From Bolinopsis microptera (lineage: Eukaryota > Ctenophora > Tentaculata > Lobata > Bolinopsidae): DNA of 64,000 nt. The stretch covers positions 13,678,169 through 13,742,168 of the forward strand of contig NC_087072.1 in the NCBI RefSeq assembly GCF_026151205.1, written 5' to 3'. Of this stretch, positions 1 through 64,000 are shown piece by piece (the first letter of the stretch is position 1; each line of letters opens with the position of its first letter). A program made the position numbers and the translations under genes. Below the pieces are notes generated by a model. The model worked only from the letters and a program-made list of their open reading frames with translations. It did no database searches and had not been told where the DNA came from.

Positions 1-594
1 TTCAAATATAATACGCGCAGTTAATTCTCACGCGCGCGTTTAGCGTGAAGAAACACACATTTTGAAGGTCGCGCCTTCCATTACCAAATTTATGTAGACG
101 CCCAGTATTTTGTGATTTAGGTTTTTGTAATTTGTCTAACTATCGAGCTATTACAAGTATTATTCTACCATATTCCAATTTATTCTGAGCTATTAACAAC
201 TATGATTGAAATCAATTATTGAGAATCGAGCAAGTAATTAGCCGCGTGACTAATTACTCTATTAACTTCATTAACAAATGGGGCCAAGCTGCGCTACAAT
301 TTTAGTAAAAACTCTAGAACGTCTTAAGATGATTTACTTAAAGATCTAATATTGTTATTATTTACCGTCATAGCAACTACTGTAATCATTACATACCAAA
401 AACATACACTGAACCACTCTAAAAAGGTCCGATAAAAAAGATGGGGACAAGAAATGGGGACGTGTCACAAATGTGCCACAAAATTGAGAATACATCGCCT
501 AAGGGTTTAAGGATCGACAGACGCTGAAATTCTTGTCTTGTCACGGCATGCGGAACTACATATTATAGAGATAATTAGCAGGCTAGTCACTTAC
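1..594. other. lin-9 intronic sequence at window edge
   Basis: AT-rich sequence downstream (in transcript sense) of the last visible lin-9 exon. I see no further LIN-9-like exon and no repeat structure here. Confidence 0.5.
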
Positions 595-2455
595 TTTATG
601 AGTTGGTTTGCTTCTTTGACAAGTTGTTCAGCTGCTTCCATACAATCACTCTTAACTTGGATTGCTGCCAAAGTCTCAGATCCCAGGTGCTGAAGATTTT
701 GATCTGATTGAAATGGAAGAAAAAATTGCGGCTAAAATTCAGCTATCACAAATCTATACGTTAAACAAGATAAGCTTAGTTATAATGGAGGAATATCGGC
801 TCATTGCTGCATTCCTCCCATTCCTTCTTTCTTCTTTAGATCGAGCGGATACCGCTGCTGGTAGGGCGCCGGTCGGACCCTACCTGCGCTCGAACCGCCG
901 TGATAATAGTAACTTAGTAATAGTAATAGTGTTAAGAAAGCAAGTACCGTTTTACAATGCTGCTGCAAATCCTTGACATTAGTCTGCAGGACTTTGTTAA
1001 GCTTGTCTAAATCCAGGACAACTGTGGCGTACATTAGTTGTGTGCCACTGTCCAGAGGTTCTTTGAACGATGTCTGAAAAGATACAATATATTATATAAT
1101 ATACAGGGTGGCCCAGAAGTAACTACTTACACGCAACCCTTTAATAACTCACGTAATTCTTGTCAGAATTGCTCAAAAATTTCAGAGGATATAGATATGG
1201 GTCAAACTTAGATTTCCTAAAAGGTTTCTTAAAATTCCATCGATTACAGAGAGTGTGGCACGCCACTCCTTTTTTTTCACTATTGTCACCATAAAGTGAG
1301 AACGCTTTGAGCTAGGAATAACAAAGTTTCTTGACTAATTTGGTTTGATGATTGAAGTGCTTTCCCAAAATTTCGAGTTGGTTGTTCACAATTTAACCGA
1401 GTTATGACCCTTTTAAGATCTTGTGGATATGTGATCTCGGCACTTAATAAGTGACCCCATCGGGAACGATTCGCTACTCGCTAGTGTGCAACAATGAGCC
1501 TCATTAGGCGGTACCGAGCATGTTCGGGGATGACAAGTCATTCAATTGCAAAGCTTTTAAATCAAGTTCCAGTCTTACATTTCTGACAGAGAGAGTAGCT
1601 AGAGGATTTATCCCTCAATAGCCCGTGAGAGCACTATATAGTATATATCACTATATATAATATATCACTATATATCACTATATATCACTATTCACTATTT
1701 AATTCACTAGATTATCACAATATAACTGGGACGGTCACATAATATGCCAAGATTGCACTATATCATAAAGCTTGATTTAAGGATCTGATAATAGACAATA
1801 CATTATGATAAAATTATGGAATATGGCGCTATCACAAGATTAAGTGGAGATGATTTACCCTCCCCCTCCCCGGCCCCCTGTCTAATGGACATGGACATTG
1901 GACATAAGGTAATGATCTGAGTTCGTAACTTTCTAACTAAATATATGTCCCGCGCAGCATACATGAATTTATTAGTTTACTAGTGTAACCCGGCCTTTGG
2001 CCGGGATTTCACTGCCGCAGTTAAAAAGGGTAGGAGTAATTACCCGCTGAGTCAAAACCCGCATTTAGGTGACCCAATAGTATTTTTAACAATAATCTCA
2101 TAATCAGTTCTTTCTCGTGAATAATTAAGTCATTATTAGCCATTAGGCACCACATTCCATGATCATAAGGTCTGCACACCTACTATTACACCTCATCACT
2201 CCCTCTTGAACCGCTTTCCATTTTTATTTAAATCGTTCTAGAAATTAACCCTTGTTAACTCCGCACCACACCCGCCTATTATATTTGAAAACACGCATAA
2301 CATTGTCGAATGAACTCTCTCTCTGCAGTCCAAACAGACCCCAAACACTAACAGTCCCTCCTCCCCTAATAAGCTTATGGAATAACATTAGTATTACAGC
2401 GAATCTTCCCGGGCTAACCCAATTATGACGTTACTTATACGTCATATACAGTAAT

Positions 2456-2505
<50 letters not shown>

Positions 2506-5500
2506 CCCGTAACTCTTGCCGTTCTGCTCAAGCCATTTTATGTAACATTTGTGGTACAAAATCATCAATTAAGCCACTTACCACCGGCCGATTTAAAAAA
2601 TGTTTGCTTATGGGCTTCGTCAGAGTTTTGTCGACACTATTCTGAAAAAACCAGTCCTCTGACTTTTACCGTTTTTTTATATAACCAACCGGAAATTACA
2701 CACGCACGCACAGACGATCAGACACACACACACACACACACACACATTCTGAGGTTATTAAGGTGATTAACTTTTAGAAGTAATGTGTATAAAGGATAGG
2801 TTGTGTAGAATGTGTAACAATAGTCCCGCTGTTGTGTAAGCCTAATCGAGTACCCTAATTGAGTTACACTCGCCAGTTAGGTCAAACTCATTTAAGATAT
2901 GTTTTTATATTTAATATCTGTATATGGTTCTGACAATTTACAATATCCAGTTTATCATGTAAATTTGATGAAGGTGATGAACCTTTTTTAGAGCTTGAGC
3001 TTCTGGAAACATACAAATGATATGAAAAGTTGTCTGTTTCAGAGGTTTATATACTAAATAAATAATTGTGTGCCTTATGAAGTTATGGACTATGTTGAGA
3101 CAGGTTAGTTTCACAAACCTTTCTCTCGACAGTGGAATTAAGGTTTTTAACCTTGTTCAGCAACTCTCGTTTCACCTTCAGTAGCTTGTTCATCTTCACA
3201 ATACACCGTAGAAATGGTACGGGATAGCCACCCAAGAAACCAGTACTGATACCTGTAATATAGTTCATTATGTTACTACAGTTAATATGATCTGTTTATA
3301 ATAATACAGCTAATAATAATAACTAGCTGTATACCCGTCCTGCTTTGAAAATGGAAGTCCGTTTCGAGTCAATAAAACTTCAGATCATCCTGTCGGGGAT
3401 TGAACCCTCCATTTCGCGCCCTCCATACATCGCTCAACACAGTACAAATATTCAATGTGTGCTGACTCATACTATATTCCATGGCTCATTATATCCATAC
3501 AATAGATGTTTCACGTTATCTATTATAAATATTATAAAGGAGTTGATAGTAAACATGGTTTAATAACAAAGGGAAGGTGAAAAGCAGCTAATTAGTAAAC
3601 TTTACACTAATTAAAGAGTTTCTCGTGTTACATCTTGTAGAGTCTGAATATGATGAAACACGGGAACAATCAGCAAATACTATCACGTTCATAATATCTA
3701 ACATGACGCAGTGGGTTGACGGGGGGGGGGGACATCTATATAAGCAACATTTGACAAAGCAACATTTGACAAAGCATAGTGTGGAGTGAGCTATGTGCCC
3801 ATCCTTGGAGAACCCGGTGGATGTCCTTGCTGTACGGCAGTGTTAAACAAGGAACTGAAACCGAGGGGTTCCGTTCAGGCCCTTCACACTTTGTTTGTGT
3901 CTATTTCTAATGTACCGTCACAATAGTGACTTTAATAATAATTATATATGCTTGATAATGGATGTGTATTGTGTAATAATCTCCATAGTGATATGTCGTC
4001 CATCATAATAGATAATATGCATCATGTAAATTTCCGTAGTCAGTAAAAGTCACGTCATTTCCAAGTAACGTAATGATGTCACGTGACTTGTGTTACCACG
4101 TGACTTACCATGCTCAGTAGTGATGTAGGAGGAGAGATTAGCTTGAGGCAGGATCACATCAGGTAGAATGTCCGCTGGTTCTGGGCTGGCAAACAGTGTA
4201 TCTTTAGAGATCATATCCACTTCACCGTTACTCTGGGATAGGTAGTGTTACTATGGTTACATCACCATATAAGGTAGTGTTACTCTGGGATAGGTAGTGT
4301 TACTATGGTTACATCACCATATAAGGTAGTGTTACTCTGAGATAGGTAGTGTTACTATACTGGTCTCATCACCATATAAGGTAGTGTTACTCTGGGATAG
4401 GTAGTGTTACTATGGTTACATCACCATATAAGGTAGTGTTACTCTGGGATAGGTAGTGTTACTATGGTTACATCACCATATAAGGTAGTGTTACTCTGGG
4501 ATAGGTAGTGTTACTATGGTTACATCACCATATATAAGGTAGTAACTATAGGTAAGGGTAGCCACTCATAATATTTGAAAAATTGGTCCTAGTACCTATG
4601 ATCACCTGATAATGGTATGACCTCTAGCTAGATGGTACGTAATGTGTTAGATCATCGATAACAGAATTCAGATTCCAATATCTGACCTAACTTTACGGTA
4701 CTTTCAGAGTAAACAAAATTCCACTACCCCCGGAACACATAATTAAGATGTTCAGTCGAAAGATTATGAATTTTTTAAATATGAGCTTATCGTTACATTA
4801 AGGACATTTCTCATGAGTGACTCCCAAAAGTAAAACTTCGCTGGTTAAATCTAGAACCTTCCAAAACAACATTCAGAAGTTGACTTATTTGCGGGGAAGT
4901 AATGTGTTAAAAATGGCAATTTTGAATTTTTCTGACGAAGGAAATTTTGGGAACTCTCTGAGCTGATTTCTGGGACATGTCCCAAAAAACCATGTATTTG
5001 ACTGTGCTTTGGCATCATTTCGTCAAATTATTAAATCATTATTATATATTAACTTACACACAAATGGTGTGAAGAACATTGTGTACTAAAGTAAACAGTT
5101 ACCAGTTTAGTAAACTGAACAGTAAACTGAACAGTAAACTGAACAGTAAACTGAACAGTAAACTGAACAGTAAACTGAACAGTAAACTGAACAGTAAACT
5201 GAACAGTAAACTGAACAGTAAACTGAACAGTAAACTGAACAGTAAACTGAACAGTAAACTGAACAGTAAACTGAACAGTAAACTGAACAGTAAACTGAAC
5301 AGTAAACTGAACAGTAAACTGAACAGTAAACTGAACAGTAAACTGAACAGTAAACTGAACAGTAAACTGAACAGTAAACTGAACAGTAAACTGAACAGTA
5401 AACTGAACAGTAAACTGAACAGTAAACTGAACAGTAAACTGAACAGTAAACTGAACAGTAAACTGAACAGTAAACTGAACAGTAAACAGTTTAGTAAACT

Positions 5501-8500
5501 GAACAGTAAACAGTTTAGTAAACTGAACAGTAAACTGAACAGTAAACAGTTTAGTAAACTGAACAGTAAACTGAACAGTAAACTGAACAGTAAACAGTTT
5601 AGTAAACTGACCAGAACATTAAAGTCAGGAACAGTGTGAGTCCCGAGACCAGGTCTATCGAATCTGATCCTGTAAGTGTTGGTGGTCGGGTCCACTGCTT
5701 CTACCTCACCTACAAATAACCCATCCTTGATGTGTGCTGCGGAAAATTTTAGGGTTAATTACATAATAACATAATTACATAATTACATAATTACATAATT
5801 ACATAATTACATAATTACATAATTACATAATTACATAATTACATAATTACATAATTACATAATTACATAATTACATAATTACATAATTACATACTAATGT
5901 CAGGGTTACATAAGGAGGACACAGTTTCTAGGTAACCTGGTAACCTGGTAACGTAATGTTACGGGACAATACTACTACTCAGCTACTACTACAGTCTACA
6001 CACTATCATACTAATTGGACAGGTGTGGGATTGGGAGGGTAGCTCACCTATCTGAGTATCAGTAGACTGATATCAGCGACTATCAGCTGATAAAATGTGT
6101 TATTAATGAGGTTGTGTTTCAATAAGATTATTGTAATACTCTTGTACTGTACAGTACTACTACACTACACTACAGCTGTAGTGTTACATCAGATGTAATT
6201 TGCCTTTGAGATCTCTTGAGACTTGACTGTGGGTCGTGTAATTTGTGTTGTAACTGCTAAAGAGCCAATTTACCTCATATACAGGGTGTACCATAGAAAG
6301 TGTGACTTTTTTGAGAAATGATACAAAATATTATGAAGGAGCAGTTGCTAAAAACTCTTCATCACATTGTGTCACTAGGTGTCGAATTTATGCATACCAA
6401 ATTTCAAGTCCCCATCAATTTTTGATTTCTCACAAATTGCTATTTTGTTATGGTGCTAATTTAGGAACTTAAGCTTGCTGTAATTTAGGGGTCTCAAGAA
6501 AAAAATTTTCGAAATCAATATTTTAGCTATTTTTGACAGTAAAGAGTAATGTCTATCATCTGCTTTTGTTCCTATCAAAAAATTTTGTTCCTAGCCGAAG
6601 TTATCGCTGGTCAAAGGTCAGCGCTCATAAGTAATTGTATTGTGCGAGCGATTTTCTATCACGCGTAGTGAAAATCGAGTTTATCTGGCGTAGTGAAAAT
6701 CGAGTCTAAAAATATTTTTTCTCCGACTGTTTTTGATTAATCACCCTGAAACTTTCAAAATATGTGTTAGGGATCATTTAGAAGAGATTTTCCAACAAAA
6801 TTTAGTTAAAAATAACTATGAAGTTTGATTTTGTAAAAAAATTACAGAAGTGGAAAAAAGTCACACTTTCTACGGTACACCCTGTATATACGCTACCGAT
6901 ATAATATGTTAAATCGTTGGGCAAAGACGAAATTACATCTCACATAACTTGCACTATTTGCTTACCTTTATTTTCAGCAACAGAATCGTCGAACAACTCC
7001 TCGTCGAACATTAAACCCGGTTAAGATTCCCGAATATGAAATAACATGGCCCGACAAAACGGCATTGATGAAAAAAACGAATATTCGATTAATTTCGTTT
7101 AATATTCACAAAATTCAGTTTAATGTGAGATAATGCATAAGATTAAATAATACGGAGCGGAAAGAAAGAAAGAGAAAACTGAAAGATCTGGAACTATAGA
7201 GTCGGGTCACATATCAGTGGCTTAGTTGGAAATGTGAGATGCTAAATACATGTGTGGCGGGTGCACTTCATACAATGTATCCAGGGGAGGTTGACGGGTG
7301 AAATATTAGTTTCAGTGGTATCGGATATTTCACCCATCTAATACTATTATAGAATGATAGTTGGAGTAATTCAATACTGCAGACAGTTGCAACTGTGTCT
7401 TAAAAATAGATGAAACATTGATTCTCTTAGGCATCTCCTCACAAATATGAATCATATATTAGGACCTGTATAGTGTGAACTGTATACTATAAAGGTACAT
7501 TGTACAACCGCTATGTGATAATATGGGTTTTTGTTTGAACATTAAATATTAAACTGGTTTGGTTTCACATTATTTAATAAAGTCACGTAAGACTAACTCC
7601 CTTCTTAAATCGCCAATTTTATAGCGTTACAACTTTACCTGTAACGCTAGTTCCAATGATAAGCACAGTTACCTGTAACGCTAGTCATAATGATAAGCAC
7701 AGTTACCTGTAACGCTAGTCATAATGATAAGCACAGTTACCTGTAACGCTAGTCCCGATAATAAGCACAGTTACCTGTAACGCTAGTCCCGATAATAAGC
7801 ATGGCCGGTATCTCGTCAGCCAGGTCTTTGTAAAGCTCTGCCTCTTCAGGGTTCACTTTACCTTGCTGTAACTCTCGTACTCTATCTCGCTGTCCTTCCA
7901 GCATCATGCGCTCTTCCTGTGTGAGAAGAGAACTATATAAAACACGATAACCCAGGAAAACAATACAGCATTGTTATTATATGTCATCTTATAAACATAC
8001 ATTTAAACCTCACACCAATTTCTATAAATAGTGATACACATTCCTGAGATCTCCAGAACAAATAATTAACATGATATCAGAACTGCGAGCACATGTTCTT
8101 CCGTAATCAGGTATAATAAATTCAAAACACGATGCAAGTAACTTTCTTACCTCAAAGAATTTGGGGCTGCATCTCCTTGGTTTGCCGAGAGACCGTCGGA
8201 CCATGGACCACTGCAGTCTAGTTAGTTTGGTACCCGGTTCTATATCAGGGTATGCTGACTGGACACAAGTCACGAAGTCATTCTTACCCAGAAATATCAA
8301 CCTGGGCGGGAACCGTTATTATAAACAGGATAAACAAAGCTAACGTGATAGTTGTTACAGATAAATTGAATTGGAAGATTATTTTATCAAATTAAGAGAG
8401 TGAATCTGTTTCTCAGTTGCTTTAGAAGTTGTACAGTCCAATCATTAGTGTGAGTAACTAACTTGTCTATGTTAGAATAGATAAGTGTGAGTAATTAACT

Positions 8501-9634
8501 TGTCTATGTTAGAATAGATAAGTGTGAGTAACTAACTTGTCTATGTTAGAATAGATAAGTGTGAGTAACTAACTTGTCTATGTTTGAATAGATAAGTGTG
8601 AGTAACTAACTTGTCTATGTTAGAATAGATAAGTGTGAGTAACTAACTTGTCTATATTAGAATAGATAAGTGTGAGTAACTAACTTGTCTATGTTAGAAT
8701 ATATAAGTGAGAGTAATTAACTTGTCTATGTTAGAATAGATAAGTGTGAGTAACTAACTTGTCTATGTTAGAATAGATAAGTGTGAGTAACTAACTTGTC
8801 TATATTAGAATTGATAAGTGTGAGAAACTAACTTGTCTATATTAAAATAGATAAGTGTGAGTAACTAACTTGTCTATGTTAGAATAGATAAGTGTGAGTA
8901 ACTAACTTGTCTATGTTAGAATAGATAAGTGTGAGTAACTAACTTGTCTATGTTAGAATAGATAAGTGTGAGTAACTAACTTGTCTATGTTAGAATAGAT
9001 AAGTGTGAGTAACTAACTTGTCTATGTTAGAATAGATAAGTGTGAGTAACTAACTTGTCTATGTTAGAATAGAACCACTCATAACGACACCACCTTCTAG
9101 CCTTCTCCACTTTCAGGAAGTTCTTTATCCTCAGACTTAAACCAACGCCCTGAATTCGTCATTAAAATATGTGAAAATAGTCGCGTCTATTATAACAGGT
9201 ACATAAGAACAATCATAGCTGCATACCACACGTTGACTTTCAGCTGGTAAATCATAATTCTAAAATGGGGTGATATATTACATGGTGCATAACAGTGTAC
9301 ATTATATTATCATATAATATGTTATGAGGAGTCATGAATATGGCATAATAAAGCACACCATTGCATTATTCAGATCGGGGGGGGGGGGGGGGGGGGGATC
9401 AGGTACTTAGTTCCGTACGTGACGTCGATTAAGTGTAATGTTGGAATTTTGTTTTTTTGGGGTTGGACACCCCCCTTAGTACCATATACTAACTGTTTTA
9501 CTGGGAAATGAGCAGCATGAGCAGACCCACCACTTAGTACAAAGATACTGTGTTTTGTAAGAAAATATGGTATTTAAAAAAAAACTTACACTGAGTACTC
9601 CAGGGTCATCAGTAATTGGGGAAGAGGTGTCCAT
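595..9634 (-). CDS. lin-9: LIN-9 homolog (MuvB/DREAM core subunit), spliced, 3' partial
   Basis: LIN-9 is a nuclear scaffold of the MuvB core, which works in DREAM and B-Myb complexes to control cell-cycle genes. Nine minus-strand exons in transcript order: 9634-9590, 9149-9055, 8301-8151, 7916-7775, 5736-5612, 4232-4109, 3252-3119, 1073-948, 689-595. All have GT-AG borders and the codon phase carries across every junction, giving about 345 residues. The opening MDTSSPITDD is followed by the DIRP region: RRWCRYEWFYSNID, then LTRLQWSMVRRSLGKPRRCS, then FDRPGLGTHTVPDFNVL. Later come GGYPVPFLRCIVKMNKLLK and MYATVVLDLDKLN, which match the coiled region of animal LIN-9. The N terminus is short compared with vertebrate LIN-9. 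The last visible exon ends in a donor, so the C terminus lies left of the window. The donor of the 1073-948 exon is the least certain junction. Four exon borders are duplicated into intronic tandem arrays. Confidence 0.93.
1103..1480. mobile_element. Truncated 'CAGGGTGG' MITE-like end in lin-9 intron
   Basis: The sequence begins with CAGGGTGGCCCAGAAGT next to TA, the same kind of terminus as the complete MITE at 55180-55946. It also shares an internal stretch around 'aagtgaccccat'. No matching inverted terminus was found downstream, so it is probably truncated or decayed. Confidence 0.4.
1481..3118. repeat. lin-9 intron with TATA-rich palindromes and (GA)n, (CA)n microsatellites
   Basis: Holds repeated 'cactatata' units (about 1630-1690), a GC-rich palindrome built on CCGGCCTTTGGCCGG near 1988, a (GA)n tract at about 2451-2500 and a (CA)n tract at about 2722-2746. 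No coding exon is recognisable. Confidence 0.6.
3325..3440 (-). repeat. Possible tRNA-derived SINE fragment
   Basis: Read on the minus strand, GGGTTCAATCCC near 3396-3407 fits a pol III B box. A convincing A box is not visible, so this may be a decayed SINE or a coincidence. It lies in a lin-9 intron beside a G10 run (about 3721) and other AT-rich filler. Confidence 0.3.
4231..4545 (+). repeat. 52-bp tandem array copying a lin-9 3' splice site
   Basis: Six copies with starts near 4231, 4283, 4335, 4390, 4442 and 4494. Each includes, on the minus strand, CCTATCCCAG followed by AGTAAC. That is the polypyrimidine/AG acceptor and first exon bases of the lin-9 exon 4232-4109. One copy (4335) has a base change in the acceptor. 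The array abuts the exon directly. Confidence 0.85.
4546..5103. other. lin-9 intron, no recognised feature
   Basis: AT-rich intronic sequence between two tandem arrays. I see no exon or mobile-element end. Confidence 0.5.
5104..5611 (+). repeat. 12-bp minisatellite starting at a lin-9 5' splice site
   Basis: About 42 copies of a 12-bp unit (aaactgaacagt), with a variant unit containing 'cagttt' near the exon-proximal end. On the minus strand the unit CTGTTCAGTTTA differs by one base from the donor of the adjoining exon, CTG|GTCAGTTTA. The array is open in two frames, giving KLNS or LLFS repeats. I treat these as by-products of a 12-bp period. Confidence 0.9.
5760..5893 (+). repeat. 10-bp tandem repeat (acataattac)n
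   Basis: About 13 copies of a 10-bp AT-rich unit in the lin-9 intron just upstream of the acceptor of exon 5736-5612. Unlike the neighbouring arrays, it does not contain the splice site. Confidence 0.9.
6282..6884. mobile_element. 603-bp MITE with mariner-like termini
   Basis: The left end CAGGGTGTACCATAGAAAG and the right end are inverted copies, continuing inward through the 'gtgtgactttttt' segment, with TA on both sides. This fits a Tc1/mariner-type MITE with a TA target duplication. There is no coding capacity. It lies in a lin-9 intron. Confidence 0.8.
6885..7636. other. lin-9 intron, no recognised feature
   Basis: AT-rich intronic sequence. A 'ttattttcag' acceptor-like site at about 6970 on the plus strand is on the wrong strand for lin-9, and I see no exon after it. 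Confidence 0.45.
7637..7805 (+). repeat. 34-bp tandem array copying a lin-9 5' splice site
   Basis: Five copies at 7637, 7671, 7705, 7739 and 7773. On the minus strand each contains the exon end GACTAGCGTTACAG (some with changes in the first bases) followed by GTAACTGTG. The real exon 7916-7775 ends in the outermost copy, so four decoy donors lie in the intron behind it. The unit is not a multiple of three, so switching by one or two copies would shift the frame. Confidence 0.9.
8448..9072 (+). repeat. 37-bp tandem array copying a lin-9 5' splice site (about 17 copies)
   Basis: On the minus strand every unit carries CTATTCTAACATAGACAA followed by GTTAGTTACTCAC, i.e. the last 18 bases of exon 9149-9055 plus its donor. 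Copies differ by a few substitutions. The exon-proximal copy forms the functional junction. The intron to the next exon (8301) begins with the whole array. Confidence 0.9.
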
Positions 9635-11140
9635 TTGTTAACATCCTTACATCATACCTTCACGTTATTATTTGTTATTTTAAATTGAACATCTTCCTGC
9701 TCGAGCACAAGGGTTTTGCTCGAGCACTAGGGTTTTGCCAATGTATAATAAGAATTTAAAGCAACAAAGATTAACTAACCCTTAAAGTAACAATTTGACA
9801 AGCCGAGTATTTTCATATAGAGCAAAAATATGATTGATATCACGTGCCACAGCAATGCAACGTTATTATATGTGCATATTATGTGTATATTATGTGTATA
9901 TTATGTGTATTAAATTATGTGTATACTATGTGTATATTATGTGTCTCTCTTCCTAGCTGTATTTAATTGACAAAGACAAAAGAGGCTATTGACTTTAATT
10001 TTTGTATGATGTATATATACTAAAAGACTAAAACGATACCAAAATACAAAATCATACACAATTGTAACACCAGACCAGCAAATATAATATATAACAATAT
10101 CTTTTACAGACAGATTCCTGCATTTAAATAAACAAATACATAAACATTCAACAATCCATCCCGATAAGATACAAAATACGAGAATAAACTTAATTCAGTA
10201 AAAAAGATAAATATCATAGTATCTACATATATTATTATCGAGTATACCTCAACAAATTTCATACTGTTTGTATGAAATTTGTATGAAATTTCATACTGTT
10301 TGTATGAAAAGCATCAATGTATAAAACAGCTGTAAACTTATCATATATCTTGAAAACGTATGAGCTTAAATTTGATTGATGAAGTGAAATGACTGGCCCA
10401 TTCCACGCAAATCGGAACTGAAAGATGAAAATTGTATTTAATTGGGACATATTTAATTAGCTGTGAAAGCTTTTAAACGTTTAGCGAGTGAAATTAATTT
10501 ACTTACTTACGTTCATACTTTAAGGAGGCGTTTTCTCCATTTTAGAGGTTTTATATTTTCATCAAATTCTTCATAGAAAGTTATAATAATAATAATAATA
10601 ACTAGAAATTTTTACATCGCTTTATAGCCAAAAAGAACTCAAAATGCAAAGATTCAGTTTGAGCCATCTAAAGCGACTCATGAACATTGAACATGTACAT
10701 AAGAACTTAGAATTTTATGAAGTATGGTTTTTATGAGAAAGATATTATATGATACTTATATGAATACTTTTTCAAAGAGATGAGTCTTTAGTCTCAACAA
10801 TATTGTTATTATTATTATAGTATTTACTATGCTATACTTCCAGTTAAATTTGAAATTTCCGACGTATTAAACAGTAAAAGAGTGTATAAATTTAATAAAA
10901 AGAAAATGCAAAATGTCTTGGTGAATTAACTTGATAAGAATGTGAAAGATTATGGATGTATCTTTAATGAACAATCATAAGTCTTTAAAGGAACACGTAA
11001 TGACCTCACCCTGAAAGTTTCCCTCTTAAAAGTAATTTTCTTCCTGGTGATCTTTATATTAATAAGGAACTTGCCATTATATCAGACTGTATAATATATT
11101 ATTTTTGAAAGTAGCCCTTGAAAAATAATCATAACAGACA
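9635..11140. other. Intergenic region between lin-9 start and GT92 stop
   Basis: Sequence between the lin-9 start codon (9634) and the GT92 stop codon (11141), both genes on the minus strand. It should therefore hold the lin-9 promoter and 5' UTR, and the GT92 3' end. It contains AT-rich sequence, short direct repeats ('tatgtgtat' near 9880-9940, 'catactgtttgtatgaaat' near 10259-10305) and no recognisable exon. The G23 run at about 9376-9398 lies just left of it, in the first lin-9 intron. Confidence 0.5.
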
Positions 11141-12327
11141 TTAAGATTTAATCCCCATTCTTTGCTTAAGAGCAGGTAAAAACTTTAAAATGTCTGTTTC
11201 TTCAATCTCATTGTAATCATAAGCATAAAAATCGGCCAGCTTATCTCTCCATGGATCCCCAGCAACAGCACCGCGGTGGGTTCTCTCAATCCAATCTTCT
11301 CTGCTCTTAACTTTGTAGTGGTTTAACTGAAATCATGTTTTTATCATTTCATTTACAGATGCTGTATGCTTTGAAATTTTCTGACCGCACAGACTGCAAA
11401 GAAAATATTGTCAAAGACAAAATAAAGTCAAAGAAGACATTTTCAATATAATTTGAATTCTTTGAATTAATCGTATCACTATTCTAAACTCAAAGGAAAG
11501 TTTTAATATCAGGAAATTCTCACCTGAATAATATCACTTGTGGGATGGTTGAGAGTGTAAGCTAACTTCTTCACATGCTCAGGAATAGGGGACAATACAT
11601 CAAAGTGCTCAGTTACCAAAGAATAACCTTGGTTAAAGGCAGGGTAGTGAACTGTCTTCATGCGCTTGAAATATTGAGGCTGAATAATAGCTTTATAAAG
11701 AATATCTAGTTCTGTCCTTCTCTTGGTAAATGATTCGATAACCAGGTCTTCAGGTTTGCTAATATGACCACTACTCCCGAACCAAGCCCAACCTATCGCA
11801 AGACCTCCATAGTTAGTGTACTTTTGTAACACTTTTTTTACAGTTCTATTACCTTTTGGTAACAAAAACTCATCATCATCAATTAGAGCAGTCCATTGGG
11901 ATTTACATCCATATAAACTAAGGGCATATGCCATGCCTTTTTGTTGAGTATTCAGAGCTGTCTGGAACTGAGCATCTGTGTATGAACTGTCCCTCCAGGG
12001 AACATAAGTGATTAACTGTTTTTCTATGTAAGGCAATAACACTGAATAAGTATCATCAGTTGATTCATTGTCCAAGATATAAAAATGATCCACTCCCATC
12101 ATCAAATGATATTCAATCCATTCTTCAATGTATGAGGCAGAGTTTTTTGTCAATGTTGTGATTGTCAGTTCAAAGGGAGCTGAAGGTTTGCGACACTTCG
12201 ACACTAACACTGACGAAGAATACTCCCCTCGTAAAAGGAATCCCACGTCCACAACATGAAAGTATGAAATAGCTACAACAGTCAATCCTATAAAAAGGAA
12301 AGTGTATCGTTTCTGCATATTTGCCAT
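11141..12327 (-). CDS. GT92-family glycosyltransferase (DUF23-like), two exons
   Basis: Predicted Golgi type II membrane glycosyltransferase. Exon 1 is 12327-11524 (268 codons), exon 2 is 11326-11141 (61 codons plus stop); both junctions are CAG|GT and AG in phase 0. Total 329 residues. A hydrophobic signal anchor spans about residues 9-26. The family signature IEEWIEYHLMMGVDHFYILD (about 68-87) is followed by DNESTDDT, and the triple acid DDD (150-152) in ALIDDDEFLLPKG is the expected DXD nucleotide-sugar/metal site. Exon 2 supplies LNHYKVKSREDWIERTHRG, resembling the GT92 C-terminal NHY...S..D motif. GT92 enzymes such as worm GALT-1 add galactose to glycans; the acceptor here is unknown. 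The start codon is 48 bp from the inserted element at 12376. The protein is short for the family, but all motifs are intact. Confidence 0.85.
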
Positions 12328-12483
12328 ATTCTGCCTGTCAAGTAAAATTAGTCAACAATTGAAAAAATATATTTAGGGGGGGGTCAACCTCATTTTACCT
12401 CATTTTACCTCATCCCAATTTTGCCTTTTTTGGCTGGCCTCGTGAGGTAAAATGAGGTAAATCTCGGCAAAAATTTTAAAGTT

Positions 12484-13951
12484 TTAACAGGTAAAATTCT
12501 CTAAATCGTCAATTTAGTCACGAAGGAGTATGGAAGGAGTTCTAAATGTGTGCTCCTCTAATATAAACAGTAAGAAATGGTTAACTTTAGTCGAGGTCTC
12601 AGGTCTCTACAATGTCGGGAAGTTCCTGCAGGAATTTGCGCATTGCGCTTGAAGCGCAAGATTCACAGCGCCAAAAGCGAAGGTCGTAGAGACATGAGAC
12701 CTTGACTAAAGTTAACCATTTCATACCATTGCTATAAGAGTATGCCACTTTCAGAGTCCTGAACACACTCCCATATCTCTTAATCGTCAATTATATGAAT
12801 TTTACCTGTTAAAATATATCATCTTTTACTGATATCATTTTAGTTTAACACTGTTAGTTTTAAAAAAGAAAATAATACTTCACACCAAACTAACACAGAA
12901 TATAAAAAGGAAGGTTTTCTTGGAGACCTGGATCGAGCATCAAAATAGTGTACATTGCTACTGTCATTGTCAAGACTCAAGAATAAGAGGGTCTAGTTGT
13001 GGGATTATGCTGGATAACAGATATGATAAGTGGTAACATCCTACAAAAGAATGTTAGCTTACTAAGGAATTTTCCTCTTACCGAATCATACAAGAAGTTA
13101 ACTAAGCTCCTCCTGGTCCTAAGCATTATCTTGTTTCAGAGGGAATGAGTGATTTAAAAAGATGAGGCCGAAGAGTTAGTTGTGAAGAAAGCATTTGTAC
13201 TCTGTAATTTCTAAGCTAATTTTTTTCGATATTTTTAGCTATTTACTGATCTTGTCTTGACGTATCAGTAAGAGATCACTGGACCTTGTTCGCGTTAGTT
13301 GTTAGTCATGTTATGCTGATCCAGTTAGTGACGAGCCATGAAGTAATCATTCGACCTCATTTAATACTGATCCTATCAATGACGAGCTATGTCTACCTTA
13401 ATTGGAACTTGCTGACTGCATTGGAAAATGGAGAACAATCGAGAAATGATAATCATAATCAGTGCCAGGATATAATCAAAGTTGAATTTGGAATCCAAGG
13501 AAAACCTTCCTTTTTTATATTATCATATTGTGCGTTAGTTTGGTGTGAAGTATTATGTTGAAAACAAAAATTAACAGTGTTAAACTAAATTGATATCAGT
13601 TAAAGATGATATATTTTAACAGGTAAAATTCATATACATGTAATTGACGATTAAGAGCTGTAGGAGTGTGTTCAGGACTCTGAAAGTGGCATACTCTATA
13701 GCAATGGTAAGAAATGGTTAACTTTAGTCAAGGTCTCATGTCTCTACGACCTTCGCTTTTGGCGCTGTGAATCTTGCGCTTCAGCGCAATGCGCAAATTC
13801 CTGCAGGAACTTCCCGACATTGTAGAGACCTGAAACCTCGACTAAAGTTAACCATTTCCTACTGTTTATATTAGAGGAGCACACATTTAGAACTCCTTCC
13901 ATACTCCTTTGTGACTAAATTGACGATTTAAAGAATTTTACCTGTTAAAAA
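12484..13951. mobile_element. Foldback element with palindromic inverted repeats
   Basis: About 390-bp inverted repeats (12484-12870 and 13566-13951) end in TTAACAGGTAAAATTC. Within each repeat a further palindrome is bounded by GAAATGGTTAACTTTAGTC and its complement (about 12578-12727 and 13707-13858), so each arm can fold on itself. The central 700 bp (12870-13566) has only a 91-codon ORF of no recognisable type. Probably non-autonomous. Confidence 0.75.
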
Positions 13952-14319
13952 TTGGTGAAAAATATGGGCGTGGCCCAAGTCAGTATTATACGAAACCGTA
14001 GAGACACAAAAACATTTTTGGTTGTTCCCGACCCTATAGAGCAACTAATTAGAGGTGATATCTAATTATTTAAACGAAATGTGGTTTTGTGAACCGCCCT
14101 TTATTCTACAGCGAATCATGAACATTGAACATTCTCATTAAACTATATAAAAAATAAGTATAAAGAATAAGGAAAAGGAACGGGAATGAAGCCAATACCA
14201 GAAGTGAAACCCCACCAAAGAATAATTGATCCTTAGGTAGACCTGGTGAAATAAAGTAACTGAACTGTAAGTTTAAGAAAAGACGGAAGGAATAAAGGAG
14301 AGAGGAAATAATGTTATGT

Positions 14320-14418
14320 GAACATCATCAGCAGATGACTTGGCACACCGGTTTCGGGGGTTTAATACCTGTACCGGTTTAATGTGCCAAGACCCCCTAG
14401 CAATCACTCGTCAGTGAT
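14320..14418 (-). ncRNA. Possible hammerhead-ribozyme-like segment 3' of Penelope ORF
   Basis: Just after the Penelope stop on the minus strand are CTGACGA (14414-14408), GAAA (14355-14352), AAGTC, and a second CTGATGA (14331-14325), flanked by pairing segments GTGAAC and GTTCAC. Penelope-like elements are known to carry hammerhead ribozymes. The core order fits, but I could not draw a clean stem III, so this is only a candidate. Confidence 0.25.
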
Positions 14419-17216
14419 CACCTGTTCACGTTAAATGTGATGTCAAGGATGTCGCTGACATCAAGTATACTGTATTTGTATAGAATACTAGGTCGGTCTT
14501 TCAGAAGCTTTCTGAATTTACTCTTCAGGAGTCTGTCATTATAACATCTTGAAAGAAGTGTCCTATAAAGGGTGTTGGTAGAACACAGAAAAGAATCAAG
14601 GTCAGAGATAATGGAAGAGTAACGAAGGACCTGACCGTAAAAAACATTATAACCAACAGAAGAGGAAATATTACTGTTAGGAAAGGTGTACATGACCACA
14701 GGAAAGTTGAAGTCATCAAGTTTGTTGTAAAGCTTGGTGGCGACGTGTCCGGAGTTATTCATCGAGATGTTGATGTCGAGATAGTTTACGGACTTATTGT
14801 CGTCACCACTCCTCTCCATAAGCAGGTCAGGTGGATAAATGGACCTGATTAGGTTAGAGAAATGCAAATAGTTCATGGTGTTGAGGTCGTCGACATATCT
14901 GCAGTTTCTTGAGAGGAGCTTAGCGAGACCGAACTTCTTTTCTTTGATTAGGCGTGTCATGTAGTTGAATTCACACTTCCCTAGCGAAAGATCAGCGAAC
15001 TGGCTACTAGAATTCCCTCCCATGGGAATGCCTTTCGTTTGTCTTAAAATCTGATCCCCAAAACAAACAAAAGTGTTAAACAGAATAAATGTAATAGCTG
15101 TTTTGAGTTTATCAGCAGAAAAACATAAGTATCCGTTATATTCCTTTTTAGAGAAAAAATTGTTGTTCTTATACAGAGAAACACAAATAAATTTATTCGT
15201 ATTACTAAAGAGGAGATCTATTAGCTCGAAAAGCAGTGACTGTACAACCTGAAGGTCTAGATTGGTATACAGAGTGGTAAAGTCGTATACCTGCATATTA
15301 AAAATCTCTAGTCTAGGCAGCCTTTCCAGGAACTGTTTAGAGCTGTTAATGCTCCAGTCGCAGTTAATTCCAGTATTGTTGTAGATAGAGTTGCAGTATT
15401 TGGAAAAGTATTCTTTTAAAACTTTTAAAGCTTTGTTGACTACAACTGATATCTGCTTAGTGGTACATTTACTGGCCCCAGCTATAAATCTAGACTTATA
15501 AGGATTCTTGTGAAGTTTAGGAATCCAAAAGATTCTCGGTAGACAAAGGTTGTCCTCAGAAACACGAATATTAAAGTTATCTTTAATGAAGTTCACATGT
15601 TCCTGAATAATATCATCCTCTACAGAGTTAACCGGATGATAAGTAGAATTGCCACGACACTCTAGAGAAGTGAGATCGTAGCCAAGTTCGTTGAGAAGGG
15701 TTAAAAGATAAAACTTCTTGCAGACAAAAACATAATTATTTGAAGCTTTATCTACGGAGCAAATAATAAAAGAAGAAGAAAGACTGTCGAGATAAGATTT
15801 AACATCATCCCTTTGTAGAATGGAATTGTAGGGAGTGAAGTTATTAGGGGAGGAGGAGAGGAAGTTAAGGCGATTGGTGAAGATCCGGGAGACCTCATCT
15901 TTCCAATCCTGGAATTCCAAACATGAAAGTCCATGTTTCCTAGCCATACGGGTGGCGAAGTTGGCTGAACACTCGTTGAGGCTCTCCAAGATTTGCTCAG
16001 GAGGAACAGACACAGGTTCCCTAAATTTGGTACCGTAACTCATGATGCCTCTTAAATCCTCGTGCTCAATGAAAGCAAGGTCACCGGTGATGATGTGGCC
16101 TCGAGGCTGATAGCAATAAGGGTTACTGGAACAGGGGCAATCACCTTCCAGGATGGAGGAAATAGTAGTATTATCAAGTGATTTAAGGAATCTATTATAA
16201 TTAAAAAGCTTACGCCCGACAGGAATATCGTACTTATAGTAAACTTTTAAGGGAAGGAAAGGCGTAAGGTTTGGAGGGAGAAGAGTCAAGATCCTAGAGT
16301 CACGAATGACTGATTCTATTCGGAGTTTATCAAATATTTTAGAACAATAGTGAAAAGTGATAAACTCGCTATTAACAGAGGTGATATTAGGAGAAGAAGA
16401 GCTGTCTTGGCCAGTAAAAGATTGTATAACAAGGAAAATGGCTCCAGATTTGCAGAGGGAATGAGAGCTAAGTTGCTTGAGCTCGCCTTTTTGAAGGCTA
16501 CTTATATCTTTATAAAAGCTGTATTTGCTTTCAGACATTTTTCTTTTTAAACTTTCATATTTATTGTCAATCTCTCTTAAAGTGAGAGTCCTTTTGTATA
16601 TTCTATCTTCATGGCTTTTGTTTTTCTTTTTTCTGCCATGTCCTCTTTTATATCTTTTTATTTTACTTTTAAAATAAATATCGTTAAAGTTGCTTTTAGA
16701 AATATTACCAGAACCTTTTATGTTGTCATTGAGACCTAGAGGGTGAGCAGTGCTCAGGAGATTAATCCAAAGAAGTTCCCTGTCAGCTAAGGCCAGACGA
16801 GGGTCTTCAGTAGAGGAAGGGTCAATAAAATCAATAATTTGAATGGAGGCGTCATGAAAATTATGACCGGGAGTATTAAAGTGGTCATGGACAAAGGAGG
16901 ATTTGCCGGCTTTAACCGAAGCACGGTGTCCATTCATGCGTTCATTAAGGCGCTGTTCTGTGAGCCCAACATATTGAATACCACAAGAACAAGTGAGGAG
17001 ATAGATAATAGAAGAAGATTTACAAGAAAAGGATTCAGAGTGAGTTAACATGAAAGAATTATTAGTAACGTAACTGGTGAAAATATTACTTGACCTGAAT
17101 GGTTTACAGGTGAGACATCTTGACTTATTACACGGTGTAATATCAGGGGAAATAATACTGTTGGGATGAATCCAAGTGTTGGATGTGATGTTATATATTT
17201 TATTTCCTTTCTTAAG
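14418..17216 (-). CDS. Penelope-like retroelement protein: N-terminal GIY-YIG nuclease plus reverse transcriptase
   Basis: An ORF of 877 codons from the first ATG (17051). The same frame is open upstream to a stop at 17217-17219 and there encodes PCNKSRCLTCKPF, the Cys zinc knuckle that precedes the nuclease in these elements. Counting from the ATG, the GIY-YIG core is IIYLLTCSCGIQYVGLTEQR (about 15-34), with R/H-rich residues after. The RT follows: motif A YDFTTLYTNLD (D590), motif B KGIPMGGNSSSQFAD (G674), motif C YVDD (719-722) and a downstream NYLDINI motif. The nuclease is N-terminal, opposite to canonical Penelope, which matches the permuted Naiad/Chlamys clade. The frame is intact but no upstream start is visible, so the 5' end may be truncated. 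Nested in the 12376-18198 repeat. Confidence 0.88.
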   Translation of the reverse strand, partial: LKKGNKIYNITSNTWIHPNSIISPDITPCNKSRCLTCKPFRSSNIFTSYVTNNSFMLTHSESFSCKSSSIIYLLTCSCGIQYVGLTEQRLNERMNGHRASVKAGKSSFVHDHFNTPGHNFHDASIQIIDFIDPSSTEDPRLALADRELLWINLLSTAHPLGLNDNIKGSGNISKSNFNDIYFKSKIKRYKRGHGRKKKNKSHEDRIYKRTLTLREIDNKYESLKRKMSESKYSFYKDISSLQKGELKQLSSHSLCKSGAIFLVIQSFTGQDSSSSPNITSVNSEFITFHYCSKIFDKLRIESVIRDSRILTLLPPNLTPFLPLKVYYKYDIPVGRKLFNYNRFLKSLDNTTISSILEGDCPCSSNPYCYQPRGHIITGDLAFIEHEDLRGIMSYGTKFREPVSVPPEQILESLNECSANFATRMARKHGLSCLEFQDWKDEVSRIFTNRLNFLSSSPNNFTPYNSILQRDDVKSYLDSLSSSFIICSVDKASNNYVFVCKKFYLLTLLNELGYDLTSLECRGNSTYHPVNSVEDDIIQEHVNFIKDNFNIRVSEDNLCLPRIFWIPKLHKNPYKSRFIAGASKCTTKQISVVVNKALKVLKEYFSKYCNSIYNNTGINCDWSINSSKQFLERLPRLEIFNMQVYDFTTLYTNLDLQVVQSLLFELIDLLFSNTNKFICVSLYKNNNFFSKKEYNGYLCFSADKLKTAITFILFNTFVCFGDQILRQTKGIPMGGNSSSQFADLSLGKCEFNYMTRLIKEKKFGLAKLLSRNCRYVDDLNTMNYLHFSNLIRSIYPPDLLMERSGDDNKSVNYLDINISMNNSGHVATKLYNKLDDFNFPVVMYTFPNSNISSSVGYNVFYGQVLRYSSIISDLDSFLCSTNTLYRTLLSRCYNDRLLKSKFRKLLKDRPSILYKYSILDVSDILDITFNVNR

Positions 17217-18198
17217 TCAAGAATTTACAGGACAAACTTAACAGCCGACTCCAACTGAAAAAGCCCTGGGAACCATCACCAACCAGATGCCTTGGGGCTG
17301 CCAAGGTTAAGCGGGCGTTAGGTGACATGAACTAATGTTCTCCCACTGTCACAGTGCAGCCAAGCAGAGTGCTGTTGTTCCAAGAACACTCTTTATAACC
17401 GGATCACACACTGCCGCTGCTTCTCGTACCGTAGCTAGGGCGGGCAGCTCACGCCCCTGTTTGGTCTAAGGAACAGAAAACATGAAGGGAAACACTCCTG
17501 AAGAACTGTGCAAAAGGGGGTAATAATATCATAAAAAGGGCCAACTACATAAGAACTTAGAATTGTATGAAGTATGAGTTTATATGAGTAATTTATTATA
17601 AAATTACCTTTCACTATCCAATTTCGACATGCAAATTCATGTAGATATCCAATCCAGTTCCATGCACAACTGTTGTTTACATTTGGTCTAGTTAGACACA
17701 ATTTGTTTCAGAGTGACTCGATAATCGCAATATCAAATTAAGATATTATTTAAATGGTCCATGTCATGCAATGCGGAAATATCCCCATAAATTGGCAACT
17801 GCCAAAGTGACACTAAAGTTATTGCTAATTCCTTTACAAAACTTAGTAAGTGCTATTTACAATATCCTAATGGATCATGGAAATTGAAATGTTCAATTTT
17901 CTTTTCATAAATAATAATTATGATGCGAAGTTTTATTTACCCCAAGTTTGGAGAGTAAGTAGGTTAAACTGGGAATGCCCCTTCCCAGGGACCACATCAC
18001 CCCTAATAAAACATTAAATATCATGGGAGACCATGCACAGCCTCGAATTATAGTATAATGACTTCGAATAAACCTTTTTTGTCTCTAAAAAAAGGCTTAG
18101 AAAACTAGATTTATTTACCTCATTTTACCTCGTTTTACCTCATCCCAATTTTGCCTTTTTTGGCTGGCCTCGTGAGGTAAAATGAGGTTGACCCCCCC
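17217..18198 (-). other. Upstream part of Penelope-like element and right flank of the 5.8-kb insertion
   Basis: Bases 17220-17470 are less AT-rich and probably belong to the 5' region of the Penelope-like element. The rest is AT-rich with no recognisable ORF. The right inverted terminus of the outer repeat is at the end. Confidence 0.4.
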
Positions 18199-18204
18199 TA
18201 TTTA

Positions 18205-19690
18205 TAATAAAAATATGATGATGATGATGATGATTTACAATCAAATAGCATAACGAAATTCAAAGGCTCCTGTATAGATTGTTTTCTATGTTGGAACTTT
18301 TTTATTAAGATCCTTGCCAAATGATTTTTGTCCTTTTCAATCTTAATCATCTGATCCAAAATTATCTGTAGCACAAGAACTGAAAAAAAAGGAGAAAACA
18401 AAAGCATTATATTACTTCAAAAGGATTATATTAGTGTAATCAGCTAGTCCTCCAGCACAAGAGCTAGAAATTCCATATGGTTCCAAAAGGACAGACTACA
18501 GTAAATTCCCGATTTACCGCAGACTTTGGGGGAAGGGAAACCTGCAGTAAATCGGGGGTTGCAGTAGATCAGGGTTTAGTTTTATGGTCCTAAATAGGTC
18601 AGCAATAAGTGAATAAGGCCTGAAATCCATTATTCATTATTCGACAGAATTGCTGCCTTAGCATTATATTGTAAACCATATTAAGACCTGTAAATATCCA
18701 TATTGTATCAGTATCAGTGGTGTAACGTTGCATCACATATTCTTCTATAGCACATACCACTCCTTCTTAAACCCAATTGTGCCATGTCATATGACATATA
18801 GGAAAATGCTGTCAATCATTGCACAGTAACTGAAGCGTTATACAGGAACATGGTTACATGATTCGAGATGCAGTAATGAGCACATGCTAACAAGCTCACC
18901 TATGATATGTATAATCTGTAAGAAAGATCAAAAGTTAAATTTGTATTCCTTAAATTTGTATTCATACAAGCTTAATTCGAGTCCTGTATCATATTATATG
19001 CATTACATAAGCATTGTCCACCCCATCACATTCACTGAAAATCACTGTACCAGCGCTTTTGTTTCTTTTCGGGCAACAACGAGTGCAAAGTGGCCTGACT
19101 CAAGCATTACAGCATTACCAAGGCGACTGTTAACAAAATATTTTTTGTCAAAATCTTTATTTTTCACTTTAGTTTAAGTTATATTAATATAGTAAATCCA
19201 AATCTTATGATACTGTTATTATAATAATAATAATTCTATACAGTTACATAATTGAAACAATTATGGCCCCTTATTGTGGGCAGAGTATGTGTCTTTATTG
19301 AATTGTCCTGATATAAACTTATCTGAGTGACTGCATTAAAATAATTTAAGGTGAGTTCTCTTAAAACTTTAAGACAATAGGAATAAATACTAGGACCTAA
19401 TAAAATGAAAACAAAATGCAGCCATCTAATTTGTTGTTGAGCTTTCTCTTCTCCTACGGTTGACTAGAGGAACCATCTTTGGCGAGTATTAGGAACTTAG
19501 ACCATTACAAATACCGTGCTGTAAGTTTGCAAGGCATGTGGACTAAGTGGGTCGAGAGTACTCAACTTGAAAGTGGGTGTTGAGAATCCTCAACTATACT
19601 AAAGATAATGATGTTCAGAAGATGAGGCAGTAGAGTGAGTAGTAGAGGCTGAAGAAGAATAAATGTCACAAGAGATGAGCACTATAATAA
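18205..19690. other. Intergenic AT-rich region
   Basis: Contains an (ATG)n-like tract near 18215-18235 and an inverted pair around 'cagtaaattcccgatttac' / 'ctgcagtaaatcggg' (18500-18560) that could be a pogo-like MITE end. I see no supported gene. Confidence 0.4.
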
Positions 19691-19696
19691 TCATCT

Positions 19697-20309
19697 TTAT
19701 GATAGTTCACCAATGGCAATTTGTGCTAGAGAGCGGAAGGCAGTGATGCTGTTATCACTATCATCTCTTAAGATAGACCATGATGGTTGGTCATTAAAGG
19801 AATGGTCCTGCAGGGTTTCCCTGTAAGAGCAGCTGCACAGTGGACAGTAGAAGAGTCTGTGATAATTGGTGTCCAATACCTTACAATTTGGACACTGAGG
19901 GTCACAGTTGTTGGCTACCCTTGCCTGGAAGGCTGCAAAGGTGATGTCATGGCCATGTAGGAGTGACATAACCTTAATATCCGTGTTTCTGCTTGAGTAG
20001 CGAGGAAATAATCGTTTGCTCCTTTCATCAATGTTATCCAGTATCTGACCCTCACTCTGATTTATTCTTGGGTTCAGCAGGAGATGTTTATTCCAAGTAA
20101 ACTCCATGAAGCGGATTATTTCTTCTCTTGAGTAGCTGACAACATCGTTCTGGACACTAGTCAGAAGGTCTATTTTGCTTCTGTTTAGTTCTTTGGACCC
20201 AGTTTTCCACGTTAGAAACTTACGTATCTCGTCAATATGGTGCTGGTATCGGTGGGCCTTTGCCTCCTCTAGCTGCAAGATGAGCCCTTGCATAAATGGG
20301 TCACTTGTA
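19697..20309 (-). pseudogene. C-terminal half of a non-LTR retrotransposon ORF2 (split by the 16-kb element)
   Basis: An ORF of 198 codons ending in a Cys-rich tail (CPNCKVLDTNYHRLFYCPLC) typical of non-LTR ORF2 C termini. Its frame remains open into the TGTA duplication at 20306-20309. It continues exactly the frame that stops being LINE-like at 36523, so it is the downstream part of the same ORF as 36523-37158. Confidence 0.85.
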
Positions 20310-20339
20310 AAGGCCTCCCCCAGCCTCGGATCTTAGGAT

Positions 20340-20785
20340 TAGATTTGCAAACATTCCTGAGACACAGGTGCAAAAGTTAAGACAGCAGAATAATCCTAAG
20401 ACAGCAGAATAATCCTAAGACAAAATTTAAGCAATTCTGAGACAGCAAAAAATCCTGAGATAAAATTTAAGAAATCCTGAGACAGCGAAAAATCCTGAGA
20501 CAAAATTTAAGAAATCCCGAGACAGCGAAAAAACCTGAGACAAAATTTAAGAAATCCCGAGACAGCGAAAAAACCTGAGACAAAATTTAAGAAATCCCGA
20601 GACAGCGAAAAAACCTAAGACAAAATTTAAGAATCCTGAGACGCGCGAAAAAACCTGAGACAAAATTTAAGAAATCCCGAGACAGCGAAAAATCCTGAGA
20701 CAAAATTTAAGAAAACCTGAGACAGCGAAAAATCCTGAGACAAAATTTAAGAAAACCTGAGACAGCGAAAAATTTTTAGATACAA
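20340..20785 (+). repeat. Subterminal 34-bp array (left)
   Basis: About 11-13 degenerate copies of a unit around 'gagacagcgaaaaatcctga' plus 'gacaaaatttaagaaa'. The complement forms the array at 36000-36480. Arrays of this kind next to the termini of a DNA transposon often hold transposase binding sites; that role is inferred. Confidence 0.85.
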
Positions 20786-21011
20786 TTTATACAATAGCCA
20801 CAAGAATATACATGGATATTACATCTTTTAATTTCTTGCAAAGAATATAATAAATACAATATTACTAGGTATAGTAGGAATGTCAATAAGTCAATAGAAT
20901 TTGTCTGAAACCTCTATGTGCCTGCTAATGAAGTGAGTATCCCAGATCATATCTTTACAGGTAGGACTGTATAATGGGGGCCCGATGTTATAGCGGACAT
21001 CATCTCCCCCC

Positions 21012-21045
<34 letters not shown>

Positions 21046-21589
21046 TTACCCATTCTTACTCCCAGTTCCATAGCGGATATTATGCCAAATTATTGGACGG
21101 AGATCGTCAACTAATATTTCTTCGGATATTTCTCCGGTTTGCAGTTCCATAACCTTATCCGGAGACCATCTACGGTAATTTTGTTGATTCTCACAGAGCA
21201 AAGTGCAAAGAAACTGCCACAAACTGCTACAATCTCCGAGAAATCTACTTATTGAGTTATTGACTAGCTTGCTAAAATTCATCGGCAAATTACCGCTGCT
21301 CGAGTTACCTAGCCAGGCCCATTTCAGTTTTGAGTACTGGAGTCGGTTATCTAGTCAAAGCCTAGCTTTTTTGTAACTTGCAAGTGCTTTTGCGGATTCG
21401 ATTTTCAAATAGTCGTGGATTTCGGCAAATAGTCGTGGATTTCGGCGATATTTTCAGATTATTCTTCAATGTCCTCAAACCTGAGCACTGGGACTACTTA
21501 AATTTTTGCTACTATCTGAATGATTTGCTCAAGCTACTGGCTCGCTAGGTTCAAAGGTTTATTTCCTATTTATCATGAAAAAAAAATTG

Positions 21590-21690
21590 TGCTGGGTAAA
21601 AGTTTATACGGTGTTCACCCAGGTTTGAACTCCCGACCTCGCGCTGAGCTAGCCGATCGCCTGGCCGCTAAGCTACTCCGGTGATGTACT
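21590..21690 (-). repeat. tRNA-derived SINE in left inverted repeat
   Basis: Minus-strand copy of the SINE seen at 35147: A box TAGCTTAGCGG and B box GAGTTCAAACC, spaced as in a tRNA promoter. It lies inside the repeat arm between two MITE-like segments. Confidence 0.7.
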
Positions 21691-21740
21691 CAAGAAATTT
21701 TTGATGTACTTATTTAGTTATTTATTCACCCCTTCTTACC

Positions 21741-22044
21741 CCCAGTTCCATAGCGGATATTATGCCAAATTATTGGACGGAGATCGTCAACTAATATTTA
21801 TTCGAATATTTCTCCGGTTTGCAGTTCCATAACCTTATCCGGAGACCATCTACGGTAATTTTGTTGATTCTCACAGAGCAAAGTGCAAAGAAACTGCCAC
21901 AAACTGCTACAATCTCCGAGAAATTCCCGGAGAGCTTCATCTCCGTATAACTGTATAATACAGTAGACGGAGCCGGAGAATCATCACCGTAGAAATGGAC
22001 CTCCGTCTAATAATTTGGCATAATATCCGCTATGGAACTGGGGG
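21741..22044. mobile_element. About 300-bp MITE inside left inverted repeat
   Basis: Bounded by CCCAGTTCCATAGCGGATAT and its complement (the shared terminal region is about 40 bp, reaching 'ggacggag'). A partial second copy lies at 21058-21246. No coding capacity. Confidence 0.8.
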
Positions 22045-22962
22045 TTAATCTGATTAAAAGCTACAAAAAATTCCAGAAATGAGATGGCTGGTTAACACCT
22101 ACCTTTGGAAAGCTCTGATGAACCTGCCTGTGGAGAAATAAACGCACTTAACTTCACCTCAATTGAGCAATAACTATTTATCGCTTATTACTTCATTTAT
22201 TTTGGATGTACAGTGTGCTTCGTAACTAATTTATTATTACAAAGTTTACTTTCTAATAAGCTAAAACGACAACTAATCTTTCGTTTTACTCCCTACTGTA
22301 CAGGTTTACTCGTCAATCCAGGTATATGAGAATGTGTGAGAATGGTCTTGAAACTCTGAAAAGAGGGAAGCAGTTTTGGGGACGGGGAGATTGAAGCGGG
22401 CGGGCGACTAATGAACCCCCCCCCCCCCCTATTGTAAGCCCCCCGGCTTACAATTGACCCCCCATGCAATTACACTGAGTCAATTGATCTCAGTATAATA
22501 ACATGGGGGTTAATTGTCGGTGGTCAATTGTCGTACTAAGCCTTAGATTGTACCTGCTAATGAGGTGAATATCCCAGATCATAGCTTCACACTTCACAGG
22601 TAGGACTGTATAATGGGGGCCCTGATGTTATAGTGGACATCACTTTCCCCTCCCTTATCTGATTAAAAGATACAAAACAGTCAAGAAATGAGATTGGTTA
22701 AAACCTACCTTTGGAAAGCTCTGATGAACCTGCCCGTGGAGAAATAAACACACTTAACTTCAGCTCAATTGAGCAATAACTGCCTATTTATCGCTTATTA
22801 CTTCATTTATTTTGGATATACAGTGTGCTTCGTAACTAATTATCATTATTATATTATATCAGCGAATGTGAACATCCATTTTAAATTTGTAAGATGCTAT
22901 CTCAATATCATTACTACAGATTATTCCTTTTTTACTAATAACCCCAGCTTCAGCTTAATAGT

Positions 22963-24109
22963 ATGTCAAACATCAAAATTTGTGACGAGGAGGGCTACAG
23001 CTTGATTCCCATTTTTGTAGTAAAAAAGCCAAAATCTACAATAGCTGTTGTCAAGGAATCCTCGACCAACGAGGACTTCCTCGTAGTGATTCTGGGGGAG
23101 GATGGTTATGGGGGACTCCACAGGCTGGAGGTTAAGATTGGGGACCAGCATTTCACGTCCCTTACTTCGTCAGATGATGGTAATCTTCTATTTTTCGGAA
23201 GAGGGCTTACAGAATTTATAAACATAGTATAAAAATAATGATTCTTTCCATTTTGATTTGTCTAATAAACCGATATCGACTGTTATCAGATGATTAGAAC
23301 TACCTTACACTTTAATTGCTAATCAGCCAATTCCAACAGGCCTGCGGGAGCTGAGAAGTAAGTTGACGTTTGGGTGTGAGCTGTTCTGCAGTAAAGTAAA
23401 ACAGGTGAAATGGAGGCAGGGTACCCGAAGTGAGGCAATAGCTGCCTCAATCATCAAAGAAGGGGTAAGTTGAATAATAGATTTACACATTTTAAAGGGC
23501 ACAGATGGTCAAGGAGGAAATAGAATCCCGTGTACTTGGAATTTTGAGATAGCTGCCCAACCCCCTCCCCCTCTTCCGTTTCTCCCCCCCCCCCCCCCCC
23601 CATCCCCATCCCCCGCCCCTTCTGTTTTTAAGCTACGAAAGTTTTAGATGCTTCAATTTGGGCCAAGGTAATGTGACCTATATCTTGATTAGTTTTGATC
23701 AACTTGCATCACGTGGCCCTAGCATGGCCATGGGGTACATATGTTATATGATACATTAATCAGTTAATAAATATTTCTCACCCAGAACACGACACACATA
23801 AATCACCATCTCCGGAAAAAATTGAAGGCAAACCGGGAGCTTCTTGACACCGTCCTTGGACCAGATCCGGTGTATAATGTGATTTCCCCAGTGGAAATAA
23901 TTTGCCCTGTGTGCGGCAAAGTTGTTCAGCTGACACGGACAGGAGGGCTTAGTGCTTTCACGTTGCATTCTCGGAGGAGGCATGCTCACAGTGAGGCCTC
24001 GAGAGAGCTGCTCAGGGCTATTAAGGAAAAAGAACAACTGCAAGTGGATCTTCCGCATATAAAGAGAATTAAACCAGATGCTTACAAGAGCTTCGACATT
24101 GGCTCTTGA
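22963..24109 (+). CDS. Three-exon gene of the giant element: small zinc-finger protein
   Basis: Exons 22963-23179, 23340-23464 and 23786-24109. Junctions are G|GTAATC...CAACAG, GGG|GTAAGT...CACCCAG; codon phase is preserved, giving 221 residues. The start is the ATG opening MSNIKICDEEGY. Exon 3 has a Cys2His2-like finger: C154, C157, H175, H180 (CPVCGKVV...TLHSRRRHAH), followed by a charged helix (SRELLRAIKEKEQ). The spacing suggests a BED-like or solitary C2H2 finger, so DNA binding at the element termini is a reasonable guess but not shown. I do not recognise the N-terminal 110 residues. It is the first plus-strand gene after the left inverted repeat. Confidence 0.7.
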
Positions 24110-24225
24110 TGGTTATAATTGTTTTTTTGAACCTGCTAACAGCGTGCGATTTCATTTGTGTTCATTTCTTTTCATTCATCTTATCGTGTCAATGATAAAT
24201 TATTACCTTTTTCTAATTTTTAGTC

Positions 24226-24468
24226 ATGATCACAGTCGAAGACCGTGATCATGTATTTTTCCGATGCCCTATTTATTGCAGTCTTATACATCATTATAAT
24301 CACGTCACCTCCCGCTTAAACAAACGCTTAAACAAACATGTTATAAACAGTCCCCCTCCGAGGGTCTTAGTGTTAAGTGTTAAAAAGTTAAAATGCAGTC
24401 TTCAGCGTTTCAAAATACAAGATAATAATGATATTACAACAGATAATTACCAATTTATAACATTGTAA
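24226..24468 (+). pseudogene. Non-LTR retrotransposon C-terminal fragment inside the giant element
   Basis: EDRDHVFFRCPIYCSLIHHY resembles the His/Cys tail of non-LTR ORF2 proteins (...H.F..CP.Y). Only about 80 codons remain, so it is a short 5'-truncated copy. Confidence 0.55.
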
Positions 24469-24549
24469 ATCAATTTTGATGACTAAATTAAAAGATTAAA
24501 GCAACGAAAGTTCTGATTAGTTATTGAATAGTTTTTTTCCGATGCTTTA

Positions 24550-24738
24550 TTAATAATCAATCTGCACCCGAACCGTTAACGGGAATTGTAATGCTAGAAG
24601 TAGCATCCCTTGTAGTCCATTGCTATCTCCTTCAGGAACATGGAAATCTCGTTCCCTATATAACACTACTAGTGTCATATTACTGGTCGTCGTAATCCCA
24701 AGATGGCCCCGTATTGTCTGGAATAATTGTTCTGTCAT
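24550..24738 (-). CDS. Small minus-strand ORF of the giant element
   Basis: 62 residues. On the minus strand the stop codon overlaps TAATAAA, a ready-made polyadenylation signal, which favours a real gene end. Its C-terminal half (...FHVPEGDSNGLQGMLLLALQ...) looks similar in layout to the first exon of the gene at 25232 (...FFLTGDASLQGFLLMSHFG...), suggesting divergently arranged relatives. It could be the last exon of a longer gene. No function recognised. Confidence 0.45.
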   Translation of the reverse strand: MTEQLFQTIRGHLGITTTSNMTLVVLYRERDFHVPEGDSNGLQGMLLLALQFPLTVRVQIDY

Positions 24739-25231
24739 ATTATAAAGTTATAAACTACTAGTAAATTTTGCAATTTGGGCATGTACTAGAATAAAATCAC
24801 GTGTATTTTACTAGTAAATATAAGTTCTAACCAACCTCGAACGTATCAAACGGGGAGACGTTTATAAATTTATGTTCCCCCATGTAAATAAACTCGACAA
24901 CTGTCATGACACGATATCAGACCGCACAAAATTAAAACTGAAAGTATAGTTATTGACTAAGGAAACTGAGGGAAGGCTGTCTCGGATTCTTGGCAGTGAA
25001 ATTATTAAGTTATTATATCATTGACCGATTATTCCCACACATCAATCTTGATCTATATTTTAGAGAGCTCTACAATTTTCAGATTAGATAATTACAAATT
25101 TATTTATGCTCTTATGCTTTGAATCATAAAATTATCATTATCATAAAATTATCATTATATCATAAAATTATCATTATCATTATTCATTGTACAATCACGT
25201 CACCTTTTTCATTCATTAAGTCATAATCAGA

Positions 25232-27465
25232 ATGGCTGAGATTCATGGAGCTAGTGGGACTATCGTAAGAGTCAGAAATCATTCACGGAAGAATGAACAG
25301 GAAAAAGAGACGTACTTGCCATTCAACGCAACAATGTTACACCTAAAAGACGTTATGGGAGTTAGTCACAAAACGGACATCTTCTTGTCTTCCATAGTAA
25401 ATGGGAGAGAGTTCTTTTTGACGGGTGATGCCTCTCTTCAAGGCTTCCTGCTGATGAGCCATTTCGGCGAAGGACTAATCAGCCCCAATTTGAAGTTAAG
25501 ATACAAGAGGAAGCCCAAAACGAATGAGCAAGGTAGCGATCTTCGTCCTAGATTCATTTTCACTTTATCATTCATGCAACATTCACTCACATGACATATA
25601 AATTATATTGTTCAACCACACGAAACGGGTTGAGCAACTTGCAAGTTGTGATTCTAATAATGTAGAATTAACAATTTACAAATCATCAGTCTTAAGTATT
25701 TGAGTTATAAGTATAACAGATATTATATCAGGTGTTGAGACTGAGAGGAGTGCAGAAGCGGAAGGGAATCTGATTGTGGAGGCAGATGTTGAGATGGACG
25801 CTGACGGTAAGTTTCTAATAAATAACAACCGCACTAAACTAGTAAATCAGGGTTTGCGGTAAAACGGGGTTTTGTTTGTTCACATTATTCATATTAAATC
25901 AGGGGTTAATGTATATTGTCTGCTATTCTGTCGATTTAGGAGGGTTACATTTCGCACATGTATTGATGTCAATATGTAATTGTACGTGTAGCGATTTAAA
26001 AATAAAGTGTAGACATCTCACTTGGTTACCAATTGCTAAGTTGTTAGACATCATCAACGTATGGCCGCACCTAGCACTCTAAGAAGACCTTGCCTTTTTC
26101 AGACAGTACAATAGATAATGTGCTCCGGAATTTGCCAAGCGAATCTGACATCAGCTTCCCATCAGGTTATTTACTTTTGTTGGCACTTGTTAGTTGTAGT
26201 ATTAATACCGTAACGAATACATTATACGCCACTATTAATGTCTTTCTCCTTTTCTTGGATCTCCGAAATTATACAGTTATTCGTATAATTGACTTTATAA
26301 TTATGACCAAATGTTTTCAGACGTGTTCGATAGTATTGATCCCATACAGGGTGAGTTATGTACTGTTTTTTTTTGTAATATTTTGTCGAATTGTTCTAAA
26401 TAATTATATTACTATAACACCTTCGCTTCTTTGGGCTCCGCGTGATAATCCCCGACAGCTTGCTAGTATAGAGGGAATTTGCGGCCCGAAGAACCGAAGG
26501 TATTACATTGTATATGCTATAACTGTTGACGCAATTCCGCTTGGAACATGACGTGTAATAGTGTAATGTGATACGTCCGCATGTGTAATATATAGTGCGC
26601 AACTTTTATTTGTTTTGAAAACTTCCCGCCAGCCAGTCTAAGGTGACTCGCCTCTGTGCTGATAATACGCTCGCTTCTCTTGCGGGAAAAATATGAAAAT
26701 AACCAGCTCTCAATGTCCACGAGTTTTAGTGCTGCATATATTTCCCAGAAATAGTTATAGCAGAAAATTCTAGATTGAATATTGGATCTGAATTTATTAA
26801 GTTAAATGGTCTCACCTAGCACTCTAAGTTCTAACAGTGCCTTAACCGTTTCAGACAGTGCAATAGAGGAAATGCTGGGTAGTTTGATTGTGGATTCAGA
26901 TGTTGAGATGGAGGCTGACGGTAAGTTTTTAATTTAACAACCGCACTAAATCCATGAATGAATTAATTAATTAGGTAATTAATTATATAAAAATCAACCT
27001 AATCTGTCAAGCCCTTAAATTAAGCATATCATCAAATATCATCATTTTCACTTTATCATTCATGCAACATTCACTCACATGACATATAAATTCATAGTTG
27101 GTTCGAGAGATATTGTTCCTGACCTGGAACAACCTGCAAAGAGAAGGAAGAATCCTGATGAATCTTCAAGCTCTGTACCAGATGAAGCCATTGCTAGTGG
27201 ATCTTATTATGTGATAAGACTAGAGTCAATTTTCGTACTTGGAAGAGTCGTTTCTTCTAATGCTGTTTGCAATGAAATTGTCGTGCAGTTTTTCAAATCA
27301 ATTGCATTGACTAGCAAGTTACATTTCGAGCCTTGGGGCAAGCCAGAGTCCGAGGTGACTAAAGAGCAGCTATTAAGTATTTGCCCCATGCCAGAAGTAT
27401 CCCAGGGACGCCGATACAAATTGATCTTCAAAGCCGGCGACCTCCCTAGAACTGACCTAAAGTGA
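25232..27465 (+). CDS. Six-exon gene of the giant element, 300 residues, unknown function
   Basis: Exons 25232-25532, 25732-25806, 26103-26165, 26321-26350, 26855-26920 and 27098-27465. Every internal junction is in phase 1 with GT-AG borders, and the total is 903 bp including the stop. The N-terminal 100 residues (exon 1) look like a compact alpha/beta domain. Exons 2-5 encode short acidic segments; exons 2 and 5 are duplicates (NLIVEADVEMDAD and SLIVDSDVEMEAD) and exons 3 and 5 both open with DS(T/A)I. The last exon carries a basic KRRK patch and a C-terminal domain (YYVIRLESIFVLGRVVSS ... LSICPMPEV). That arrangement recalls SH3-like 'delivery' domains seen in other transposon proteins; this is from memory only. 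Likely an accessory protein of the element. Confidence 0.7.
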
Positions 27466-27514
27466 TTCTATGTAACTTACTGTAACTGTCTGGAAGTCCG
27501 GAACTATTCGTCTG

Positions 27515-27931
27515 CTAACTGTGACAACAAACTTGAAAGCCTTCTAACTCTAATTCTTTTCCTTGAAAAGCCATACTTACAACCGTGCAGTTTGTTTCGT
27601 TGAAACACAGAACATCAAATTTTAGGTGCTGTTCAATTTCATCACGTATATTAGAGATTGCTTTGCTCAAAGATCGAATATTAAGAGATTGTACTTTAAA
27701 TTGATAAGGCCTACTCGTGTTGATTTGCCGTGGTTCGTAGTATTTACAGCTATTTAGTACATCTGAGCAGTTATCCCATGGATTAAAGTTTAAGTCATTG
27801 TTTTCTTCAAAAGTATTACCTATATAATTAGAGTCATGGTTTCTATGGTATGGGTTAAATTTTGCGCTATTCTCGTATTTACCGTGTACGGTGTATAATT
27901 GTCTAGGTGATACCTCGAAACCAGGAAACAA
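27515..27931 (-). pseudogene. LINE endonuclease-domain fragment inside the giant element
   Basis: Contains KVQSLNIRSL...FDVLCFNETN, the start of an AP-type endonuclease domain of a non-LTR retrotransposon. It is truncated at both ends and opposite in strand to the surrounding genes. Confidence 0.6.
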
Positions 27932-28149
27932 TTCACGTGTGCAGCTTTTGCATCCAAACGGCTACATTACAATGAGTTTATTTAAAATTTAAAATAGTAT
28001 ATTATGTCTTTTACTGTTTTTAAAAACCAATGAGAAAATCTTAAACTCTGCAGATTGAGATTTGGCTTTTTGATTGGCATATTCTGCCTATATTAAAGCA
28101 AAATCTGTATGCTTGCGAAAGTCGGTACCCCACACAGCGTACAATGTTG

Positions 28150-28202
28150 CAAAATGTCGGCAAATGTCGACGTGGCGACATTTGGCGACATTTGTCGACA
28201 TT
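28150..28202. promoter_or_regulatory. Symmetric AAATGTCG/CGACATTT cluster upstream of the large gene
   Basis: Two AAATGTCG copies are followed by two CGACATTT copies and a GTCGACATT, arranged almost symmetrically about ACGTGG. It lies about 80 bp upstream of the start codon at 28284. It could be a regulatory site or a cruciform. Confidence 0.45.
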
Positions 28203-28283
28203 ATAAGGAACATGATGCCTAATTTTGCGGGGCTTAGAATTCTGTTGCCGTATACCCGTAATTCATTTTAACATTTCAACAGG

Positions 28284-31200
28284 ATGGAATTTGGGTCGGA
28301 TGGGGCAACGACAAAACAACTTCGGGATATCATCAAGGATGAGAATTGCTGGAGTACTGAATGCACATCAGCACTGTCTCCGCTCCAGATATTCTGCTAT
28401 GATAGACTACAGCACACATTGCAGTCATTTATACCTGGATTTGATGTTTTGGTTAACCCTATAACCGCATTCTGTTATGGAATGAACTGTGCAGCGAAAA
28501 ATCGATGCATTTCTCTTCATCGGCTTAATGATATATCAAGGTTTACATCTCATGTATCAGGACATCAGGACTCATGGTCAAAATCAGTCATTGTTCGACT
28601 GGCTTTTGTGGAAAAGGGTGATTATTTTACTGAAAAGTCGGTAATAAATAGCTGGGAGCCAATACCTTCAGTATCAGCGGTTGTGAACGATTGTAGGCAC
28701 ATGATGTTTGAGAGGGATCTCTCCGTGCACTATCTTTCGCACTGGAAGTCAATAATATACAATAATGGTGTAATAGAACAGAGCTCTATACTCTACCAAA
28801 GTGACGATGCTCTGGTCGAAGATATTTTGTCATACCCTAAAAAAATACCAAATTGGGGCAAATGGCAAGCTATCAAATCATGGGCTGTTAAGTTCTACAA
28901 CTCCGTTTCAGAAGGCCAATACGGTCTTTTTTCAGGGGAACGTAGGAAGCGTAAAGGGACTTCTATCGAGGAACTTGAGAAATATACAAGAACGATTAAC
29001 CATATTACACCTGGATACACTACAGTAAGCTCGTGGCAACCCCCAGTCACCGTAGAGAGTGGTTGTCATCCGAATGTTATCTTGGCACATATACAGGTCT
29101 TAGAGAATAGAACAGATGCTATAATGGTAAAATCGGAAAAGTCAATGAGGTACCCTGTTGTTGTTTGTTATGACGGTCAAGACTTAAATCAGGGAGCATT
29201 CTCTGTAAAGAGGAAAAGCGATGGTAAACTATTTCTCTGTGGTCTCCAGAAGATGATGTCCGCAGAGGATATCAGTGAAATAGGGCTCGAAAATTTCCGC
29301 CACTACTTATCAGAGGAAACCTCTTTTGTTTCTGAGGCAAAAGAATATCGGGCTTATGATTTAGCGGGTATATTGTCCTCGAATGTTGCAACATACTACA
29401 GGAGCGCTGCTGAAAAAAATCAACAGATAACTGATGAGGTTAATAGTGTTGTTGATGGGGTGACTAGTTGTAAAACTTGTATCTTATCTGGTGTCCCTTG
29501 CATCTACAGCGATGTTCTCGGGGAATGTGATGCTTGTGCAAGTGGCTGTGGTCCTTGTGTGTCACTGGTGGTTGTGTCTGTTTTTTCTGACATGGCAGCA
29601 ACTCAAGTTGCGTCATCGAAAACAAATCAAAACGTTGTAAAGTCAGTCGAGGCAGTTAATTCAACATACTATCATCGTTCATCATTTGCGTATGGATTTG
29701 GACTTTTGCATGTTGTTAAAAACATCATCAATCACCAAAGAAATCAAGTCATGACTGATACTTATGGAAACTGTATCCATATTGGCATTTTGATAAGTCT
29801 GTGGTCACAGAAGACTGATATCGGTGCAAAGTTAAGGAAACTCCTTTCCCCCCGTGTGATGTATGGAAAAGATCGCCAAGACGACAACAGCAGCTTCAGT
29901 TTGTGCTCTTCCGATGTGCTTGATACTTTGAATGTGTACAACAGATCAAGCTTGTACGTTGTACATAGATTTCCAGAAACACTATTTAGTCACAAAAAAG
30001 ATGCACTCAATCACCATGAGATTAAAGCAATATCATCTTTCATCTGGCATCCTCGGCTTGAGTTATTCTATATTGCAGATAGCTTTACATCTTCCATTTG
30101 GGTTTGTAAGAACAGTTCAATAATGAAATTACAGAAGTTGGACCCCCTCGTTAACAATAAACGCATTCTATCCTGTGTCCAATCTATTTCTGGGATGTGT
30201 TTTTTCTCATTGGATGGCAGAGATTGCTTGATATTTTGTGATAGTAAAGCGAATACTGTCAGGATGATTCTTGTGAAGTCCGGCCCGAAAGGTGTGAATC
30301 GGCTTCACACATTAATCCAAACTGAAAGTCCTAGTTTTGTTGCCACATCATCTTGTTACACAAACATAGTTGTATATTCACAAACCACCCGTATAATGAA
30401 ATTGTACGGAATACAATCAACCAAAGGAAAGTCCCCATCAGTGGAGAATATGAGCAGTAATTTGTGTATCCAACTTGAAGGAGAGGACTATGTAGCGGCT
30501 ATAAACTTTGTCGACTGCTCTCAACATATTTCTATGGTCGTTATTAGCGGAAAAGGAAATATTGTTTTCGTACAGTGGAACATACATGATGATATCTGTG
30601 TTAAATGGACCATAAATATCAGTGATTTAGTGCCCGAATCCGTATCACATTCTTTGGTGACTTTCAATGCAGCATACCAGCAGTTGTGGGCAATCCAAGT
30701 TTCAAAATCCGACCAAAAATCACTTGAGGTTAGAAGCTGGGATATCGATGCGCATGGGCTAAATTCATCACCTCTAGCCAACTTCGGTCTAAAATCCGCA
30801 AAGTTACCTGATGGGTCAGAGGAATGTTCTTACGTCGTAACTAAGAAGAGCACCTTATATCTCATCACTAAAAACAATGTGATATTTGAGGTTGGTAATT
30901 TAAAGTTTGTTATAAGTTACCTCGAAAACTGTTCTCATATCTATAAGGCTGTGGGCTATATACCAAGGGGCACGAAAGCTGCTGATGCTGTTAAAGCTAA
31001 TGTCGAAGAAGCAAAGGAAACACTCACAAAGGCGGTCACCTTCTTCAACAGTCTATTAGAGATGAAGAGAATAGTCAATAACAACGTGAAGGCTATCCGA
31101 TCACAGCATGGATGTGTCTACTATCAAACCATCGATTGTCTAAGTTCATCAATAGACAGTATGAACATAGTTATTGAACGTTGCAAGCTTCTTCAAGCTT

Positions 31201-31388
31201 GCAACTTGCACCATTTAAAGCCACACACTATCTTTAATGAAGCAATGATCGAACATGCTTTTGGGAAGTCAACCTCGTCAAGATCTACTTTCAATAAAAG
31301 CATGGCGGAATATGTTGCTAGCAAAAGAAAAAACGAGACTGATGTGTTTTATAAAGTTTGTAAAAACCCCTGGATTCAGCAATCCTAA
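28284..31388 (+). CDS. Large Cys-rich protein of the giant element, candidate transposase
   Basis: 1034 codons without introns, the longest gene of the element. Visible features: VVCYDGQDL with D297; a seven-Cys cluster at 396-425 (CKTC, C406, CDAC, CGPC); VVVSVFSD with D436; HVVKN at 476; a conserved-looking GKDRQDD at 528-534; then about residues 570-900 with recurring short beta-rich segments resembling a propeller; and a C-terminal EHAFGKS (990) followed by a MAEYVASKRK helix. From memory this order (Cys cluster, hydrophobic strand ending in D, H..K helix, KDR motif, propeller) recurs in large unannotated proteins of cnidarians and molluscs. The acidic residues could be an RNase H-fold DDE site, which is inference. 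The frame shifts at an A5 run just before the stop and continues in 31375-31989. Confidence 0.75.
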   Translation: MEFGSDGATTKQLRDIIKDENCWSTECTSALSPLQIFCYDRLQHTLQSFIPGFDVLVNPITAFCYGMNCAAKNRCISLHRLNDISRFTSHVSGHQDSWSKSVIVRLAFVEKGDYFTEKSVINSWEPIPSVSAVVNDCRHMMFERDLSVHYLSHWKSIIYNNGVIEQSSILYQSDDALVEDILSYPKKIPNWGKWQAIKSWAVKFYNSVSEGQYGLFSGERRKRKGTSIEELEKYTRTINHITPGYTTVSSWQPPVTVESGCHPNVILAHIQVLENRTDAIMVKSEKSMRYPVVVCYDGQDLNQGAFSVKRKSDGKLFLCGLQKMMSAEDISEIGLENFRHYLSEETSFVSEAKEYRAYDLAGILSSNVATYYRSAAEKNQQITDEVNSVVDGVTSCKTCILSGVPCIYSDVLGECDACASGCGPCVSLVVVSVFSDMAATQVASSKTNQNVVKSVEAVNSTYYHRSSFAYGFGLLHVVKNIINHQRNQVMTDTYGNCIHIGILISLWSQKTDIGAKLRKLLSPRVMYGKDRQDDNSSFSLCSSDVLDTLNVYNRSSLYVVHRFPETLFSHKKDALNHHEIKAISSFIWHPRLELFYIADSFTSSIWVCKNSSIMKLQKLDPLVNNKRILSCVQSISGMCFFSLDGRDCLIFCDSKANTVRMILVKSGPKGVNRLHTLIQTESPSFVATSSCYTNIVVYSQTTRIMKLYGIQSTKGKSPSVENMSSNLCIQLEGEDYVAAINFVDCSQHISMVVISGKGNIVFVQWNIHDDICVKWTINISDLVPESVSHSLVTFNAAYQQLWAIQVSKSDQKSLEVRSWDIDAHGLNSSPLANFGLKSAKLPDGSEECSYVVTKKSTLYLITKNNVIFEVGNLKFVISYLENCSHIYKAVGYIPRGTKAADAVKANVEEAKETLTKAVTFFNSLLEMKRIVNNNVKAIRSQHGCVYYQTIDCLSSSIDSMNIVIERCKLLQACNLHHLKPHTIFNEAMIEHAFGKSTSSRSTFNKSMAEYVASKRKNETDVFYKVCKNPWIQQS

Positions 31389-31989
31389 TGTGTATCGCAA
31401 ACGATACTGTGAACCACCCACAACCAGCCTTTCTGTAAGTGAAGTACAGCAAGTTTTGAAATCGGTGAAGATCGCACCTGATAAAACCTTCACTTTGATG
31501 TCTCTATCCGACACAAATGCAGATAATGAAGTAACTTGCATTAAGGGGGCAGTCAAGATCGCCAGTGCTCAACCTCGACAACGGAACAGAGTGAAGTGGC
31601 AGGAAACAGCCGGATTTAAACCTGTGCTTCTAGTGTCAAAGCCGGATGTCGGTATATCATTCATCTTTAAAGAGAATGATATAATCCCCATAGTAAATAA
31701 AAACTTCGGCTCGGTTCAGTTTGTGCACATCTCTTCGAATGTATCCTTGAATGACTTCTTACATTTTCGGTGTTGTGTAGGTAATGCGATGGATCCAAAA
31801 ACGGGTGAAATCGACTCCACTGAGTTTGTGATTACCGAAGTGAAGACAGTTGTAAATGAAGACGCTATAGTTGTTGACAAAACCGGAAAATATTTTGTTT
31901 TGAACTATACCGAGTCCCTGATGGTAGGCTCGAACTGTAAATTGCCTTCAGAATTTGTGGAATCTGTTGAAGCCTCAATTGAAGCATAG
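31375..31989 (+). CDS. C-terminal continuation of the large protein in the +1 frame
   Basis: This frame is open from 31255, but the coding signal starts where the 1034-codon frame loses sense (around an AAAAACCCC run at about 31350). It supplies about 200 residues (NPNVYRKRYCEPPTT ... SVEASIEA). A one-base length change in the A run would merge the two, so I read them as one gene broken by a single indel. A 24-nt intron would be too short. Programmed frameshifting is possible but not supported by any other evidence. Confidence 0.65.
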   Translation, partial: FSNPNVYRKRYCEPPTTSLSVSEVQQVLKSVKIAPDKTFTLMSLSDTNADNEVTCIKGAVKIASAQPRQRNRVKWQETAGFKPVLLVSKPDVGISFIFKENDIIPIVNKNFGSVQFVHISSNVSLNDFLHFRCCVGNAMDPKTGEIDSTEFVITEVKTVVNEDAIVVDKTGKYFVLNYTESLMVGSNCKLPSEFVESVEASIEA

Positions 31990-32862
31990 ACAATAGACAT
32001 CTGTCGTAGACCTTAATAATTATTGATAATTGTTTAGGGGTAAAATTTGTTTCTTTTCGGGTAAATATTTAGTCGAGCTAAATTATGCATGATTCGATTA
32101 ATATCTGATCATAGCACTTCTCTTAAAATAGCACTTATTATACTCGTAACGACGTTCCGTTGTCAGAGCCAAAAAGTCCGATCTATTTATAAGTTTTTGG
32201 TTAATTATTAAATTAAGTTCACATGCTGATAGCTTTTATCTTTTGATGAGCTCTTTAGCTGTGATAGGTTTATATGTTTACCGTTTATAAACTGTAGGTC
32301 AGAATCGCTTAACGAGGATTTATCAGTCATATGATAGTACAATAGTCAATAATGATGTAATGTTATTCGACTGTCAAAAGGTATTTTGTTTTGAACTATA
32401 CCGAGTACCTGATGGTAGGCTCGAACTATAAATTGCCTTCAGAATTTGTGGAATCTGTTGAAGTCTCAATTGAAGCATAGACATCTGTCGTAGACCTTAA
32501 TAATTATTGATAATTTTTTAGGGGTAAAATGTTGTTCTTTTCGGGTAAATATTTAGTCGAGCTAAATTATGCATGATTCGATTAATATCTGATCATAGAA
32601 CTTCTCTTAAAATAGCACTTATTATACTCGTAACGACGTTCCGTTGTCAGAGCCAAAAAGTCTGATCTATTTATAAGTTTTTGGTTAATTATTAAACTAA
32701 GTTCAGATGCTGATAGCTTTTATCTTCTGATGAGCTCTTTAGCTGTGATAGGTTTATATGTTTACCGTTTATAAACTGTAAATCAGAATCGCTTTTAACG
32801 AGGATTTATCAGTCATACGATAGTACAATAATGATGTAATGTTATTCGACTGTCAAAAGGTT
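31891..32862 (+). repeat. Tandem duplication of the large gene's 3' end
   Basis: Copies at about 31891-32381 and 32382-32862 share the last 33 codons and 3' flank, with few differences (for example small indels and 'ggtagg' context kept). Copy 2 lacks the rest of the gene. Confidence 0.85.
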
Positions 32863-33311
32863 CCTTTTATCCTTTTATCGTAATTTTACTTTATACGGAT
32901 ACACGAACCTGTCTTTCACTGCTTCCAAATCCGGCCAAACGAGGAATTGAATTGTACTTTGTAGATTCGTCTCGTTATTGAGGCATACTATTTGTTTTGT
33001 ATTTTATAATAAGAATCTTCAGATCATATATCATATTCATAATATCACTGATTCATAATCACCGATCACTCACCAATCCCATTACACAGTTCTGCATGTA
33101 ACAATAATTGGGTTCACAATCCACTGACCACTTCCCGAGATATATACTCTTAACTCATCAAACTAGAGTAACGTAAGTTTAGCTGCACTCATGTTCCCCC
33201 TAACTCTTTCCAGTCTGCTTTTGTAAAATTTCTGTTAAAAGATGATGTTTCCAATTTTCTACTCAATTATAATTTTACCTATTATAAGTCTAATATATAT
33301 TCATATTGCAG
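32863..33311. other. Giant-element core, no recognised feature
   Basis: AT-rich sequence. No gene or repeat identified. Confidence 0.4.
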
Positions 33312-33640
33312 GTGAGGACAAATCAATAGTTTTGCACGCCTATACAGTATACATGACCTGCACATATATCCTCCGTTATTGAACGGCTTGCGTCAAGGCG
33401 TAACAGATTTGCTGGGCACTGCATGAGAGCTTCTGACCAAGTTATCTCCTCTATCCTCCCCTGGCGACTTACCCAGTCCGGCCGTGGAACTGTGGAAGGA
33501 GACCACTTACCTTCCTGGACGTAGTAGCTCGTGACACTGGGCTCCAGTTGGACGACCTTCGAACTGTTATGTGCGATCAAGACGTGTGGAGGCAGACAGT
33601 GAATGGGAGTTCGATCGAGGATCGCCGAAAGTAAGTAAGT
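33312..33640 (+). pseudogene. 3' fragment of a non-LTR retrotransposon
   Basis: The plus strand reads GHCMRASDQVISSILPW and, in a shifted frame, RDTGLQLDDLRTVMCDQDVW...SIEDRRK. These are typical of the extreme C terminus of non-LTR ORF2 proteins in invertebrates. 5'-truncated and frameshifted. Confidence 0.65.
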
Positions 33641-33734
33641 TGTTCAATCCCCCAGTACCTTTATTATTATAATTACCCTCCTAGGCTCCTACATCCTACC
33701 CGTTTTTGATGCTGTAATCTTCCCGTCCCCAACT

Positions 33735-33847
33735 TGTCACTATATGGTGCTGTCACTATATAGTGCGTTTTTTACACTATATGGTGACAAAGATCAGCTG
33801 TCATTATAAAGTGCTTGTCACTATATAGTGTTGTCACTATATAGTGC
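33735..33847. repeat. Cluster of CACTATATAGTG palindromes
   Basis: Six near-copies of the 12-bp palindrome (CACTATATAGTG or with GG) within 110 bp, just inside the right inverted repeat of the giant element. Function unknown. Confidence 0.7.
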
Positions 33848-34799
33848 GATTACCCCCAAAACCGCTAATTCCCTCTTTTCATAGTTTCAGGACCGTTCTA
33901 ATACATACTCCTATACCTGAATTGACGAGTAATCCAGTACAGTAGGAAAGTTAACTTTGTAGCTTTTCAGAAAGTTAACTTTGTAGCTTTTTAGAAAGTT
34001 CGGAGTAATCACTCAGGTATAGTATCTCACAACGAAGCCCAATCTACATCCAAAATAAATGAAGTTATAAGCAATAAATAGGCAGTTATTGCTCAATTGA
34101 GCTGAAGTTAAGTGTGTTTATTTCTCCACGGGCTAGTCCATCGGAGCTTTCCCAAGGTAGGTTTTAACCAATCTCATTTCTTGACTGTTTTGTATCCTTT
34201 AATCAGATAAGGGAGGGGAAAGTGATGTCCACTATAACATCATGGCCCCCATTATACAGTCCTACCTGTGAAGCTATGATCTGGGATATTCACCTCATTA
34301 GCAGGTACAATCTAGGGCTTAGTACGACAATTAACCCCCATGTTATTATACTGAGATCAATTGACTCAGTGTAATTGCATGGGGGGTCAATTGTAAGCCG
34401 GGGGGCTTACAATAGGGGGGGGGGGGGTTCATTTGTCGCCCGCCCGCTTCAATCTCCCCGTCCCCAAAACTGCTTCCCTCTTTTCAGAGTTTCAAGACCA
34501 TTCTCACACATTCTCATATACCTGGATTGACGAGTAAACCAGTACAGTAGGGAGTAAAACGAAAGATTAGTTGTCGTTTTAGCTTATTAGAAAGTAAACT
34601 TTGTAATAATAAATTAGTTACGAAGCACACTGTACATCCAAAATAAATGAAGTAATAAGCGATAAATAGTTATTGCTCAATTGAGGTGAAGTTAAGTGTG
34701 TTTATTTCTCCACGGGCAGGTTCATCAGAGCTTTCCAAAGGTAGGTTTTAACCAGCCATCTCATTTCTGGAATTTTTTGTAGCTTTTAATCAGATTAAC

Positions 34800-35097
34800 C
34801 CCCCAGTTCCATAGCGGATATTATGCCAAATTATTAGACGGAGGTCCATTTCTACGGTGATGATTCTCCGGCTCCGTCTACTGTATTATACGGAGATGAA
34901 GCTCTCCGGGAATTTCTCGGAGATTGTAGCAGTTTGTGGCAATTTCTTTGCACTTTGCTCTGTGAGAATCAACAAAATTACTGTAGATGGTCTCCGGATA
35001 AGGTTATGGAACTGCAAACCGGAGAAATATTTGAAGAAATATTAGTTGACGATCTCCGTCCAATAATTTGGCATAATATCCGCTATGGAACTGGGGG
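34800..35097. mobile_element. About 300-bp MITE inside right inverted repeat
   Basis: Same MITE as 21741-22044, inverted. A partial copy follows at 35563-35752. Confidence 0.8.
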
Positions 35098-35146
35098 TAA
35101 AAAGGGGTAAATATATATTTACATCAAAAATTTCATTCGTACATCA

Positions 35147-35250
35147 CCGGAGTAGCTTAGCGGATAGGCGCTCGGCTAGCTCTGCGCGAGGTCGGGAGTT
35201 CAAACCTGCGTGAACACCGTATAAACTTTTACCCAGCACAATTTTTTTTC
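35147..35250 (+). repeat. tRNA-derived SINE in right inverted repeat
   Basis: A box TAGCTTAGCGG at 35153-35163 and B box GAGTTCAAACC at 35196-35206, spaced 33 bp apart as in tRNA promoters. Counterpart of 21590-21690. Confidence 0.7.
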
Positions 35251-35999
35251 ATGATAAATAGGAAATAAACCTTTGAACCTAGCGAGCTAGTAGCTTGAGC
35301 AAATAATTCAGATAGTAGCAAAAACTTGTGTAGTCCCAGTGCTCAGGTTTGAGGACATTGAAGAATAATCTGAGAATATCGCCGAAATCCACGACTATTT
35401 GCCGAAATCCACGACAATCCGCAAAAGCACTTGCAAGTTACAAAAAAGCTAGGCTTTGACTAGATAACCGACTCCAGTACTCAAAACTGAAATGGGCCTG
35501 GCTAGGTAACTCGAGCAGCGGTAATTTGACGATGAATTTTAGCAAGCTAGTCAATAAATAGATTTCTCGGAGATTGTAGCAGTTTGCGGCAGTTTCTTTG
35601 CACTTTGCTCTGTGAGAATCAACAAAATTACCGTAGATGGTTTCCGGATAAGGTTATGGAACTGCAAACCGGAGAAATATCCGAAGAAATATTAGTTGAC
35701 GATCTCCGTCCAATAATTTGGCATAATATCCGCTATGGAACTGGGGGTAAGAAGGGGTAAGGGGGGGGGGGGGGGGGGGGGGGGAGATGATGTCCGCTAT
35801 AACATCGGGCCCCCATTATACAGTCCTACCTGTAAAGATATGATCTGGGATACTCACTTCATTAGCAGGCACATAGAGGTTTCAGACAAATTCTATTGAC
35901 TTATTGACATTCCTACTATACCTAGTAATATTGTATTTATTATATTCTTTGCAAGAAATTAAAAGATGTAATATCCATGTATATTCTTGTGGTTATTGT

Positions 36000-36480
36000 A
36001 TAAATTGTATCTAAAGATTTTTCGCTGTCTCAGGTTTTCTTAAATTTTGTCTCAGGATTTTTCGCTGTCTCAGGTTTTCTTAAATTTTGTCTCAGGATTT
36101 TTCGCTGTCTCGGGATTTCTTAAATTTTGTCTCAGGTTTTTTCGCGCGTCTCAGGATTCTTAAATTTTGTCTTAGGTTTTTTCGCTGTCTAGGGATTTCT
36201 TAAATTTTGTCTCAGGTTTTTTCGCTGTCTCGGGATTTCTTAAATTTTGTCTCAGGATTTTTCGCTGTCTCAGGATTTCTTAAATTTTGTCTTGGGATTT
36301 TTCGCTGTCTTGGGTTTCCTTAAATTTTGTCTCAGGATTATCTGCTGTCTTAGGTTTCCTTAAATTTTGTCTTAAGACTTTTCGCTGTCTTAGCTTATTT
36401 TGACATCTCAGGTTCGCTTAAATTTTGTCTCAGCTTTTTTTGCAGTCTTAGCTTTTCTTAAGCAGTTTGTCTTAGGAATT
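36000..36480 (-). repeat. Subterminal 34-bp array (right)
   Basis: Complement of the left array: repeated 'ttcgctgtctcagg' with 'ttcttaaattttgtctc'. About 13 degenerate copies. Copies nearest the terminus are the most diverged. Confidence 0.85.
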
Positions 36481-36522
36481 TTTGCAAATCCAATCCTAAG
36501 ATCCAAGGCTGGGGGAGGCCTT

Positions 36523-37158
36523 TGTAAGTGCTTTTATTATAAATTTTATAGTGACCATCTTGTAGGATATCTCAAGGGGTGGAATCCCAAGCGCAACAGA
36601 GGTCAAATCTTTGGGAGGATGGTGAGTGGCCCCGCTTATCTTCAAGAGGACCATGGCATAAAAGTCTTTGAAAGTGTCGAGGTTGTCTTTTAGCCATATA
36701 GGAGCAGCATATAGAAGTTTTGTGAGTACCACTGTTCTGAAGAGCATTCTGAGTGAGCTTGTATTCAGACCTCTGTGGCGGGTGGAGTTTTGGGTGATCC
36801 TGTGCCAGGCAAACCAGCATTGCTTGAGTTTGAATTTTGCGTGACCCTTGAATGTGAGCTTGTTGTCGATTGTTAATCCGAGAACAGTTGATTGATACGT
36901 ATAGGTTATGGGTCTGCTGCCAATAATTAACGGACTTAAGGTTGTGACATCAGGTGCAGTTGAGGATGCTGGTGCGATCATTATGCACTCGGTTTTGTTT
37001 TTATCACAGTTCGGGATTAGTTTCCATTTACTGCACCAGACATGAAGGTATTTGCACATCAGCTGCATTATCCGGTGAGCACATATAGGATCCATGTGGG
37101 ATACTGCTATGCTTCCATCGTCCGCATATTTGAATAGACTTGAGTTAGAGCTGCATTC
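36523..37158 (-). pseudogene. RT-domain half of the non-LTR ORF2 split by the 16-kb element
   Basis: Before the first ATG the frame reads SSLFKYADDGSIAVSH, so the RT motif C YADD is present at about 37122-37108. Then follow CSKWKLIPNCDKNKTEC and STVLGLTIDNKLTFKGH (thumb). The LINE frame ends at the TGTA duplication and continues at 20305. It is 5'-truncated near 37158. Confidence 0.85.
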
Positions 37159-38722
37159 CAGTTGTTATTATATTAACAGTTACTATTGTAGCTCAAGATT
37201 TGAAATTTGTATTCCTTGTATTCCTTGTATTCCATTCAGCTGATGACGATTAACACATGTTTATTGAAAGCGTCTACAAGTTAAACCATCGTATCGCTTA
37301 TATGTTTCTAACCCAACTCCATTCAGTATTACATAAGGGATCATGTGTCAATATCATTCAATATAAACACAATGAAGCGATAGATTCAGGGGATGTAGAA
37401 TGATTTTCTTCATGAGGGGGCCGAAATCTTAGAGTTTTTCTAATTTAACACACGCTTTGGCCACAGCCTGAATTTCAAAAACAGCAAAACGTGATTTGGG
37501 CAATAGAGATCATTTTCAAGAACGGTTAAAATAATACGATTTTAAATGCATATTAGGGCCTGCAAGCAGCTCTTGCGAAATAAGTGTAGTTCGAAAAAGG
37601 GATGCATATAGGGACTACGGGTGGAAGATGAATAATTGATATTCCAACAGCATCTTGTTCCCTGCATTGTGCTGATTCCGGGAAGCATTTTGTTTACGCT
37701 CTCATCATTCTGTAGGATGAGATATCGTTCATTTAAAATTGGGTAATTATAGGCCTGTCAAGGATTTCAGCCTAATTAAGAGCTGATCAATTGCAGCTAG
37801 TTGTGCCATATAAGGGATAACTGAGGTCACGTGACATTCAGTCCTATCACGTGACCGCTAATCCTATCACGTGACCTTGATTCGTAAAGCCTCGGGCACG
37901 TGATCACATTCGTAACGTGTCGTATGCCGACTAGGAGATTTTGTGACGTCACCAGAGCTGAAGCTACTTGATCAGGCCTTATATGGAATAATATCGTGTA
38001 TCGGGTGTAATTGGACCCAATTAGAGCAGCTGAGCGCTCAATCTGGTACCACCTTCTGAAACCCAGCAGACAGCTGGCCCAGAGAATCGAAATTAGAAGG
38101 ATTTTTTATTGATGGAAATCGAAGCGGAAACCTTGTAACCCTATGTTTTCGATGACGCCGAACAAGATTAAACAGGTTATAATTGTCCTACTCTCGTGTA
38201 AATTGCTCTAAAACGTGATTGAAATTGTAATGATGCTATCAATTGTAATACAGTTTTTACATTAAGCTGAACGGCTGGCATTCCTGGGCCGCACTCATCC
38301 CAGATTGTCATTCCGCCGCAGCTTCAATTTATCTGGATATTACAGCCTGGGGTCCCCAGGTAACGACTGGAACCGCTATATCTGCCTAATCTCAGCTATT
38401 GTAAATAACGAAGCCTGTGATCCGCACATCAGGTATTGACCACATTGAACGGGCTTGAATCGAACAAGCCGTGTTATTAATATTAAAGATATTAATACCA
38501 AAAATCGTATTACTAGATTACCTTGTTGTCATTTGTGCGAAGTGCGTACTCTTTATACTGCAGTTTGAAGTGCATTACAGAGTTAATGTTATGTGTATTA
38601 TACAGTTACAGTTATGTAACTGTTGCACACAGTAAAACTTACTGCGATCGCGCTGATAAGAAGTGAACTGATAAGAGTCGAGTAAAATTGCAACGTAACT
38701 AAAATCAATGTAACACCGCTAT
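37159..38722. other. Non-coding region with E-box cluster
   Basis: AT-rich. No exon recognised except possible regulatory DNA (see 37825-37920). Confidence 0.4.
37825..37920. promoter_or_regulatory. Cluster of four CACGTG E-boxes
   Basis: CACGTG at 37828, 37848, 37868 and 37897. The first three lie in a TCACGTGAC context at exactly 20-bp spacing, followed by a degenerate 'taacgtgtc'. The spacing suggests either a short tandem duplication or an array of bHLH-zip (USF/TFEB/MITF-like) sites upstream of the gene remnant at 38723. Confidence 0.5.
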
Positions 38723-40081
38723 ATGAATAGTGATCATTTCTCAAATAGTTTTCTCAATATTGCAATGAAGTTGTCCGATTTTATTGATGGAACGTGTGAC
38801 AGCCTTCCATGTCACAGTCCTCCGTCAAACAAGGACATCCTTCGTTTTCTTTTGAGCCACAAGGAAAACCATGCGACTCATGTCGATTTAATGCTGGCCG
38901 AGGTTTCAAGTTTGATATTAAGTCATTACAGTACTCGATCGAAATGTACAGGCAAACGGACTTCTTTCAGCCTTGCAATATTGTCAAGTGAGTGCTAGTG
39001 TTTTTTAGGTATTTACCCTACAGCACAGGTTGTTCACGATACATCAGTCCGGTTTCAAACATATATTTTCTGCTGGGGGAAAATAAGAGAAATATAGCCG
39101 ATCGATCTTTCATAAATTAATCTACAGATGTTTGAAACCAAACCAATGACCAATGTTTCATGAACAATCTGTAGTTGTACTGTATGCATATTTATATTAG
39201 GCACTTAGTTTCTCTTATATTAATGTAATTTAGAAACTTTCTACATTTAATTGAGCAAAGACTGCACTTCATGCTGGCCAGAGCAATATTTCACACGAGA
39301 CTGCAGTATATTGCCGATCCAGCCACGTCGACGATGATCCCGTCAGTGATCTCATGATATTCATCTAGCAATGACAGCCCTTTTAGTTCTGGCAACAAGG
39401 TAAGAAAAATCGTTTTCATTTTATTTTGAAATGACAATATTAATGTAATTATAATTCAGGAAGATCAAGGGCCTCTACGACAAATTGAAAAAGCGTAAGA
39501 ACATGCGGAAAGGGAAACGATTGAAAATTTTGACTCCTTCTTGGACAAGGAGTTCCTTCTTGGTAGAGATCGTGCTGCAGACGATCACCATGTACCTGAT
39601 TCCCATGTTCCTGATCCATTACAGTAAGTTATATTAAGATAAGATACTGGGAGCGGATAAGACTGATAGATTATACACATGCTCTGATATATCTAAAATT
39701 CTTAAATAATATCTCTCTCGATTCTCGAATCAAGATTAGTTCGTTGATAGATGTAATGTTTACTCAGTAAAGCTTTAAAGTGATGTCAGGAATAATAAGT
39801 AAAAGTAAATCGGTCGGAAGGGAGTCTATGTTAGAATCAGAGTGGATGCAGGTTCACCGGAACTAGATTAAGATGTATAATATATAATATTTAAATCAAC
39901 TAAATAATCTAGAATTCATTCTTTTCAGGAATATGCGGGACAGGTTGACCAATCTTTCCACAAGAATGAGATCTCCTGAACAGTCACCATCCTCTTCGAA
40001 CTCCGGGAATATAACTGGATTAGCAGCAGATTACAACCAGCCTAGCTGTTCCTCAACTCCTGACGATGTCGACCCCATTCA
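38723..40081 (+). pseudogene. Decayed multi-exon gene of unknown family
   Basis: Three exon-like blocks with good borders: 38723-38987 (CAA|GTGAGT), 39460-39623 (TTCAG...ACA|GTAAGT) and 39929-40081 (TTTTCAG...TCA|GTAAGT). Sensible protein is spread over different frames: PPSNKDILRFLLSHKENH in exon 1; KKIKGLYDKLKKRKN across the first junction; ENFDSFLDKEFLLGRDRAAD later in exon 2; NMRDRLTNLSTRMRSPEQ in exon 3. At least two frameshifts are needed, so I call it a pseudogene. The layout faintly resembles a repeat-associated protein family common in cnidarian gene sets; this is memory only. Confidence 0.45.
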
Positions 40082-40106
40082 GTAAGTTCATCTAACTAAA
40101 TAAAAG

Positions 40107-40173
40107 CTGAAATTTTGTTCGAGAGAATGCAATATGCATCATGCATATTGCATTCTCTCGAACAAAATTTCAG
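40107..40173. repeat. Near-perfect 67-bp palindrome
   Basis: Two perfect 33-bp arms separated by a single base (40140). It lies just downstream of the last exon-like block. Confidence 0.92.
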
Positions 40174-41132
40174 TCAATTTGCTTCCAGAATTGAAATCTA
40201 GCAATGTGAAATGATAAATCCAGAAAGATTTTGATGTGGCAATTTAATTAAGGGTCAAAGGAAAAGTCCTGCGAATTTTGAAAAATATGCTTACAGTAAT
40301 GTGTAATGTCCAGCTCTCAAAGAGGGTACAAAATGCAAGGAGGGAGAAACTGGAAGAATTCTTGGAAAATTTGTTTTAAGGAATGAATTCCAGCAAATGA
40401 GGTAATGTAAATTTGGACAACAAGGGGCAAACTATGTCCTGCTAATTTACTCCCACAGCATAAAAGATTAATCAGTAATGTTATCTGAATTTTATAATCA
40501 CTAGGCTTCTGAACTTTTGCTGAATTTTGACATTCACACACCAAGACTTTAAATTTTATCAAATTACAAATTACTTTATATATACGTCTCTTATAACATA
40601 TTAAGTTAAAAAGTCTGGGGTGCCGTTGTAGGTTTACAACCTACGAGGACGCGCGCCGAGTTGGACTCGTCGACGGTATATGGAACAGATATTTTACGAG
40701 TATCACCCGTTAACTCACTGCTGCTCACTACTGCTTTGGGCGCGCGCGCGACAGCAGCAGTGAGCAGCAGTTAGTAGTTGACCATTGTTAATAATCCGGC
40801 CCGGCGCGTGCTACTTCGTAGCACTTGCCATCGGGCCATTTCGAGAAGAAAGCGGCGCGCGCTACTTCGAAGAAATTGTGACGAGTAACATCCGTCAAGT
40901 TAGTAGCAGTAAGCAGCAGTTTCTTTGCACTTAGCCGCTCCTGTGCATGTAGGTTTATAACCTACCAGGACGCGGCGACGCGCGCCGAGTTGGATCCTCG
41001 TCGACGGCCCTGTAATAATTGCATTTGAAACAAATATTTTACCGAGTATCACCCGTTAAGATTTTCAACAACAAATCAGCTTGTACGTATAATATGAAAT
41101 ATTGCATATTAGGATGTAAAAGTTTTAATACG
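40174..41132. repeat. GC-rich repeats flanking the gypsy element
   Basis: Two direct copies of a segment with 'gacgcgcgccgagttgga' and 'gagtatcacccgttaa' (about 40640-40715 and 40970-41060), and a segment at 40781-40905 repeated in inverted orientation at 50689-50800. No coding. Confidence 0.7.
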
Positions 41133-41940
41133 TGGTGTAGTTTTGTAGTCCTCAGTTTAGGTTTTATTTCACATTTTAATATTTAATTCATCGTTTTTTT
41201 GCCACTTTTATTTTAATGTTATCTCACGTTTCTATTTCATATTCGTACATTTACTTTCTTATCTTTAGTTCGTTCGGCCGTTTGTTTATTTATCACATTT
41301 TTACGAGCCCTATTTTAGAGATAAGGGAGAGATTTTGGAAAATAGACACTTCTGTAAATGTAACCGGGCATTCGTCGGGTTTTGAGTTATAAAGTTTTCG
41401 ACCGTTATACGAGAGCGTTTTATTTGGTACAGTACACTAAATTTAAGTCTTGTTTAAAACACAGACTCCGGCAGCCTTCCACCTTTCTTGTTTTTAAACA
41501 GACTGAGTCACCACATCGCAGCTCACCGGAGTTCACTGTCAGATCTACGTGCAGCCACTACCGCGAGTTGCTGAGTCCTCATCTCCTCGTTTACCGGGAG
41601 TTTAAATACTAGGTTTGTATCTTGTTTCAGACAGGTGCATCCGTAGCTCGTTTTATACAGTTGCGTTTATTTGACTCCTCGTTAATCGGGAGCAGTTCAT
41701 TTTAGCTTTAGGTTTAATTCCTCGTTCATCGGGAGTTGTCACTAAATTGCCAGCACATATCTCGTTTAAAACAGATATATCGTTCCTTACTCTTCGTTTA
41801 TCGGGAGCAGTTTATTAGGTTTTAGACCTTGTTTAATACAGGCTCAGTTAGTTCTAGTCGCCCTATCCTTTGACCAGGGAGCGCCCCGTTAAGGCCAGTC
41901 AAGCCGGTTGCCGTGTAATAGCCGTTTCGTTTTTACACCA
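41133..41940 (+). repeat. 5' LTR
   Basis: Starts TGGTGTAGTTTTGTAG and ends TTTTTACACCA. Contains repeated 'cctcgtt(c/t)atcgggag' motifs. Confidence 0.92.
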
Positions 41941-41957
41941 TCTGGAGGCCGTAATAA

Positions 41958-43328
41958 GTGGTCGTTATGGAAAGTCAGGGTAGAACGCTAGAGCTGCAGG
42001 CGGATATTACAAGCTTGAAGAAACAAAGAGCTGATGTGGAAGAACAAATCAGCAGGGCTGAGGCCAGTCTTAATGAACTGGAAACAGATGATATAGGTCC
42101 TATCAGAGAGAGGAAAATCGCGTTGTATGACATGGAAAAAGAGTTCAAACGAATAGGGAAATCCCTGGCTGAGAACACAGAAAGGTTGACTAATATGACG
42201 GTCAATGCTAAGGTTGAACTCAGTAGACGAGCTGTCAAAAAGGAAGCTGCTGAATGGTTACGTGACGACTCTGAAGTTAGTGTGGGCTCACCAGAGCTGA
42301 GTTGGCCACAGGAGAGAGCTCCACGTCAGTTCCACGGGAGTAAAGCTCCTCGTTACAGAAAGGGGGATGATTTTAGTACCTTTCTGCTACGCTTTGAGCA
42401 TCATGTCAGACTCTCCGGTATATGTGACAACCTAGATCTCAGAATCAGCGGATTAGTGGAGGACAATTCTCTGTTCAAGAAGATCTCTAACTTTCAGTTT
42501 ACTGGGGATGAAAAAAGAGATATTAAGAGATTTATTTCTGCCATTAAGACTAGGCTTTTCCCATCGACTGACACCCGGATAATGAGGACTAAGTTTGGTC
42601 GCATGAAACAGGAGACAGGAGAGTCAGTCGAACAGTTTTCGGAGCGAATACGTGACAGCGCGGAGATTATATTCTCGTCAAGACTAGAGCGAGAAGGAGC
42701 CGCTGTGACCGCCTTTATTTCTGGTTTATCTAACACAGCGATAAAACGTAGACTGTTGCAGATGGGAGACAGTGAAGATGAAAATCTGGATCACGTGACA
42801 CAGATCGCAGTGCAAGAGGAGCACATCTCACAGGCTCTGGAGGAGCAAGATGACAGTGTTTCACCGGTGGAGGAGTTCTCTGGAATGCCATTGTTCGGAG
42901 TTGGGAGCGAACCAGTGTCGGGAAATACAGGCTGTCAGAAATGTGGTAAACCGGGTCACGTGTCAGAAAACTGTTGGGCAGGAATCACGTGTCAGTTGTG
43001 TGACAAGACTGGGCATGTTGCCCGAGTTTGTAGAGAGATGGGTACAGCCAGCATTCCCAATAGAGGAAGAGGTGGATATAGGACGGGAAACTCCACTGCA
43101 CCTCCAGCTCCAAGAGGGAGAGCTGTCGTATGTTATGGTTGTCAGCAAGTGGGACATTACAGGAGAGACTGTCCGTCAAATAGATCTGGTACTTGGGGAA
43201 GTCGGGTTGAACGCCAGAGTGAGATGTTACAGGGGCAACACCAACAGATGAACTACCAGAATGAGCATTTAAACGGGTACGCGACTGGTTCAAACCTGAC
43301 CAATTACAGTCGCGGAGGAAGGTTCTAG
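41958..43328 (+). CDS. gag: Gag polyprotein of gypsy element
   Basis: 456 residues. It begins with a coiled-coil-like region (LQADITSLKKQRADVEEQIS), then a capsid-like helical domain (about 120-300). It ends with three CCHC zinc knuckles starting at C326, C345 and C392 (for example CQKCGKPGHVSENC). Packages element RNA into particles. The frame is intact. The pol frame overlaps its end in the -1 phase, so a -1 ribosomal frameshift is the likely link. Confidence 0.9.
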   Translation: MVVMESQGRTLELQADITSLKKQRADVEEQISRAEASLNELETDDIGPIRERKIALYDMEKEFKRIGKSLAENTERLTNMTVNAKVELSRRAVKKEAAEWLRDDSEVSVGSPELSWPQERAPRQFHGSKAPRYRKGDDFSTFLLRFEHHVRLSGICDNLDLRISGLVEDNSLFKKISNFQFTGDEKRDIKRFISAIKTRLFPSTDTRIMRTKFGRMKQETGESVEQFSERIRDSAEIIFSSRLEREGAAVTAFISGLSNTAIKRRLLQMGDSEDENLDHVTQIAVQEEHISQALEEQDDSVSPVEEFSGMPLFGVGSEPVSGNTGCQKCGKPGHVSENCWAGITCQLCDKTGHVARVCREMGTASIPNRGRGGYRTGNSTAPPAPRGRAVVCYGCQQVGHYRRDCPSNRSGTWGSRVERQSEMLQGQHQQMNYQNEHLNGYATGSNLTNYSRGGRF

Positions 43329-46300
43329 AATTAGAGCCAGATAGTAGTCAGGTTAATGCAGTGTCGTGGAAACATATTCTGATTCAAGGCCTTTGCAGAG
43401 GTGCTGATGTCCTCTTTTTCGTAGATAGTGGGTCAGCTGTTAGCATTGTTTCTACGGGGCTGGTAAAAAAGCTTGGGTTGGAGGAGAACGTTGGTAGTTG
43501 TAAGATGGTTCTGAAGTCGTTTTCTCAGGACACGATTCCGATCAAGGGCCATGTTCGGATGGACATTGTAATAGCTGGAGGTCACTTTTCTCATGATTTC
43601 ATAGTTACAGACCTATTAGATACTGAATTTCTTATAGGGGATGATTTTCTCAGGACCAATAAGATAGTATTAGACTATAAGAAATGCCAACTAACCCTGG
43701 AAGACGGCAATAGTATCGGATTCAGAAAGAAGCCTACTAACGTAACTGTGACGGATCGGCTCAAGATCAGATGTGCGAAGGTGACTGTGATTCCGCCAAA
43801 CACAGCCCAATTTGTAGGAGGCCGAATCCAGGCAAAGGGCGGGAGTTATCAGGGCATCACGGAACCGAATTGTAGAAATGGGTTGCAGCGTACAGGCATT
43901 TTGATGGCTACAGCAGTAGTCCACTCCCGCGGTAAATTTGTCCCGGTGAAATGCATCAACGCCACCGACAGGCCCATTCGAATATTTAGAAACACTGTTA
44001 TGGCACATTTAAAACCGCTAGGAGATCATCACATGATACACGGTGTTAAGATAGTGAAGCCTGAGTCTGATGCGATACACAGGGACGTCTCCGGGATTCA
44101 GGACGCTACTGGTAGCGAGAGAGTACCGGATAACAGCTGCACTGACCAGTGGACTAAGAGGGAACTGTTCGAGAGCTTGAAACTTGGCGAGGTTGAAGCA
44201 GAAATGACAGCTAGTGACCGGGAGCGTCTTGAGCAGATAATCTGGGAGCATAGAGGGTGTTTCTCGAGAAACGAGTTTGATATCGGGTGTTGTACAGAGT
44301 TTGAGACTGAAATAAAACTGAAGGAGGGGACATCACCTGCATGGACTACGCCCATCCCGACGGCCTACAAGCTCAGAGACGAAATGGACAGGCAGATAGA
44401 CCAGATGGTCAAGGTTGGTGTAGTGGAACCAACGTTTGAGCCCAGTGAGTTTAACTCTCCCATTTTTCTGGTGAAGAAGAATACACCTGACCAATGGCGA
44501 CTTGTAGCTGATCTTAGAAATCTTAACAAGGTATGTCTAGATGAGAAGTATCCCTTGCCTAACTTGAACCACGTGCTAGACACGATAGGAGCAGATACGT
44601 TGTTTTCAAGTTTCGACCTCAGTAAAAGCTTCTGGCAGGTTCCGTATTCTAAGGAGTCAAAGAAAATGACCGCATTTCTTTACAGGGGCAAGTCATATTG
44701 TTGGGCTAGAATGATTATGGGGCACAAAAACTCTAGTAGTGCATTTTCGAGGATGATGTACAAGTTGCTGGCCACTATTCCCATCGATCAGCTAATTTTC
44801 TTTATAGATGATCTATTTTTGAGCTCTACATCGGTGGAGGATCATCTTAACAGGCTAGAAATACTACTAGGAAGGTTGATGAGTGCCAATTTAAAGCTCA
44901 CCCCCAAAAAGTGCGAGTTACTAAAGAGGAAAGTGACATTCGTAGGTGTATCTGTTAGTGATGAAGGAATACAGATCACAGAAGACCGGATCAAGGACTT
45001 ACTTGAGTTACCTGTTCCTACTACTAGTAAGAGGGTCCAAGAGGTGCTAGGAGCCCTAAACTATGTTCGGAAGTGGATCCCGAACTATAGTAGGTTAGCG
45101 AGACCGCTTCACCAGCTTACTGCTAAGGATACCAAGTTTGAATGGAGCAGTGAGTGTCAGAGAGCATTTGAGGAGCTGAAAAACGCAGTAGCCCAGAGCA
45201 CTATCTTAGCTATTCCAGATACCAGCGACCCTTACAAGTCATACCAGGTTCAGGTTGACGCTAGCAAACATGGGTACGGTGCCACACTCTCACAGGAACT
45301 TCCAGTTAACGGGGGAAGAGAGAGGAGAATAGTTGCGTTCTACAGCAAGGCGGTCCCACAGTTTAAGAGGGAACGTAGCCAGACTCAGCTTGAGTTTGAT
45401 GCGATGGTATTGGCCATTCAACATTGGAAGATGTACCTGAGAAATACGGAGTTCAAAGTTTTGACAGATTGCAAAAGTTTACTATCGGCTACTGACTCGT
45501 TGTTTTCTAAATCTGATCCGTCTCTCATCAGAAAGTGCCAGGAACTAGGCGCCAACTTCACCTTCTCAATAGAGCATGTAGAGGGCAAGAAAAACACGCT
45601 TTGTGACTTCTTGAGTAGATTCCCATTCAGGAGGAAGACAGTTGACATGGGATGTCAGACGGAAGTGGTAGATACTGATAAGGGAGGACACATAGGGCTT
45701 GATAAGTGTTCGCGAAATGATGAACGCAGGTCTACTGCACAAGAACTTACTGGAAGAGTTAGTGCTTGTGGTCGTGAAATTGAATCGCCCACGGTTAAAG
45801 CTGAGGAAAGATCTGGTTGCAAACCAGAGGGGACAATAATTGATGAATGTGAAATGAAAAGAGTTCCCAGTGAGTCAGAGATTATAATTGACAATGCTGA
45901 CTATACGTTGACTTTGAGTGATGCGATAGAGGATGTCGCAGAGACAGTATCTCGAGAGGGTTCTGATTTGGAGCTGCAGGATGAAGTTACAGACCTGCAA
46001 CTTTTGTTTGAAAGAGAGTATGATGGAACTGTCATACTAAGAAAGACTGAGCCGGAAACACAGAGAACTCCAGGATGTTACTGTAATCATTTGGAAGCAC
46101 CCCGTGACAAAAAGAGTCACAAACCTAAAAAACAAGTAACCTTTGCCATTTCTCAGACTGCAACAGAACCAGTCACTCAAGTTCTTCCCGATTTGGACGA
46201 TATTAGAAGGGAACAGGAAGCAGACTCCATTCTTAGTGTTGTTAAAGATTGGGTGGTTGCTAAGCAACGGGGAATGGTACAGGTTAACAGAACTCCTGAA

Positions 46301-46378
46301 AGACTATTATCATATTGGAAGCAATTTAATCTGATAATAAGACGGGCTCCTCAAGAGAAAATGGGTAAAAAGGAATGA
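43326..46378 (+). pseudogene. pol: Pol polyprotein: protease, reverse transcriptase, RNase H (frame broken before integrase)
   Basis: The frame is open upstream of the GTG at 43361 and overlaps the end of gag. Counting from 43361: protease VDSGSAVSIVS (D22), RT with ADLRNLNK and SSFDLSKSFWQV, catalytic box FIDD (481-484) instead of the usual YxDD, then RNase H with D633 in VDASKHGYGA, an E in TQLEFDAMVL and TDCKSLL. A tether of about 200 residues precedes the integrase. The frame ends at 46378 by a one-base shift in an A run; the integrase continues in the next frame. Confidence 0.88.
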
Positions 46379-46803
46379 AGATGAGACACGTTACCTTATC
46401 TTAGTGCCAGAAAGGTGTGAGGAAAATATCATGAGACTGTTTCATGAAAACATTACGTACTGTCACCCGGGTGCTAACGCTTGTGTTGCGAGATGCAGAC
46501 AGTACTTCTACTGGCCAAAAATGGAAACAGAATTTGATCTGTTTGTCAAAGCATGCGTCAAATGTGGGGAGATGAAACCACCTAGAGCTTACCTAAAAGC
46601 TCCCTTGAATCACATCATGTTCCACAATTTTAACGATGCAATCATAGTCGATCACATAGTGCCCAGTGCCACGAAAAGAACGCCGCGTGGATATCGCTAT
46701 ATCCTGACTATCTCTGATGCATGGTCGAACTATGTGGTGGCAGTGCCGGTGCGCACTCAAACTGCAAAGGAGAACATTGCGGCAATCATTACAAAAGCGC
46801 TAA
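46379..46803 (+). pseudogene. Integrase N-terminal part of gypsy pol
   Basis: Carries the HHCC zinc motif (H...CHPGANACVARC...CVKCGE) and the first catalytic aspartate (IIVDHIVPS). It is in the +1 frame relative to the RT ORF and stops being integrase-like near 46803, where foreign sequence begins. Confidence 0.8.
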
Positions 46804-47352
46804 TTATACCTGTTTCAAAAGCATCCTGTCTGGAAGTTCCCTGACTGCCGTGTGAATCTTTGGATCTATTTTTGGATCTATTTTTATATTGATATGATTT
46901 TTATATACCTATATATCCATCGCATAATTTCCATGTCCGCCTGAACAAACCTGGCACCATCAAATCTTACCTCTAGAAACCCCAGAACAAATCAAGCCTA
47001 GTCTGAATTCAAAACTAGTTGACCAGCTACGTACAGTTTCCTGGACAACTGGAACCTTTTTGGGCCATGCACAAGCCAATAGCATGTATGGTCCTGCAGT
47101 GGGGTCTCCTTGTCCTTGGATCTGTGTTTTGATCCGTCTTTTCTTAAAATTTTCAATTTGTGTCACTTAGACTCACCTATTAAATGTTAATCGACACCAC
47201 TGGTCCTAGTTAGATTTAGCCAAGGCACGACTACTCAAAAGTAACAGTTAAATAGGTGTGACATACTATTATATTCTTATAATTATATCATATGAATTGA
47301 TTGCACTGCTAATAAATAAAATACTTTGTTTTACTAAATACTTTGTTTTACT
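46804..47352. mobile_element. About 550-bp insertion inside the integrase
   Basis: Non-integrase AT-rich sequence between ...IITKAL and NWIWRFGV. No clear inverted repeats or target duplication, and no ORF of recognisable type. Boundaries are within a few bases. Confidence 0.65.
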
Positions 47353-48487
47353 GAAGAACTGGATCTGGAGATTTGGTGTCTGTCGAGAGACTATTGTGGA
47401 TAATCACCCAGGATTCAGAGCTGAGTTTTTCGGCGAGGTTTTTAAGGCCTTCGAATGTAAAAAAACTCATGGGACCTCATACAAATCAGCGAGTACAGGA
47501 CGTGCTGAGAATAACAACAAGCGGTTAAACACTGCCCTCCGCACTTGTCTGCCCGATGATAAGGAACATCTCTGGGATCTATACTTAGATAAGGTCACAT
47601 TTGCCCTTAACTGTTCCAAGAACCGCAGAACTGGATTTTCTGCTCACAAAATGATGTTTGGAAGGGAGGTTAACCTACCATTGACTTTTGTGATGGGGAC
47701 AGCGGAGAAGGTAGAATCCGAGGGAACCGGTACTGTTGCGGCAGCTGTTTACAAGAACCACATGGAGCTAAAGAGAATCATCTGGAAGGTTAGGAAGCAG
47801 TCCCAGAAAGATTTTGGCTATGCAGCGAAACAGCACGATCGCAACCTACACGGACCCTACTTCAAGGAGGGTGATCATTGTTTTGTACTGGTGCAGTGTC
47901 CCAGACATAAGTTCGAGCCAAGGTTTCGTGGACCATTCAGAATCACAAAAGTGATAAATGACCACTTGTACGTCGTCGACTTAGGACAGGGGGTGGAAAA
48001 GGTCGTTAATATTTGCAAAATGAAGAGATTTGAGACAAATAAGTATTCACGTCGGACCCCAGAAAAGCCTAAGGAACCTGATGAAACTCGAAAGAGCATG
48101 AAAGGAAACACATCTATCGACATAGATAGCAGTAGTGATGACGACCAGGAAGAGGAATACTGGGGGACTCTGCGTCGAAAAGCACAAGACAAGCAGATAG
48201 TGATTCAGAGCGATGATGCTCAGTCAACGACACGATCTACACCAAGAAGGTTGCCCACACCTCCAACAAGCTTGTCGGGAGGAAGTGTATCTCATTCACC
48301 ACGACCTAGGACATTATCGCCTACTACCTCGTCAGCGTCGACAGAAGGGGCTACATCGGTCGTGCAGGACTTCTTTACTCCACCACGAGAAAACGTGACG
48401 CCAGAACAGGAGACTCAACGAATAGGAGGATATAACCTGAGGCCACGTAATAATCTACGTCCGCCTGACTATTTCAGACTTTTATAG
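47353..48487 (+). pseudogene. Integrase C-terminal part of gypsy pol
   Basis: Contains the second catalytic Asp in IVDNHPGFRAEF and the Glu in STGRAENNNKRL, followed by a chromo/SH3-like region (FRGPFRITKVINDHLYVVDL) and a Ser/Thr/Pro-rich tail ending NNLRPPDYFRLL. The reading frame is intact once past the insertion. Confidence 0.85.
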
Positions 48488-48829
48488 TAGTATAGGATTT
48501 CTGGGACGTTTTAATCTCGTTTTAGACAGACTGAACTCAGCCCAGTCCTTGCTCTGTACCGTGTACTGTTGCACTTGCTATTTGACAGCTAAACTGGTTG
48601 TAAACATGATGGGGATATTATGTTGTATGCTGGATAATGGATATGTTGAAGGATATGCTTGTTGATATTAACTACATGCACTGGAGTCTGGGCTTTGTTA
48701 CGGCCGAATTCTTCTGGGATCTTTACCTTATTCTCCGTCAGAGGAGAACCGTGAAAGAAAATCGAACTGCTAATGAAGACGTCTAGAAACTTATGGAAGA
48801 AGAAACGTACAAGAAATCTCGTCTATACA

Positions 48830-49440
48830 GCTTGGAAGTGCCTCTTGTTTGATACAGAGTGCCATCATCATGGGAGTGCCTCTTGTTTGATACAGAGTGC
48901 CGTCATCGTTTGGAGTGCCTCTTGTTTGATACAGAGTGCCATCATCATGGGAGTGCCTCTTGTTTGATACAGAGTGCCATCATCATGGGAGTGCCTCTTG
49001 TTTTAAATGAGTGCCATTTTAGTTTATTTGTTTTGATAAGGGGACAGATAATGATATGATATTTCATTGGTATTTTGAGACTTATATTTTTAAATTTTAT
49101 TGGATATTTATTATTGATTGTATTGTAGTGGGGATTTAGTCAATTCGGATCGAATCGATCGAGTTTATTTGTTTTGATAAGGGGACAGATAATGATATGA
49201 TATCTCATTGGTATTTTGAGACTTATATTTTTTAAAATTTTATTGGATATTTATTATTGATTGTTATATTGTAGTGGGGATTTAGTCAATTCGGATCGAA
49301 TCGATCGAGTTTATTTCTTTTGATAAGGGGACAGATAATGATATGATATTTCATTGGTATTTTGATATTTATATTTTTTAAATATTTTATTGGATATTTA
49401 TTATTGATTGTATTAGTGGAGTTTTTTTAAAGTTTTAGTC
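48830..49440 (+). repeat. Tandem repeats in gypsy 3' untranslated region
   Basis: First about 4-5 copies of a unit of roughly 40 bp ('gggagtgcctcttgtttgat'), then three copies of a roughly 150-bp unit ('gacagataatgatatgatat' ... 'gaatcgatcgag'). Confidence 0.8.
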
Positions 49441-49501
49441 AATTCGATCTACGCCTCATTTATAGGCGAGGATCAAATCGATCAAATTGTCCCGGGGAGT
49501 A

Positions 49502-50309
49502 TGGTGTAGTTTTGTAGTCCTCAGTTTAGGTTTTATTTCACATTTTAATATTTAATTCATCGTTTTTTTGCCACTTTTATTTTAATGTTATCTCACGTTT
49601 CTATTTCATATTCGTACATTTACTTTCTTATCTTTAGTTCGTTCGGCCGTTTGTTTATTTATCACATTTTTACGAGCCCTATTTTAGAGATAAGGGAGAG
49701 ATTTTGGAAAATAGACACTTCTGTAAATGTAACCGGGCATTCGTCGGGTTTTGAGTTATAAAGTTTTCGACCGTTATACGAGAGCGTTTTATTTGGTACA
49801 GTACACTAAATTTAAGTCTTGTTTAAAACACAGACTCCGGCAGCCTTCCACCTTTCTTGTTTTTAAACAGACTGAGTCACCACATCGCAGCTCACCGGAG
49901 TTCACTGTCAGATCTACGTGCAGCCACTACCGCGAGTTGCTGAGTCCTCATCTCCTCGTTTACCGGGAGTTTAAATACTAGGTTTGTATCTTGTTTCAGA
50001 CAGGTGCATCCGTAGCTCGTTTTATACAGTTGCGTTTATTTGACTCCTCGTTCATCGGGAGCAGTATATTTTAGCTTTAGTTTTAATTCCTCGTTCATCG
50101 GGAATTGTCACTAAATTGCCAGCACATATCTCGTTTAAAACAGATATATCGTTCCTTACTCCTCGTTTATCGGGAGCAGTTTATTAGGTTTTAGACCTTG
50201 TTTAATACAGGTTCAGTTAGTTCTAGTCGCCCTATCCTTTGACCAGGGAGCGCCCCGTTAAGGCCAGTCAAGCCGGTTGCCGTGTAATAGCCGTTTCGTT
50301 TTTACACCA
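49502..50309 (+). repeat. 3' LTR
   Basis: 808 bp, same length and nearly the same sequence as 41133-41940. Confidence 0.92.
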
Positions 50310-50932
50310 TAGGTACGTAATATATTTGGAGGACTTCGCCGCTTCGACGCGCCGCGCAAACTAGCATTCTTGCTTCGCATCGTTGCTCGTCGATTGCAAA
50401 GCAAGTAGCAACGATCTCAATGGATTGACATCGTCAATCAAGTAATATATAATATAATATAATACATGTTTTAAAAACTTAATCAAACTTCCCAGTGAAA
50501 TAAAAATTTATGAAAGTACGTTTTTTGCCACATCACAAATATGGATGAAATTTAAAAAATCGTTATGTTTCTTTTTGTCGTAGGTGACCCGCCGCGCACG
50601 ATCGAGTGCGCGGCTCCCCTGTATCGTAAAATGCATCTTACAATCTTAGTGAAACGACAATGGCAAATGGGGGTCACGACTTGACGGATGTTACTCGTCT
50701 AAATTTCTTCGAAGTAGCGCGCGCCGCTTTCTTCTCGATGGCACGTGCTACAAAGTAGCGCGCGCCGGGCCAGATCATTAACAATGGTCAAGGTCACAAC
50801 GTGATACAAGTTTTTTATTATTAACATAATAAGCTGGCTCCAGCTCAATTCTTACAATTTAACCCCTAGCAAGACACAGAACGAGCCGATATCGCAAGCT
50901 GCAAGCTTACCTAGTCCTGATGATCGCCAGGT
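50310..50932. repeat. Right flank of gypsy element and LINE 5' region
   Basis: Contains the inverted counterpart (50689-50800) of the GC-rich segment at 40781-40905 and a short AT tract. The last 100 bp probably form the 5' UTR of the LINE. Confidence 0.6.
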
Positions 50933-53900
50933 ATGATCAACAAAATCTTGAGAGAAAACTGTAACCATTGCCTGAAAAATGTTTACATGGGTCAGCCGTT
51001 GTTTGAGTGCAGTAGATGTAATTGTATTGCCCACTCAAAGTGTTTTTCACAATCAAAAGCACAAATTATTAATGACAACTTCTATTGCTTTTCATGCAAA
51101 GACAAAATAGTACACAAGTATAATCCCTTCAAACACTTTATAGATGACACAACCTCACCAGAAGCACATGACGAAACATATAAAATATCCTCAATCTTAG
51201 ACAAATGCCAAGCTTATTCTGCTAATGAAATCAACTCATCGCATGGAGAAAACCTTAAAAAGTTTTCCAGCTCCTACTTTCTTAACATTGATGGCAATAA
51301 AAGCAATTTTGATAGTCTATTAACTGAACTGCACCGCATTAACCAAAACTTCACCGTAATAGGTTTATCAGAAACTAACATAGGTCCTGATGAAAGCACC
51401 GTGTATTCAATTCCTAACTACAATAGTTTTTACCAGAATACTGTAGGTAATAAATCCAAAGGAACTGGTGTAGCATTATATGTTCAAGATAGACTTAGCA
51501 GTATTGTGAACGAACTTGCGTCAGACGTAACCGAGAATTTAGAATCACTATTCGTAACTAGTCGTAAAAACTCAGAAGAAGTAACTTTTGGGGTTATTTA
51601 CCGACCACCCAGCGGTAATTTTGCAAGCTTCCTGACAGAATTATCCAGAATACTCCAGATATTGCCTAAAAGATCTGCATACATAATGGGAGATTTTAAC
51701 GTCAACCTTCATGCTAATAGTAAAGAAGTTAACAATCTCGAGGAGATAATGTTTAGTGCTAGTTTCTCACCTCTTATATCAACACACACGCACGAGAAAC
51801 CGGGATGTAATCAAACGTGTATTGACAACATTTACACAAATGATGTTAACAAGGTTGTTGCCTCAGGTACAGTATCTGACAGAATCTCGCATCATCTGCC
51901 AGTTTTCCATATTTTTGAAGACTTAGCTGTAACTAACTCTGAACCTCAAGTTAAACATACCCAATATTATGATTACAGTGAATCGAACGTTCGACTTCTT
52001 GTTTCGTCTTTAAACCAAGATTTCTCTGAGCATCCACCAAGAAACTTTAATGAATTTCATGACACATTCAAAACGAATCTAGACAAATCATGTAAACTCA
52101 GTAAACCTAAAGTCTCCAAAAGAACGCCAATTAGAAATCCGTGGATAACAGGAGGATTAATCGCGTCTATAAATAAAAAACATAAGCTGCACGACCACTG
52201 GCATAAAGCGAAGAGAGAGAAATGTTTGCATAATCCAGGTAAACTTTGTCGTGAGATCAAGGAAGCCTGTCACTGCAATCCTTGTAATGATGCCAGGGAA
52301 AAGCATGCTAATTTTACTGACAAACGTAGGAGAGTTAAACACGTAATACGATTAGCTCAACGCCACTACACGTGCAACAAAATTGAGGAGTGTCAGGGTG
52401 ACAGTAAAAAAACCTGGCAGTTAATTAATAAAGTGCGAGGAAAGCAAAATAAGCAAATGAAACCGTCATTCATGATAAACAATGAGCGTGTTATTTGTCG
52501 ACGAGTTATTGCTCATGAATTTAACAAGTACTTTGTGTCAATCGCCTCCAATCTGAACGAGGTCTATGAGAGGAGGATTGATGAAGATCCTATAATTGCT
52601 AAATCATTCACTGACTACTTGCCACAGTCCTGTCCGTCAAGTATTTATCTCGCTGAATGTACAAGCTCTGAAATAATACAAATTATAAGTGAATTTAATA
52701 ACGGTTAAGCTAGCGACATACCGGCACATGTAATGAAGCAGTGTAGTCAAACTATATCAGAACATCTTGCCAGAATTTATAACAACTGCATGAATGAAGG
52801 TGTCTTCCCTGATCAACTGAAAACGGGTAAGATAACCCCGATATATAAAAAAGAAGATGAGGAATTACTCGAGAATTACAGGCCAGTATCAACATTACCA
52901 GTATTTGGCAAAATATTTGAAAAAATTATTTACAGTAGATTATACAACTTTTTCTTATCTCGAGGAATAATATTCGAAAATCAGTTCGGCTTTCGAAAAA
53001 ACCACTCGACAAGTCATGCTCTTAATTACTCCGTAAATCATGTCGAAGAAAAACGGAATAATAAAAACCACGTATTAGGAATATTTATCGATCTCTCTAA
53101 AGCATTTGATACCTTACCATTTGATATGCTACTTAAGAAACTTAGTAATTACGGAGTTAGAGGAAACGCACTAAAGCTGCTCTCCAGCTATCTAAATAAT
53201 AGATACCAGTATGTTAGTGTACTTGGTGAAGAATCAGAGCCTCTCCCAGTTAAACTAGGCGTACCACAAGGATCCGTTTTGGGCCCCTTGCTCTTTCTTA
53301 TCTATATAAATGACATCTATAGATGTAGTACATTAGGAAAGTTTGTACTATTTGCAGATGACACAAACATCTTTGTAGCTGCTGAAACTAAGGAACTAGC
53401 ATACAAAATAGCGAATGAAATTCTTGACTCTGTGTGCCAATATATGCGCCATAATCTACTGCACATTAATGTTAAAAAATCTTGTTACATGTACTTCTCG
53501 CCTACTAAAGGTAAGACCATTGATAATACTGAAAATGACTTGAATCTAGAAATTGATGGAATCCCGATCAAACAGGTTACTGAAACGAAATTTCTAGGTG
53601 TTATTATAGATGACAAACTGAGTTGGACACCTCATATCGAGAAACTAACTAAGAAATTAAACAGTATATGTGGCCGTATTTATCGGGTAAAAAACTCCCT
53701 CCCCAGCCAGCTGTACAAACAGATATACCACACTCTTTTTGAATCTCATCTAGGATACGGTATAACTGTATGGGGTGGTGTATCAATTAATAAGCTTTCA
53801 CCGCTATTCCTTGCACAGAAGAAATGTGTCCGAATCTTATTTGGGGACTCGGAAGCATTTAGCGACAAGTTTAAAACTTGTTCTCGTAGCAGGCCAATCC

Positions 53901-54409
53901 AGTGCAGTATAAACAAGAAAGGTCAAATATCCAATGAATCAACTATACCTCACATTAAACCGTGTTCTATATGTATCAGCTTGAGGAAGACTGGTGATAG
54001 ACAAGTAAGGCCACATCGCTGCCAAATACTTGGGGCAGAATTCCACTCTAGAGAATCAACAAAACCGATTTTCCAATCTAAGGAACTAATGACAGTACAT
54101 AACATATATAGATACAGATGCATTACTGAAACAATGAAGATAGTGAAGAGTCATCAGCCCATATCCATGTATTCTCTATTTAAGAAGTCTCAGCTCAGAG
54201 ATGACAGATTTGTGACACCACACTCATCTCACAATTTCGCATATAAAGGGGCAAATCTATGGAATACGTTTCTTGAACAGTCAAATGCACGTGGTAAAAT
54301 AGGTTCTCTAGGCTCAATTAAATCCCAATTGAAGTATTCTATCATGAAGGCTCAACACCGACCTAACAATATTAACTGGCAGGACTTAAACTTCAACACT
54401 TTCCTATGA
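50933..54409 (+). pseudogene. CR1/L2-like LINE ORF: PHD-like finger, AP endonuclease, reverse transcriptase; one in-frame stop
   Basis: A single 1159-codon frame interrupted only by TAA at 52706-52708. N-terminal Cys/His finger CNHCLKNVY...CSRC...C (about 10-55) of PHD type. AP endonuclease with LSETNIG, MGDFNVN (D254) and DRISHHLPVF. After the stop, the RT: YRPVSTLPVFGKIFEKI, IDLSKAFDT, GVPQGSVLGPLLFLIYIND and FADDTNIF (counted from 52733, DD at 209-210). The C-terminal thumb has KFLGVIIDDKLSWTPH. Target-primed retrotransposition is the expected role. One nonsense change in an otherwise open frame implies recent decay. Confidence 0.9.
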
Positions 54410-55179
54410 AAAGACCCCCATTTATATTTATATCTTTTACATTTTACACCTGTCACTCACATCATATATACACCACAAAAGAAAAAGATTCATTCAATCA
54501 TTACATTATACACTCACTCCACCAAACACGCACACAACCCATTGAAGAAGGTTACACGCGGGTGTACCGTTCGCTTTATCCGAAGGGAAAAATGATACTT
54601 TACGTAACGCGCGATTTACGTCTTGGTAGCTAAATTATTCAAGTGCTATTTGTCAGAGCGACACAGTACAAATGCTCGCGGCGCGAGCGCTTGCGCGGCT
54701 CTCTTATCCACCACTCATGTTTACATCGTACCAGGCAATGGTTCAGTTTAATTAGGCTCTTTCTAAATCGCTCGCCCAAACCGTAATAACAATTTCAACT
54801 TTTGCGCGTCTCCTATAAATGCGCGTTAGTTATCTGTGATAATTTAGCACCGGCGAACCATATGTTCTGCCTACTAGCAAAGTTCACTCAAAACGTTCCG
54901 CGCCCGCGGATAAGTCAATATTTGTGGTTTTCAGAGACCAGATATTGCCATATCTGGATCATTAAAAAGGCCACCTGATAAGTCTATACAGACATCAAAA
55001 CTCTTTTTATCGGTAGTCAGAGTGGTTCGTTGTCATTTTAGTAGTAGCACTTCCTTATTGCTAATATATAATTGGGAAAGCAAAATAATAGACTTCAAAT
55101 ATGCTTTCCACATTGGAAAATATAAGTTTAACTTGGACGGATAGGATTTATAAAACTTCTGATTATAATATTTATACTA
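54410..55179. other. LINE 3' region and flank
   Basis: No exon recognised. Probably LINE 3' UTR to about 54650, then AT-rich sequence with a GC-rich stretch ('gctcgcggcgcgagcg'). Confidence 0.4.
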
Positions 55180-55946
55180 CAGGGTGGGCCAAAAGTCAGT
55201 ACCCATACGTTGGCCTTTATAGCTCAGTCACTGAGTGCCCAATTTAAATACTTCCTTCTGGCATGACTTAGTACCACCACTGGTTCGAGGAATTTGTCAA
55301 CACGAAAAATATTCGCGTTCATTTTTTTCAAATGGAAGTTCATTTTCACATGTATTTGATAGTTTGGATAGTCGGATCAAGCTAAATGTTATTGAATTGT
55401 GTTTGGCCATTCGAATTACGTTTGTCCTGAAAGAATTAGAACTGTAGCTTCTCAGATGACCGAGATATGAAGCATAACGAGTTTATTCATTACGTGTGAT
55501 CAGGTGATTGGTTTACCTAATCACGTGATAAGGTGACCCCGTTAACTACCCCGTTAAACATTATGTGAATTGTTAAGGGTGCCCAATTAAGGTGTCGTGT
55601 CACGGTGTCACATAATCACCCAGTCAATTTTGTTAACGAGATACAGAAAATGCTTGATAACTTCGTCATTTCTAATCCGTTTTGCCTCATGTTTTCAGAT
55701 CATATGCAACATTTGATAATCTACCGTCTCTGAAAAAATTAGGCGTTCAGCATGTTCAGAGAAAACAATATAGGTGTTTTAATATTGAATGGGCGTGGTC
55801 TAAAATATTCGAATTTTCAAATTTTGACGACGGAATCCTCGAACCAGTAAGTACAGTATGCCATCTGCAAAGCAACAGCTCTCAAATATAAAACACGGCG
55901 GAGCTATTAAAGCCAACGTATGGGTACTGACTTTTGGCCCACCCTG
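55180..55946. mobile_element. 767-bp MITE with mariner-like termini
   Basis: The termini CAGGGTGGGCCAAAAGTCAG are inverted copies extending about 45 bp (through 'acccatacgttggc'), flanked by TA. It has two short ORFs (70 and 69 codons) without recognisable domains. Related to the end seen at 1103. Confidence 0.85.
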
Positions 55947-56028
55947 TATATTGTATTTTGTATTTATGTATTTTAGTAAATGGTCATTAGAACCACCGGC
56001 ACCGTCCGGGCCCTAACAAACATTCACT

Positions 56029-56534
56029 TTATATCTCCAATATTATTGGAAAATACAGTACACTTATCTCTAGTATTATTGGAAAATACAGTACACTTAT
56101 CTCCAGTATTATTGGGAAATACAGTACACTTATCTCCAGTATTATTGGAAATACAGTACACTTATCTCCAGTATTATTGGGAAATACAGTACACTTATCT
56201 CCAGTATTATTGGAAATACAGTACACTTATCTCCAGTATTATTTGAAAATACAGTACACTAACCTACAATATAATTAATGGAAAATACAGTACAGTTATC
56301 TCCAGTATTATTTGAAAATACAGTACACTTATCTCCAGTATTAATGGAAAAAACAGTACACTTATCTCCAGTATTATTGGAAAATACAGTACACCTATCT
56401 CTAGTATTATTGGAAAATACAGTAGGTACACTTATCTCTAGTATTATTGGAAAATACAGTACACTTATCTCTAGTATTATTGGAAAATACAGTACACTTA
56501 TCTCCAGTATTAATGGAAAATACAGTACACTTAT
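56029..56534 (+). repeat. 33-bp minisatellite, first block
   Basis: About 15 copies of a 33-bp unit (ending 'ttatctccagtattattgg'). The unit is a multiple of three and open in one frame (ENTVHLSPVLL), but copies with 32 bp break it. Continues after the insertion at 57767-58245. Confidence 0.9.
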
Positions 56535-57766
56535 GAAATGAAATGAAATGAAATGAAATAGAGTATTTATATCCCGCTTATATCAACAACCAATATTATT
56601 AAAAATAAAAATTGCCGACTTCAAAGCGGCTGGCGTGGTGACAAAAGTGATAATTTAAAACTCCAGAATGCATGTATATTCCCAGTAGTGTAAGAGTTCA
56701 TGTAAAAATGGCCAAAAAATATGTAAAAACTATTTTATTAGATAAGAAATAAACTATTATATCTCACTCATCTTTCTCACAAATTTTACCAGTCCTGATA
56801 AAATAACGTTTATTAGGATTTTCCGTGACCTTCCTCTTCAAATCTAGAACCAACTGTCTATGTACTTCACGCTCCTCCGGCGACCGATCCGGTGAAATAA
56901 AGACAGTTTTGAAACACTGAGACAGTCTGAGTTCTTTAGCTTTAATCAGTATCTGATGAACGGTGCTAGAGCTTCCAAATGATACTTTGACAGCTCTATG
57001 TTTTTCAGCAGCTTTATTCCCAACTCGAGCAGCTTCAAAGCGTGGCTTCTCTGCCATTTGTTCAAACACATCGCAAATTTTATCCCCAAGTTTCTCTCCT
57101 GCTTCCTCCTTTAGACCAAAAATCAACACATTTCTGCTGCGATCCTCTTCAGCTACCACATTCTGAACTACTTTCTTCAAGTTCTCTGCTGTGAAAGTGG
57201 ATGCAGAGCTGGGGGAGTGTTTTGACACAGCAGCACTGTAAGACTTAATCTCAGCTTGAACAGTATTTTCTACAGCGGTTTGAACAGTTCTCTGGACTGA
57301 TTCTAGATCCTTAGTCTTAATGTCCAAGAGTTCCCCTTGCAACTGAATAACTGATTTCTGAGCATTAATCATGTCACTTTTCATTTCCTCTAGTTTTGTT
57401 GTCGCTGTTAGAAAAGCTTCCTTATATGCAATAATACCCTGAAATGCATCAAAAAGGTGCTTTACTAAAACGTCCTTGTTTGGTTTCTTGAACTTGTCTA
57501 ATGTAAAATGACTATCTTCATCACAGTTTAATGTCTTCATCACTTCCTCAGCCCAAATACCAAGATCATTAGCAGCTTCACCAAACATGGTCAAATATTT
57601 ACATGACCACATTGTAGAGTCAAAGTCCACATTTCCCATAATGTATTCAGAATTGTACAGCACCAGACACAAACTAGCAGCTGAGTCGTCGTTAAATTGT
57701 AGCGATAAGAGATGAGATAAGAGAGCTCAATAATCAACGCGTAACAAAACTACACACAAAACGCAC
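56535..57766 (-). mobile_element. ORF1-only retroposon inserted in the minisatellite
   Basis: On the minus strand the unit runs from 57766 to a (CATTT)n tail at 56560-56535, as at the 3' ends of CR1/L2-type LINEs. It lies between two blocks of one minisatellite, and about 5 bp of the unit are missing at the junction. It contains only an ORF1 and untranslated regions. Confidence 0.7.
56764..57672 (-). CDS. LINE ORF1-type RNA-binding protein
   Basis: 302 residues, frame intact. The second Met (MGNVDFDSTMWSCKYL) may be the true start. A coiled-coil follows (about 85-135, KLEEMKSDMINAQKSVIQLQ). From about 175 there is an RRM-like domain (RSRNVLIFGLKEE ... AARVGN ... RAVKVSFGSS ... FKTVFISPDRSPEE) and a C-terminal NPNKRYFIRTGKI strand. 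This order matches ORF1 proteins of non-LTR elements, which coat the RNA. No ORF2 follows, so it would need enzymes from another copy. Confidence 0.8.
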   Translation of the reverse strand: MCLVLYNSEYIMGNVDFDSTMWSCKYLTMFGEAANDLGIWAEEVMKTLNCDEDSHFTLDKFKKPNKDVLVKHLFDAFQGIIAYKEAFLTATTKLEEMKSDMINAQKSVIQLQGELLDIKTKDLESVQRTVQTAVENTVQAEIKSYSAAVSKHSPSSASTFTAENLKKVVQNVVAEEDRSRNVLIFGLKEEAGEKLGDKICDVFEQMAEKPRFEAARVGNKAAEKHRAVKVSFGSSSTVHQILIKAKELRLSQCFKTVFISPDRSPEEREVHRQLVLDLKRKVTENPNKRYFIRTGKICEKDE

Positions 57767-58245
57767 GTATTAATGGAAAATACAGTACACTTATCTCCAG
57801 TATTATTGGGAAATACAGTACACTTATCTCCAGTATTATTGGAAAATACAGTACACTTATCTCCAGTATTATTGGAAATACAGTACACTTATCTCCAGTA
57901 TTATTGGAAAATACAGTACACTTATCTCCAGTATTATTGGGAAATACAGTACATTTATCTCCAGTATTATTGGAAAATACAGTACACTTATCCCCAGTAT
58001 TATTGGAAAATACAGTACACTTATCTCTAGTATTATTGGAAAATACAGTTTACTTATCTCCAGTATTATTGGAAAATACAGTACACTTATCTCCAGTATT
58101 AATGGAAAATACAGTACACTTATCCCCAGTATTAATGAAAAATACAGTACACTTATCTCCAGTATTATTTGAAAATACAGTACATTTATCTCCAGTATTA
58201 TTGGGAAATACAGTTCACTATATCCAGTATTATTTGAAATTATAG
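57767..58245 (+). repeat. 33-bp minisatellite, second block
   Basis: About 14 copies of the same 33-bp unit as 56029-56534. Confidence 0.9.
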
Positions 58246-58636
58246 CATACTATCAGCGTGGTTCGCTGTAAGTGTACTCTCAATAGCATACAGCATTTGT
58301 GTATTAATAATCTATCAATTTGTTTGAGGTTGCTTTAACAACAATTCCAATAATGCTCGCTTGCTGTTTTTCTGAATATAATATTTGGGTAAGCAACTAA
58401 TCCATTTTAATGACCTACTTGAACAATGAACAGATACATTTTTCCTCTTTTAAGCGATCGGAGACTCATAATAAGTGTTACGTAGAACAGGGAATCAAGA
58501 GGAGATGGTTTCATTCATTATATATGTATTAAAATGAAAACAACTTGTTTTGTAAAAAAGAAAAAATTAATAAAGCAATAAATGATGCAATAAAATAAAA
58601 CAAAAATCAGATTTAAATTCATAAAATTCGACCAAA

Positions 58637-61600
58637 TCATACATCATTCTCGAAATCAGAGTCTGATCCGAAACCACAATTTAGTTTCCTTTCGGGAAAC
58701 TTCTTTCGCTTTTTTTTGCTCGCTTTGGGAGCGAATCTGCGAAGTCCGTCCGCTTTTCTGCCCGAGAAGTCGTTGACAACAGTGACAAATCGTCCCGAGT
58801 TGCTGTTACCGTCATGTCAATCTTTGTCATCTCCAAAAGCCTGAATGTTAAATGTTTTGATACATCGTCGAAAAAATATATGTTCATTGCAATACACATA
58901 TTTGAACAGCAAGATAGTAACATATACATATATAATAACATTAGCAGCGGTCATTAGCAACGGTCATTTAGGGCCTGTCGTGATATCATGGATCGCTTAG
59001 GTTCCACCAGGATCTGGTAGTCCTCATAATTCTGACCGTCGGTCATTGTCCAGCTATAAAATACAAATAATATTTTTCAGCTTCACATAACAGTTGACAC
59101 GTAAAGAACTGATTTTCACAATTTCACCTTTTCACAAATTCATAAATTGTTCGTTTACATGTTTACATATATAATAACATCTATAAACAAAAGAGCACCT
59201 AAAGAGGCTCAGCAAAGTGCTGGCCTATTTACGCTAACGAAGACTCATTCGTTCAATATGTCTCAAAGTAAATAAACTCCTCCATCCTACTCTTGCTAAG
59301 TTCACTAAGTTGGTAAAATCATCTTCGTTTTTCAAATAAATGTGTCTCTTAAATAGGTCCTTTTTCACAATAATATCATACAAATTAGTCCTATGTCTAC
59401 CCACTCGTCCCTTTAGCGTTTGACATCCTAGTGTAGCAAATAACAGAGACTGGTAGGCAGGCGTGTCGTTGTCACTGCGTAGAACATGACCTAGCATTGT
59501 CCACCGTGCCTTTTCCACTCTCTCGGAAAGGGGCCTGGTCTGGGTACGAGCGTAGAGGGCCTTGTTAGATATTGAGCTAGACCAATAGATGTGTAGGATG
59601 CGCTTGAGGTGCTTCCTCTGAAAAACATCTACAGACTCTAGAACATGCTGAAGTACGGCCCAGCAGCAGCAGTTGTACAGGAGCACTGATACTACTAGTG
59701 AGTCGTAGAGTTTGATCTTTCTCTTTTCAGTTATCTGACTCCTCTCTGATCCCTGGCACCACAGCTTGTCAAATGACAAGAAGGCGGTGTTAGCTTTATT
59801 TATTCTATTAGTAACATCCTGCTCTGATCCAAGCTTAGTACCAAGAAGCGTCTCGTTTCTCCACTCCTCTTTTCCTCTTAGCTCATTATCCCACTCGTCG
59901 CAGGCACCAACTTCTTCTAAATACACTCTGGTAAACTTTGTCTTTGTGTCATTGACAAAGAGACTCCATTCACTGAGAATATTCTTGGAGATCTGAAAGA
60001 TATCCTGTAACTCCTCCATATCTTCACCAATCTTCTTTACATCGTCTGAATAGCCGGACTCAAGAGGCATGTGGTTATCGGCTATCGGAGGGTTGGGTCT
60101 TGAGGGGAGGACTGCTCTTATGTGCACTACAGCTCCAGCTAGATTGAGGGTATACAATTTACCAGCTGTGCTGTCTCCTTGGGAGGCTCCTATGTTGAAA
60201 GAGAACATCTCTGAGTCAGTAGAACACACTCTGACTACTAGAGTGGTGTTAGCCATGAGGTATTGTACAAGCCTCAGGTCGTCTCTGGAGCATCCTGCAG
60301 CTTCTAGTAGTCTGATTGTTGTACCTCTGCGGATGGTATTGAAGGCAGCTGACATGTCAATACTCACTTTGTTCCATTCAAACTCCTTCTTCTTTACTAC
60401 AGATATGAGCATGCTCTGTGCCCAAACTAGGTCGGCACAGCTCTTGCCAGCTTTGTCGGCAGCTTGGAACGGTCCGGTGAAGTTGTCCACAGCTCTCTCT
60501 ATTCTGTTTAGCACTATCAGTGACAGGATCTTTCTAGAAACATTCAGCAGGGTCAATGGTCATATCGACTTAACTGGGCCGCGAGTTTTACCAGGCTTAG
60601 CCAGTGGTGTAAGGATGCCTGCTCCTATTGCTTCAATGTGAATGTTTTTCTCGAAAGACTCGTTGAACACTTTAGCTAGCTCTTCATGAAGGAGGGGGTT
60701 GTTCAGGGCTTTCATGACCTCGCATGTTTACATGGTGATTGTTAATTTTATCAATTAACCTTTGTGTTAAAGTGTTAACTTGTTAAATATTCACTTTATC
60801 TATCTACTTTTGTTATTTAATTTATTTTACTTACCGTGGAAGAAGCATCCCATCAATAACACTTGTGACAAGGTCTCTCATCTCACGTCTATTTTCAGGA
60901 GCAACACTGAAAAAATTATGAGTAAATATACAGATAGTCGCAAATTTTGTTGTGTCACGGTATTGTTCATCAGGTTTGTGATTCGCACACTAGTAATGAT
61001 TTGCAAGCCGCTTTGAACAATATTATTTTAAGGTTTCTTGAAAGTTTGGATTTCCAGATGTTATTCTAGGTCACCTAATACTTCTACCTTTTACCCTATC
61101 TACCTATCTGTCCTTTCAATTTAGGAGCCTAACCATCGACATTTTTTATAACACTCGAATAACACCTTTTCAACTTAATACAAGATATCTAAACTATAGC
61201 GTAATAAAAACGAACTTATAGATCATGCTCCTAAGATCTGCAAGCTTTCCGAATGTTGCATTTAGGTCTCCCTCAGTGTTTTTATCTGTTTTCTTCGGGC
61301 TCTGGTCTTGTGGAAGACTATCGTGTACTGTTAGTGGAAGACTAACTTCTTGAGTCGAACAGCTAGCACCAGGATCCGTGCATAGGTGAGGATTGTGCCT
61401 GCGATACAGTGTCAATGAAATTAATTGTTATAGAATCCGTATCAAAATAGGCATAGCGTTCTTATCAGATACATCATACAAGAGGATGCAATGATCAAAC
61501 AACTAGTTTTACGCTGTTCAAAATAGGTTATTCATAATTACTTAAATGATCCGTTTCTTACCTGAATGAAAGCGGAAGATCGGTCCATTCAACGTTCGAC

Positions 61601-61692
61601 TCACGAATAACCGCCAATAAATGTTTGCACGGTAATTCTGGGTAAGACCTGAAGTTCAGGCAATCACAATGGACACTCGGACTGACGGTGAC
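58637..61692 (-). CDS. SWIM-type zinc-finger protein, spliced, 5' partial
   Basis: Minus-strand exons 61692-61562, 61398-61216, 60906-60835 and 58802-58637. Each junction is GT-AG and phases join as 2+1. The first visible exon encodes a SWIM finger, CDCLNFRSYPELPCKHLLAV (CxC...CxH). Next come DLPLSFR/HNPHLC, resembling ZSWIM1/3-like proteins, then a low-complexity region. The last exon gives a basic stretch (PKASKKKRKKFPER, likely nuclear localisation) and an acidic end, GFGSDSDFENDV. SWIM proteins act in DNA repair or ubiquitin ligases, and SWIM fingers also occur in MULE transposases; which applies here is open. The 2-kb last intron contains a reverse transcriptase remnant. Upstream exons are beyond 61692 and not found. 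Confidence 0.7.
58803..59233. other. Intron of SWIM gene, no recognised feature
   Basis: AT-rich intronic DNA between the last exon and the inserted RT. Confidence 0.4.
59234..60730 (-). pseudogene. Non-LTR reverse transcriptase remnant with YSDD box
   Basis: The longest open stretch (60556-59234, 440 codons) starts at RT motif 2 (LTLLNVSRKILSLIVLNRI). Upstream the same frame reads EELAKVFNESFEKN and ILTPLAKPGKTRGP, with one TGA (about 60566-60564). Motif A is SIDMSAAFNTI, motif B ASQGDSTAGKLYTL, and motif C YSDDVKK instead of YADD. The C-terminal part has MLGHVLRSDNDTP...GRVGRHRTNLYD, typical of LINE tails. 5'-truncated. Located in an intron of the SWIM gene, on the same strand. Confidence 0.82.
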
Positions 61693-61699
61693 CTGGAAA

Positions 61700-62433
61700 T
61701 GTGGGTAATTAGTTATTGATTAATCTGATTGTTATTTAATACTCAATTAATTGATAGTAAAGTAAATGTCCAAAATACAAGTACAGGGAGCGTCGACGAG
61801 TGTTGTTAAGTAGGGGCGATTGTGCTCGTTATGGGACTACCAGTTATGTGCTAGTACTGAGCGTAAGGAACGCTGGTATGGCTAGGACCCTGGTACGGCT
61901 AGAACAGAGAAGGTACTTAGACTGGGTGGTGTAGCCGGTGACTGAAACGGTTTAAGAAAACATGTGAAGAATGTTTAGGGCACCCTGGCCCTGATAAGCA
62001 ATGCTGAGTAGTGTAGGTTTATTTGATGGCCTGGAAGTGCTAGGAATTGTTATTATATTATAATAGTCGTAAGGAATTAAAACACAGAAGGCACAAACAA
62101 GTTTACTTTGTCGCATAATCTTGATGATATCTGAACATGTGTGAAATTGAACAAATAATGATATACCAGCTTAAACCCCTTATATTATGTACTATTAGAA
62201 AACCCGTGGTCACAGTGAGCAAGCTAATATTGATAGATGGATCAAACAACACTGCTAGTACCACGCACCAGTCACATAAATCATTATCGGGTGGTAATAT
62301 GTTAACAGTGTCACAATTAAACTACCGCAACATGGTCAAAAATAGGGTTATTTCGTCACAAAAAATTATTATAACTCTGTTAGCTCCTTGCTGGCAAAAT
62401 AACTAGTTCATTGATGATAAAGTTACATAGTAT
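61700..62433. other. AT-rich region, no gene recognised
   Basis: Should contain upstream introns of the SWIM gene. An 89-codon ORF (62137-62406) has no recognisable features. Confidence 0.4.
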
Positions 62434-63130
62434 TCTAATAGAGTTATAGATCTTCAAAATAGAGGCAAGACATGTTTACTTTGCCACATCAGTTATTATA
62501 AGAGTTAGGTAATCGTCATCAGATTAACAGATCTTTTTTTTTGTAGTTTGGATCGATTAATATAGGCAATTAAGCATCATATGTCAATTTTAACACACTA
62601 TCTTGATATTGTTGGGGCAGGAAAAGTTAATTTTGTCACATTTTTAGTGACTTTGACAAATTTAACCTAAAATTGTTAAACTTGAGCTCTGATGTTCTAG
62701 ACAATATTCTACCAATCGTTTCTGAAAGAATGCTGAATTCTAATAGAGTTATAGATCTTCAAAATAGGGCAAAACATGTTTACTTTGTCACATCAGTTAT
62801 TATTAGACTTAGGTAATCGTCATCAGATTAACAGATCTTGTTCGTAGTTTGTATCGATTAATATAGGCAATAAAGCATCATATGTCAATTTTTACACACT
62901 ATCTTGATATTGTTGGGGCAGGAAAAGTTAATTTTGTCACATTTTTAGTGACTTTGACAAATTTAACCTAAAATTGTTAAACTTGAGCTCTGATGTTCTA
63001 GACAATATTCTACCAATCGTTTCTGGAAGAATGTTGAATTCTAATAGAGTCATAGAATATATAGATCTTCAAAATAGGGGCAAGACATGTTTACTTTGTC
63101 ACATCGCATCAGTTATTATAAGAGTTATTA
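62434..63130 (+). repeat. About 304-bp tandem repeat, 2.3 copies
   Basis: Copies start at about 62434, 62738 and 63040 ('ctaatagag(t)tatagatcttcaaaatag' ... 'tttactttgtcacatcag'). Confidence 0.85.
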
Positions 63131-63599
63131 TAAGAGACTATTTCATTCTATATAAATCATTGTTTTTAACCTATTTACGATTTTGTATCATTTTTTGTGA
63201 CAATGTAAACATCGATTGATCTTAACTTGCATCAACTACATTGATAAAGTTTTCCCGCCTTTCAAACCAAAATCAGATATAAATAATTCGCCCAAAATTT
63301 AAAATTCCATATATTGTGACAGAATTAACCTCATTTCCCAATAACCAAGTGCCTGAATTAGGTAACTATTCGAAACAAAATATTTTAGGGCTATGATTGG
63401 TAGATCAACCATCAAATAATGAGTTAAAAGGTCTTTGAGGACACCTCACAGTAGAATAGAGGTATGGTATTCTGAGTGTGACAAAGTTACCCAAATATTG
63501 CCTTGTAACCGTTCGATGTAAATGAGCTTTTGTCATCATTAAAGTCTTATATGAGAGCGAATAAGTTACATATAAACATGTACAAGTGCTGCTACATAC
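63131..63599. other. AT-rich region, no recognised feature
   Basis: No gene or repeat recognised. Confidence 0.4.
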
Positions 63600-64000
63600 A
63601 CTTCAAACCCACCATGGCAGGTTCTAAGTTAGAGACTTTATCACACCCTGAAGTTGTATTAACTATAGACAACTTTCCTTGATCAAAAAGGTTTCATCCG
63701 CAAAATTTCTGGGTGTTATAATTGACGAGAACCTATCATGGGAAGATCACATTAAAGCTCTTAAGCGAACTCTAAATCATTCCACATCCACTTTATGTAG
63801 ACTTCGCTGCTCCCTTCCAGAATTTCTAAACCATGAACAATTATATTATACCCTGTTCGAATCACATCTTTCCTACTGTATATCTGTATGGGGTGGGGCA
63901 GCGAAACAACGTATAAGCTCATTATTTACTGCTCAGAAGTACTGTCTCAGAGTACTATTTGGTGACAGGCTGGCATACCTTGATAAGTTTAAGACTTGTG
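63600..64000 (+). pseudogene. CR1/L2-like LINE fragment at window edge
   Basis: Encodes VSSAKFLGVIIDENLSW and TLFESHLSYCISVWGG, homologous to the thumb region of the LINE at 50933-54409 but clearly diverged. A frameshift separates an upstream piece (EVVLTIDNFP) from it. It is cut by the window end. Confidence 0.82.

Follow-up and report, generated by a model that had tools for sequence, protein, structure and literature searches.

The window, a 64,000-nucleotide stretch of the Bolinopsis microptera genome, contains a real and recent 16,211-bp mobile element that landed inside another mobile element, a LINE (Table 1). We consider it probable that this is a cut-and-paste TIR DNA transposon and a coding member of its family, with ORF3 most likely being the transposase.

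Table 1 Features of the element and of its insertion site in the window.
Feature	Position	Strand	Details
Transposon	20311..36521	+	16,211 bp; tips AGGCCTCCCCCAGCC...GGCTGGGGGAGGCCT
Left target-site duplication	20305..20310		TTGTAA, 6 bp
Right target-site duplication	36522..36527		TTGTAA, 6 bp
Left inverted arm, A-type end	20311..22850	+	GGATTAGATTTG; ~2.5 kb, inner limit approximate
Right inverted arm, G-type end	34015..36521	-	GGATTGGATTTG; ~2.5 kb, inner limit approximate
40-bp tandem array, left	20392..20773	+	9.5 copies
40-bp tandem array, right	36001..36390	-	9.8 copies
ORF1	22963..24109	+	exons 22963-23179, 23340-23464, 23786-24109; 221 aa; open frame
ORF2	25232..27465	+	6 exons; 300 aa
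ORF2 exons	25232-25532, 25732-25806, 26103-26165, 26321-26350, 26855-26920, 27098-27465	+	
ORF3, putative transposase	28284..31388	+	1,034 aa + stop; conserved D297, D359, E986, E990
Overlapping downstream frame	31249..31989	+	holds what relatives keep in frame after the EHGF motif
LINE open frame, Cys-rich tail side	19697..20310	-	
LINE open frame, reverse-transcriptase (YADD) side	36522..37164	-	

The element bears terminal inverted repeats, as a TIR DNA transposon does. Aligned to each other, the outermost 2.7 kb of the two sides are 93.3% identical, with 94-99.5% in 11 of 14 200-column blocks and 83% in the outermost block, and the similarity fades near 2.55 kb; complementary stretches of 630 nt (96%) and 389 nt (99%) lie within the arms. 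This alignment bears out the mirror-image termini of about 2.5 kb described in the first-pass annotation. The same annotation had placed the element's ends at 20310 and 36522 and read the flanking duplication as TGTA, 4 bp. Both had to be revised: the base it took as the element's first is A, T, C or G among copies, the ends lie at 20311 and 36521, and the duplication is TTGTAA. We rejected TGTA on the grounds that the flanking base varies across copies and that 22 of 23 end pairs are exact at 6 bp. The reading-frame test once thought to fix the boundaries to the base cannot separate the 4-bp from the 6-bp reading, because both take out 16,217 bases.

Deleting the element and one duplication in silico restored a 416-aa frame that has YADD to one side of the junction and the Cys-rich tail to the other. 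Moreover, a sibling LINE copy (L075; RVT_1 match, E=6.5e-31) crosses the junction in an alignment of 1,601 bp (99.1%) that has a single TTGTAA and one gap, located elsewhere. Together they uphold the nesting in a LINE frame that had been proposed from the window, and L075 provides the empty site of the same LINE that had been named as a check. Among 150 of 274 candidates that were scored, nine copies fully cover the 244-residue junction query (732 nt, stop-free) with 98-99% amino-acid identity.

Other copies of the family in the genome have the same termini. TGTA is not shared: duplications differ between copies with the same termini, and TGTA is therefore not a target motif. The duplications show a TT..AA preference. 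As in TIR transposons, their length is fixed, with an exact 6-bp duplication in 22 of 23 end pairs and in none of 506 mismatched pairings of ends, and every verified pair joins one A-type to one G-type end (22/22). At 16 kb, the window copy exceeds in size all the others among the 22 verified pairs, the remaining 21 spanning 3.1-10.7 kb. In the outer 600 bp, nearest-neighbour identity exceeds 98.8% in 25 of 32 ends examined, indicating that the family moved recently. The 23rd pair, 54 kb apart on C2, was considered as a giant element and rejected; its flanks are mutual reverse complements, so a single degraded copy has been duplicated in inverted orientation. That copy bears the tip of the window family and retains the first exon of ORF2 at 75-80% identity. 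Long arms with 93% identity, together with the real inverted duplication on C2, could raise the suspicion that the window element itself was misassembled, or that a segmental inverted duplication passes for its TIRs. We give this practically no credence, since it is contradicted by the 22 pairs at separate loci, each with its own exact 6-bp duplication, and by the empty site in the sibling LINE.

The window copy carries three genes, all on one strand. The models of ORF1 and ORF2 were picked by hand and splice in frame through GT-AG introns. By eye, ORF1 contains a C2H2-like CPVCG..H..H motif; the first exon of ORF2 is common to the degraded C2 copy and to P0010, a protein from another assembly. 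ORF3 is uninterrupted over 1,034 codons and changes frame near its end, at about 31.36 kb; the version in its relatives is longer. Within the family, the window copy is the only one known with a long ORF3, whose frame is changed.

Relatives of ORF3 were recovered in this genome on C12 (about 30% over the N-terminal half) and on C11 (85% and 69% over C-terminal pieces, with stops inside). In the alignment, D297 is conserved in 6/6 rows covering it, D359 in 7/7, and E986 and E990 in 6/6 each, the window row for the two Glu having been placed using tblastn alignments. These are candidate catalytic residues of a putative DDE transposase, the second catalytic Asp being uncertain. By eye, ORF3 has GxxH where hAT, P, Kolobok and MuDR have a C/DxxH motif. 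Searched alone against 5.8 billion proteins, ORF3 had no match at E 0.001, and family-member alignments as queries in a protein search gave 4 and 6 matches. Neither a full-length ORF3 profile nor one built on the N-terminal half had a match among PDB sequences. AlphaFold2 predictions of ORF3 were unusable, with a mean pLDDT of 31.8 using 3 sequences and 34.5 using 8. Neither the 16 scanned of 18 interior ORFs of at least 80 aa nor spliced ORF1 and ORF2 matched Pfam at the curated cut-off, and the weak matches obtained were to unrelated families.

That no recognisable transposase domain occurs in any ORF scanned would suit another reading, in which all three genes are passengers or were captured, and an unseen transposase, perhaps one resembling those of hAT6 or IS3EU, acts on the ends in trans. 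Copies lacking ORF3 have indeed moved: none of the 13 ORF3 matches elsewhere in the genome (the window's own excluded) lies between the ends of the other 21 pairs. Yet an ORF3 relative also resides within another family, whose AGGCC tips resemble those of the window element. This second, distant element, on C12, has a perfect 23-bp TIR (AGGCCCCTTCCAGCC...) with AGGCCCC tips. It contains a relative of the ORF3 C-terminal part, without the N-terminal half, and a stretch resembling the last exon of ORF2 (a weak match, E=3e-4, in a single comparison). Its duplication is ambiguous, TACCTT (6 bp, with AGGCC tips) and TTACCTTA (8 bp, with GGCC tips) fitting equally. In P0010, in addition, a piece of ORF2 exon 1 (63% over 38 aa) is joined to an ORF3 piece, the ORF2-like and ORF3-like stretches being adjacent there. 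One would not expect passenger genes to follow ends over such a distance, which counts against this reading; we regard it as unlikely, though deserving some weight.

Polinton/Maverick elements have long TIRs, a length of 15-20 kb and AG...CT tips. The window element shares the long TIRs and large size, and its own tips are Polinton-like; its 6-bp duplication is also that of Polintons, according to the portion of PMC10045372 consulted. It could accordingly be pictured as a reduced Polinton, stripped of its polymerase and integrase, that relies on a Polinton integrase to move, a reading that we judge improbable. No rve integrase or DNA polymerase B domain was found in 16 of the 18 ORFs of at least 80 aa, ORF1 and ORF2 seem spliced, and 12 of the 22 verified copies measure just 4.4-5.6 kb. 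A search of viral contigs with ORF3 returned one pattern match and no confirmed relative.

Galileo-type foldback elements of the P superfamily have long TIRs with tandem arrays and a 7-bp duplication. The window element resembles them in its long TIRs and arrays and, by eye, in the style of the Asp motif of ORF3 and an HxxKN-like motif. It differs from the P superfamily in duplication length, the family's 6 bp standing against 7 bp in Galileo and about 8 bp in P elements (PMC3706591, in part), and no THAP or P-element RNase-H domain was matched in Pfam (16/18 ORFs, spliced ORF1 and ORF2). A 6-bp duplication is usual in IS3EU and stated for GingerRoot, but their termini, in the available part of PMC10045372, are TA..TA for IS3EU and mostly TA..TA, occasionally TG..CA, for GingerRoot, unlike the AGGCC..GGCCT of the window element, in which no integrase-like domain was found. 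Excerpts of PMC12730594 describe hAT6 as a hAT lineage with a 6-bp duplication, like the window family, and give 7-8 bp for KDZ (Kyakuja, Dileera, Zisupton), unlike it; Pfam scans of the 16/18 ORFs and spliced ORF1 and ORF2 detected no hAT transposase or dimerisation domain. Dada families targeting U6 likewise duplicate 6 bp (PMC3706591, same portion). Dada elements, however, have no TIR and target small RNA genes, whereas the window copy has long TIRs and sits in a LINE, and the family's targets are AT-rich, as judged for the other copies from the duplications alone.

Returning to the transposon with its own transposase, the window copy would be an autonomous or lately autonomous member, the other copies of the family probably being devoid of the genes. 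ORF3, or the small ORF1 and ORF2 proteins, may bind the ends at the AGGCC tips and the 40-bp arrays, the left of which is a candidate set of transposase binding sites. The transposase would then cut and, with a stagger of 6 bp, link the ends to a TT..AA-type target, where repair by the host would yield the 6-bp duplication.

The element may come from a DNA-transposon lineage that has no match in the protein libraries used. The remark in the first-pass annotation that it fits no nameable superfamily still holds after the searches of Pfam, PDB sequences and literature. The parts consulted of PMC12221973, PMC10045372, PMC2836005, PMC12730594 and PMC3706591 contain no description of it, and a Repbase or Dfam entry is possible. 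It is quite possible, if somewhat less likely than not, that the element represents an undescribed animal superfamily. This would be marked by AGGCCYC tips, two distinct end types, subterminal tandem arrays, TT..AA-type duplications of 6 bp and a set of three genes, chief among them a very large transposase whose beta-rich, possibly propeller-like middle would separate the first catalytic Asp residues from the Glu. If, as in the relatives, the downstream frame is part of this protein, its length would exceed 1,200 aa. Repbase sorts eukaryotic DNA transposons into 24 superfamilies (PMC12730594, in the excerpts), and a further branch would be gained if this lineage is set apart by its ends, its duplication length and a large transposase so far unrecognised. 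Such a lineage might also supply new DNA-binding genes, and the activity of the family is testable because it moved recently and empty sites exist.

We searched the 264.65 Mb of the genome (232 contigs), in which the window occupies C1:13678169-13742168, for the terminal motif AGGCCTCCCCCAGCC and found 54 exact occurrences (29 forward, 25 reverse), while the reversed control pattern gave none in the same genome. Among the 23 end pairs with both flanks in hand, 22 carry an identical 6-bp duplication on both sides, and the exact match is never longer in those 22. As a control, 506 deliberately mismatched pairings were examined, and none had a 6-bp duplication. The duplication in the window is TTGTAA, of which the TGTA reported by the first-pass annotation is only the core. 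Eight of the 54 tips were left unpaired (C1:23010223, C3:4518491, C8:1156508, C8:5845000, C9:2858207, C10:15529629, and one on each of the short contigs C97 and C213), and the mismatch-bearing tips C5:2362839 and C13:5468264 likewise lie outside the pairing.

In the 23rd pair, on C2, the flanks are reverse complements of each other; this pair is an inverted duplication of one end. At C2:1467550 and C2:1521557 (loci L017, L018, L074), a degraded transposon end and an ORF2 exon occur twice, 54 kb apart, with mirror-image flanks, reflecting either segmental duplication in inverted orientation or a fold-back in the assembly. On C10, right ends of like orientation occur at two positions (C10:15514690-15514860, L073; C10:15529644, L031), ~14.8 kb apart and with nearly identical flank, probably through tandem duplication around one insertion.

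All 22 elements combine one GGATTAGATTTG end with one GGATTGGATTTG end. We oriented the 22 duplications by end type and took base frequencies across the fetched loci as background. Position 2 is T in 17 (binomial P=8e-6), position 5 is A in 14 (P=0.0015), and T at position 1 and A at position 6 each occur in 13 (P ~0.005 each, uncorrected for six positions). The target preference is a palindromic TT..AA. Over the outer 600 bp, nearest-neighbour identity exceeds 98.8% in 25 of 32 ends examined and ranges from 53% to 94% in the remaining seven. We regard as established the element itself, where it ends, the 6-bp duplication and the recent movement.

Once the element and a single TTGTAA are cut out, a LINE frame of 416 aa is recovered. 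This frame also stays open when the excision is shifted by multiples of three, so the frame test alone cannot set the boundary to the base, as had been claimed for it. The empty sites sought in the same LINE do exist: nine copies in this genome, at 98-99% identity, cover the 244-residue junction query fully and stop-free over 732 nt. A sibling LINE with RVT_1 and endonuclease domains (L075) spans the junction with a single TTGTAA (1,601 bp aligned, 99.1%), and this copy pins down the boundary that the frame test leaves undefined.

Two other retroelement-like frames were noticed by eye in the window. One, of 932 aa (14418-17216, minus strand), has an N-terminal GIY-YIG-like stretch followed by a reverse-transcriptase-like part, an order that characterizes permuted Penelope-like elements (Naiad). 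The other, of 456 aa (41958-43328, plus strand), is gag-like with several CCHC knuckles and comes from a separate retroelement.

At 16.2 kb, the window copy is the longest of the 22 verified pairs; the rest measure 3.1-10.7 kb, and 12 of the 22 fall within 4.4-5.6 kb. The 14 pairs fetched whole, out of 21 besides the window's, share its arms and, in most cases, a short right interior with it. Their long frames, where present, are reverse-transcriptase-like, low-complexity or unidentified, and ORF3 is not among them. The genome holds at least 13 matches to ORF3; among the 13 listed, just one, that of the window itself, is bounded by verified ends.

Genes of the window copy and the satellite array in an ORF3 relative
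Feature	Coordinates	Structure	Remark
ORF1		three exons, 221 aa	hand-built model from GT-AG signals, frame kept open
ORF2		six exons, 300 aa	hand-built model from GT-AG signals, frame kept open
ORF3	28284-31388	single 1,034-aa frame	
185-bp satellite array	L061:1718-6482		lies in gap between the two halves of the ORF3 relative

All three genes lie on the same strand between the arms. Outside the window, matches to ORF1 in this genome are limited to two distant ones (31-33%). In relatives, the frame runs on beyond the ORF3 stop; in the window, an overlapping frame (31249-31989) carries the continuation, indicating a frame change near 31.36 kb, for which mutation, sequencing error and splicing are indistinguishable here. 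A LINE-like fragment between ORF2 and ORF3 (27515-27961, minus strand; 41% identity to a C12 LINE frame) is either a nested insertion or a relic. A ~490-bp tandem duplication (31891-32292 and 32382-32776, 97%) takes in the last part of the frame that follows ORF3.

At Pfam's curated cut-offs, no match came from the 16 interior ORFs scanned out of 18 of at least 80 aa (the other two overlap ORF3 in other frames), nor from spliced ORF1 and ORF2. Whole-ORF3 and N-terminal profiles matched no PDB sequence. ORF3 conserves YDxQxxNQG with D297, D359, and NExxIEHGF with E986 and E990; these residues and a YGFGxLHxxKN motif seem, by eye, reminiscent of transposase cores. A first model (pLDDT 31.8) places strands near 307-319, a strand-rich middle (~583-878) and then a helical end, a layout that at this pLDDT offers only a hint.

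A relative with ~30% identity at C12:0.58 Mb has its N and C halves on either side of a satellite array, and C11 holds ORF3 pieces at 85% and 69%, with stops. In a set of 5.8 billion proteins, ten matches (4 + 6) were found, none with a name. P0010, a protein from another assembly, combines a stretch resembling ORF2 exon 1 with one resembling ORF3 (E=7e-15). The C12:0.58 Mb protein led us to a further, C-terminal relative, located at C12:3.47 Mb (43% with this protein, ~30% with the window), with a stretch resembling the last exon of ORF2 (E=3e-4) just upstream. It sits within an element of 7,593 bp whose 23-bp TIR is perfect (AGGCCCCTTCCAGCC...) and which has, by eye, GGCAGGTTTT repeats close to the ends. 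This element, a single case, ties ORF3 to the AGGCC ends more strongly than any other evidence. Around it, 580-bp direct repeats, 100% identical and ~15 kb apart (C12:3462568-3463147 and C12:3477559-3478138; L064, L065), are LTR-like and very young.

We infer that ORF3 is probably, though far from certainly, the transposase. Alternatively, ORF1-ORF3 would be passenger or captured genes, the ends being moved in trans by an unseen transposase, which we consider unlikely. The C12 duplication bears on this choice: it fits TACCTT (6 bp) with AGGCC tips and equally TTACCTTA (8 bp) with GGCC tips, and the 8-bp reading lowers our confidence in a transposase role and in a new superfamily while raising it for passenger genes. 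Novelty at the superfamily level is plausible. The element may, at somewhat under even chances, represent an undescribed animal superfamily with AGGCCYC tips, two end types, subterminal tandem arrays, 6-bp TT..AA-type duplications and three genes led by a very large transposase with an inserted beta-rich middle.
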